Virus record (IMG/VR): IMGVR_UViG_3300025085_000063
Location: 1 to 40,085 of that record
Length of the DNA: 40,085 nt
Source of the DNA: a virus
Strand: one strand, 5' to 3'
Under the pieces are notes generated by a model. The model had not been told where the DNA came from and made no database searches. It saw nothing but the letters and a program-made list of their open reading frames with translations. Of the stretch, positions 1-40,085 are shown in pieces. The position numbers and the translations under genes were made by a program. The number at the start of each line of letters is the position of its first letter. Within the stretch, counting starts at the first letter, position 1.

Positions 1-2134
1 CTGACACCATCTTATCTTGGTTATCTAAATTCTTTACAATGTTTTCTTTAATTTCAGAAACAGCCTTAGGGTCTAGTTGTTTAAGCCTTTTATCTTCTAA
101 TAATTTCTTTACACTTTTATTAATGTAATCTTGTTTAATACGAGCAGCTGGGGTGACATCTGTTTTTATTTTGGCTGCCTGTAGATTATCTGATAGCTGG
201 GTTTGTATCTTATCATGTATACTCATAGATTCTAAAACATCCATAAACGCCTTGTCGACTTGCTTATCAGCTTCTTCTTTACCAAACTTAGTGCTAGCCT
301 TTTTGTATAAAGCTAGTTTTTCACTTAATGTTTTAAGGTCACCCGCCATTTGATATCTAGCTGATATAAGATTAACGCCGCCGTCTTGTCCTGTCTTAGC
401 CCAGTTAGTTAAGTCTTCTAATAAATCATCCCTAGATTTTTGGTCTAACTTCATTTGTACTTTAGTTTCTACTTCATCTAGCATTTCATTTAGCTTTCTA
501 GTACGTGTTCTAAAGTCTAGTAAATATTTGTTAGTACCTTTAATTTCGTTGTAGTTTTCTTTTAAGTACTTAACTATCTTCTCGTAGTTTTCTCCTGTTA
601 TCTTGTCAAACTTATTTTTGTTAATAAAAACATCACGATTCCATGAAACATCATCTGCTTGTTTATTTATAGCTTTTGCCTCACCTTCTAATTTATTAGA
701 TATAAGTAAGCCATCTGCATCTATCCTTTCTACATTTTTAGGGATTGGTATGTCTCTTTCTACACGGTGTGCAGCTATTTTTACATCTCTAAAACCAGCT
801 TTAGCTTCGCCTTTTATATAATCTCTTAAAGCTTGTGCTTGTGCTTTTATGTTTTTAACACCGTTAGATTCTAAAAAAGATAAGTAATCGTCATGTCTAG
901 CACTTTTTCCTCGACCACCAACTATGTATAAAGCTTTAACTATGTCATCTTCAAATTCTAGTTCTACAGGTTCATCTCTAAAATTATATTTAGGAGTTGC
1001 ACCCGCTAAATCACGAGGTAAAACTTCTACGTCTTGTACAAATAACTTATTTTCATCTACTACTTTAGTTTTCTTTTTACCTTTTTTATCCGTGTATTCA
1101 ATGGTTACTTCTTTTTTAACCTGTTCTTTTGTCGTAACAGTTTTAGTCTGTATTACTTCTCCCATAGTTCCATCAGCTGTAGTAACTACTGTGCCTTTAT
1201 CTATAGGTATGTCTACGTTTACCCCTTCTTTAGTAGCTGTATATCCCTTTTGTTTATCCATAGCAAAGACAGGTTTACCATTATGCCAACCTACAGAGTC
1301 TATAGAAACCCAATCAGTTCCTTTTTTAAAATAAGTATTAGGATTAACTCTAGAATTTAAAGCACGATTTAAACCATATCCAATAGGCAACCCAGCTAAT
1401 CCTGAAAATGTAGAAGTAATAGCTGTTCTTGACCAGTCATAATCATAGTCTTCATTTGCTATCTTCATATTGGTTTGTTTTGCTACATCAAAGATAGCAC
1501 CACCATAAAAGTTCCATTTAGCTGCTGAAACAGCACCATCTTTAGCTGCTTGTTTTTTAACTTCGTTCATTAAGAAAGTTTTATTAACAGCTGCATAACC
1601 TTGTTTAGCTAGTTTTTGTGTTGTTTTAGTAAGAGGTTTTCCCCATATTCCTACACCACCAAATATATTTAAAGGGTCAGACACCACTGCCCCACCTATA
1701 TCCATAGTGGCTTCCCACCCTGTTCTATACTTTCCATAAACAGGTGCAGCGTGAAACACTCTTTCCAAATATTCCCAATCTTTTAATTGCTTCTCATCAA
1801 GCTCACCTAAATCATACATTTCTCGCATAACAGAAGCTGTGTTGTTATTTCTCCATGTTCCGTTGTGGAAGAAATCTCTTCTTAATTCCTCATAGGTTAA
1901 GTTGTCCCAATCAGTCTGTGTAGTTATTTCAGGTCTTTGTTTAGCAAATTCTCTGTATTTTTCAGCAAACTCAGGTGTTCCTATTTCTTTTTCAGCCCAA
2001 GCATTTCCAGCTTCTACACCTTCTACATAATTACGATATGTATCTAAAATACCACCTGTTGTTTCCTCTGTTGTTTCCTCAGGTTGTGTCTGCTGTTTCT
2101 TACCATCATAGTAATACTTATATAAATCACTCAA
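1..2134 (-). CDS. Internal virion protein gp16-like, N-terminal 711 codons (cut by window start)
   Basis: Long open frame that follows the gp15-like gene and runs off the window. Its position (after gp13, gp14 and gp15 homologues) and size match the T7 gp16 ejection protein, which helps form the channel for DNA entry. The remaining C-terminal part is the open frame at 38307-40085, and together they give about 1300 residues, close to T7 gp16. I chose a TTG start at 2134-2132 because AAGGAG lies six bases upstream and a stop codon follows just upstream in this frame. The start overlaps the preceding stop by 8 bases. I see no lytic transglycosylase motif at the N-terminus, where T7 gp16 has one. 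Family assignment is by position and length. Confidence 0.8.
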   Translation of the reverse strand, partial: MSDLYKYYYDGKKQQTQPEETTEETTGGILDTYRNYVEGVEAGNAWAEKEIGTPEFAEKYREFAKQRPEITTQTDWDNLTYEELRRDFFHNGTWRNNNTASVMREMYDLGELDEKQLKDWEYLERVFHAAPVYGKYRTGWEATMDIGGAVVSDPLNIFGGVGIWGKPLTKTTQKLAKQGYAAVNKTFLMNEVKKQAAKDGAVSAAKWNFYGGAIFDVAKQTNMKIANEDYDYDWSRTAITSTFSGLAGLPIGYGLNRALNSRVNPNTYFKKGTDWVSIDSVGWHNGKPVFAMDKQKGYTATKEGVNVDIPIDKGTVVTTADGTMGEVIQTKTVTTKEQVKKEVTIEYTDKKGKKKTKVVDENKLFVQDVEVLPRDLAGATPKYNFRDEPVELEFEDDIVKALYIVGGRGKSARHDDYLSFLESNGVKNIKAQAQALRDYIKGEAKAGFRDVKIAAHRVERDIPIPKNVERIDADGLLISNKLEGEAKAINKQADDVSWNRDVFINKNKFDKITGENYEKIVKYLKENYNEIKGTNKYLLDFRTRTRKLNEMLDEVETKVQMKLDQKSRDDLLEDLTNWAKTGQDGGVNLISARYQMAGDLKTLSEKLALYKKASTKFGKEEADKQVDKAFMDVLESMSIHDKIQTQLSDNLQAAKIKTDVTPAARIKQDYINKSVKKLLEDKRLKQLDPKAVSEIKENIVKNLDNQDKMVS

Positions 2135-4397
2135 GTGTGTCTCCTTTTAAATTTAACTGTGGGTAAATGGTTTCCGTAAGTTCTTTTAATTCTTCAGAAC
2201 GTAATCCTATTGAAGTGGATAACCTTAACCACTGTTCGTCTGAGATGTGCTCAAGAATAGCTGGTTGAAAATCACTCTTATTAGTTACTTTAGAATACAA
2301 GTCATACATAAACTCTCTTAGTTTAGGAAAGTCTTTGGCTTGTTCTTCAGTGTTAGTAAAAGTTTTCTCAAAGAAACCTAATGTTTCCCCAGCACGTTTA
2401 GTGACTGCTTCTACAGATAATTTATTGTCTTCTCCTACATCATCAAATGGATAAAGCTGTGTAGGGTTTGCTATAAACTGTTCTACAGTATCAGAAAACT
2501 CTGTTCTTAAATCCATAATCTCTTGTACATCTTTATTAGTTAATTCAAACATGTCATACACATTTTGACCTAAAGCTGTGGCAAGGTCGCCTTTAGAAGT
2601 CATGGCAGCTTTAAACCAAGCACTATCTGTCTTAGAATCTTGTGCCCTTCCCCTCATAATACGCATTAAAACTTCACTAGGTAAATCTAAAGTTCCCCTA
2701 GATATGTTCATAACAGTCTCAGGATTTAAGTCAGGCATCCCAGTTTTAACTTCCTCTATTGCTGTATTAAGTAACTCGACTTCACTCATAGGAAATACAC
2801 TGTGTCCTACGTTTCCACTAGTGCTTATTATAGCGTTTAAATAATTATCATTGTTTGAGTTTTTCAGCCTTCGGTTTCCTAATTCATTCTTAAACTTTTC
2901 TCTATCAGCGTTCCATTGATTTAATGCTGTTCTGTCGAACGAGCTAGGTTGTGGATTAAGTGCCATCCATTGATAAATAGCTTGTCTATCTGAGTTGCTA
3001 AAGTTTCTTGTAACAGTTTTTTGTTTTTGAACATTCTTAAACTTTTTCATAAGAGGATTTGATGATGATGATTCAATACCCTCTTGTTCGTTGAAATAGT
3101 CTTTCCAAAACTGGTCTTGTAATGGGTCTAAAGGAACACCTTTATTTGCTCTTTCAATAGCGTCATTTCTGTTTTTAATCAATTTTGTATAGTCATTATT
3201 ATTTCCACCATGTGTATTTACAAGACTTAACAACTCAGAGTCTGTCATGTTGTTGTATTTACCTACACTCCCTTGTTGTAAAATATGGTCTATTTGACCG
3301 CCCTGACGCAAGGTGTCATCAGCATTTTCTAATGTTTTTAATTTAGCTATTAAGTAACCATAGTTATTTTGACTCATGTTTTCTATTAACAATTTTTTGT
3401 ATTGATTTATTTGTTCAACAGGAATCTTTGTTAAATCTATAGTATCACCAGTAATACCCAATAATTCTTTTGCTTCATCTGATAGAACAGTTTTTGAACC
3501 CCCTATCAATAAAGCTGAATAGTCATTTTGATATCTAGTTTCATTCTTACTTTTTTCTGCTTTTGCTACTGCTGCTTTACCCGCTAAAATACTGTTTCTT
3601 TTATTTATAGCTTTTTCAACGAGTTGACTATCATCTTCTATACCTGAAGTATAAATAGATTTACCATCCCCTCTGTCTGATTTAATAATGTTAAATATAT
3701 TATCAACAGCTGTAAGGGTTTCAGCTTTATCTATCATTACCTCTAAACTAGTTCTAGTTGTCTCATTAATTTGCTTGTTACTTAGTCCACTTGTTTTAGG
3801 AAAAGTATATTTATAAAAATTCATATCAGTGTCTTTAGCCCAAGTCTCTGCCACTGTTGTATATTCAGCTTGTATTTTTTGAGCTGCAGCTGCTGCTCTT
3901 TTGTTAGCATCATCTATTAAATGTTTATCTTGATGTAAGCTCCAAATTGAAGAAAAACCACCTACATAGTATTTACTTTTATCTTCCATGTCAGGAACAA
4001 ATTGCGACATAAATGAATCTAAATCTTGTTCATCCATTTTATAATCAGTGGCTTTTGATTTTAAAAACTCTTGATAAGATTTAGCAGCTGCAAATTTTCC
4101 TAAATGTAAATTAGTGACAGCATTGGTATACATTGATTCTAACTCAGGGTGATTCCCTGATTTAATTTCATCCATCACTGTGTCAGGATTTTTATTGTAT
4201 AACTCCATCATTTTTTTGGAAGCTGTGTCTTGTTCTTCTTGTATTTGATACGCCCCATACTGTTGCATAGCTGGTGTTAATTCTGTTTTTAAAACTTTTA
4301 CAATCTGTCCAAGCTCACTATCAGCTGTTGCCTTTCCTACTCCAGCAAATGTTGTACCAAAATATTTATTACTTACTTTACTTCTATATTCAGCCAT
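2127..4397 (-). CDS. Internal virion protein gp15-like
   Basis: A 756-residue protein, almost the length of T7 gp15 (747). It is hydrophilic, largely helical in composition, and has no signal peptide or membrane segment. It sits between the gp14-like and gp16-like genes. In T7, gp15 belongs to the internal core and is ejected into the cell with gp14 and gp16 to carry the genome across the envelope. The start overlaps the preceding stop by one base (TAATG), with GTAGGA upstream, which indicates translational coupling. The assignment rests on synteny and length, as no catalytic motif is expected. Confidence 0.8.
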   Translation of the reverse strand: MAEYRSKVSNKYFGTTFAGVGKATADSELGQIVKVLKTELTPAMQQYGAYQIQEEQDTASKKMMELYNKNPDTVMDEIKSGNHPELESMYTNAVTNLHLGKFAAAKSYQEFLKSKATDYKMDEQDLDSFMSQFVPDMEDKSKYYVGGFSSIWSLHQDKHLIDDANKRAAAAAQKIQAEYTTVAETWAKDTDMNFYKYTFPKTSGLSNKQINETTRTSLEVMIDKAETLTAVDNIFNIIKSDRGDGKSIYTSGIEDDSQLVEKAINKRNSILAGKAAVAKAEKSKNETRYQNDYSALLIGGSKTVLSDEAKELLGITGDTIDLTKIPVEQINQYKKLLIENMSQNNYGYLIAKLKTLENADDTLRQGGQIDHILQQGSVGKYNNMTDSELLSLVNTHGGNNNDYTKLIKNRNDAIERANKGVPLDPLQDQFWKDYFNEQEGIESSSSNPLMKKFKNVQKQKTVTRNFSNSDRQAIYQWMALNPQPSSFDRTALNQWNADREKFKNELGNRRLKNSNNDNYLNAIISTSGNVGHSVFPMSEVELLNTAIEEVKTGMPDLNPETVMNISRGTLDLPSEVLMRIMRGRAQDSKTDSAWFKAAMTSKGDLATALGQNVYDMFELTNKDVQEIMDLRTEFSDTVEQFIANPTQLYPFDDVGEDNKLSVEAVTKRAGETLGFFEKTFTNTEEQAKDFPKLREFMYDLYSKVTNKSDFQPAILEHISDEQWLRLSTSIGLRSEELKELTETIYPQLNLKGDTLE

Positions 4398-4957
4398 TAT
4401 CCTACACTACTCCCTTGTATTTGCCCTACTTTGTCTACGTCTTTAGGCTTTATATTAATCAAAGAATTAGGGTCTCTTCCATAAGAAAGTCCCGCTCCCG
4501 CAATACTTAATCCAGTAGCGAATACAGATGGTTGTTGTACTGGTTTTGTATATTTACTTAATGTTTGCATATATGTTCCATAAGCTTGTTTCTCTTGATA
4601 ATTAGCTTTACGTATATCAGAATTAAAAGCGTTGGCAAGTTCTATATAATCTGTGTCAGCTTGTCCAGCTAGTTCTTGTACAATTTTTTCTGGATTACCT
4701 AAATTCATGTTTAATGCTTGTGCCATGTTTTTTCTAAATTTATGTTTCTTTGTTATTAGTTTACGTTTAAATTCTCTAGCTGCGTCTACTCTTTCTCCTT
4801 CTATGGATTGCAAATCATTTAAATAAGAAATATTAGAATTTTCTTGTGTAATCTTATTAGACTGTTCTTGTGCTTTTGCTGCTGCTGACGCTTGTTGGTG
4901 TTGTCCAACAGCTCCTACAATCGCTAAAGCTAACTGAGCTTCTGCATAACCACACAT
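4397..4957 (-). CDS. Internal virion protein gp14-like
   Basis: A 186-residue protein beginning Met-Cys-Gly-Tyr, followed by a short Ala/Val/Gly-rich hydrophobic stretch (about residues 7-18) and then a Gln/Ala/Lys-rich helical body. T7 gp14 is similar in length (196) and, as I recall it, also begins Met-Cys with a small-residue N-terminus. T7 gp14 is the ejected protein that inserts into the outer membrane. The ribosome site GGAGATAA lies just upstream, and the gene is packed tightly between the gp13-like and gp15-like genes. Confidence 0.78.
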   Translation of the reverse strand: MCGYAEAQLALAIVGAVGQHQQASAAAKAQEQSNKITQENSNISYLNDLQSIEGERVDAAREFKRKLITKKHKFRKNMAQALNMNLGNPEKIVQELAGQADTDYIELANAFNSDIRKANYQEKQAYGTYMQTLSKYTKPVQQPSVFATGLSIAGAGLSYGRDPNSLINIKPKDVDKVGQIQGSSVG

Positions 4958-4958
4958 A

Positions 4959-5426
4959 TTATTTTATCTCCTTCATCATTAAATAGAATGGCATTTTACC
5001 TTTGCCAAATTGTTCCTCTCGTCTTATTATTTTAAATCCTAAATGTTTAAGCCACTTAATAGACTTGTCATTTCTAACGTCTACATAGTTATATAAATAT
5101 TTATAACCTTTTCCCATTTGTGCCACCCATTCAGGTGATTGTTTTATAAATTCTTTCTTGTAATTAAATAACTCATCACTGGCTAATAACCATGCAACCC
5201 CATAATCTTTATCTAACGAAGGCACGCTACCAAACATGCCTACAACATATTCTTCTTCTGTTCCTATGACACTCCATGTTCTATGTCCTTTTTCTTGAAA
5301 GGGTTGCATAAGTGCTTCTCCAGTTGTCAGTCTATCTGACGCCCAAATTTCATCCTTATCTGCTTGCCTCATTTTAGGTGCAAGATAAGCAATGTCTACA
5401 CTGATTGCTGGTCTTACGTATGCCAT
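4959..5426 (-). CDS. gp13-like protein with acetyltransferase (GNAT) fold
   Basis: 155 residues. The C-terminal half has YLYNYVDVRN followed by WLKHLGFKI, the pattern of the last strands of a GNAT fold. T7 gp13, a virion-assembly protein at this same locus, has a very similar stretch as I recall it (YVWVGN then FLKTIGA). It lies between tail tube B and the gp14-like gene, exactly as in T7. The function is probably virion morphogenesis, and acetyl transfer is not shown. Start ATG has AGGAGAAT upstream. Confidence 0.72.
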   Translation of the reverse strand: MAYVRPAISVDIAYLAPKMRQADKDEIWASDRLTTGEALMQPFQEKGHRTWSVIGTEEEYVVGMFGSVPSLDKDYGVAWLLASDELFNYKKEFIKQSPEWVAQMGKGYKYLYNYVDVRNDKSIKWLKHLGFKIIRREEQFGKGKMPFYLMMKEIK

Positions 5427-7913
5427 TTATATTCTCCTAGAACGTCTGTGGTAGTAACCTTCCACTTCAGCACTAGGAATAAACATAGGTAAGTGTGAGC
5501 TACTCTTTATATCTAATGTAAATAATGTATTTCTACTTTGTACAGGAACAATAATAGTACCTGACGAAATCGCTGGGTTATCCACTGCTCCTGATAAACC
5601 AATAATATAACCATTCATAAATGTGGTATATGTATCTCTATTCTCAGGTGTTACTTCTACTTGGAAAAATCCACTGTCTTCATAGTCAAATGATATAGTA
5701 CGTATCTGATATCTACCTGAAGTAACAGCTATAGCCCCTTGTCCTGAAGCTTCTCTTACGTACTGTGGTGACAGTGTATATTTAGATTCATAAGGTACGC
5801 CTATAATTAAACTAGTGTGGTCTCCTTGTATTGTATATGTTGAACCTGTGGTATTCGTGGCTGTGTAGTTAGCTCCTGTAGAAGCGTTTACAGCTATTAA
5901 TCCTGTCTTAGCTCCATATGGGCTAGTAAATGTAGTAAGGTCAGTAACTGAATCATAAGTACCAGTTGCTGTTGTTTTAAGGTCTACATATACATTATGA
6001 CCTATGGTTGAATCTGCTAAGTCTTGTAAGTCAATACGCAGTAACTTTGTGTCTGTTCCTTCAGCTACAAATAGGTATACAAAACTACGGTCTATCATTC
6101 CACCTATTATTTTAACATTGTCTAGTTGCCATTTAGACCACGCTGTTTGTACTTTCTCACCTCTATCAAAGAAGTATTTGTACATATACATGGTGTTGGC
6201 ATTGGTAGGTGATACAGCTGTTCCTGTAGTGTATGGTGCTGTCTGAGTGTCAGCTGTATCTGAACACAGCACTATCAAAGAATCTTCTGTTGTGTTACTT
6301 AATATTGAATAAGCGTTGTCAGGTATCAAAGTTTGTACCGCAACAGTAACATCTAAACCGTCATTAGTTAATGTATCATTGTCTGAATAATATTCTCTTA
6401 CTGCTGTGTTTGCATTACGTACTTGTGAGAAGTAAGCATATCTACCTGAAGATACAGGTGTTACATCAGCATTATGTGAGAATGTTGATACTTCATTCAA
6501 CACAGCTGAGGTCGGGGTAATTGTCTCAGCTGCTGAAGCGAGTTTATACTGTGATGTGTCGGAGAATAACAGTAAGGTCTCGTTGAATGATATTGAATTT
6601 CTTAAAACGTTTACAGTTGTGCCTGAGGCTGCAACATCTATAACATCTGTATCTAATACTTGTGTTACTGTAGTTGCAAAGAAATTAAAGTAATCAGCAT
6701 TACCTGATAATACTAAGTTCTCTCCAGCTAATATACCTAGTCTATTTTTATAGAATGTAAGGTTCTGTATTTTCTGTCCTACAAATGTAGGGTCAGGGTT
6801 TGTTGTTTCATCCCCAGCGTCTCTTTCTGTATAGCTTTGTTTAGAAAACGTAAATGTCCCATCATTGTTGTTAATAAGAGCGTGTGGCATAGTAGCATCA
6901 TTAAGACCTATACTTGTGTTAGGTGCTATACATTCTTCCCATACACCATTTCCTACGTAGTTAACATAATAATCTGATGTAGTATCACCAGCGTCACCTG
7001 TTACTTTAATCTTATCATTTAACTTTGCATAGTAAGGTAGTTTGGTAAAATCTTGTATCTCATCTTTAACAGCATACAGCTCACTGTTACCAGCACCATC
7101 GTGTGTCTCTACTGTGTAGTCAGTGTTTTGGTCTACTACATAACCACGTAGTGCAGACTGGTGTTCTGTAAATGTAAACTCAGCTGTGACTGCTGAATAA
7201 CTGCTTAAGCCTTGTGTTGTAGTTAGTGTTGCATCAGTATCTGCTCTAGTTAACTTAAATTCTATACTAGAAGCAGAGTCCCAATAAGTGCTGCTTGTAC
7301 CATATCTAAAAATATCTATTAGCTTTGCTGTATCTCTAAACTGTGTGTCATGGTTAGCATCACTACCGTCAGGCATTTGTATGATTGCATTGATACCGTA
7401 AGGTAAATCAGGGTGAGTAAGGTGTATTGCATACTCTCTACCAAAGTTAGTTACCTTAAACACTACATAAAAGTATTCTTCTTTAGCTGCTGTAGTTGTC
7501 CCACTTTGTGCTGGGGTTATAGATTTGTTAGATACAAAAGTAAAATCTGCAATGTTAACCATCTTAAGGTCATTCTTAGGATTGGTAGTTGTAAGATAAG
7601 ACGTGCCATCAGGGTAGCTTACGGTCTTCTCATTGCCTTGTAAGTCAAAGACTCTTACACCACCATTGTAAAATGCAACAATGTATTTATTGTTCTCGTC
7701 TCTTTGTATGTTCCATATCTTTGTAGTGTTAGGGAACACATTTGTACTATCTAGTGTAGCTATATATTCTGATGGTGGGCGTTTACCTAAGCCTTTGATT
7801 ATATTGTTCTGACAATTAATCTGTTCTTCACCTTGATTAATACCACGTTGGGTAGGTGTTTGTTGGCTTACGCCATTCAGGAAGTTAGGTATTGACTGTG
7901 AAACTACTGCCAT
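5427..7913 (-). CDS. Tail tubular protein B (gp12-like nozzle)
   Basis: 828 residues, close to T7 gp12 (794). The N-terminus, with SIPNFLNGVSQQTP and then a Gly-Lys-Arg-Pro segment, is typical of tail tubular protein B, which forms the nozzle of the short tail. The rest is Thr/Ser/Asn-rich and beta-strand-like. The start overlaps the stop of the gp11-like gene by one base (TAATG), with a GAAGGA ribosome site. It lies between gp11-like and gp13-like genes, as in T7. Confidence 0.93.
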   Translation of the reverse strand: MAVVSQSIPNFLNGVSQQTPTQRGINQGEEQINCQNNIIKGLGKRPPSEYIATLDSTNVFPNTTKIWNIQRDENNKYIVAFYNGGVRVFDLQGNEKTVSYPDGTSYLTTTNPKNDLKMVNIADFTFVSNKSITPAQSGTTTAAKEEYFYVVFKVTNFGREYAIHLTHPDLPYGINAIIQMPDGSDANHDTQFRDTAKLIDIFRYGTSSTYWDSASSIEFKLTRADTDATLTTTQGLSSYSAVTAEFTFTEHQSALRGYVVDQNTDYTVETHDGAGNSELYAVKDEIQDFTKLPYYAKLNDKIKVTGDAGDTTSDYYVNYVGNGVWEECIAPNTSIGLNDATMPHALINNNDGTFTFSKQSYTERDAGDETTNPDPTFVGQKIQNLTFYKNRLGILAGENLVLSGNADYFNFFATTVTQVLDTDVIDVAASGTTVNVLRNSISFNETLLLFSDTSQYKLASAAETITPTSAVLNEVSTFSHNADVTPVSSGRYAYFSQVRNANTAVREYYSDNDTLTNDGLDVTVAVQTLIPDNAYSILSNTTEDSLIVLCSDTADTQTAPYTTGTAVSPTNANTMYMYKYFFDRGEKVQTAWSKWQLDNVKIIGGMIDRSFVYLFVAEGTDTKLLRIDLQDLADSTIGHNVYVDLKTTATGTYDSVTDLTTFTSPYGAKTGLIAVNASTGANYTATNTTGSTYTIQGDHTSLIIGVPYESKYTLSPQYVREASGQGAIAVTSGRYQIRTISFDYEDSGFFQVEVTPENRDTYTTFMNGYIIGLSGAVDNPAISSGTIIVPVQSRNTLFTLDIKSSSHLPMFIPSAEVEGYYHRRSRRI

Positions 7914-8515
7914 TAATAAGTCCTTCTAGGTGGTCTGTTAATTATAGAATATGTATTAGCATCACCTTCTAGTATGTTTACATCTTCACTTCTAGAATCA
8001 GACTGCTTAAAGTTATTATAAGCTTCCTGTTCATCTATGCTCATTAGTTCAGATAAACCAGCGTCACCAATAAATCTAGCTGCAAAACGTCTAGCGGCTT
8101 TTACTGTAATATAGCGTCTAGCGTATTCAGGTAGTTGTTCAAATTGTTGTACTAATACAACATCTAATGGTGGGACGATTGTAAAAACGTCAGTGTGATT
8201 ATCTAGGTCATACAGCTTACCATCACGTATTACTACGTTTTGATATCTGTGTGTTGCATGAGCGTCAGCTTGGACGCAGTTGGAAGGTAATGGAATCTTA
8301 CTATCATCATCTATTGAGTAAGTTACATTGTATTCTGTGTTAAAGTTCCAGCCTTCACTTTGTATTGAAAGGCTAGTTTCATCTAAGATATTTATAGCGA
8401 CAGATACATCTACGTTTGTTACGCCGCTAATTGAGTTAACAGGTGCTTCTCCAATAGCAGAGAGCATAGTGTTGATAGCTTGTAACTCGGTAGTTGGTGT
8501 TATTTGTGTTGCCAT
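7913..8515 (-). CDS. Tail tubular protein A (gp11-like adaptor)
   Basis: 200 residues, against 196 in T7 gp11. The N-terminal region (LQAINTMLSAIGEAPVNS) and the later arginine-rich helix (ARRYITVKAARRFAARFIG) are typical of tail tubular protein A, the ring joining portal to nozzle. It follows the capsid gene after a strong hairpin and is coupled to the nozzle gene. Start ATG has TGAGGAAA upstream. Confidence 0.93.
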   Translation of the reverse strand: MATQITPTTELQAINTMLSAIGEAPVNSISGVTNVDVSVAINILDETSLSIQSEGWNFNTEYNVTYSIDDDSKIPLPSNCVQADAHATHRYQNVVIRDGKLYDLDNHTDVFTIVPPLDVVLVQQFEQLPEYARRYITVKAARRFAARFIGDAGLSELMSIDEQEAYNNFKQSDSRSEDVNILEGDANTYSIINRPPRRTY

Positions 8516-8530
8516 AATTTCCTCAGTAAA

Positions 8531-8556
8531 GAGGGGACAGCATAAGCCATCCCCTC
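8531..8556 (-). terminator. Hairpin after the capsid gene, T7 T-phi-like
   Basis: On the transcribed strand an 11-bp stem (GAGGGGATGGC pairing with GCTGTCCCCTC, two G-U wobbles) closes a TTAT loop and is followed by only three T residues. It lies between the capsid and gp11-like genes, where T7 has its phage-RNA-polymerase terminator. The stem is seen directly, and the termination role is inferred. An RNase III processing site is the alternative, since the T-run is short. Confidence 0.6.
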
Positions 8557-8577
8557 AAGGTTAAGTATAAGAAACGA

Positions 8578-9561
8578 TTAAGCTTCTTTAATACCTACAG
8601 ACGCTTCAGGACGGAGCACTCCGTGACCCATAGCATATTTAGCTACCATCAATGTACCTTGACGTCTTATGTCATATTCCATTTCAGTTGCTAAGTCCAT
8701 GAGCTTAACAGTACCCGCAGCTGAAGGATGGCAAACCAATGCAACATAGTTAGCTAAGTTAACTTGTTGTGGGTTTGAACCACCAGCTGTAGCAGAACCG
8801 CCATCAACGTTTGTTGAAGATGAGAAGTCTGAAGCCACAAAGTGTGGTGTTGGTACTAATTCAATACCAGCAATCTTCAATACTCTACCTTCAGCAATAG
8901 AACCTTGACCACTAAAGTCAACGTTTACAGCGTTAGTAGCGTTTGCTAATTTGTAATACTCTTCAAGTCTGATGAAGCACTTACGTCCTTCTCTTGGCAC
9001 ATAGTTAGCGTCAAGTTGTTTTGCAGCATTGAAAAGTTCATCAATCACAGCGTTAGCAGCTGTAGCAGCTGTAGCACTAGCGATTGAAGTGTTTGTTAGG
9101 ACAGTTCCTGAAGCGTAACCTGAATCAGATACGTTTGCAGAAGCCTGAGCCGCTTGTCCGATTGTTTGTAGAATGTGCTTATCTTTTTGGAAAGCTAATG
9201 CTCTACCGATTTCGGATGAATAAGAACCTCTAACATCATAATGATTCTTTGCTTCTTCTATGTTAGAAAGAAAGACAGAAGATATCAATAAGTCATTGAT
9301 TGTTATGATTTTCTCGTTGTGGTTTACGTCACTACCAGTGATTTCTGTACCAGCTGTATGATAAGAAGCATCAATTCTGCCCATTACAGGGAATTGTGCA
9401 CTTTTACCATTACTGATTGTACGGACAGTTTCAGCTCCTTGAGTTACTGAAGCACGTTCAAATGAAGTTAAAACTTCGCCTGAAAATACTTTAAGAAATA
9501 GAGCGTCTTCTGAACCACCAGCGTTGATTTTACCGACAGATACTGGACTAGCATTTGCCAT
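8578..9561 (-). CDS. Major capsid protein (gp10-like)
   Basis: 327 residues when started at the ATG at 9561, which has AAAGGAGATTT upstream. A longer frame to 9621 exists but has no ribosome site there. The protein has the HK97-like T7 capsid pattern: DALFLKVFSGEVLTSFE near the N-terminus, a T-A-G-T segment, and a C-terminal region ending in ...GHGVLRPEASVGI. T7 gp10A is 345 residues. It lies downstream of the scaffold gene and of a 130-base leader with several hairpins. No frameshifted longer form is evident. Confidence 0.93.
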   Translation of the reverse strand: MANASPVSVGKINAGGSEDALFLKVFSGEVLTSFERASVTQGAETVRTISNGKSAQFPVMGRIDASYHTAGTEITGSDVNHNEKIITINDLLISSVFLSNIEEAKNHYDVRGSYSSEIGRALAFQKDKHILQTIGQAAQASANVSDSGYASGTVLTNTSIASATAATAANAVIDELFNAAKQLDANYVPREGRKCFIRLEEYYKLANATNAVNVDFSGQGSIAEGRVLKIAGIELVPTPHFVASDFSSSTNVDGGSATAGGSNPQQVNLANYVALVCHPSAAGTVKLMDLATEMEYDIRRQGTLMVAKYAMGHGVLRPEASVGIKEA

Positions 9562-9627
9562 AATAAATCTCCTTTGGTTATAGTTTAGTTGTTGTTGAAC
9601 GCCTCTAAGTTTCGTCCCCAAGATTGT

Positions 9628-9693
9628 CTTCCGCAGAAGGTCAAGTTACTACTACTTGTTGGCAGCTGCCATCTAACGAGATAGCACAGCTAT
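9628..9693 (-). promoter_or_regulatory. Cluster of small hairpins in the capsid leader
   Basis: Five short inverted repeats lie back to back upstream of the capsid gene: ATAGC/GCTAT (9681-9693), ATCT/AGAT (9671-9682), the 12-base palindrome TGGCAGCTGCCA (9660-9671), CAAGT/ACTTG (9642-9658) and CTTC/GAAG (9628-9639). I see no phage promoter motif here. They may shape capsid mRNA processing or stability. The role is inferred, and each stem alone is short. Confidence 0.4.
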
Positions 9694-9935
9694 TAGCACT
9701 TCCATTTACGTAAAGCTAGAGCCTTACGTGTTGGCTTTCCATTTGGTTTTTTCATTGCACCTTTAACACCACTCATTCTTGCACAGAAGCTTTTACGTCT
9801 TCCAGCTGCTTTAGAGCCTTTCTTAGCTTTCCCTGTTACAGGTGGTTTAAGATTAGCCCCAGTCTTACGTTTGTAATAACGTCTACCAGCGGCATTTAAT
9901 CCGCCACTAGGGCTTTGGTGTTTCTTTGCTGGCAT
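9693..9935 (-). CDS. Small basic protein, DUF6321-like
   Basis: 80 residues, rich in Lys, Arg and Gly. It has the pattern SPSGGLNAAGRRYYKRKTGA, then LKPP, then RRKSFCARM, then KPTRKALAL, which I recognise as a DUF6321-type phage protein of unknown function. It starts immediately after the stop of the preceding basic gene (TAAATG). The charge suggests nucleic-acid binding, perhaps to the packaged genome or to RNA, but that is inference. It lies between scaffold and capsid genes, so it is expressed with the head genes. Confidence 0.75.
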   Translation of the reverse strand: MPAKKHQSPSGGLNAAGRRYYKRKTGANLKPPVTGKAKKGSKAAGRRKSFCARMSGVKGAMKKPNGKPTRKALALRKWKC

Positions 9936-10085
9936 TTACTTTTTCTTCCTCACTGTTTTCTTTTTAGGAAAACCAGCTTTCATATTAGAATAAGCTTTCT
10001 TACTGATAGTAGATTTAGACTTGGGTCTACTTGTTCCAGCTTTCTTACGTGCATTTATATTTGCGTATAGTCCACGTTTAGCCAT
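9936..10085 (-). CDS. Small highly basic protein, 49 aa
   Basis: Begins MAKRGLYANINARKKAG and ends KKKTVRKKK, with more than a third of its residues Lys or Arg. The start shares the TAATG overlap with the stop of the preceding 18-codon ORF, and its own stop abuts the next basic gene. It has no membrane or signal segment. Similar short Lys-rich proteins occur beside head genes in other marine podoviruses. The function is unknown, with DNA or RNA binding a reasonable guess. Confidence 0.65.
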   Translation of the reverse strand: MAKRGLYANINARKKAGTSRPKSKSTISKKAYSNMKAGFPKKKTVRKKK

Positions 10086-10141
10086 TAACATTTACCTCTT
10101 TTTTTAGTCTTACCTTTTTTCATTGGTTTACCATATGCCAT
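10085..10141 (-). CDS. Possible 18-aa basic peptide (MAYGKPMKKGKTKKRGKC)
   Basis: A very short ORF with a strong ribosome site (AGGAG, seven bases before ATG) right after the scaffold gene. It overlaps the next basic gene by one base in a TAATG arrangement. The peptide is nearly half Lys/Arg. The good ribosome site and the coupling favour translation. It may serve mainly as a leader that couples translation of the following basic gene. Confidence 0.5.
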   Translation of the reverse strand: MAYGKPMKKGKTKKRGKC

Positions 10142-10151
10142 TGTATGTCTC

Positions 10152-10892
10152 CTATAAGTTACTGTTTGCTAATTTATCCTGTACTTCAGCTTGGAACGCT
10201 GGGTCTTTAGCATATCTTGGGTCGCCCATATCAGCTTGTACTTGAGCCCATGATTCATAGCCACCTTGTGAAGTAGCTCCAGCTTTACCTGATAATAATT
10301 TAGGGTCACTTCCTTCAGCTGCTGTATATCTAGCTTGTAAACCAGTAACAGCTAGCTTGATAGTTTCCATATCACCACTGTTAACAGCGTTGTTATAAGC
10401 TGTCTGTTCAGCTTCAGTTAAATTTTGTCCAGCCCATTGAGTCATTTCTACGTAAGCTTCTTCTCCACCTACTAAGCCTTTGACTTCAGTGCCTTGTTGT
10501 AATGCTCTAGCTTCTTGTCCAGCAATAAACTGGTCTACTATATCTCTACTGATACCAGCTTTCTCTAGTCTTTCATAAGACTCATCAGCTAGTTGTCCAC
10601 TCTCGGCATACTCTGCACTGAGTGAATCCATGTCAAGTCCAGCAGACTCAACAGCTTCATCAGCTTTAATCTCTAAATCACTCTTAGGTTGTTCTTCAGC
10701 CTTCGCTTCTTCCTTAGGTTCTTCTTTAGGTTGCCCTAATTTAGATTCTAATTCAGCGTATGATTTAGCCATTGCTTCAACAGATTCAAACTTCTCAGGT
10801 AAACCCTCAGGTCTAGAAGATTCTACTTGTTGTTCTTCTACTGGGGCTTCTGATGTAGTTTCATCTGATTGTACTACTACTTGTTCTACCAT
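10152..10892 (-). CDS. Scaffolding (capsid assembly) protein, gp9-like
   Basis: 246 residues, very acidic, rich in Glu, Gln and Ala, and probably helical. It lies between portal and capsid genes. T7 gp9 (307 residues) is the scaffold that guides procapsid assembly around the portal and then leaves. The N-terminal third is low-complexity (EEQQVES, PKEEPKEEAKAEEQPK). The C-terminal DPRYAKDPAFQAEVQDKLANS segment resembles the capsid-binding end of T7-type scaffolds. Start ATG has AGGAGAAG upstream. Confidence 0.85.
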   Translation of the reverse strand: MVEQVVVQSDETTSEAPVEEQQVESSRPEGLPEKFESVEAMAKSYAELESKLGQPKEEPKEEAKAEEQPKSDLEIKADEAVESAGLDMDSLSAEYAESGQLADESYERLEKAGISRDIVDQFIAGQEARALQQGTEVKGLVGGEEAYVEMTQWAGQNLTEAEQTAYNNAVNSGDMETIKLAVTGLQARYTAAEGSDPKLLSGKAGATSQGGYESWAQVQADMGDPRYAKDPAFQAEVQDKLANSNL

Positions 10893-10906
10893 TTATTTCT
10901 TCTCCT

Positions 10907-12454
10907 TTATTGTGGTTTAGTCATGTTATTAGCAACATTAGGGACTGCACTTTGTACAGTTTCCATCATTTGTTGCTGTTGCATTTGTTGTTGAGCAGCT
11001 TCTTGCTCTTGAGCTAGTTGCTCTTCACTCTTAATTAATCCTTCAGTATCAATACCTAAGCTGGTAGCAACACGAGTAATCAGGTCATTAGGATTTAATA
11101 CCTGTACTACTTCAGGACTAATCTGAGCTAGTTGTCCTATCTCCATAACAAATTCTCTTAGTTTCTGTAGGTCATTACCACGTCCTAAAGCTTCTATGCC
11201 TGTGATAATAGTAGGTGCTACAGAATCTTTTGGAAGTTTTGGTATCTCATTAGATTGAGACATACGTTTCATTAATACTTGTACTAATGGTAACTGAAAC
11301 TCTTGAGATAATAATGAGTATATACCACCCATACTAGTCTCTAACTGTTCAGCCATGTATCTAATCTCTTGTGCTGTTACACGTTCAGCATCTCTTTGTA
11401 TTGCTGTGTGTAATAAGAAAGCGTATGACATACGTTCTTCTAAACGTCCTATGCTACGTTCTACAATACCTAAATCATATTGCTTCTCAGTTTGTAGGCA
11501 TGTTACGTCGTCTCTTTGTCCTGTAATTATGTCTCCGTTTCTAGTGTTAGCCAAATCTCGTTTACGGGTCACAGCATTAGGGCGTACCATAAATACTACT
11601 TTACTTGCAGCTGCTGATGATTCTACTAGTGATTGTGATAGTCCCTCTAGTGACCTTAGGTCTCCTAGAAATTCCTCTACATAACCACGACCGTAGTCTT
11701 CACCATCTACTCTAACCATACGTAATGCTTGGTAAGGCATGTTGTCTGATGGGTATGTACCTACAGATGAAGGTATCTTGTGTCCCATAATTTCTTGGCA
11801 TACATAGTACTTGCCGTCAGGTAATCTGTATATATGAGTGTATATCTCACAGTCCTCATCTTCTTTGTAATCAGGATATTTACCTATAACTTGTAATGTC
11901 TCTTCATCTAGTGCTACTGGACTAATGCTTTCTTTAATAATTACTTCTAATAAATTACCATCTTCATCACGTCTGCACACAAATTGTGTTATACCATACA
12001 CACGCATGTTGCCTTTCTTAGGTAGATATGTTAGTACATTACCACTTACAATGAGATGTTTTAGTGCTTCAAATACAGATACTCTAAGTGCTAGGTTCTC
12101 TATTTTCTTGTGTATCTCACGCTCAATTTTGGCTAGAGACTTCTCAATTTCAGATTGTAATTCAGGGTTCTGCTCTAGTTCCTCTTTAGTTTTACCTGAT
12201 AAAGATAATCTAAAGAAAGGTGAGTTGGGTGGTAATAATAATAATAGAAGTTTGGAAGCTAGGTTGTTAACACCTCGTGCTCCCACTGATTGAAATGGGG
12301 TATATAGTTCTGAGCTTGACTCGAAGCCTTCGTCAGGAATAAGGGTTGGTATTGTAAGTTCTGAGCACTCACGGGCTCTGTCTAAATAATGTTGTCTATC
12401 TGCTTGTAGCTTTTCATAGCGTTGTTTCGCTGTCTCTTTCATCATCTCTTGCAT
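10907..12454 (-). CDS. Portal (head-tail connector) protein, gp8-like
   Basis: 515 residues, against 536 in T7 gp8. The N-terminal region with RYEKLQADRQHYLDRARECSELTIP..., then VNNLASKLLLLLLPPNSPFF, is the T7-type podovirus portal pattern. The C-terminus is Gln/Met-rich. It forms the 12-subunit channel for DNA packaging and ejection. No strong ribosome site precedes the first ATG, so translation may be coupled to the small gene ending three bases upstream. Confidence 0.92.
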   Translation of the reverse strand: MQEMMKETAKQRYEKLQADRQHYLDRARECSELTIPTLIPDEGFESSSELYTPFQSVGARGVNNLASKLLLLLLPPNSPFFRLSLSGKTKEELEQNPELQSEIEKSLAKIEREIHKKIENLALRVSVFEALKHLIVSGNVLTYLPKKGNMRVYGITQFVCRRDEDGNLLEVIIKESISPVALDEETLQVIGKYPDYKEDEDCEIYTHIYRLPDGKYYVCQEIMGHKIPSSVGTYPSDNMPYQALRMVRVDGEDYGRGYVEEFLGDLRSLEGLSQSLVESSAAASKVVFMVRPNAVTRKRDLANTRNGDIITGQRDDVTCLQTEKQYDLGIVERSIGRLEERMSYAFLLHTAIQRDAERVTAQEIRYMAEQLETSMGGIYSLLSQEFQLPLVQVLMKRMSQSNEIPKLPKDSVAPTIITGIEALGRGNDLQKLREFVMEIGQLAQISPEVVQVLNPNDLITRVATSLGIDTEGLIKSEEQLAQEQEAAQQQMQQQQMMETVQSAVPNVANNMTKPQ

Positions 12455-12456
12455 AA

Positions 12457-12678
12457 TTAACTAATGTTTAATCCTGACCCTGAAGTAGGAATAGATAAGC
12501 CTGTTGTTTGTAAAGCTTTTGTGCCTTTACGTTTGGCTTTCTTTTTTCTTTCTTCTTCAGTTAACTTCTCTTCAGCTACCTTAAGTGTTGGTGCTATCTC
12601 CTCTCCTGATGGTGAAGCGATAGGTGGAGCTGGAGTAGGTGCTGGTGGCGTTGAAACTCTTGGACTACCTGTGCACAT
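12457..12678 (-). CDS. Small Met-Cys protein with gp7.3-like C-terminus
   Basis: 73 residues beginning Met-Cys-Thr-Gly, with a Pro-rich stretch (PPAPTPAPPIASPSG), a charged Glu/Lys middle, and a C-terminus LSIPTSGSGLNIS. T7 gp7.3, a virion protein ejected early in infection, ends in a similar Ser-Gly-Gly-Ile-Asn-Ile pattern as I recall it. It lies directly before the portal gene. It is the third of three tandem genes sharing a Met-Cys start and a GLxI-type end. Ribosome site AAGGAGATAA. Confidence 0.65.
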   Translation of the reverse strand: MCTGSPRVSTPPAPTPAPPIASPSGEEIAPTLKVAEEKLTEEERKKKAKRKGTKALQTTGLSIPTSGSGLNIS

Positions 12679-12693
12679 ATTATCTCCTTATTG

Positions 12694-12912
12694 TTATTTA
12701 GTTGGAATCTGTAAGCCAGCGTTTGACTTGTTTAAAGTACTTGTACCAACAGCTGGATTAGATAGTTTACTTGTTCCTTTAGTTTTACCTTTATTGTGTC
12801 TCTTAATGTCTTCTTTCGACGCTGGTGTTTTTATAGCATTAGGGCTAGATTGTAATTTTTTGTAAATCGGGGGGAATAGTAACTTTTGGGTATCAGGTCG
12901 TGAATTACACAT
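12694..12912 (-). CDS. Small Met-Cys protein, tandem paralogue
   Basis: 72 residues beginning Met-Cys-Asn-Ser, basic, ending PAVGTSTLNKSNAGLQIPTK. The ending closely matches that of the upstream neighbour (AVGSNPLNKSSTGLEIRKV), so the two are probable duplicates. It has no membrane segment. The position between promoter E and the portal gene is that of T7 genes 6.7-7.3, whose products enter the virion and are ejected. The role is inferred from position and end motifs only. Confidence 0.6.
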   Translation of the reverse strand: MCNSRPDTQKLLFPPIYKKLQSSPNAIKTPASKEDIKRHNKGKTKGTSKLSNPAVGTSTLNKSNAGLQIPTK

Positions 12913-12913
12913 A

Positions 12914-13165
12914 TTAAACTTTCCTTATCTCTAGACCAGTGCTTGATTTGTTTAATGGATTAGACCCAACAGCTGACTTAGATGTTTTGTTTTTTGTTGT
13001 TTTCTTAGTTTGTTTTTTAGAAACAGTTTTTGATGGTGCTTTATCATCTTTAAGAGAAGCCTGTGATGTCTTTGAGTCTTTAACCTCAGATATAGGAAAA
13101 GGCTCATTAGGATTTTTTTTCTCCCAGTTTGCTTGTAAGGCACTTCCTCTTCTTCCACTACACAT
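12914..13165 (-). CDS. Small Met-Cys protein, Lys/Ser-rich tandem paralogue
   Basis: 83 residues beginning Met-Cys-Ser-Gly-Arg-Arg. A Lys/Thr/Ser-rich central tract (KKQTKKTTKNKTSKS) is followed by the shared tail SAVGSNPLNKSSTGLEIRKV. Together with the next two genes it forms an array of diverged copies. The composition suggests a disordered, nucleic-acid-friendly protein. A role as a minor virion protein is inferred from T7 gene order. Confidence 0.6.
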   Translation of the reverse strand: MCSGRRGSALQANWEKKNPNEPFPISEVKDSKTSQASLKDDKAPSKTVSKKQTKKTTKNKTSKSAVGSNPLNKSSTGLEIRKV

Positions 13166-13166
13166 G

Positions 13167-13367
13167 TTACTTATCTCTTTCCTTTAGTTGATTAATAAAA
13201 CGAACAACATCACGTTGTCCAGCCTTGAAGTATATGTCCTTCATTTCATCTGAGATATCAGGTGATTGCTCAGGAAATAAAGTATTTAACAGCTTAATAA
13301 ACTGTGGTACTGTTTTAGGTAAGGTAGTTTCTTCTTCATCCTTGCCTACTATATCTTTTATAAACAT
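13167..13367 (-). CDS. Hypothetical protein, 66 aa, first gene of the structural operon
   Basis: Starts 26 bases after the nrdB stop and directly after promoter E. The AGAAGGA at the predicted 5' end of that transcript also serves as its ribosome site. The protein is acidic and helical (TVPQFIKLLNTLFPEQ, then MKDIYFKAGQRDVVRFINQL). I do not recognise it. Being first behind a late promoter, it is likely to be well expressed. Confidence 0.65.
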   Translation of the reverse strand: MFIKDIVGKDEEETTLPKTVPQFIKLLNTLFPEQSPDISDEMKDIYFKAGQRDVVRFINQLKERDK

Positions 13368-13373
13368 ATTTTA

Positions 13374-13396
13374 TCCTTCTAAAACGGGTACTTTAA
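13374..13396 (-). promoter_or_regulatory. Phage RNA polymerase promoter E (structural genes)
   Basis: Transcribed-strand core TTAAAGTACCCGTTTTAG, followed by AAGGA. It matches the motif family seen before the RNA polymerase, SSB, primase and tail-fibre genes. The TAA in its 5' part is the nrdB stop codon. By analogy with T7, the T-rich box occupies -4 to -1 and the transcript starts AGAAGG. It would drive the small Met-Cys genes through the head and tail genes. The motif is seen, and promoter function is inferred. Confidence 0.7.
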
Positions 13397-14343
13397 TCCC
13401 ACAGTGTACCAGTTATTGTTCCTTTGTTGTATTCAGTTGCTCTATTTTCAAAGAAGTTAGCATGTTCAACACCATTAAGCACCCAGTCTAACCACTCTAA
13501 TGGGTTATCTTTTACTTTGTAGTTAGGTTTCAATGATAGTTGTAACAGCCTACGGTCAGCAATGTACCTTATGTATTGCTTAACTTCCTTAGGTTCTAGC
13601 CCACGAATACCCCCTTGCTCAAATGCTAGGTCAATAAACTTATCCTCTAGCTCAACCATATCTCTACAGGTTTGATAGATGGTAGCTTTGAAATCATCAT
13701 TCCACACACTTGGATTCTCTTTAATCATTTCTTTAAACAGTTTAATCATACTCTCTACATGGTGTGACTCATCACGTATTGACCACGTTACTATCTGACA
13801 CATCCCTTTCATACGACCAAAGCGTTGAAAGTTAAGTAACATAACAAAAGAAGCGAACAGTTGTAGTCCCTCACCAAACGCTGAAAAACAAGCTATGTCT
13901 CTAGCTAGTCCTTCTACTCCTTTTCCTTTATCTTTAAATAGATACTTATGTTTATCAGCCATCTCTTTGTATTCTTGAAATGCTTTAAACTCTGACTCAG
14001 GTAAACCTAATGTGTCATTTAACATAGAATAACTATGTGCATGATTAGCTTCACTTGCTGCAAAAGAAGTCAACATCATACGTACTTCAGGTACTTTAAA
14101 CTTAGGTAAGTATTTATCTAAGTAAGCCTTAGCTATGTCTACATCTCCCTGTGTGAAGAATTTTAGTATTTGATTAATTAAGTTCTTTTCTGAATCTGTA
14201 AGTCTTTCATTCCAGTCTCTTACATCTTCATGTAATGAAACCTCTGACGGTAGCCAGTGCATTTTCTGTTGCATATCATAAGATGCAAATGCCCAGTCAT
14301 ATGAAAATGGTTTATAGTGTGTACGTTCTTTAAATAAGTTCAT
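13393..14343 (-). CDS. nrdB: Ribonucleotide reductase class I, small (beta) subunit
   Basis: 316 residues from the ATG at 14343, which overlaps the nrdA stop in a TAATG. A longer frame from 14364 exists, but GAGGG supports the inner start. The diiron ligands are in place: D67, E98 and H101 (SEANHAH), E158, E192 and H195 (DESHH). The radical tyrosine is Y105, seven residues after E98, as in E. coli (E115 and Y122). It is therefore a standard tyrosyl-radical enzyme. With NrdA it makes deoxynucleotides for phage replication. Promoter E begins inside its stop codon. Confidence 0.95.
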   Translation of the reverse strand: MNLFKERTHYKPFSYDWAFASYDMQQKMHWLPSEVSLHEDVRDWNERLTDSEKNLINQILKFFTQGDVDIAKAYLDKYLPKFKVPEVRMMLTSFAASEANHAHSYSMLNDTLGLPESEFKAFQEYKEMADKHKYLFKDKGKGVEGLARDIACFSAFGEGLQLFASFVMLLNFQRFGRMKGMCQIVTWSIRDESHHVESMIKLFKEMIKENPSVWNDDFKATIYQTCRDMVELEDKFIDLAFEQGGIRGLEPKEVKQYIRYIADRRLLQLSLKPNYKVKDNPLEWLDWVLNGVEHANFFENRATEYNKGTITGTLWD

Positions 14344-16094
14344 TATCCCTCGCAAGCTATACATTCCCCATCAGGAATGATTGTTCGTTCTATCTTTTGT
14401 GACACCAGTTCTGCTCTCTTCATTGCTTCTGAGCGACAGTAATAAAGTGTCTTGAGTTTTCTTTTCCAAGCCAACATGTGTATGTCGTGCAGTTCACGTA
14501 TGTGAACATCAGCTGGAACGAATACATTAACAGATTGTCCCTGACAAATAAACTCTTGTCTGTCTGCTGCGTGTTCTATTACCCACTGTTGGTTAATCTC
14601 TATGGCTGTCTTGAATGTGTCCTTCTCATAATCAGTAAGACCTTTGAGTTCTAATACTGAACCTCTGTTGGCTAGTATCTTCTTCCATGTTTTCTCATCA
14701 TTCATACCTTTGTTTTCTAATAATTTCTCTAAGTGTTTATTCTTAACCAAGAAAGAACCTGACATTGTTTTCTGTACATAAGCGTTAGCCCTGTATGGTT
14801 CAATGGCGGGTGATGTAGTGCCACATATAATTGAGCTAGAAGCGTTAGGTGCAATAGCAAGTAGGTGAGCATTACGCATACCTGTGCCTTCCATGTCAGG
14901 TGCTTCACCTTTCTTAATAGCTAATCGTTTAGATTCTTTGACTGCCTGTTCTTTAATATGTTTAAACATCTGTAAGTTTTTAGATTTAGCTAAAGCTGAT
15001 TCAAATGGTATACCTTTAGATTGTAAGTATGAATGAAAACCCATTGCTCCTAATCCTAAGCTTCTTTCATTAATAGCTGAGTACTTAGCTTTGTATAAAG
15101 TATCAGGGGCATTATCAATAAAGTGTTGTAAGACATTATCAAGGAAGTGAATTAAATCAGGTATAAACATTGGGTCATTCTTCCACTCATCATACTTTTC
15201 TAAGTTGACTGAAGACAGACAACACACAGCTGTACGTTGTTCATCTGTTGGTAATGTTATCTCAGTGCACAAGTTAGAATGATTGACCTTAAGTCCTAAA
15301 TCTTTTTGTGCTTGTGGCAATCCTTCATTAACTGTGTCATTGAACATAATGTATGGCTCACCTGTAGCCACTCTGTTCTCTAATATACGTTGCCATAATT
15401 CTCTAGCAGATACAGTCCTTACTATCTCATTAGTGTGTGGGTCAATTAGATTCCAGCTGTCATCAAAGGTTGGCTCTTTAATACAGTTATCAATCAATGT
15501 CATAAAGTCATTAGATATGTTAACACCATGATGTAGGTTCAGACACTTCCTGTGTACATCACCACCACTAGGCTTACGCATATCTAGAAACTCTATAATC
15601 TCAGGATGGCTTACGTCCATGTAAGCGGCATAGCTGCCCCTTCTAGTCTTTCCTTGTGAGAAGGCTAACATCTCTGAGTCTACTACATGTAAAAAAGGTA
15701 TTGACCCTGACGACTGAGAACCATTGCTAGTACCAGTACCATCAGAACGGACATGACCCCAGTAACCACCTACTCCGCCACCGACTGAGGCTAGCCAAGC
15801 GTTCTCTGTGTAGTGTCCAGTCAAACCTTCTCTGCTGTCAGGTACATAATTAAGGAAGCATGAAATAGGCATACCTCGTGATGTACCACCGTTAGTTAAG
15901 ATAGGTGTTGAATACATAAACCACAGTTTAGATGAATAGTTATATATACGTTCAGCCATCTCATCATTATCAGAGAAAGCTTTGGCTGCTCTAAGGAAAG
16001 CCTCTTGTGGTGAAGTCTCCTCAGGTAATAAGTATCTATCCTGTAAGGTAGTTTTACCAAACGCCGTTAACAATTCATCTCTACTGTAATCCAT
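14343..16094 (-). CDS. nrdA: Ribonucleotide reductase class I, large (alpha) subunit
   Basis: 583 residues from the ATG at 16094. AGGAG lies five bases upstream of it, so a GTG at 16100 is less likely. Catalytic features are visible: SCFLN (first redox Cys), NLCTEI (Asn-x-Cys-x-Glu radical site), AVCCLSSVNL (second redox Cys), LYYC (the Tyr pair for radical transfer) and a C-terminal CIACEG (reducing Cys pair). E. coli NrdA has 761 residues. The missing part is the N-terminal ATP-cone region, so dATP feedback is probably absent. It lies in an operon with nrdB. Confidence 0.95.
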   Translation of the reverse strand: MDYSRDELLTAFGKTTLQDRYLLPEETSPQEAFLRAAKAFSDNDEMAERIYNYSSKLWFMYSTPILTNGGTSRGMPISCFLNYVPDSREGLTGHYTENAWLASVGGGVGGYWGHVRSDGTGTSNGSQSSGSIPFLHVVDSEMLAFSQGKTRRGSYAAYMDVSHPEIIEFLDMRKPSGGDVHRKCLNLHHGVNISNDFMTLIDNCIKEPTFDDSWNLIDPHTNEIVRTVSARELWQRILENRVATGEPYIMFNDTVNEGLPQAQKDLGLKVNHSNLCTEITLPTDEQRTAVCCLSSVNLEKYDEWKNDPMFIPDLIHFLDNVLQHFIDNAPDTLYKAKYSAINERSLGLGAMGFHSYLQSKGIPFESALAKSKNLQMFKHIKEQAVKESKRLAIKKGEAPDMEGTGMRNAHLLAIAPNASSSIICGTTSPAIEPYRANAYVQKTMSGSFLVKNKHLEKLLENKGMNDEKTWKKILANRGSVLELKGLTDYEKDTFKTAIEINQQWVIEHAADRQEFICQGQSVNVFVPADVHIRELHDIHMLAWKRKLKTLYYCRSEAMKRAELVSQKIERTIIPDGECIACEG

Positions 16095-16102
16095 ATTCAC
16101 TC

Positions 16103-16357
16103 CTATAATATGTTGAGAGGGTTCACCTTAGTGTTCTCTCTAATTAATATATCTATATACTCTCTTGCTTTCTTTAAGTCCTCAAGCTTACCCTCTATGT
16201 CCTTGTGCTTAGTACGCCAACGACATACATACTTGATAACGTTAGCCTCACAGTAAGGTATTTCATTCTCAATGATAAACGTTACAGGCTGTATCTTGTA
16301 CTTGGCATAATGCTTGGGGTTGATTGCATTTATCTCTACCTTCTTCTTGGTTGCCAT
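16103..16357 (-). CDS. DUF3310 protein (related to T7 gp1.7 nucleotide kinase domain)
   Basis: 84 residues with the DUF3310 pattern: NPKHYAKYKIQPVTFI, then ANVIKYVCRWRTKH, then LEDLKKAREYIDILI. T7 gp1.7, a dGMP/dTMP kinase, contains this domain, but this protein is much shorter, so kinase activity cannot be assumed. It overlaps the end of the exonuclease gene and precedes nrdA, which fits a nucleotide-metabolism role. GGAGAAG lies upstream of the ATG. Confidence 0.75.
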   Translation of the reverse strand: MATKKKVEINAINPKHYAKYKIQPVTFIIENEIPYCEANVIKYVCRWRTKHKDIEGKLEDLKKAREYIDILIRENTKVNPLNIL

Positions 16358-17130
16358 AGTTTTACTTCTCCAGTTTTTTTGTTGTACTCACCGTGCCGTA
16401 GTATACGAGCACACCTAGCTTGTTGTAATGCTTCAGCTTCTGTGTATCCCTTCTTATCATAGGCTTGTAAAACTTTGTCCCACAGTTCTAAGAGGGGTAC
16501 ATTAATATCTGTTCCTAATAACTTCTCAGCTGTCTTGATACCCACAGTAGGACACCCAGTGTATCCATCTACTGCGTCACCAATAAGTGCCTGAGTCATA
16601 AACCAGTAGTCAGCTTCATATGGTGTGACCCTTTGGATGTTAACACCATCAGAAGATACACCCACTGGTATTTGTTTTAAGTCTTTATCAATAGATACAA
16701 TAACTTTATCTACATCAAAATGTGGGTCAGGGGTAGTGGCTAAGATACCTAAGACATCATCAGCTTCTACGTTGTCCCACATGATTCCTTTGTGATGTTC
16801 CATAATATATTTACGCAACACTGGAAGTATCAGTGGCTTACGTTTAGCTTTACGATTGTCTTTATATGTAGGCAGTACATCCTTTCTAAAATTAGTAGGG
16901 GATGTTAAACATATCTTAACTCTGTCTGCTTGTAAGTCTTCTTTAAGTTTCTTAATAGCTTCATCTACTAGCCCACAGCACTTGTCTTCATATGAATGTA
17001 ATGTCCATAGTCCATTACCCCAGTTAACTGCTTCTTCATTTTGAAGAGCGGTCTGATAAATAAGAATGTCACCATCAATAAGTATCTCTCTCTTAGTACC
17101 CTTAGGTACTTGTGGTTGTCTATCTGTCAA
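16336..17130 (-). CDS. 5'-3' exonuclease, gp6-like (FEN family)
   Basis: 264 residues. Acidic metal-binding motifs are visible: ILIDGDIL near residue 16, NVEADDVLG, VSIDKDLKQI, and LIGDAVDGYTGCPTVGIKTA, the helix-three-turn-helix that grips the DNA backbone. T7 gp6 degrades host DNA, removes primer RNA and trims ends for recombination. The frame starts with TTG at 17130, overlapping the DNA polymerase stop, with GGAG about ten bases upstream. There is no nearby in-frame ATG. A candidate promoter (H) lies inside the gene. Confidence 0.92.
   Translation of the reverse strand: MTDRQPQVPKGTKREILIDGDILIYQTALQNEEAVNWGNGLWTLHSYEDKCCGLVDEAIKKLKEDLQADRVKICLTSPTNFRKDVLPTYKDNRKAKRKPLILPVLRKYIMEHHKGIMWDNVEADDVLGILATTPDPHFDVDKVIVSIDKDLKQIPVGVSSDGVNIQRVTPYEADYWFMTQALIGDAVDGYTGCPTVGIKTAEKLLGTDINVPLLELWDKVLQAYDKKGYTEAEALQQARCARILRHGEYNKKTGEVKLWQPRRR
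16486..16507 (-). promoter_or_regulatory. Candidate phage promoter H inside the exonuclease gene
   Basis: Transcribed-strand sequence ATTAATGTACCCCTCTTAGA fits the family core GTACCCN, four T-rich bases, AGA. It lies within coding sequence, unlike the other copies, so chance is possible. If active it would add transcription of DUF3310 and nrdAB. Confidence 0.42.
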
Positions 17131-18866
17131 TGTGTTTCGCTCCAGTTATTACCGACTTTATATTCACCAGTCAGTGGTATTCTTAAATCAAAGTACTTGC
17201 CTGTTTCTTCGATAGCTTCAACAGCTTTCTCACCAATAATGTCAGCCCAGTCTGAGCCACACTCTACTTGTATCTCATCATGTACCCACACTACTTGGTT
17301 AACATTCATGTAACCTTGTACTCTTTTATTAAACTCAACCAGCCAGCGTTTACAAACTAATGCACCACTTGATTGTAGTAGTGTGTTTAATGCTGAGTGT
17401 GCCGAGCGTACCTTAACATGCCTACCGTCAAGACCTTTGATGTAACCTTTGGACGCTGCTGATTGCACCGCTTCTATAAGTTTACTCAAGGCTGGTAGGT
17501 TATTTAGGAATCTTTGTTTAACTTGTTTAGCTTCCTTCACTGTCTTACCAGTAACATCAGCTATCTTGTTAACGCCGCCACCATACAAGAAACAATAATA
17601 GAAACGTTTAGCTAAGTCTCTTGAATCTAGACCAGCTAGCTTCTGTGTCTCTGTGTGGATATCACCATCAAGTACCACCTTAGTGTATGCACCGTTGTCA
17701 AACTTAGCCATGTAGTGTGCTAACATTCTTACTTCCAATGCTGCTACGTCTATACCCACTAGCTTACGATTGAATGGTGTAGTAAATAATTCTCTACACT
17801 CTTTACCGTAAGGTGCGTGAGCACTTGGTACTTGTGCTAAATTAGGGTAGGCATGGCTGGCTCTTGCAGTCACTGTCGAGTTGGTGTTGCAAGTGCCATG
17901 AAGTCTGCCAGCTTTAACAAGCTTCAACCATGCCTGATTACCTGTGGCTAACTGTCCAATCCTTTTATCTAAAAGGAAATGTTCAGCGAGGAGTTTTGCC
18001 TCAGGGTAATCTAAACTGTTTAGTACAGGGTCATCAACCTTAGGCTTACCATCAGTTGTATACTCATCAGGTTTCCAGTCATACTTATCTATCAGTCTTT
18101 GTGATACGTGCTGTCTACTGGATGGATTAAATGTTTCTGTGTGTTTCTTAATGAACGGTTGACCCTTAACATACCCTCTAGTCTTGTTGTTAACTTTAGG
18201 TATGAATGTTGTCTCTTTAATTATAGGTGGGAATAATTCTTGTAGTTCTTCTTCTATGTCTAAACGTCTAGACTCTAGCTTACCATAGAGTTCTTTGGCT
18301 TTGTCTTCATCAAACATAAAGCCATATTGTTCTTGTTTAAATATAAGTTTAGCTACGTCATGCTCTAGTTCCATTGCTTTATCAGAGTATCCTTTCTTTT
18401 CTATTGCTCGATACAAACCAACGTTAACATGTACGTCTTGCTTACAATACTCTAACATCTCAGGGGTAAATTTTTTCCAGTCTGTTTCTATTTGTGCTTT
18501 GTATTTACCAATGCGGTGTCCCCATGATTCAAGACTGTGTCTGCCTATAAGCTTAGTGGGAAAGTCATTACCACGCTTAAAGTCTGCGTCTCTAATGTCA
18601 GGGAATAATAAACGTGTAGCGATAATAGTGTCAAATATTTCTCCTTTAGGTTCAAAGTCATAAAACTTTTTTAACATAGGTAAATCAAACTTAACTATGT
18701 TGTGTCCAATTAATAACTTAGCACGTCTCATTAACTCAACGGCATCCCCGTTATCAACGTGTATCATCTCATCTTTGTCTATGTCGTACAAGATAATACA
18801 ATGTATCTTAGTTGCTTCATCCATGAGTCCATCAGACTCAATGTCAAACACGTATCTCCTCTTCAT
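17127..18866 (-). CDS. DNA polymerase, family A (gp5-like)
   Basis: 579 residues. The N-terminal 3'-5' exonuclease has D8 and E10 (FDIESDG), D61 (NIVKFD) and D144 (KQDVHV). Polymerase motifs are A (GIDVAALE, D373), B (RDLAKRFYYCFLYGGG, K420 and Y424) and C (VWVHDE, D530). T7 gp5 has 704 residues. The shortfall lies mostly just before FNPSSR, where T7 carries its thioredoxin-binding insertion, which seems absent here. It replicates the phage genome with the primase-helicase and SSB. It overlaps the nuclease gene upstream by 4 bases. Confidence 0.95.
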   Translation of the reverse strand: MKRRYVFDIESDGLMDEATKIHCIILYDIDKDEMIHVDNGDAVELMRRAKLLIGHNIVKFDLPMLKKFYDFEPKGEIFDTIIATRLLFPDIRDADFKRGNDFPTKLIGRHSLESWGHRIGKYKAQIETDWKKFTPEMLEYCKQDVHVNVGLYRAIEKKGYSDKAMELEHDVAKLIFKQEQYGFMFDEDKAKELYGKLESRRLDIEEELQELFPPIIKETTFIPKVNNKTRGYVKGQPFIKKHTETFNPSSRQHVSQRLIDKYDWKPDEYTTDGKPKVDDPVLNSLDYPEAKLLAEHFLLDKRIGQLATGNQAWLKLVKAGRLHGTCNTNSTVTARASHAYPNLAQVPSAHAPYGKECRELFTTPFNRKLVGIDVAALEVRMLAHYMAKFDNGAYTKVVLDGDIHTETQKLAGLDSRDLAKRFYYCFLYGGGVNKIADVTGKTVKEAKQVKQRFLNNLPALSKLIEAVQSAASKGYIKGLDGRHVKVRSAHSALNTLLQSSGALVCKRWLVEFNKRVQGYMNVNQVVWVHDEIQVECGSDWADIIGEKAVEAIEETGKYFDLRIPLTGEYKVGNNWSETH

Positions 18867-19192
18867 TTATAATGTTCTCCTTTACTTAACTGTTGTCGAT
18901 ATTCTTTTGCGTTACGTTTAAACCAAACCTTTTTAGTTTTAGGACAGACGTAAACTATTTTTACCCCAAGCTTATTACCAAGTGCATTAGTAATACGTGA
19001 AGTAATCCAGCCCTTTGGATTGTAAGATGCACATTTAAAATCAATGTAGATACATTCATGTGTCTTCTGATTAATGGCAACACAATCAATTACACCTTGC
19101 GGTGCAACGTTAGTGAATACCCAGTAACCTTGCTCGATTAACCAAGCCTTGCCGAACAACTCAGCCCAGTGCCCCTTATCATTTTTCTTCAT
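18863..19192 (-). CDS. PD-(D/E)XK nuclease-like protein
   Basis: 109 residues. The order of motifs fits a small PD-(D/E)XK nuclease: Glu in HWAELFGKAWLIEQG (about residue 11), Asp in GVIDCVAI (about 35), and DFK in CIYIDFKCAS (about 50). Such proteins include Holliday-junction resolvases and VRR-NUC-like nucleases. It sits between small hypothetical genes and DNA polymerase, overlapping the polymerase start by 4 bases, so a role in replication or recombination is likely. The substrate is unknown. Confidence 0.65.
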   Translation of the reverse strand: MKKNDKGHWAELFGKAWLIEQGYWVFTNVAPQGVIDCVAINQKTHECIYIDFKCASYNPKGWITSRITNALGNKLGVKIVYVCPKTKKVWFKRNAKEYRQQLSKGEHYK

Positions 19193-19476
19193 AATTTTAT
19201 TTTAATTATTTTTTGTATTACACAAGTCGGAATGATAGTGGTGTTCCCGATATCTTTTATCTTACCATCACTATCTATGTTGAAGTCACTAGCGAGCCTA
19301 GTCACCTTGTTGTCTTTTTTAATTAACCACCCACTAGAAATACATATGGGTAGCTCGTCAGTAATGAGGTCATCAACGTCACGCCAGTTACTATCAGATT
19401 CTATATCAACCCAATAGACCATAACGAAGTCATGCTTGATAAGGTCTAGTTTAGGTAAGTATCTTTTCTTTTCCAT
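19189..19476 (-). CDS. Hypothetical protein, 95 aa
   Basis: No family named with confidence. It has VMVYWVDIESDSNWRDVDDL, then ISSGWLIKKDNKVTRLASDF, then a C-terminal TIIPTCVIQKIIKIK. This resembles small phage replication-module proteins with a beta-rich fold. It overlaps both neighbours by a few bases, so it belongs to the replication operon. No catalytic residues are evident. Confidence 0.6.
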   Translation of the reverse strand: MEKKRYLPKLDLIKHDFVMVYWVDIESDSNWRDVDDLITDELPICISSGWLIKKDNKVTRLASDFNIDSDGKIKDIGNTTIIPTCVIQKIIKIKL

Positions 19477-19700
19477 CAGTGCGTTGGATGTTTCACCACC
19501 TCTACTTGCAACGCTCTTGTGTCACCCTCTTCTACTAGCTGGTCAAGAGCGAAGTTTAATAATTTTTCAGCGGTATCAGTGCCTACTGGAATTTGGATAA
19601 TATGATTCGTCTCTTCAGTCTCAGCTAAAGCTTTCATTATTACCTGTGTCCATTGTACTGTTTTATATTCCACGTTAGAAGTCGTCCTGTACATCTCCAT
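19476..19700 (-). CDS. Hypothetical protein, 53-74 aa
   Basis: The frame from 19700 overlaps the primase-helicase end by 26 bases. An inner ATG at 19637 has AGG five bases upstream and would give 53 residues, and I favour it slightly. The common part (MKALAETEETNHIIQIPVG, then AEKLLNFALDQLVEEGDT) is acidic and helical. I do not recognise it. Confidence 0.5.
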   Translation of the reverse strand: MEMYRTTSNVEYKTVQWTQVIMKALAETEETNHIIQIPVGTDTAEKLLNFALDQLVEEGDTRALQVEVVKHPTH

Positions 19701-21270
19701 CTGTCTCCCGTAAACATCCTGTTTCTAAATCATAGTAGAGTGTACAAGCTTTGCCTGTCTCTCCACTAAACCTATTCTTCAACACGTTAACCTGAGCCAA
19801 GTTCTTGTCTGACTGTAAGTCTCTAGACATACTTATAATCATATCAGATAACTGACCGATTGACGCACTTCCACGTAAACTATTCATAGATACTGCAACC
19901 CCATCCTCATAGCCTTTGTTTCCTTCAGGTCTCTTAAGGTGGGACACCAGTATTAATCCAATGCCTGTCTCTTCTACTAGAGTCCTAAGCTTTGATACTG
20001 TATAATCTATAAGTTTACGTTCGTCACTTGTAGTCTCATCACCAACGGCTGATAGAGCCATGTGTAAGTGGTCAAGTATTACGAAGTCAACGCCGCAACC
20101 TTTAGCTAAGTATCTTATCTTAGATATTAAATTGTCACTGGCTGTTGAGCCAAAGTGATTGTACAAATAAAACTTACCACTACCCACAGTGCTGTCGAAT
20201 ACTTCTTTTAGTTTCTTATCATCAACACCTTTGCGGTCTAAGTGTAATGGCTTACCCATTTCTATTCCCATGATACCCAGTGCACTACGCTTGATAGATT
20301 CCTCTAGTGCTATGTAACCAACGCTGAAATTATTTTTCAGTAAATGTAAGGCTACATGTCTACAGAAACTAGACTTACCTACACCACTACCAGCAGTGAC
20401 AGTAACTAGTTCTCCCTTGCGTAGTCCATGTGTCTTAGTGTTAAGACATTCAAATGGATACTGGACTGTAACATAGCTATCTTCTTTTTGTATATCATCC
20501 CAAAGGTCAGCACCAGCTACAATGCCATCAGGCTGGTAAGCTTTAGCTGACCACACGCAGTCAATAAGTTGTTGGCTTTTATTAGCACACAACATTTCAT
20601 TAGCGTCCTTCAAAGGCAGTGAACATATCTTTGCCTTGTTTGGTGAGAAGATTTTTGCACATTCAGTGGCAGCCTCTTTACCAGCTGTATCATTATCAAA
20701 CATTAGAACGACAGAGTCGAAACCCTCAAGCCATTCTAACTCTTTAAGTAAGTCTTTCTTAGCCCCCTTAGCTCCAGTCTTTACTGATACTACAGGATAT
20801 TTATTTTGATTTACTTTCGAGACAGAGAGAGCGTCAATCTCACCTTCAGTAACGATAACCATTCTTCCCTTATCACGCCATAGGTGTTGACCAAATAACT
20901 GAGCGTCTTTAGATTCACCAATCCACTGAAAACTTTTATCAGGGTAGCGTAACTTCTGAGCTACTAGTTCATGGTCTTTGTTATAGTAGTTAGCTATCTG
21001 CACGGGTCTCTTATGAGCTGTGCCTATTTGATAATCAAACTTCTGTAACGTATCGACATCTAGTTTGCGTTTGGCAAGAGCGGTGACAGTCCCGCTGACA
21101 AAGTCAGCAGTGTCTTTTGTGGTGGTAGGTGTTGTCATTGACTCTCCATTTGTATGATATCCACAACCAAAACAATAACTGTGTCCATCAGTGTATACGG
21201 CTAAGTTATCCTTAGACCCACACGACGAACATGGTGCATGGTGTAGAAACGTGCTTTCATTTTGTTCCAT
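19675..21270 (-). CDS. Primase-helicase (gp4-like)
   Basis: 531 residues, against 566 in T7 gp4A. The N-terminal zinc ribbon has C14, C17, C33 and C36. Toprim residues are TEGEID (141-146) and MFDNDTAG (about 190-197). The RecA-type helicase has Walker A GSGVGKS (294-300) and a later LRGSASIGQLSD motif. The acidic C-terminus ends in Asp-Asp-Phe, as in T7, where it contacts the polymerase. It unwinds DNA and lays down primers. Promoter G abuts its ATG, and an inner start at Met45 would give a form without the zinc ribbon. Confidence 0.95.
   Translation of the reverse strand: MEQNESTFLHHAPCSSCGSKDNLAVYTDGHSYCFGCGYHTNGESMTTPTTTKDTADFVSGTVTALAKRKLDVDTLQKFDYQIGTAHKRPVQIANYYNKDHELVAQKLRYPDKSFQWIGESKDAQLFGQHLWRDKGRMVIVTEGEIDALSVSKVNQNKYPVVSVKTGAKGAKKDLLKELEWLEGFDSVVLMFDNDTAGKEAATECAKIFSPNKAKICSLPLKDANEMLCANKSQQLIDCVWSAKAYQPDGIVAGADLWDDIQKEDSYVTVQYPFECLNTKTHGLRKGELVTVTAGSGVGKSSFCRHVALHLLKNNFSVGYIALEESIKRSALGIMGIEMGKPLHLDRKGVDDKKLKEVFDSTVGSGKFYLYNHFGSTASDNLISKIRYLAKGCGVDFVILDHLHMALSAVGDETTSDERKLIDYTVSKLRTLVEETGIGLILVSHLKRPEGNKGYEDGVAVSMNSLRGSASIGQLSDMIISMSRDLQSDKNLAQVNVLKNRFSGETGKACTLYYDLETGCLRETDGDVQDDF
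21136..21147 (-). promoter_or_regulatory. Internal ribosome site and ATG for a short primase-helicase form
   Basis: Inside the primase gene, GGAGAG lies five bases before an in-frame ATG (Met45), immediately after the four zinc-binding cysteines. T7 makes gp4B, a helicase lacking the zinc domain, from a similar internal start. The site is seen directly. Its use is inferred. Confidence 0.55.
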
Positions 21271-21290
21271 TCTTATAGGGGTACTTAATC
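21271..21290 (-). promoter_or_regulatory. Phage RNA polymerase promoter G (primase-helicase)
   Basis: Transcribed-strand GATTAAGTACCCCTATAAGA, directly followed by the primase ATG. Its TAA is the stop of the preceding 57-residue gene. If the transcript starts at the A after TATA, as in T7 promoters, only three bases precede the start codon. That implies leaderless translation from this promoter. Confidence 0.6.
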
Positions 21291-21458
21291 GTACGGCTTT
21301 CTATCTTGTAATTTTTTGTATGCCTGTGTTACTAAGAACGCTACCTCACCTGACCCACTTCTAAATGTTTCTTTAGTGATAGCTTCTAGCATACTCTTTA
21401 CTTCATGTGTTACTACAACCTGTGTATATTTCGATTTTCTTTTTTGATTTTCGTCCAT
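21285..21458 (-). CDS. Hypothetical protein, 57 aa
   Basis: Begins MDENQKRKSKYTQVVVTHEV and contains FRSGSGEVAFLVTQAYKKL. The basic N-terminus followed by a strand-like TQVVVTHEV and helices resembles a ribbon-helix-helix DNA-binding protein, but this is only a shape argument. GGAG lies eight bases upstream of the ATG. Its TAA stop is built into promoter G, so it could be the last gene of the upstream unit. Confidence 0.6.
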   Translation of the reverse strand: MDENQKRKSKYTQVVVTHEVKSMLEAITKETFRSGSGEVAFLVTQAYKKLQDRKPYD

Positions 21459-21473
21459 AATTTTTTCTCCATT

Positions 21474-21917
21474 TTATTTTAGTAATTCTTGTACATTAAA
21501 GTGTGGCTCAGTTGTGTGGAAGATATCTCTGTGTCCTATAATTTCTACAACATCAGGGTATTCCATCTTCAATTCATCTGTTAAACACTTCAATGATTTA
21601 AATTGTTCAAGGGTGTAGTTACAATCAGACTGTCCTGTGCCAGTCCCACCACCTATCAGTACAACACCGATAGAATTTTTATTGGTTGGCTGGTGTTTGT
21701 TTTTGTTCATATTGTAATGTAAGAAGCCACCAGCTGAATCAATATCTCTACCGTCTTCTACTGTGCCGTCTCTCTTTATTACTTTATGAAATCCACCTTC
21801 GAGTAACCCTTCCTTGCGTCCCTCTATATCCATCTCTCTACTTCCCCAGTCGTTGTTTACTGGTGTGTTAGAGCAACAGACTACTATGTACTTTGTTTGT
21901 TTTCTTTTGTTTCGCAT
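21474..21917 (-). CDS. T7 lysozyme (gp3.5)-like amidase homologue with altered active site
   Basis: 147 residues from the ATG at 21917, which has AAGGA six bases upstream. The fold is clear from GGFHKVIKRDGTVEDGRD, NSIGVVLIGG and IIGHRD. T7 lysozyme cleaves peptidoglycan amide bonds and inhibits the phage RNA polymerase. Aligned to T7, zinc ligand H17 is Cys14, H122 is kept as His129, C130 is Glu137 (AmpD has Asp here), catalytic Y46 is Phe43 and K128 is Thr135. Amidase activity is therefore doubtful, and a regulatory role is possible. Confidence 0.85.
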   Translation of the reverse strand: MRNKRKQTKYIVVCCSNTPVNNDWGSREMDIEGRKEGLLEGGFHKVIKRDGTVEDGRDIDSAGGFLHYNMNKNKHQPTNKNSIGVVLIGGGTGTGQSDCNYTLEQFKSLKCLTDELKMEYPDVVEIIGHRDIFHTTEPHFNVQELLK

Positions 21918-22333
21918 AGCCATTCCTTTGGTATGTGTTTAGTAGCATACAAGAAGCCATACTTTTCACACCACATACCGTACGTGGTCTTACTCCGTTT
22001 GTTTATCTTGGCTTTATGATTGCTAAATAAGAATCTAATATCCAGTTCAGGATACTGCTCTTTTATTAGTCTCATTTTCTGTCTATCGGCAGTTGTGAAA
22101 AGTCCTTTAGTTTCAATAAATATGTCTTGCTCAGGAAGATAGAAGTCAGGTGTGTAAGTATGTAGCTTCTCAGGTTTAGTATATTTTAATTTAGTTTCTT
22201 CAAACTCATAACTAACACTCTCACTTCTAAGTTCCCCAGCAATACGTTCTTCAAGTCCTGACCTGAATCCGTATACGACTCCGACTTTTTTAGAAGTCAG
22301 AGGTTTCCGTTTCAGTCGTGCTCTCCATGTCAT
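21884..22333 (-). CDS. Endonuclease I (gp3-like Holliday junction resolvase)
   Basis: The core matches T7 endonuclease I: FRSGLEERI, FEETKLKY, HTYTPDFYLP and IFIETKGL supply the Glu, Asp and Glu-x-Lys metal-site residues. Later come YPELDIRFLFSNHKAK and the YGMWCEKYGF segment. T7 gp3 resolves branched DNA and breaks down host DNA. The frame extends upstream to 22405, inside the SSB gene, but family length favours the ATG at 22333 (149 residues). No strong ribosome site marks either start. It overlaps its neighbours at both ends. Confidence 0.9.
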   Translation of the reverse strand: MTWRARLKRKPLTSKKVGVVYGFRSGLEERIAGELRSESVSYEFEETKLKYTKPEKLHTYTPDFYLPEQDIFIETKGLFTTADRQKMRLIKEQYPELDIRFLFSNHKAKINKRSKTTYGMWCEKYGFLYATKHIPKEWLCETKENKQST

Positions 22334-22916
22334 CTTTAACTTGTGTCTCCTGATGTTCGTAGCCATCTGTCTCATCAAACCCAAAGCCTTTAGCATTACC
22401 GCCACCGCCTTCTACTAGTTTGATTATTTGTACTGCTCTCAATCTCATAGAAACGCCAGCACCAACCATAGCTGTGTAGTACGGTATCAATTCAGCTGAG
22501 ACTTTCATCTCACTGCCTGACCATACGTTCACATCTTTAGGCATTGGCGTACCCTTAGCGTCAAACAATGCAACCTTATTAGGTATGATTGTGCCGTCCT
22601 TAGATACTATCTGTGCTTTACATTTGAATTTAAAGATAGTGTTACCAGTTGAATTACCAGCTTCATCTACTTCTTCAAAGTAAGGTGCGTCTGCTTGTTT
22701 AATCTTCTTACCTTTAGCTTTTTCTTGAGCTAAGTCTTTAGAAGTTTCCAAAGCTTTGTCAATGCGTTGCATTAACTCTACTGAGTCCTCAGTTTTTAGG
22801 ATGAGATTAGTTTTGTAATGTCCATTCTCATCAAAACGAGTATCAGGCTGTGTCAACCACGCATACTGACTTACACCTATTGGTGTAACTACTTTTTCAT
22901 TTTGTTGTTGTGCCAT
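22290..22916 (-). CDS. Single-stranded DNA-binding protein (gp2.5-like)
   Basis: 208 residues. It has the T7 gp2.5-type OB-fold pattern, with PIGVSQYAWLTQPDTRF near the N-terminus and a central NVWSGSEMKVSAELIPYY. The acidic C-terminus ends SDF. In T7 the acidic tail with a final Phe binds the polymerase and helicase. It coats single strands and organises the replisome. Promoter A and the ribosome site AAGGAGATAA lie just upstream. The gene follows the RNA polymerase gene. Confidence 0.93.
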   Translation of the reverse strand: MAQQQNEKVVTPIGVSQYAWLTQPDTRFDENGHYKTNLILKTEDSVELMQRIDKALETSKDLAQEKAKGKKIKQADAPYFEEVDEAGNSTGNTIFKFKCKAQIVSKDGTIIPNKVALFDAKGTPMPKDVNVWSGSEMKVSAELIPYYTAMVGAGVSMRLRAVQIIKLVEGGGGNAKGFGFDETDGYEHQETQVKDDMESTTETETSDF

Positions 22917-22940
22917 TTTATCTCCTTGATTATGGTTTAT

Positions 22941-22960
22941 TATCTTATATGGGTACTTTA
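22941..22960 (-). promoter_or_regulatory. Phage RNA polymerase promoter A (SSB)
   Basis: Transcribed-strand TAAAGTACCCATATAAGATA, whose first TAA is the RNA polymerase stop codon. It is identical over 20 bases to promoter B and lies about 25 bases before the SSB start. It fits a T7-type layout with a TATA box at -4 to -1 and an AGA start. Promoter function is inferred from repetition and position. Confidence 0.78.
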
Positions 22961-25408
22961 TGCAAAGAAGAAATCACACTCTCTCAGTTGTTCTATATCT
23001 AAGTCACCCTTCTCTAGTTCTTCAGGTAAACTCTCATGTAGTTCTACTGGTAGTTGTGATTTAACATCTTCTTTAAACTCTTTAAGTACATCCGTCTCAG
23101 TGAAGGTCTGTATAAATGATTCCTTCAATGCACTACTTAACAGCTCAACATCAGCAGCAGTAGTACCGAAGCTATCATGCACATTACAAAAGTTTCTTAT
23201 GCCATTGTCATGTGCAATATTAACTGTACGTATCATTGCAGCTGAATCTAATGAGTGCACAAAATTAGGTGCAACGCCGTTAGACATTCTGAGCTTGTCA
23301 GTTTTGTCAGTCTCATAGTTTATTCTAGGTTTGATAACCTCACCTAGTAACATGGTCTTGACTCTTTTACTCTTCATTTCAGGGTAAGATTGATAGACAG
23401 GAAAGCCGACTGGTGTTATCCAATGTATAGGTAACTGCTCTTTGGATACAATCTTGGCAATCTTTTGTAAGTAGTCCATACCCATGCGAGCTGATGTCAG
23501 GTTGTCTCCAATACTGTCCCATATCACTCCAGCTAAATAAATGGCTGGCTTGAATACATCAGTCTTAAACGGGTGGTCTTCCCCCTTATCTTTACGCTTG
23601 GTTAAGTCTTCTACAACAAAGTCAGTGCATGAGTATCTCGTAGACCCATAGCATATAGTCATAATGCTACGCTTAGTGGTACTCCGTTTGATTCCATACT
23701 CCAACCAAGCGTGTGCATAAGGCTTACCCTCAAGCTTATCTTGTTTCAGCTTCTCTATTACTGAGTCAGCGACAAGCTGGTAGATGTCTTGCGGTGTCTC
23801 ACTTGGCACTACATTAACTAACTTACCAGCTGTCTTGTCACGTAACATCAGCGAGTATAATTGAAGACCATTACATGAGCCGTCAATCGAAACAGGTATG
23901 TGTGATACATAACCGTAGCCTGTATCTTGAAACTCAACCCACTCCTTGCACCATGCGAGGAATTGAAAGGGTGAGTCAGCTTCTTCCCAGTCTCGATTGA
24001 CTATAGGGTCTTGGACTATGCGACGAAACATCTGCATATTGGCAGTATCCATAGACCACTCTGCTCTCTGCTCAAGTGTAACTTTGTCATTACCCCACAC
24101 GTTTGCACCGTGTATGGCTAACCAAAAGCCACCTGAATTATCTTCTGTTATCTCTTTACCATGAGAGAAATCTAACAATGCCTTAGCACCACTGATTCCC
24201 TGATAGTTTAAAAATGCTGGTACACAGTACGCTCTACCCCTGAAGTCTAACTGCAAGGGAAAGTATATGTTGTCATAATCTTTAAACTTATCAGCTTCCC
24301 ATAGTATCTTTGCGTATAGTAATCTCTTACTAAACATCCTAGAGTTCTCAGTGTGACAGATGACAGCCTGTTTCTTCCACTCTTTACGAGCTTCCTCATT
24401 AGTGTCAATGTCATGTGGCTTGTTAGGTATCTCCATGTTCTTAATCGGTGGCATACCACCCATAGCTATCCCGTTGTCCCAAGCGTGCTTCATTACATCT
24501 AGTACAAACTTGTTAACCCTGAAGCCAGTCGACTGCATACGATTAACTGCATTGTATACTTCAGGCATATCAAAGTTCTCTAGCTCACGCTTGAATAACT
24601 TATTCTTTTGTTTGACTAAATCTAACTCAGGTATTTCCTTCGTCCAGTATCCACCCCCTGTCACTGTCTCCCAATTCTTGGGTGGCATAACAGTTGGTAA
24701 GTACTCAGGATTCAATAGCTCATTAAAGTTATTTCTATTCTTTATCCATTCTCTAGTCTTAGCTGTCTGCTTAATTATCTTAGTACGCTTACGATTGATA
24801 ACCTCAAGTCCAAACTCAATCATACCTGTAGCTAACTGCATAAACTCAATAAGTCTCATGCCTGTGTGTAGCTTCTCTTCCGTAGTCCACTCTTCCCACA
24901 TAGCCACGTTGTCACGCTTGGCTGATTCCTTTAGCTTACGTCTCTTGTATGCGTAGTTCCATGAACGTTTGTCTAAGTCATTCTTGACTACTTCAAACAG
25001 TTCAGGGTTTAAGTTCTTAAAGTTACGTAAGGATGTCTCAGTCTCAATCTTACCACCCAATGCAATACTCGTAGCCGTCAATGGCTTATGCTGTGTGATA
25101 GTATTGATGACATGCTTGGCACATATCATGGCTGACACCTCAGGCTCTATCTCTCTTAGCTTAATAAAAGCTTTCTCAGGCTGACCCTTAGCGTCAGCAT
25201 TAGATTCAAGATAGGTCTGTATGGCTTGTGCCAGTGGTCGTATGGTATTAGCCACCATGACTTTACCATAGCTGGTCACTGACTCCTCTTCACGCTGGAC
25301 ATGAGAGACCCTACGCTTATTGACTCGCTGTTTACCCAGCTTAATCATCTCAGCTTCGTGGTCTACCTCATCTGCATACTCTTTTATGTTTTTAAATATC
25401 TCTACCAT
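22958..25408 (-). CDS. Single-subunit phage RNA polymerase (gp1-like)
   Basis: 816 residues, against 883 in T7. Catalytic motifs are SIDGSCNGLQ (D509), RSTTKRSIMTICYGS (K579 and Y587, the same spacing as T7 K631 and Y639), APNFVHSLD, and NVHDSFGT (D745). The C-terminus ends Phe-Phe-Ala, like the T7 foot. The promoter-recognition loop should lie around residues 670-710. It transcribes middle and late genes from the phage promoters described here. A promoter copy directly before the gene implies self-stimulation. Ribosome site AAGGAG. Confidence 0.97.
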   Translation of the reverse strand: MVEIFKNIKEYADEVDHEAEMIKLGKQRVNKRRVSHVQREEESVTSYGKVMVANTIRPLAQAIQTYLESNADAKGQPEKAFIKLREIEPEVSAMICAKHVINTITQHKPLTATSIALGGKIETETSLRNFKNLNPELFEVVKNDLDKRSWNYAYKRRKLKESAKRDNVAMWEEWTTEEKLHTGMRLIEFMQLATGMIEFGLEVINRKRTKIIKQTAKTREWIKNRNNFNELLNPEYLPTVMPPKNWETVTGGGYWTKEIPELDLVKQKNKLFKRELENFDMPEVYNAVNRMQSTGFRVNKFVLDVMKHAWDNGIAMGGMPPIKNMEIPNKPHDIDTNEEARKEWKKQAVICHTENSRMFSKRLLYAKILWEADKFKDYDNIYFPLQLDFRGRAYCVPAFLNYQGISGAKALLDFSHGKEITEDNSGGFWLAIHGANVWGNDKVTLEQRAEWSMDTANMQMFRRIVQDPIVNRDWEEADSPFQFLAWCKEWVEFQDTGYGYVSHIPVSIDGSCNGLQLYSLMLRDKTAGKLVNVVPSETPQDIYQLVADSVIEKLKQDKLEGKPYAHAWLEYGIKRSTTKRSIMTICYGSTRYSCTDFVVEDLTKRKDKGEDHPFKTDVFKPAIYLAGVIWDSIGDNLTSARMGMDYLQKIAKIVSKEQLPIHWITPVGFPVYQSYPEMKSKRVKTMLLGEVIKPRINYETDKTDKLRMSNGVAPNFVHSLDSAAMIRTVNIAHDNGIRNFCNVHDSFGTTAADVELLSSALKESFIQTFTETDVLKEFKEDVKSQLPVELHESLPEELEKGDLDIEQLRECDFFFA

Positions 25409-25436
25409 GTATACTCCTTAGGTTAATGTGTATTGG

Positions 25437-25459
25437 TATCTTATATGGGTACTTTAAAA
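25437..25459 (-). promoter_or_regulatory. Phage RNA polymerase promoter B (RNA polymerase gene)
   Basis: Transcribed-strand TAAAGTACCCATATAAGATA. Its TAA is the stop codon of the 83-residue gene upstream. It lies about 30 bases before the RNA polymerase ATG. It would let the polymerase amplify its own gene after first synthesis by the host enzyme. Confidence 0.75.
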
Positions 25460-25705
25460 CTCAGACCCATAGTCTTTTTCATTCTTACCCACATGATATG
25501 GTTTCTTTAGGTCATTAGGATGTACACCCTTAGTTATCCAAGTTACATATAGGTGGCGTCTCACTGCGTCATGCTTACCAAAGTCATGCCAGTCCAGTGT
25601 GTTTAAGAATTGTTTGTAATGTCTCTCTCTTACTGGATTCCACCCGACAGGTGACTTGTTAGCTGGTGTGTCATTGTTTAATTGTTCGATTGTTAGTTCA
25701 CTCAT
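25454..25705 (-). CDS. Hypothetical protein, 83 aa
   Basis: Contains WNPVRERHYKQFLNTLDWHDF and HDAVRRHLYVTWITKGVHP. It is rich in His, Trp and Lys, with no membrane segment and no family I recognise. Overlaps the gene upstream by 8 bases, and ends in the TAA that is also part of promoter B. As a gene just before the RNA polymerase it is likely expressed early by the host polymerase. Confidence 0.6.
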   Translation of the reverse strand: MSELTIEQLNNDTPANKSPVGWNPVRERHYKQFLNTLDWHDFGKHDAVRRHLYVTWITKGVHPNDLKKPYHVGKNEKDYGSEF

Positions 25706-25985
25706 TTACTTTTTCCTCTCTGTATTGTTGTTCTTGTTCATTCCATTTATAAAAAGTGTAATTTCCTTTAGCTAACTCTCGTTCAGCATATTTGAATAAA
25801 TTAGCTGTACCCTCTTTATTGTAGTCTTGTTTTATGTCTGCCCAATCTTTATCAAACCTTACATCTTGTATGTGTCCACTCAAACAATCTGTAGAACAGT
25901 ATTCGTTAAATGGTCTTATATTGGTACTAACGAAAGAATCTAGGTTTTCTTCGCCACATCTCTCGCACATTCTTTTTTTACTCAT
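25698..25985 (-). CDS. Small zinc-finger protein, 95 aa
   Basis: Four cysteines in the pattern CERC...CSTDC (about residues 7, 10, 30 and 34) can bind one zinc. The remainder is acidic and helical (DVRFDKDWADIKQDY, ending in EEKVNE). The N-terminal Cys arrangement recalls treble-clef proteins such as lambda NinG, but the protein is far shorter and I do not assign that function. It may bind a host protein or DNA in early infection. AGAGGAAAAAG lies upstream of the ATG. Confidence 0.6.
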   Translation of the reverse strand: MSKKRMCERCGEENLDSFVSTNIRPFNEYCSTDCLSGHIQDVRFDKDWADIKQDYNKEGTANLFKYAERELAKGNYTFYKWNEQEQQYREEKVNE

Positions 25986-26002
25986 TTACTTTTTCCTCTT
26001 TG

Positions 26003-26485
26003 TTAGTATGTGTAAGTGTTGTCATTCCACCATATAGGTGTAGCTAATTTCCACGTAGCAAAGTCCCGCTTGTCCTGTCTGTAGTACGTACGATATGCAA
26101 CGACAGGGTCAGCATGTTTATACTGGTCAGGCATAGCCTGTGGAAATTCAGTTAAGTCCTTAAGTGGTAACTCTCTAGGCAATGCTGGTAAGCTTTTTAT
26201 AACGTCCCATGACTTATGATTGTCAGTCTTGTTATAGCGTAGCTTGTACTCAGCATTGAGTCCTTTAGCCAGCTGTCTAGTCCATAAGTAATTATTCCTA
26301 GACTCCTTGAGCCACAGCGTACACGGATGTTTAGGATGAGTAGACTTGTAAGGCGTCTCGTATCCTAACTCATTGAGTACGGTGCACATCATCTGAGCTG
26401 TCTCAAGTATCATCTTGACCACGTGTTTGTCACAATGATACTTAGCACAGATACGTGGATGTCTATCTAATATAAATATATTCAT
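26003..26485 (-). CDS. Conserved phage protein of unknown function, 160 aa
   Basis: Begins MNIFILDRHP, followed by CAKYHCDKHVVKMILETAQM. This N-terminal pattern with paired Cys/His and Lys is one I recognise from many marine phages. Some of these are annotated loosely as pyrimidine-dimer glycosylase, without evidence I can see here. HPCTLWLKESRNNYLWTRQL and TYYRQDKRDFATWK follow. A conserved His/Cys/Lys core suggests an enzyme. It has a GCGAGGTA leader like the other early genes. Downstream of the D element. Confidence 0.65.
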   Translation of the reverse strand: MNIFILDRHPRICAKYHCDKHVVKMILETAQMMCTVLNELGYETPYKSTHPKHPCTLWLKESRNNYLWTRQLAKGLNAEYKLRYNKTDNHKSWDVIKSLPALPRELPLKDLTEFPQAMPDQYKHADPVVAYRTYYRQDKRDFATWKLATPIWWNDNTYTY

Positions 26486-26524
26486 AATACCTCGCTATGT
26501 TATTGTTAAGTAAGGAAACAGGTG

Positions 26525-26545
26525 TTTAAAGTACCCATATTAGTG
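26525..26545 (+). promoter_or_regulatory. Candidate phage promoter D, antisense direction
   Basis: TTTAAAGTACCCATATTAG on the plus strand. It matches the promoter family except for TATT instead of TATA. It would transcribe rightward, antisense to the early genes from 26592 onward, the only copy in this orientation. It could also serve as an origin primer site, as T7 promoters do. Confidence 0.5.
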
Positions 26546-26597
26546 TAAACCCCTGTCTCCCCTAGCTATATATAGCTATTATACTTCCTTGTTATAC
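26525..26597 (+). repeat. Inverted copy D of the promoter-tail element
   Basis: Plus-strand copy of the element at 30661-30736, which lies on the minus strand. Shared parts are the promoter core TTAAAGTACCCATAT, then AAACCCCTGT, then CCCCTAGCTATATATAG, and a weaker TATxCTTCCTTxTTA. The two copies are about 4.1 kb apart and face each other. D also contains a perfect 16-base palindrome, TAGCTATATATAGCTA (26563-26578). The other promoters lack this tail. It occupies the 106-base gap between two early genes. Confidence 0.75.
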
Positions 26598-27047
26598 ATC
26601 TAAGTTACTAGGCTTATGCCCATACTTAAGACTGTCCTGTATATACCTAAGTCTTTTCTTAGGGTCATCACCCATTAGAATATCCATAAGCATATTAGTA
26701 CGTGAACGCTTACGCTTGTCAGTGACTCGCTTAAATCGTGTCTCATACTGTCTACTCTTAACGACATAAGGCTTAGTCTTATACTTAGACGCTATCCTAA
26801 TCACATCATCTTTAAACAGGTTATTAAGCTGTCTATTGATAGTGCTAGGCTTAATGTCAGGAAAAGCTATCCTCAAGTATTTGAGTAATGGACGCTTCTT
26901 GAAAACGACTAGCTTGCCCTGTTCATTGACTTCCATAATACCGTCTTCCTTCATTACCAATAGTATCTTATTTTGTATGTCCTCAGGTGAGTCAACCTCA
27001 TCTGTATAATACGACTCTAGATACTTACGGCTTGTCATGTCTACCAT
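26592..27047 (-). CDS. Basic hypothetical protein, possible winged-helix DNA binder, 151 aa
   Basis: The middle part (KRPLLKYLRIAFPDIKPSTI, then NRQLNNLFKDDVIRIASKYK) reads like a winged helix-turn-helix. The C-terminal half is Arg/Lys-rich (FKRVTDKRKRSRTNM). This suggests DNA binding, possibly transcription control of host or phage, but no family is named. It has the shared leader AACAGCGAGGTAAAA. A second start (ATG three codons on) is possible. Confidence 0.6.
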   Translation of the reverse strand: MVDMTSRKYLESYYTDEVDSPEDIQNKILLVMKEDGIMEVNEQGKLVVFKKRPLLKYLRIAFPDIKPSTINRQLNNLFKDDVIRIASKYKTKPYVVKSRQYETRFKRVTDKRKRSRTNMLMDILMGDDPKKRLRYIQDSLKYGHKPSNLDV

Positions 27048-27067
27048 TTATTTTACCTCGCTGTTAA

Positions 27068-27253
27068 TTATTCATTCTCATCACTAGGATTATAGTAAAA
27101 GAGAATACCCCCTTCTAATATACCTTCAGGATGAGTTCCTTCTTTTATCTTAGCTTTGTCTTCTTTACTTAAAGTATCGACATAAGCCCAATTAGAGTGA
27201 CCGTGCATATCTCTGCTATAGTCATCTATACGGTCAGATAAGTCATAACTCAT
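27068..27253 (-). CDS. Hypothetical protein, 61 aa
   Basis: Acidic small protein: MSYDLSDRIDDYSRDMHGHS, then LSKEDKAKIKEGTHPEGILE. No known domain is recognised. The leader AATTAACAGCGAGGTAAAAT is nearly identical to those of its neighbours, which supports real translation. It is likely one of the early host-interaction proteins typical of this module. Confidence 0.6.
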   Translation of the reverse strand: MSYDLSDRIDDYSRDMHGHSNWAYVDTLSKEDKAKIKEGTHPEGILEGGILFYYNPSDENE

Positions 27254-27284
27254 AATTTTACCTCGCTGTTAATTGTTTGTTGTA

Positions 27285-28163
27285 CTATCTGTAGGCAGTT
27301 AAGTTTAAGTGGTCACCTATATTGAAACGCTTGTACTCAGGCTTATAAACCCAGTGCAAGTGGTTACGACTACCCAGTAGATAATCGAAGTCATCTTCTA
27401 CATCAGTGTCACTAAAATCAGATGATATTAAGTTAAACTCTAAACTCATCCTATCAGTAAACGCAAAAGTACTGACCCAGCCTACTAAACAGTTAAAGTC
27501 ATAGATAAAAGCTTCTACGCCTTTTTGAGCTTCCTCACGGTCATACCCACGTTTATTAGATAAGAGAATTGAGTCTAAGCTTTGTCTGTTTCCACCATAG
27601 CTTATTCCCATTTCCTTTGTCATGGTTTGTGAATGTTGATACTTCAATCTTCTCATTGTTTTATAATTAAACTGATTAAAGACTTCACTAACTTTTTGAA
27701 ATGCCATGATGTAACCATTGCAACCAGTGGTATTTATGGCGTCACACACGCCCTCTTTTACCATGTAAAACAGGTGTCTAGCTACATAAGTCAGCATAAC
27801 CTCACGCTTATACTTTTTATTTACAATAAGACCATTGTCATCAACTAAGTCATGTTTAAGACTGGTTAGGCATGTTTGAATAGTGTCTACCTGACAAGCT
27901 GACTTGCTTAAATCAACATCATATTTAATCACACCCCTTCCTCTTAGTATTTCTTTTTTGTTTTTAATTACATCAAACAAATCAGAATCTTCATTACCTT
28001 GATTGATATTACCCACATGGAAGTTACTTGTTACTTGAGATTTAGCAAATATTTTAGCTATCTCAGGCGTAAGTAATATATCCATGTCACTCACATCTAA
28101 AAGAGACCTACCTATAAAACTGTTAATTTTATCAGTGGCTATATCTTTTTTACTTCTACTCAT
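27285..28163 (-). CDS. Hypothetical protein, 292 aa
   Basis: The largest early gene. Visible stretches are SRSLLDVSDMDILLTPEIAK-like helices near the N-terminus, KYDVDLSKSACQVDTIQTC, YVARHLFYMVKEGVCDAINT and a C-terminal HLHWVYKPEYKRFNIGDHLN. No family is recognised, and no signal peptide or membrane segment is seen. It has the shared leader AACAATGCGAGGTAAAA. Position suggests expression by the host polymerase early in infection. Confidence 0.65.
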   Translation of the reverse strand: MSRSKKDIATDKINSFIGRSLLDVSDMDILLTPEIAKIFAKSQVTSNFHVGNINQGNEDSDLFDVIKNKKEILRGRGVIKYDVDLSKSACQVDTIQTCLTSLKHDLVDDNGLIVNKKYKREVMLTYVARHLFYMVKEGVCDAINTTGCNGYIMAFQKVSEVFNQFNYKTMRRLKYQHSQTMTKEMGISYGGNRQSLDSILLSNKRGYDREEAQKGVEAFIYDFNCLVGWVSTFAFTDRMSLEFNLISSDFSDTDVEDDFDYLLGSRNHLHWVYKPEYKRFNIGDHLNLTAYR

Positions 28164-28192
28164 TTTTTACCTCGCATTGTTAATTGTACTAG

Positions 28193-28206
28193 AAGCCTCA
28201 CGGCTT
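28193..28206 (-). promoter_or_regulatory. GNRA-loop hairpin between early genes
   Basis: Transcribed strand AAGCC-GTGA-GGCTT: a 5-bp stem closed by a GNRA-type tetraloop, 10 bases after the stop of the zinc-ribbon gene. It may be an RNase processing or stability element. It has no T-run, so it is not a simple terminator. Confidence 0.4.
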
Positions 28207-28215
28207 TTCGGATAT

Positions 28216-28422
28216 TCAATCCTCGTCAGTAGTACTGTAGTCATGGTCATAGCCTGTGTACTCTTCTATGACCTCACCGCTCTCGGCGTCTTCCCTATAT
28301 ACATCTACATACCCGCACTTATTACAGGTATCAATATGCCCTATCTCGTCATCACTGAATGATTCGTGATAGCCGTCAGCACCGCACTCAGTACACTGCC
28401 ATTCACCTACACATCCACTCAT
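28216..28422 (-). CDS. Small acidic zinc-ribbon protein, 68 aa
   Basis: Two Cys pairs, CTEC (about residues 10-13) and CNKC (about 33-36), form a zinc ribbon. The C-terminus is strongly acidic (YDHDYSTTDED). Small acidic early proteins of T7-like phages often bind host enzymes, but no target is shown. The leader GTGAGGTAAATT matches the early-gene pattern. Followed by the GNRA hairpin. Confidence 0.65.
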   Translation of the reverse strand: MSGCVGEWQCTECGADGYHESFSDDEIGHIDTCNKCGYVDVYREDAESGEVIEEYTGYDHDYSTTDED

Positions 28423-28425
28423 AAT

Positions 28426-28728
28426 TTACCTCACTTTTTTATTGTTAATATACTCTAGCACTGGAATAACTAGCATACCTGATAGACAGCCCAGCATGAC
28501 CCACAAAGCCCATTCCCAGCTACCAGTAACTAGGAAGCCCACGCCGTCACTAATGGTGTTAGCTAGACATCCTGAGACACACGCTAACACTTGAGGCGAC
28601 GCTTTGTAGTTTGTAAAATAGGCGTCCATGTAGTGCTCAATGCTAGCTAGTGAGTAATAGATACCCACAGCCAGCAACACATTATCGACGTGACCCATTA
28701 TTGTTATAATTGTTTCTTCAGTCATCAT
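28426..28728 (-). CDS. Small integral membrane protein, 100 aa
   Basis: About two to three hydrophobic segments: VDNVLLAVGIYYSLAS (about 13-28), QVLACVSGCLANTISDGVGF (about 46-65) and WALWVMLGCLSGMLVIPVLE (about 73-92). The C-terminus is basic. The function is unknown, and superinfection exclusion or membrane modification are guesses. The ribosome site GAGGTAA is shared with the stop of the preceding gene, and ATG follows the TAA directly. Confidence 0.6.
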   Translation of the reverse strand: MMTEETIITIMGHVDNVLLAVGIYYSLASIEHYMDAYFTNYKASPQVLACVSGCLANTISDGVGFLVTGSWEWALWVMLGCLSGMLVIPVLEYINNKKVR

Positions 28729-29094
28729 TTACCTCACTAACTCAGTATCATTGTTAAGCTGTAAGTAGATACATTCCTGTTTCATCCTACGGCATAAGAT
28801 AACGGCATGACGCTGTAAAAGTGTGTATGCAAGCCCCACGTTTTTATTTGATACATGAAACTCATATACTAAGATATCATCATTGAAAACCTTATGACTG
28901 TCTGATTCCAGACTCCAACCAAACCAGAAGCCCTGAGCTTGGTATCTAGTAAAGCCAGTTATCTCAGACTCTCTATTGTCTTTAATACGGCTTACATTGT
29001 GTAAAGCTATTTTATCAATGAAACCTTTGTGGATGTGCATTAAGTCATTCCCGTTATTGTCTTTCATTGGTAAGTATAATTTTATTACTTGCAT
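28729..29094 (-). CDS. Hypothetical protein, 121 aa
   Basis: Soluble, with alternating strands: KVFNDDILVYEFHVSNKNVG and LAYTLLQRHAVILCRRMKQE are typical stretches. No family is recognised. It overlaps the end of the tiny membrane-protein gene upstream by 10 bases and runs up to the next membrane-protein gene, so the three are probably translated together. Confidence 0.55.
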   Translation of the reverse strand: MQVIKLYLPMKDNNGNDLMHIHKGFIDKIALHNVSRIKDNRESEITGFTRYQAQGFWFGWSLESDSHKVFNDDILVYEFHVSNKNVGLAYTLLQRHAVILCRRMKQECIYLQLNNDTELVR

Positions 29095-29189
29095 TTTTTA
29101 CCCCCTTTAATTACATCTACCCATATACAGCCGAGCCACACGGCTAGCACTAAAATAGATATTATTGCTGTTAATATTGTTGCTATCAT
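29085..29189 (-). CDS. Tiny membrane protein, 34 aa
   Basis: Begins MIATILTAIISILVLAVWLG, a single hydrophobic helix, followed by CIWVDVIKGGKKCK. The leader AACAATGCGAGGTAAAA is the same as for other early genes, which is the main support for translation. Overlaps the next gene by 10 bases. The positive C-terminus suggests it stays on the cytoplasmic side. The function is unknown. Confidence 0.55.
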   Translation of the reverse strand: MIATILTAIISILVLAVWLGCIWVDVIKGGKKCK

Positions 29190-29240
29190 TTTTACCTCGC
29201 ATTGTTAATTATTAAATGTTACAGACGCCTAGACCATGTA

Positions 29241-29264
29241 ACGCCCCTAGCTATCTAGAGGCGT
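29241..29264 (-). promoter_or_regulatory. Hairpin between early genes
   Basis: ACGCC and CTAG arms pair with CTAG and GGCGT arms around a 4-base loop, with one mismatch. It sits in the 109-base gap between two small early genes. It has no T-run, so processing or mRNA stability is more likely than termination. Confidence 0.4.
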
Positions 29265-29298
29265 CAGCGTTTCGACTATTGAAGTCTCATCAGTGTAA

Positions 29299-29469
29299 CT
29301 AGTCGATATAAGGCAATATTCCCCGCTCTATATCTCGCATTATCATAATGTATTGAAGCCTTGTAATATGCTTTGCTCGTAATTCAGCTTTTGCATAATC
29401 TTCGTTAGCTTCTACTTTTTGAGAGTAAGCCTCATCACTGTCCATAGCACGTTGTATCTGTCTATTCAT
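29299..29469 (-). CDS. Hypothetical protein, 56 aa
   Basis: MNRQIQRAMDSDEAYSQKVE, then ELRAKHITRLQYIMIMRDIE. Helical, with mixed charge and coiled-coil-like spacing. The start shares the TAATG overlap with the stop of the gene upstream, so translation is probably coupled. No family is recognised. Confidence 0.55.
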   Translation of the reverse strand: MNRQIQRAMDSDEAYSQKVEANEDYAKAELRAKHITRLQYIMIMRDIERGILPYID

Positions 29470-29795
29470 TATCTACTACCTCTCGATATTAATACATGGT
29501 TTCCGTTGTCCGCCATGTTTGTATATGCGTTGTCAATATGAGACTGCGACACTTCATGCCCGCCCGCACGCCCGCCAGCGTACGCATTTAAAAAGCATGT
29601 TATTTGCTTGCTGGTTGTAGGGCTGTATTTATGGCTAGTAAAAAACCACTCATTGCACCTAGCATTCTCATTGTCATCTTTAAACGCTACTGCTGTAGCA
29701 TAAGACATAAGAACGGTTATGTTGTTAGCTTCTAGCAATCTAAGGTTAGATTTATTTGTGCATTTTCCTTTATGTGTTATATACATTTCTTTCAT
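29469..29795 (-). CDS. Hypothetical early protein, 108 aa
   Basis: First clear gene after the long control region. MKEMYITHKGKCTNKSNLRL, then VLMSYATAVAFK, then SPTTSKQITCFLNAY. This arrangement (strand, S-Y-x-T/A-x-V-A-F, then T-T-S-K-x-I) resembles small conserved phage proteins of unknown function. The ribosome site TGTGAGGAAATT is good. As the first early gene behind the putative host promoter, it occupies the position of T7 gene 0.3. Confidence 0.62.
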   Translation of the reverse strand: MKEMYITHKGKCTNKSNLRLLEANNITVLMSYATAVAFKDDNENARCNEWFFTSHKYSPTTSKQITCFLNAYAGGRAGGHEVSQSHIDNAYTNMADNGNHVLISRGSR

Positions 29796-29840
29796 AATTT
29801 CCTCACATTGTTGTTGTTGTTTCGTTGGTTACTCATTCAG

Positions 29841-29861
29841 GCACGGCTACCAATGCCGTAC
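29841..29861 (-). promoter_or_regulatory. Hairpin upstream of the first early gene
   Basis: Transcribed strand GTACGGC pairs with GCCGTGC around a 7-base loop (one G-U). It lies 46 bases before the first early gene, in a GC-richer stretch. It may be an mRNA processing site. Confidence 0.4.
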
Positions 29862-30060
29862 GACAACACTGACTGTCCACGCTTTCACGCTTGTCTGTTG
29901 CGTCCGTCCACCGTCGGTTATTACGTTACCCGTTACCTATCCAGCACCTGTATCTTTCTCATAATTTCATTTGCACTGCTGATTAGATTTCATATAAATG
30001 ATTGGGTTTCTATATCCCCGATAATTTTCTTACCGCTTGCTACCTCATAAATAGCACAGC

Positions 30061-30218
30061 CTCAAGTCAGTTTTAGTCAGTCTAGCCACCTTTCGGCTCT
30101 TAGCATTTGCTACGCTTCCTGACCCCGTACGGCGACTTTTATCTCAGAGCCCCTCGCCTCATCCCAGAATTTATACTGCTAGGTCAGTGGCTAGGATTTC
30201 TCGTTCCCCTAGCTTGAG
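30061..30218 (-). ncRNA. Putative structured RNA with nested helices and a possible pseudoknot
   Basis: Inverted repeats nest in order: CTCAAG 30061-30066 with 30213-30218; CTAGCCAC 30082-30089 with 30187-30194 (8 perfect pairs); CTGACC 30119-30124 with 30182-30187. Inside them GGCGA 30131-30135 pairs with 30154-30158. GGCTCT 30095-30100 pairs with 30146-30151, crossing a helix as a pseudoknot. TAGC-ATTT-GCTA (30101-30112) is a local hairpin. An alternative stem is 30190-30195 with 30208-30213. The putative host promoter ends just upstream, so the RNA would form the 5' end of the early transcript. No known RNA family was recognised. Confidence 0.5.
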
Positions 30219-30221
30219 TAC

Positions 30222-30251
30222 ACTCTACCACCAATGTTTATACCATGTCAA
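30222..30251 (-). promoter_or_regulatory. Putative host sigma70 promoter for early genes
   Basis: Transcribed strand: a perfect -35 TTGACA, an 18-base spacer, and an extended -10 TGGTAGAGT (TGn motif, 4 of 6 matches to TATAAT). An AT-rich tract of about 60 bases lies upstream. Start expected near 30215, at the edge of the foldable segment. T7-like phages need such a promoter to make their RNA polymerase. Confidence 0.55.
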
Positions 30252-30342
30252 CAAAATAATTACATAATAGTTAAATTAATTTACATATGGCTGATTCATT
30301 AGCTATTCAATAAAAAAATAGACCCGAGCACTCAAACAAACG

Positions 30343-30399
30343 AAATAAAAACGGCGAGCCTTAGGAAACCAAAAGAGCCCTCTTATATGTACCACGCCG
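30343..30399 (-). terminator. Terminator-like stem with T-run
   Basis: On the transcribed strand CGGCG (30395-30399) pairs with CGCCG (30352-30356), followed at once by TTTTTATTT. Inner bases can form the smaller AAGAG/CTCTT hairpin. Another hairpin (CAAAC/GTTTG, 30402-30416) precedes it. It could stop transcripts from promoter C before the host promoter. Confidence 0.42.
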
Positions 30400-30456
30400 A
30401 GCAAACCTTAAGTTTGACCAAAGCCCACAGCGACAATAATATAGTAACCGACGGGG

Positions 30457-30490
30457 GAAGAGGCGAAGCCTCATGTACGATAACCTCTTC
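30457..30490 (-). promoter_or_regulatory. Mutually exclusive hairpins
   Basis: GAAGAGG (30457-30463) can pair with CCTCTTC (30484-30490), or GAGGC (30460-30464) with GCCTC (30468-30472). The two helices share bases, as in attenuators. It lies just after the stop of the small membrane ORF. The function is unknown. Confidence 0.35.
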
Positions 30491-30498
30491 ATATTTTT

Positions 30499-30654
30499 TT
30501 ACCAAATATTCGACAAAACAACAGCTGTTAACACAGCTATAAGAATAAACTCCCCTATGGATATCTCAGGCTTCAACCAATAGGTTCTTATATAGTGGCT
30601 ATTAAGGAGTAAGACTCCAGTAATAACTATGAGTAGTACTTCTATTAGTATCAT
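30499..30654 (-). CDS. Possible small membrane protein, 51 aa
   Basis: MILIEVLLIVITGVLLLNSH forms one hydrophobic helix, and GEFILIAVLTAVVLSNIW a second, separated by a Tyr/Trp/Lys/Pro-containing loop. It starts a few bases after the C promoter-tail element, so it would be the first ORF of that transcript. No Shine-Dalgarno sequence is visible, which lowers confidence. Two-helix small proteins near lysis genes can be holin-like, but a 3TM holin candidate already exists at 33163-33597. Confidence 0.4.
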   Translation of the reverse strand: MILIEVLLIVITGVLLLNSHYIRTYWLKPEISIGEFILIAVLTAVVLSNIW

Positions 30655-30660
30655 AATTAA

Positions 30661-30736
30661 TAAGTAATAAGGAAGGATAGCTTGTCTATATATAGCTAGG
30701 GGTGCACAGGGGTTTTATCTTATATGGGTACTTTAA
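30661..30736 (-). repeat. Copy C of the promoter-tail element
   Basis: Minus-strand copy of the element inverted at 26525-26597. Core TTAAAGTACCCATATAAG, then AAACCCCTGT and CCCCTAGCTATATATAG, differing from D by a few bases and one single-base length change. It lies downstream of the last lysis gene, facing the early genes. The conserved tail may be an origin or regulator site. Confidence 0.75.
30716..30736 (-). promoter_or_regulatory. Phage RNA polymerase promoter C (control region)
   Basis: Transcribed-strand TTAAAGTACCCATATAAGAT, matching promoters A and B exactly through the core. It would transcribe the small membrane ORF and the control region. Unlike the others it does not overlap a stop codon. 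It could also supply primers for replication, as the T7 phi1.1 promoters do. Confidence 0.68.
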
Positions 30737-30781
30737 GTTTCTGTCTACCCTTTGTCTAGATATTTACAGACAAGGACAAGA

Positions 30782-30818
30782 GCCGCCAAAGGAAAAATGA
30801 AGAAAAACCTTTGACGAC
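30782..30818 (-). terminator. Hairpin directly after the last late gene
   Basis: Transcribed strand GTCGTCAAAGG pairs over 11 bp with CCTTTGGCGGC around a 15-base T-rich loop. Two G-U pairs on this strand would be C-A mismatches on the other, so the structure is meant for minus-strand RNA. It begins one base after the stop codon. No T-run follows, so end-of-operon processing or protection is as likely as termination. Confidence 0.5.
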
Positions 30819-31322
30819 CTATTCTGTGTTTAATGGGGTTACTGTTATTGGGTCTAATAAAATAACATCAGTCATGTCACTATCCCATTGGTATCCTTTA
30901 AATGCGTCCCTATATTTAGTAATAGGTGTGCCATTTGCGTCTTTAAACATGATATTGTCATCTAACAGCTTCTTAACATTACCAGCCCCAAACTGAGCCA
31001 TAGGTAACATTCTTTTTTGTTCAGATTCATCCATATTACGATAGACGTTACTGTTATTCTTAAGCCAGTTATGAGCTCCACCTAAGTAACTTTTCCACAT
31101 TCTGTCTTGTAAATCAGGGTTATTCATTAAATCTTTATCCTCAGGAATGATTATTCCTAATGATTTAGAAGCTTCTTTAATAGTTTGTTTACCAAGTTGA
31201 TAGCGTCCAATATAAGCATTATTGTAACCACCTCGTATGTCATATTTGTTAGAAGATTCAATATGACCTACACGGTCTTTAACATCTTCCCACTCTCTAT
31301 CTGAGTATATCCAGTCGCTCAT
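30819..31322 (-). CDS. Lysozyme/lytic transglycosylase-like protein
   Basis: 167 residues. HIESSNKYDIRGGYNNAYIG, then RYQLGKQTIKEASKSLG, matches the Glu-Ser-Ser and G-x-Y-Q core of SLT-type transglycosylases, with Glu about residue 22 as the likely acid. Such enzymes cut the glycan strands of peptidoglycan. It overlaps terminase by 4 bases (ATGA). It may be the endolysin, or it may replace the N-terminal lytic domain that the gp16-like protein lacks. No signal peptide, so a holin would be needed for release. Confidence 0.68.
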   Translation of the reverse strand: MSDWIYSDREWEDVKDRVGHIESSNKYDIRGGYNNAYIGRYQLGKQTIKEASKSLGIIIPEDKDLMNNPDLQDRMWKSYLGGAHNWLKNNSNVYRNMDESEQKRMLPMAQFGAGNVKKLLDDNIMFKDANGTPITKYRDAFKGYQWDSDMTDVILLDPITVTPLNTE

Positions 31323-32956
31323 ATCCAGCTATCTCCTTTTGGCTCTCTGCCTATGGCTTGTTCCATAAACTTATCTAAATCTTCCTGTAACATTTCTTCT
31401 TTATGTTGGTTATAAGACAATGTTTGGTCTCTATCCATTACTTCTACCCAGTAGTTAGCTGCAATAGCTAAGGCGTCTATTTGGTCATCATGCCTTAGTG
31501 CACCTTTATCCCTTGTTATCCTAGTCATTTGTCTAAATAACTGGTGGTCAGGGTCTAACTGGAAGTCATCTTTGATAAGCTTATCATCAATAACTAACCT
31601 ATGGGTATTCATAATAGGCTCTAATGTGTCTATTATACGCTTCTCTTTCTGTATACTGTGGCGTACTTCCTCTACATTACAAGGATGTATGTCAGCCAAT
31701 ACAGGCTTTAGAAGCTGTGTTGCCATGCCATCACCAAAGTTACTCTCAATGACGATATCATTGACGTCATGTTTCTTAGCAATGTTAGATAGCTTCTTAA
31801 GTGTGTCATCAGAGTATCCACCATCTAGACCACCAATGGCAGTCAGGTACAATACACCGTGTAACATCTTAAGTACACAATAGGCTGTTTTATCTGCCCC
31901 ACGACCAGCGGGGTCAATAGACATAACTGAGCCTTCAAACTCTGTAAATTCGTCGGACATGTATAGGTAAGAAGTCCAATAGTCACCCTTAAGTCCTACA
32001 TTAGGTAACTCAGAGTCAACTGCTTTGATTTGGTCTATACCTGAAGCCCATTGTATTTTGGCTGGAGCTTCTGTCCATGTGCTGCAACCTGAGGCTATAA
32101 TAAGGTCATTAAGCTTCAATGGGTATTTGTTGGCGTCAGATAGACTAGTATCCAACATAAACTGTAAATTAAAGCCTGACCTACCGTATGAGCTTAAACG
32201 CTCCATTAAGTCGATTTCATTAAATCTATCAGGGTCAGTAGGGTCTCCCTCTTTACCGTCCATATCAGCAATTGTAGGAGCTAATTTATGCCCATATCCT
32301 ACCTTTTGTGCTTGGTTAGGAATCAATGCTGACCATATACGTGTCTTGAACCCACGTTCATCTAGGTCATTATACAATGACATCTCTGTTTGAGGTGTTC
32401 CTAGAAAGATAACACGTCCTACTTTAGGCTTTATAATAGCGTCAAACTCTTTTACGGTCTCACTTAAGCGGTCACGCATAAGCTGAGTCTGTGAGTTATT
32501 GGCAGATTCTACGTCATCAGCAATAATAAGGTCAGCCCTAGACCCTGTTAGCTGTCCCGTAATCCCCATAGACTTCACTGAGGGGGCGTGTGAAGCCTGA
32601 GCTGGGGCAACATCAAAAGATACCTTAGAATGTCTTTGACTATCCTTAGGTTGTAGATGTTGTAATAACGGCATTTCTGCAATTAGTCTTTGTGTAAAGG
32701 TACTAAAGTCATCAGCCCTCGTTTTACTAGCTGATACTACCAATATGTTACGCTGAGGGTTCAGCAGTAATTGGTGACATACAAATGCGGAAGTAATCCA
32801 AGACTTTCCTACGCCCCTGAAAGCCTCGATAACAATACGTTTTTCTTTAGATTGTAGATAGTCTGCTATATCGTATTGTATAGGTGTTGGCTCAGGTAGA
32901 TTGAGGTGTTTCCAAGCTAGATACAAGAAGTTCTTAAAGTTATCTATCTTATTCAT
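31319..32956 (-). CDS. terL: Terminase large subunit (gp19-like)
   Basis: 545 residues, against 586 in T7. The ATPase has Walker A FRGVGKS (46-52) and Walker B ADLIIADDVE (141-150). The nuclease half has MSIDPAGRGADKTAY, VIESNFGDG and HDDQIDALA. It powers DNA packaging through the portal and cuts the concatemer. It overlaps the small subunit gene by 8 bases, as expected for coupled subunits. Confidence 0.96.
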   Translation of the reverse strand: MNKIDNFKNFLYLAWKHLNLPEPTPIQYDIADYLQSKEKRIVIEAFRGVGKSWITSAFVCHQLLLNPQRNILVVSASKTRADDFSTFTQRLIAEMPLLQHLQPKDSQRHSKVSFDVAPAQASHAPSVKSMGITGQLTGSRADLIIADDVESANNSQTQLMRDRLSETVKEFDAIIKPKVGRVIFLGTPQTEMSLYNDLDERGFKTRIWSALIPNQAQKVGYGHKLAPTIADMDGKEGDPTDPDRFNEIDLMERLSSYGRSGFNLQFMLDTSLSDANKYPLKLNDLIIASGCSTWTEAPAKIQWASGIDQIKAVDSELPNVGLKGDYWTSYLYMSDEFTEFEGSVMSIDPAGRGADKTAYCVLKMLHGVLYLTAIGGLDGGYSDDTLKKLSNIAKKHDVNDIVIESNFGDGMATQLLKPVLADIHPCNVEEVRHSIQKEKRIIDTLEPIMNTHRLVIDDKLIKDDFQLDPDHQLFRQMTRITRDKGALRHDDQIDALAIAANYWVEVMDRDQTLSYNQHKEEMLQEDLDKFMEQAIGREPKGDSWI

Positions 32957-33161
32957 CTGTGTCGAACGGTAAGTCCTCTAGTATGTTGTTAGCTTTTTCT
33001 ACGATATCAGGACTTGAGTAAGTCTTACAGATATCTAAACATACCTTCATCTCACTTGCAGATATTTCATCACCTGACTTAAGCTTCCTATAAGCATGAG
33101 CTACAAGTAATACAGGTAACTCTTCTACTATCTTTTCTATTTGTTCATTTTGTTCTGTCAT
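32949..33161 (-). CDS. terS: Terminase small subunit (gp18-like)
   Basis: 70 residues, against 89 in T7 gp18. Acidic and helical: EELPVLLVAHAYRKLKSGD, then ISASEMKVCLDICKTY. It is placed directly before terL with an overlap. It recognises packaging DNA and regulates the large subunit. Ribosome site AAGGAGATAA. The assignment rests mainly on position and size. Confidence 0.8.
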   Translation of the reverse strand: MTEQNEQIEKIVEELPVLLVAHAYRKLKSGDEISASEMKVCLDICKTYSSPDIVEKANNILEDLPFDTDE

Positions 33162-33162
33162 T

Positions 33163-33597
33163 TTATCTCCTTACAGCAGCCGAACCAAAATAAAATCCCG
33201 ATACTGCCGCTAGAAAGTGTGTATCAGCGTTAGTTATAACTATACCTGAGAGACCTGTAAACGTTGTAACCTCTTGTGTATAGCCAAATATCCACCATCC
33301 TTCTTTAACTTGCTCTAAGTACATTAGATGCACAGCAATAGATGGGTCTATAAAGACGGCTAGCTTTGGTAAACATATAACAAAGAATACTGCTAATAAT
33401 GCCATCCATCTACGGGTTACACTTTGGAAGTGTCCACCATGATTACGTGCGTCTTGTATGGCTGCTCTATCAACCTCAGCACGTTGTATTAAAAACTTTT
33501 GTTGGTCTGCATTATCTTTTTGTTTAGCTGACCACAGGCTTAGTACACCTGTAAGTAAACTACTACCTAACATAGTAATAACTTCAAAAGGTATCAT
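33163..33597 (-). CDS. Holin, three-transmembrane type
   Basis: 144 residues. Hydrophobic stretches are IPFEVITMLGSSLLTGVLSL (2-21), WMALLAVFFVICLPKLAVFI (about 64-83) and FTGLSGIVITNADTHFLAAV towards the C-terminus. The charged KQKDNADQQKFLIQRAEVDR segment after the first is typical of the 3TM (GTA-type) holin family. It makes membrane lesions that free the lytic enzyme. The start shares a TAATG with the preceding gene. Confidence 0.75.
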   Translation of the reverse strand: MIPFEVITMLGSSLLTGVLSLWSAKQKDNADQQKFLIQRAEVDRAAIQDARNHGGHFQSVTRRWMALLAVFFVICLPKLAVFIDPSIAVHLMYLEQVKEGWWIFGYTQEVTTFTGLSGIVITNADTHFLAAVSGFYFGSAAVRR

Positions 33598-33758
33598 TAC
33601 TTACTCCAAAAGTATCCAGTAATAATGGCGGCTATACCACCTAACCACATAAGAAAACTAACAGCTCCTTTACCTTTAGCTACGTCTTCTTGTAACGATT
33701 CTACTTTTGTCTCTAGTCGGTCTAGCTTTTCAGCTAATTGCTCTAATGTAACTTTCAT
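33597..33758 (-). CDS. Coiled-coil plus membrane helix protein, 53 aa (XhlA-like)
   Basis: An amphipathic helix (KVTLEQLAEKLDRLETKVES) with leucine spacing, then FLMWLGGIAAIITGYFWSK, one membrane segment. This layout is that of XhlA-type lysis or membrane-anchor proteins. It overlaps the desaturase stop by 4 bases (ATGA) and the holin start by one base, so it is part of the lysis cassette. Confidence 0.65.
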   Translation of the reverse strand: MKVTLEQLAEKLDRLETKVESLQEDVAKGKGAVSFLMWLGGIAAIITGYFWSK

Positions 33759-34501
33759 TTAAGAAATATCCTCTCTATAAACCATGCGGGTGGGTCTAGT
33801 TCCCACCATTTGTGACCGTGTCTGTAGTCTTTTGCAATAGTGTGGTGATAATTATGCCAACCTTCACCCCAGCTTATAAGAGAAGTCAGGGGACTGTTGA
33901 CCGCCGTGCAGTCTTTGTTGGGTTTAACCACAATATAACCAAATTGTTTCATATGTGGTATGACACCAAACGCTCCCGCTGCTTGATATACACATGCTGC
34001 TGGGAATGAAAACGCAAATATTCCTAATAATGGGTCTATTGCGTACAATATAAATATATAACTAAGTAATAAAGTCCAATAATGCTTAGTTATAAACATA
34101 TAATCTTTGTCTTTAATAATATCCTTTACCATATCTTTAGGTACAGTAATAGGGTCATACAAGGTAAGCCATGCTCTGACATATCCTATTCTTTCAGGGG
34201 ATTCATTGTCTTTATCACTACCACTGTACATATGATGGTAGCGGTGCATAGCTGTCCATGATAATGGACTACCAAATGCTGGTATGATTGTAAGATACTT
34301 TAAAATTTTAGCTTTGACAGGAGTTGTCTCAAAGCTTCTATGAGCCATAAACCTGTGTATGGCAATGTTTGTACCAAAGATATTAACAAACGCCCAAGCG
34401 AATAAACCATATACAATATACTCAGGGAAATAATAACACCCCGCTATTGCTACTATATGATTTATTAATGCTAATAATTGTACTAACCTTGCATGTTTCA
34501 T
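33755..34501 (-). CDS. Fatty acid desaturase 1 (delta-9-type, three histidine boxes)
   Basis: 248 residues from the ATG at 34501, which overlaps the preceding stop as ATGA. A GTG six bases earlier is possible. Histidine boxes: HRFMAH (H49-H54), HRYHH (H86-H90) and HNYHH (H216-H220). GEGWHNYHH is the delta-9 acyl-CoA/acyl-lipid desaturase signature. Four hydrophobic segments place it in the membrane. The boxes bind the diiron centre that inserts a double bond with O2. No electron-donor domain is fused, so host ferredoxin or a similar donor is needed. All catalytic His are present. Confidence 0.92.
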   Translation of the reverse strand: MKHARLVQLLALINHIVAIAGCYYFPEYIVYGLFAWAFVNIFGTNIAIHRFMAHRSFETTPVKAKILKYLTIIPAFGSPLSWTAMHRYHHMYSGSDKDNESPERIGYVRAWLTLYDPITVPKDMVKDIIKDKDYMFITKHYWTLLLSYIFILYAIDPLLGIFAFSFPAACVYQAAGAFGVIPHMKQFGYIVVKPNKDCTAVNSPLTSLISWGEGWHNYHHTIAKDYRHGHKWWELDPPAWFIERIFLK

Positions 34502-35181
34502 GTCCACCCCAGTTTTTTAATTACCCAAACAAGTGGGTCAAACTTACAATGTTTTAATTTAGGTTCGATATGATGTTGTTTATGATATGATTCTGAAAAC
34601 GCTACAGGGTACATATAAGGTACATCTTTTACTTTACCTAAATGACACATAATGCCTGTAACTAACATTACCCAAAAGGTAGTCATAGCTACTGCTGTTG
34701 CCCAAGTTAAAAACCATTCAAATGGTAAGACTAACAAAAGAATAGCATTAAACATGTAAACCAACATTGTTTCATGTTTAGTTAAAAATAATTGCCATTT
34801 ATTTCTTAGTCTATCTGTAACAAGTTTGATATTAGATTCTTGTTCATGTGTTCTAAATATAATATTAAACCAGTTTTTGTACTTAGGACTATGAGGGTCT
34901 TTATCTGTATCTGAATGTTTATGATGATTTCTATGCCATGCACTGTACGATATAGGTGTACCTATCATAGCTGTTAGTGATACTACACTCATTATGTTTT
35001 GAAACCATACTGGTGGATTCCATAGACTATGTGTAGCCCATCTGTGTATAAATAAGCTCATTGTAAATTCTAGTAAAAAGTAAAAGAGTATGTATGTGTA
35101 TAGAAGTTGTAGCCAAGATAGTGCTACAAAAGAATATAATGCTAGTAAGAAGTAAATTCCATATAATAATGTAAGTGCCAC
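34498..35181 (-). CDS. Fatty acid desaturase 2 (three histidine boxes)
   Basis: 227 residues from a GTG start with GGGAA seven bases upstream. Histidine boxes: HRWATH (H46-H51), HRNHH (H83-H87) and HKQHH (H200-H204). Hydrophobic segments lie at about 2-40, 62-82 and 138-178. It is clearly related in plan to desaturase 1 but strongly diverged, especially in the third box, where SESYHKQHH replaces GEGWHNYHH. A different substrate or bond position is plausible, and hydroxylase activity cannot be excluded. It lies between adhesin-region genes and desaturase 1. Confidence 0.88.
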   Translation of the reverse strand: MALTLLYGIYFLLALYSFVALSWLQLLYTYILFYFLLEFTMSLFIHRWATHSLWNPPVWFQNIMSVVSLTAMIGTPISYSAWHRNHHKHSDTDKDPHSPKYKNWFNIIFRTHEQESNIKLVTDRLRNKWQLFLTKHETMLVYMFNAILLLVLPFEWFLTWATAVAMTTFWVMLVTGIMCHLGKVKDVPYMYPVAFSESYHKQHHIEPKLKHCKFDPLVWVIKKLGWT

Positions 35182-35182
35182 A

Positions 35183-35677
35183 TTAGTATTCCCATGTCAT
35201 AAGTTTTAAATTATTATCTAAATCTTGTGTAGTCAAGTTTCCTAAACAAACATTATCTGTAGTAGCTTGTGTAAAGTAAGTATCAATTTTAGAATCTTTA
35301 ATACATTCTAATGCAAATTTACTACCACCTAATGATTGAATCCAATCTTTATTAGCTTGATGAAATTCAGATGTCCATGTCCATGCTTTGCTGTTGTTTA
35401 TTTTGCCTACTAATGCATTACGCCAAGTATATGTATTGTTTTCATACATTCCATGTATATATAAACAAGGAACATCATCTTTAGAAACAATAACGTTATA
35501 ACCAAAATTACTAGCATTTATCATAGTTTCTATGTGTTGTTTTAATTCTGTGTCTGATTTGCTTAAATGTTCTGAGGCAACTGTTCCAGATTTTATATCA
35601 TCTAAACTATCTGCATATATCTGATTAAAAGTATCGTCTATTGTAAATTCGTTTATTCTTGTAAAAGTATAAGACAT
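35183..35677 (-). CDS. Hypothetical protein in adhesin/desaturase region, 164 aa
   Basis: MSYTFTRINEFTIDDTFNQI, then IVSKDDVPCLYIHGMYENNT, then a Trp-rich KAWTWTSEFHQANKDWIQSL. Mixed strands and helices with a GNAT-like feel, but no motif I can name. It overlaps the tail-associated gene by one base (TAATG) and precedes the desaturases by one base. It may belong to the adhesin or to the desaturase unit. Confidence 0.55.
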   Translation of the reverse strand: MSYTFTRINEFTIDDTFNQIYADSLDDIKSGTVASEHLSKSDTELKQHIETMINASNFGYNVIVSKDDVPCLYIHGMYENNTYTWRNALVGKINNSKAWTWTSEFHQANKDWIQSLGGSKFALECIKDSKIDTYFTQATTDNVCLGNLTTQDLDNNLKLMTWEY

Positions 35678-36231
35678 TATGTTTCTACTATTTTAAATCC
35701 TGTTGATGAACCATTAGCACCCATTAAAGTGTCAGCACTCATAGTTGTATTTGGTGAGCCTGAAGCTGCACTAGACCAATGATGAAATTTAGCTCCTGTT
35801 ATTCCATGTTGTGATAAACTAGCATCTGCTCTGTTAAATCTTGTTACAGTACTACCATTTGTAATTTCAATGTATGTCCAAGCTGTATAACTAGTACTAG
35901 TTTTTAAATGAAATCTCATTATACTGCTATCTAAATATACCTCATCTATTTCATTACTTGAGTTAGCGATAGCTGTGCTAGAAATACTTCCGTAATTACC
36001 AACATCTACACCTCTCTGATTGCTTTTAACACCACCAGTAGCTACTGTTATAGTTGTATTAGCGTGTTCAGTACCAGAAGATGTTCCATAAAAATCTGCT
36101 GCTAATTGTATTTCACCACTACTAGGTGCATTACCCTCGCCATGATATTCTGATAAAGAATGAGGTGCAGAGCCACCAAACTCAGCAGCTATTTCACTTA
36201 GTTTTATTTGACCACTACTTTGTAAAGCCAT
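35677..36231 (-). CDS. Tail-associated adhesin-like protein, 184 aa
   Basis: The N-terminus ALQSSGQIKLSEIAAEFGG, followed by PHSLSEYHG, is a pattern I know from small tail or adhesin proteins of marine phages. The rest is Ser/Thr/Gly-rich and beta-strand-like (ITVATGGVKS, STGFKIVET). It overlaps the tail-fibre end by 17 bases. It probably contributes to receptor binding beside the fibre. Confidence 0.65.
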   Translation of the reverse strand: MALQSSGQIKLSEIAAEFGGSAPHSLSEYHGEGNAPSSGEIQLAADFYGTSSGTEHANTTITVATGGVKSNQRGVDVGNYGSISSTAIANSSNEIDEVYLDSSIMRFHLKTSTSYTAWTYIEITNGSTVTRFNRADASLSQHGITGAKFHHWSSAASGSPNTTMSADTLMGANGSSTGFKIVET

Positions 36232-38269
36232 TTTTCAATTCCTTAATTTGTTCTTTTAGTTCTTTTATACAGTTAATTAATAAACCATGAATTGCATCGT
36301 ACTGGACTGTTTTATATTTCTTACCATCAAGTAATTTAAATTCTTTTTCATGGACTGCTTCAGGTAAAACTTTTTCTAAATCTTGCGCAATAACACCAGC
36401 AGATTTTTCTCCATCATACCTTTTAAATGTAACACCTCTGACTTCATCTATTTTATCTAGTGCATTAGGTATCATTTGAACATCTGTTTTTAATGCAATA
36501 TCAGATGGAACAGTAGTTGAATAAGCAATAACATCACCATCTACATGTAAGTCACCATCAGATTCTATTAAAGCTTTTCTTGAACCATTTACATAAAATC
36601 CCATGTCATTAGCAGTGTGACCATATTCTATTAAACCAGAAGATGAACTATCTGCATCTCCGAAAAAAATTTTACCAACAGATGAAGTTCCTGATTTAAT
36701 TAACAATTCAGTATCTCCACTATTGTTTATTTCAAACTGTTTAGTGGGAGTAGCTTGTCCTATACCTACTCTGTTGTTTGTTGAATCTATTTTTAAAGTA
36801 GTTGTATCTACAGTTAAATCACCACTTATAGTAAGTGATGAAAGTGTGCCAACAGAAGTAATATTAGGCTGAGATACAGTAGCTAGTGTTCCTGTAATAT
36901 TTCCTGAAGATTGAATAGTACCTGTAATATTAACATTACCTGTACCTGTAATATCATTTGAATTTAAATCTAAATCACCGCCTAATTGAGGTGTAGTATC
37001 TTGTAACACGCTAGATATTTCTGTACCACTAGCTGTCGCTACTAGCCAAGCAGAGCCATCATAAACTTTTAGTTTGTCTACTGTTGTATTGAAATACAAG
37101 TCACCAGCATTTAATGCGTCACCGTCATTGTCTACTGTCGGGTCAGAAGCCTTAGCTCCTAAATATATGTCATCAAAATTATCTGCTGCTAACTCAGCCG
37201 CTGTTTGAGCTGCCTGAGCTGCGGTCGCAGATGTAGCTGCATTACTAGCTTGAGTTGTTGCTGTTGTAGCCGAAGTCGCTGCGTTAGTCTCTGATGTCCC
37301 AGCATTGGTCGCCGAAGTTGAAGCCGCAGACGCACTAGACGCCGCATTGGTTTCACTTGTGGACGCCGTACTAGCAGAAGAAGCCGCCGCTGTAGCAGAT
37401 GAAGCTGCCGCTGTAGCAGATGAAGCCGCATTGGTTTCACTGGTATTAGCATTAGTAGCAGATGTAGCTGCGTTTGTTTCGGATGTACTAGCATTACTAG
37501 CAGATGTAGAAGCTGTAGATGCAGACGAAGCTGCGTTTGTAGCTGATGTTGAAGCATTTGATTCGGATGTTGCAGCATTAGAAGCTGAAGTTGAAGCTGC
37601 TGACGCACTGGCTGCTGCATTTGTTTCAGCAGTTTCTGCATTAGTCTCAGCTGTTTCAGCATTAGTCTCAGCAGTTTCAGCCGCTGTTTCACTAGCTGCT
37701 GCTGCGGTCGCACTAGCTGCCGCTGCTGTAGCCGAAGATGCCGCATTGGTTTCACTAGTAGAAGCGTTGGTCGCACTGGTTGCTGCATTAGTTGCCTGTG
37801 TTGTAGCCTGAGCTAACTGAGAAGACATAGCTGTTTCTGACCAGTTTTTAGTAGCTGCGTCTTGAGCTGATGTTGGGTCAGCAACGTTAGTTAAACGTTT
37901 ATTTTGTGCGTCCCATTGGAAGTTAACGTTAGATAACTTAATTACGTCACCAGCGTCATCAATAGCCTCTTGAGACATAAAGAACGCTTGGTCACTATCC
38001 GTGTCTAAATCTGATTCTGTTAGTACTGAACCTGACGCATAATCTACGAGCTTTGTGCCCTGACTTGTGGTTCTACGGATTTCTATAGCTGTAGAAGAAG
38101 CTGGAGCTGAGGTAAATGTAACCTGTGTACCAGCACCATTAAATGTAAATGCTGTAGTTGCTACACCATCTATAGTAATAGTGACATCTTCTTGTGCCCT
38201 ATAGCTAAATGGTACTGAGTAAGTGGTTGTGCTACCGTCACCTGTGTACCTTACAAAACTGTTTGCCAT
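36215..38269 (-). CDS. Tail fibre with heptad shaft and S74 chaperone domain
   Basis: 684 residues. Residues 1-150 resemble the T7 gp17 N-terminal, tail-attaching domain (FVRYTGDGSTTTYSVPF...). Residues 155-364 are thirty consecutive Ala-first heptads such as AATSATN and ASTSETN. Then follow beta-rich repeats (SGNITGTLATVSQ, NITSVGTLSSLTISG). The last 96 residues are a peptidase S74 intramolecular chaperone with Ser589 and Lys594 (SDIALK), which should cut itself off before Ser589 after trimer folding. Promoter F lies upstream. Ribosome site AGAGGAAA. Confidence 0.9.
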   Translation of the reverse strand: MANSFVRYTGDGSTTTYSVPFSYRAQEDVTITIDGVATTAFTFNGAGTQVTFTSAPASSTAIEIRRTTSQGTKLVDYASGSVLTESDLDTDSDQAFFMSQEAIDDAGDVIKLSNVNFQWDAQNKRLTNVADPTSAQDAATKNWSETAMSSQLAQATTQATNAATSATNASTSETNAASSATAAAASATAAAASETAAETAETNAETAETNAETAETNAAASASAASTSASNAATSESNASTSATNAASSASTASTSASNASTSETNAATSATNANTSETNAASSATAAASSATAAASSASTASTSETNAASSASAASTSATNAGTSETNAATSATTATTQASNAATSATAAQAAQTAAELAADNFDDIYLGAKASDPTVDNDGDALNAGDLYFNTTVDKLKVYDGSAWLVATASGTEISSVLQDTTPQLGGDLDLNSNDITGTGNVNITGTIQSSGNITGTLATVSQPNITSVGTLSSLTISGDLTVDTTTLKIDSTNNRVGIGQATPTKQFEINNSGDTELLIKSGTSSVGKIFFGDADSSSSGLIEYGHTANDMGFYVNGSRKALIESDGDLHVDGDVIAYSTTVPSDIALKTDVQMIPNALDKIDEVRGVTFKRYDGEKSAGVIAQDLEKVLPEAVHEKEFKLLDGKKYKTVQYDAIHGLLINCIKELKEQIKELKNGFTK
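37178..37807 (-). repeat. Thirty-unit 21-bp (heptad) coding repeat in the tail fibre
   Basis: Thirty in-frame seven-residue units, each beginning with Ala and built from Ala, Ser, Thr, Asn and Glu. Some are identical (AETAETN three times running). DNA units vary at third bases, so this is an old but regular array. Unit gain or loss would keep the frame and change shaft length. Confidence 0.85.
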
Positions 38270-38287
38270 GTGTTTCCTCTAAATTGA

Positions 38288-38309
38288 TTCTTCTAAGACG
38301 GGAACTTTA
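38288..38309 (-). promoter_or_regulatory. Phage RNA polymerase promoter F (tail fibre)
   Basis: Transcribed-strand GTAAAGTTCCCGTCTTAGAA. Its TAA is the gp16 stop codon. It differs from the core by GTTCCC in place of GTACCC, and shares CCCG-TYTT-AGAAG with promoter E. It lies about 20 bases before the tail-fibre ribosome site. Confidence 0.62.
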
Positions 38310-40085
38310 CTTTTTCAATATTGTCTTCAATCTTGCTTCGTAATCTTTCTCGTTGTCTTTTAAAGCTTTTGTTAATATTTCATTTACTTTTAACATTTCC
38401 TCATAAAATGGTGTAATTTCTTTGTTCTTAACTTTAGCGTAAGCATTTTGAATAACCCAATCTTTAGCTAAAGATTCATAAATAGAATGTATTTCTTTAA
38501 CAACTGCTTCGTCAGGGCGTTTACCACCTATTTGTTTCTTAGGATAGAACCTGTGATATGGACTCATAGGGTCATCAAACATATCAGATAAAGTGTCTTC
38601 GATTGTTTTTCCATCTATTTTCATTTCTCCAGCTAACTGTAAACGCAAATCAGCAAATGTTTGTGTTCTATCAGGCACAATATTTTTTCCTGTATTAGGG
38701 TCTATATAGCTAGATACGTTATAATCTAGTAAATCCCCTATTTCAATATCACCTGTAATACCTGAGGTACTGACTGTAGTGTCTATTCTAGGGAAATCAG
38801 AAGCCACTTCTAGATATGACTCTAATCCTTCTTGTGTTTTAAATACATCTTTAACATCTTCAGCTGAGAATTTAAATATATTGTCCCAGTCGGTAGCACC
38901 ATAAAAAGGTACAAAACCTTGAGTTTTATTTTTTATTTTATAAGTTCTACCACGTTTAGGTTGAAAAGCTGTGCCTGTGATTTCTTCATATAAAGCCATT
39001 GGCGTTGATTCATACCATCTTTCTATTTCTGTGTTTATCTCAAAATCAGCATCTGCCAGTTCTCTTGTTGCTCTTCTAAATCCTGTAGCAGCTGGCATTG
39101 TTTTAGCAGCAGTAGAACCAAAGAATTTTTTGACTGTTCTTGCTGCATCTTTTCGCTCTCGTTCATTTCCAAATTGTCCTAACAATCCTTCTAACACGTC
39201 AAAAGCTTGGTTAGTAACTAATTGGGAGTTTAGTGTCACGTTTAAAACTGATAGAAGTCCCCCATTAACGTGTGAAACAGTGTCCCAAAATTTTTCATTA
39301 GCCTCTGTATGTAATGGGTCATTCCATATATGCCCTAAATCTTTAGTAACATCTCCTACTCTAGCTGTGAATTTTAGCAGTCCAGTAAGTGGATACAACC
39401 TATCAAATTTCACAGTACTTCCATCTTCTAATACTATAGAATCTGATTTATCAGTGTCACTGTGATGTCCTATTAATCTACCTGAAGAATACATAGTCGC
39501 TGACCAGCCTATTAAAGCTATTCCTAAAGCTTGTGTGCTTTCAGCATGATGGCGTACATATGGGTCATCTGAATTTAACATCTCTTTGTATTGGAAATGA
39601 AGTTTGTTTAGAATGGGCGTATGATGCCACATAAATCTATTTAACTGTACAGGTGTTTTAATAAAGTTAATTCCAAGTGATGTTTTCAACAATGGATTTC
39701 TGTAAGCCCAATCTAATATATACTGTGATACTCCACCTGTATTACCAAATATTGGGTCTTTAGCTGTTGGGGCTAGTGGATTAATTAAATCATCTGTAAA
39801 AGTATCTCTACGGGCTCTTTGGGTAGGGTCAAATATTAAACTTCTAGATAAGTCATCCATTGATTCTAATTTTGAATTAGAAAATGTGTCAGTAGATACA
39901 AAATTACCAAACTCATCTTGATACTCATTCCATAGTTTTTGATAGGTTTCTGTAAATTCATCTTTAGTAGCTTTCTTTTGTACTTCTAATCTTTCAATTT
40001 CAGATTTATAATATTCAATCCTATCTTTTTTAGTCATGAACATGTTAATTCTTTGTATTCCTTCTTTACGCCATGCAACACTTGG
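38307..40085 (-). CDS. Internal virion protein gp16-like, C-terminal 592 residues (cut by window end)
   Basis: An open frame enters from the window end and stops at 38307. A Met at 40043 is not its start, as 14 more in-frame codons lie upstream. Stretches such as RNPLLKTSLGINFIKTPVQL, LIGWSATMYSSG and a charged helical C-terminus fit the membrane-active end of an ejection protein. It continues the protein begun at 1-2134. Direct joining of the ends shifts the frame by one base. Promoter F starts in its stop codon. Confidence 0.8.
   Translation of the reverse strand, partial: PSVAWRKEGIQRINMFMTKKDRIEYYKSEIERLEVQKKATKDEFTETYQKLWNEYQDEFGNFVSTDTFSNSKLESMDDLSRSLIFDPTQRARRDTFTDDLINPLAPTAKDPIFGNTGGVSQYILDWAYRNPLLKTSLGINFIKTPVQLNRFMWHHTPILNKLHFQYKEMLNSDDPYVRHHAESTQALGIALIGWSATMYSSGRLIGHHSDTDKSDSIVLEDGSTVKFDRLYPLTGLLKFTARVGDVTKDLGHIWNDPLHTEANEKFWDTVSHVNGGLLSVLNVTLNSQLVTNQAFDVLEGLLGQFGNERERKDAARTVKKFFGSTAAKTMPAATGFRRATRELADADFEINTEIERWYESTPMALYEEITGTAFQPKRGRTYKIKNKTQGFVPFYGATDWDNIFKFSAEDVKDVFKTQEGLESYLEVASDFPRIDTTVSTSGITGDIEIGDLLDYNVSSYIDPNTGKNIVPDRTQTFADLRLQLAGEMKIDGKTIEDTLSDMFDDPMSPYHRFYPKKQIGGKRPDEAVVKEIHSIYESLAKDWVIQNAYAKVKNKEITPFYEEMLKVNEILTKALKDNEKDYEARLKTILKK

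Follow-up and report, generated by a model that had tools for sequence, protein, structure and literature searches.

Gene organization of the desaturase locus

The window analysed here, 40,085 bases long, is an entire virus record. Its minus strand carries two overlapping genes, desA and desB, which are predicted to encode membrane diiron desaturases. The features of the locus are as follows.

36215 to 38269, minus strand: tail fibre gene, flanking the cassette upstream (PHROG tail fiber protein, E value 7e-36)
35677 to 36231, minus strand: gene for a 184-amino-acid adhesin-region protein, between the fibre gene and g164, with same-place homologues in most podovirus-type relatives
35183 to 35677, minus strand: g164, encoding a 164-amino-acid protein, directly upstream of desA; the constant partner outside T4-like phages
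34498 to 35181, minus strand: desA, GTG start, encoding DesA (P0002; 227 amino acids), a predicted membrane diiron desaturase
35046-35029, 34935-34921, and 34584-34570, minus strand: histidine boxes of DesA, with the ninth histidine at 34644-34642
34498 to 34501, minus strand: ATGA overlap read from the sequence, with the desB start inside the desA stop
33755 to 34501, minus strand: desB, ATG start, encoding DesB (P0001; 248 amino acids), a predicted membrane diiron desaturase
34357-34340, 34246-34232, and 33856-33842, minus strand: histidine boxes of DesB, with the ninth histidine at 33955-33953
33597 to 33758, minus strand: gene for a 53-amino-acid protein with a coiled coil and a transmembrane segment, XhlA/holin-like by eye; its start overlaps the desB stop
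33163 to 33597, minus strand: gene for a 144-amino-acid membrane-like protein, a lysis-region neighbour (phrog_38283, E value 8e-6)
30819 to 33161, minus strand: downstream block of TerS (32949-33161), TerL (31319-32956), and endolysin (30819-31322)

The order on the minus strand is tail fibre, desaturases, 53-residue protein, 144-residue protein, TerS, TerL, and endolysin. Since one tail-fibre gene and two adhesin-region genes lie upstream of desA and desB, and holin-like, terminase, and endolysin genes lie downstream, the pair does occupy the site originally predicted, between adhesin genes and a lysis cassette. The PHROG matches of the downstream block are strong (terminase, 1.5e-117; endolysin, 1.7e-10). 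Those of the 53-residue protein are weak, one being to a haemolysin at an E value of 0.1, and the 144-residue protein has homologues in 23 phage records, mainly of pelagiphages, next to or inside annotations of "peptidase M15."

The longest ORF of DesB begins with a GTG at 34507, which would make the overlap with desA 10 bases long. However, an ATG is kept at the position matching 34501 in 97 of 100 relatives, and this codon was therefore taken as the start, which leaves the 4-base overlap (ATGA) that had been proposed. GTG is found at the aligned DesA start in 52 of 75 relatives. The 4-base ATG overlap also occurs at 99 junctions between adjacent phage desaturase genes, and desA and desB are probably translationally coupled.

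The TerL, RNA polymerase, and TerS proteins are 84%, 73%, and 67% identical, respectively, to those of Pelagibacter phage HTVC109P, and the next-best matches of TerL and the RNA polymerase are other HTVC019P-type isolates on "Candidatus Pelagibacter." PHROG matches were obtained for the RNA polymerase, single-stranded DNA-binding protein, primase-helicase, DNA polymerase, ribonucleotide reductase, portal, capsid, and tail tube. Judged by these core genes, which are nearest to those of isolated members, the virus is an HTVC019P-type pelagiphage (Pelagivirus) and T7-like, as had been supposed. Because those isolates grow on "Ca. Pelagibacter," the host is most likely SAR11; the hosts of the related contigs discussed below are likewise those suggested by their phage relatives. 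Gene order and analogy with T7 would place the desaturase genes in the late region, and gene order suggests that they are expressed late.

Three near-identical 21-base elements, TAAAGTACCCATATAAGATAA, are located at 22940-22960, 25436-25456, and 30715-30735, at the starts of gene blocks, where none would be expected by chance; they are probable phage promoters. The element TAAAGTACCCATATAAGATA(A/C) occurs three times, before the RNA polymerase gene, the single-stranded DNA-binding protein gene, and the early region, and a search of the window found no copy at the desaturases. At each end of the record, ORFs are cut off where the sequence stops (window positions 1-2146 and 38307-40085). If the given ends are joined into a circle, the reading frame is broken, and the junction may lack a few bases or have a few too many.

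Sequence motifs, predicted folds, and selection

DesB and DesA score 54.2 and 37.8 bits, respectively, against Pfam family FA_desaturase (PF00487; gathering score, 29.7). The histidine boxes are HRFMAH, HRYHH, and GEGWHNYHH in DesB and HRWATH, HRNHH, and ESYHKQHH in DesA, and both sets follow the pattern HX3-4H, HX2-3HH, and H/QX2-3HH. A ninth histidine outside the boxes (H183 in DesB and H180 in DesA) is likewise invariant. The nine-histidine diiron ligand set of SCD1 is thereby complete in both proteins, with the aligned histidine columns invariant or nearly so. The original prediction of two complete tandem membrane desaturases, free of frameshifts, thus agrees with the ORFs, their strand and coordinates, the Pfam scores, and the boxes. 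The two proteins are only 23% identical and differ in their third boxes, so their divergence, which had also been noted, is real.

In phmmer comparisons, DesB matched human SCD1 (4zyo; E value, 6e-11) and mouse SCD1 (9e-10), whereas the match of DesA to mouse SCD1 was weak (0.007). AlphaFold models were built with alignments of the window and locus proteins (AF2 mean pLDDT, 95.8 for DesA and 93.3 for DesB). SCD1 structures were the best Foldseek matches of both models (TM scores, 0.75 for DesA and 0.80 for DesB, the latter with human 4zyo), and the SCD1 fold spans the whole chain in both, in line with the structure proposed as a check on the prediction. Taken together, the motifs and models support the assignment of DesA and DesB as intact SCD-like membrane diiron enzymes. 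The E values, the predicted structures, and the fact that about 100 further contigs conserve the genes exclude a chance origin.

Some members of PF00487 hydroxylate or ketolate other lipids. Given this breadth of the family, the divergent third box of DesA, and its lower similarity to SCD1, the proteins could be other oxygenases (a hydroxylase, an acetylenase, or a carotenoid-type ketolase/hydroxylase) rather than simple desaturases. We consider this rather improbable: SCD1 is the best fold match of both, the DesA model scores far higher with SCD1 (Z score, 18.6 over 224 residues) than with AlkB (8.0) or the Scs7 hydroxylase (about 5), and DesB has the canonical GEGWHNYHH motif. The reaction details of SCD1 do not carry over, however. 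The position aligned to its second-shell asparagine (N265), which contacts iron through water and is not a defining feature of PF00487, is glycine in DesA and DesB, and its RRGFFFSHVGWL segment, in our reading part of the CoA-side cap, is replaced. Bond position, substrate, and acyl carrier are therefore not transferable from SCD1. Against the NCBIfam profile for the DesA family fatty acid desaturase (NF049918), which calls for a score of over 400 bits, the proteins reached 52.3 and 23.1 bits, and they are not assigned to that family.

Decay of the histidine boxes in close relatives had been named as evidence against active enzymes. All three boxes are retained in 128 of 128 distinct phage sequences, and the median dN/dS values (0.118 for B and 0.150 for A) support purifying selection on both proteins. 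On these grounds, we reject the view that the genes are pseudogenes or in decay.

Distribution, array size, and gene context

In a tblastn search of 50,697 phage records, relaxing the E value to 1 still gave DesB no matches beyond an Acinetobacter phage and pelagiphage Mosig EXVC030M, and DesA matched only Mosig at 1e-5. The tandem arrangement was not found in any phage isolate searched, and the cultured relatives HTVC109P, HTVC168P, and Eistla gave no desaturase match. In IMG/VR, a search for the same pair, as had been suggested for marine podovirus genomes, found it repeatedly. One scan yielded at least 80 loci and another 65, and further loci came from queries with genes three and four of the larger arrays, for a total of at least 104 distinct contigs with a desaturase ORF. 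The pair is widespread and common in uncultured marine phages. Its description as unusual calls for qualification, and two viruses from cryopeg brine with five copies each have been published (PMC7300359). Intact metabolic genes with viral neighbours that are dispensable in cultured relatives qualify as auxiliary metabolic genes, and we regard desA and desB as such.

Array size was counted in 69 arrays with at least 700 nucleotides of contig on both sides. Two genes were present in 38 of them, three in 13, four in 8, five in 2, and one in 8; the eight single genes belong to other families, neither A nor B. No complete array with DesA or DesB has fewer than two desaturases, and the tandem is in this sense obligate. 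A maximum-likelihood tree with 122 rows places A (support, 95/99) and B (100/100) each in a separate phage-only clade on long branches and supplies the phylogeny proposed for both proteins. The sampling of cellular relatives was guided by DesB-like patterns and covered DesA relatives less well; phage-only status therefore appears firmer for B than for A. The distances of A and B correlate (Mantel r, 0.59; P = 0.0005), and partner changes also occur: identity to the window protein is 95% for B but 57% for A in one contig (L019), and 76% and 42%, respectively, in another (L068).

These counts bear on the idea that the two genes are redundant copies that raise overall unsaturation under cold or stress, with no specific role for either. 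Cold and salt tolerance has been proposed for the desaturases of Arctic brine phages (PMC7300359). Redundancy would tolerate the loss of one copy, but neither A nor B stands alone in complete arrays, and with 23% identity and separate deep clades, a dose effect seems unlikely.

Immediately upstream of the array, a g164 homologue is present in 55 of 73 contigs; the other 18 are mainly T4-like arrays, the rest being the L074 group and Mosig. No match to g164 was found in Pfam, PHROGs, PDB, or the phage isolates, and the first three of these results led us to reject it as a known enzyme. In two T4-like contigs (L037 and L203), arrays of four and five genes adjoin a sigma-70 region 2 (gp55-like) protein, as well as a calcineurin-like phosphoesterase and an SMC/RecN-type ATPase that correspond to gp47- and gp46-like genes; the closest isolate for the ATPase is Mosig (64% identity). 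Another contig (L065) is from a different phage type, with a capsid related to those of Rhizobium phages and pelagiphage HTVC103P. As the T4-like arrays lie beside gp55-, gp47-, and gp46-like genes, the lysis-side position is not constant, and it looks like an insertion site.

The original prediction named holin action, membrane fluidity, and lysis timing as properties that the phage may tune. In a reading centred on lysis, unsaturation would adjust the membrane for the adjacent holin-like proteins and so set lysis timing. The T7-like relatives do carry the pair directly upstream of, and overlapping, the XhlA-like gene. A specific role of this kind is nevertheless quite unlikely, since the T4-like relatives have the same A and B genes beside gp55-, gp47-, and gp46-like genes instead of lysis genes, and cultured HTVC019P-type phages manage without desaturases. 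Alternatively, the enzymes might modify lipid A or a lipid receptor at the host surface and so block the adsorption of rival phages or the loss of progeny, travelling with the tail-fibre genes. The g164 and fibre-region genes directly upstream in the 55 contigs fit this proposal, as does the desaturase of Mosig, which is located near tail-fibre genes and genes with an aspartyl/asparaginyl hydroxylase domain. Yet the T4-like arrays lie away from fibre genes, extra genes are often found downstream of fibres, and g164 has no recognised function; we judge a surface change to be very unlikely as the explanation.

Several other arrangements were seen. In a T4-like marine phage (L203, positions 3051-6708, and L204), the stretch between UvsW-like and gp55-like genes holds five desaturase genes in a row, all diverged from one another. 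A 44-kb T4-like contig with four tandem desaturases (IMGVR_UViG_3300048023_000188; L197) encodes a separate 427-amino-acid diiron membrane protein at 927-2210 on the minus strand, which is AlkB-like by eye and scores 101.6 bits against PF00487. On a 172-kb viral contig (L217, positions 5247-7920), a desaturase adjoins a beta-ketoacyl synthase (PF00109); nearby ORFs resemble AcpS and acyl carrier protein by eye only, with no Pfam match, and the region is a possible phage fatty-acid synthesis module.

Host, proposed function, and relation to known systems

The SAR11 order was recognised through two genomes that exactly match four of four 16S probe sequences for SAR11. A desaturase above the cut-off was detected in 50 of 147 genomes of this order, one per genome and of another class, with the boxes HEGAHG, HLSHH or HLAHH, and HLEHH in the six of the fifty that were read (L227 to L232). 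No desaturase was detected in the remaining genomes, about two thirds of the 147, although genome incompleteness may hide some genes. The phage-type profile, run against 397 SAR11-order genomes, found nothing except one marginal, partial match of 99 residues. Capture of the genes from SAR11 was therefore rejected for the sampled genomes: the SAR11 desaturase aligns with A and B at one box only, and the profile found nothing convincing. FabA is present in 54 of 58 SAR11-order genomes, and the unsaturated fatty acids of the host thus very probably come from FabA-dependent synthesis. We infer that the phage brings a different, O2-dependent desaturation route to SAR11.

We consider it probable that desA and desB encode two active membrane desaturases which carry out complementary reactions and change the acyl chains of the infected host. 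Both would be small acyl desaturases with a diiron centre, would belong to the SCD/DesC superfamily, and would be translated in a coupled manner from a single late mRNA. With O2, and with host ferredoxin or a comparable carrier supplying the electrons, they would introduce double bonds into host acyl chains; no ferredoxin, rubredoxin, or cytochrome b5 Pfam match was obtained among the window proteins scanned, a set that covers the small ORFs in part. The substrate would most likely be pre-existing membrane lipids, so that unsaturation could shift without new fatty-acid synthesis. The lipid context of the desaturase beside the beta-ketoacyl synthase in another virus also counts in favour of this function. 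A and B would be kept together by different reactions, in position or substrate and possibly sequential. Action at different positions or in series, as first proposed, is compatible with the data, and the arrays of three, four, and five genes strengthen it. Membrane remodelling, virion assembly, surface change, and lysis may each be how the phage benefits.

In cyanobacteria, DesA to DesD carry out serial desaturation, and the arrays of two to five genes resemble this by analogy. A further suggestion, which we hold to be doubtful, is that marine phages evolved sets of their own, exclusive to viruses, in which two to five minimal desaturases form an assembly line for polyunsaturated or otherwise multiply oxidised acyl chains in SAR11. 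If it is true, a new lipid chemistry would be confined to infected members of this group, the most abundant bacteria of the ocean; desaturases of the phage class are absent from most SAR11 genomes. A polyyne-type multi-desaturase cluster, prompted by Burkholderia and Bradyrhizobium relatives, was rejected; those loci have a single desaturase, and no polyyne-type cluster surrounds the phage pair. If the pair works as we infer, SAR11 phages remodel the membrane of the ocean's commonest cell by means of enzymes that the host mostly lacks, using O2 in place of the host FabA route. Infected cells might then leave a lipid signature that could be searched for in sea water, and desA and desB are a compact system, open to cloning, for testing why lipid genes are carried by phages.

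The phage proteins share with SCD1 (PDB 4zyo, 4ymk, and 6wf2), an acyl-CoA delta-9 desaturase, the four-helix membrane fold, the nine-histidine diiron set, and the box order. They differ in length (227 and 248 amino acids versus 298 to 322 residues in the solved chains), in sequence (16 to 25% identity), and at the second-shell asparagine and the RRGFFFSHVGWL segment. The nearest cellular relatives found are desaturases of Bdellovibrionota and Alphaproteobacteria metagenome-assembled genomes (L117, L118, and L119), about 30% identical, which belong to neither of the phage clades. One of these, a Bacteriovoracaceae contig (L118, positions 3866-5304 and 6130-6360), has two overlapping desaturases in tandem with an acyl carrier protein nearby. 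The second is 56% identical to that of Mosig, which may reflect either gene transfer or an unrecognised element.

Among phages, lipid desaturases have been reported from cyanophages (Roitman et al. 2018, ISME J 12:343, as cited in PMC11480375 and PMC7300359). These are also phage-borne membrane desaturases that act as auxiliary metabolic genes, but their hosts are cyanobacteria. The cyanophage enzyme is reportedly a delta-9 desaturase acting on C16 chains, and we know of no description of cyanophage desaturases as tandem sets. Desaturases are also known in Lake Baikal Nitrospirota phages (PMC7678222), and a stearoyl-CoA desaturase is present in a pelagimyophage predicted to infect "Ca. Fonsibacter" (PMC7029224). 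The latter and Mosig are SAR11 phages, as ours most likely is, and the Mosig protein is 27 to 29% identical to A and B; they differ in their T4-like genomes and gene context and, in Mosig, in the single gene. A further parallel comes from Arctic cryopeg-brine and sea-ice viruses, which have multiple desaturases, five copies each in two viruses, under purifying selection, with a structural match to 4ZYO and in clades without microbial members (PMC7300359). All four properties are shared with the present pair. The Arctic viruses have other hosts and habitats and are not T7-like pelagiphages, and tandem order is unstated in that report. The open-licence literature gave no account of a tandem pair in T7-like pelagiphages. 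Phage desaturases, even five per virus, are already known, and what appears to be new is their occurrence as a tandem pair in a T7-like pelagiphage.
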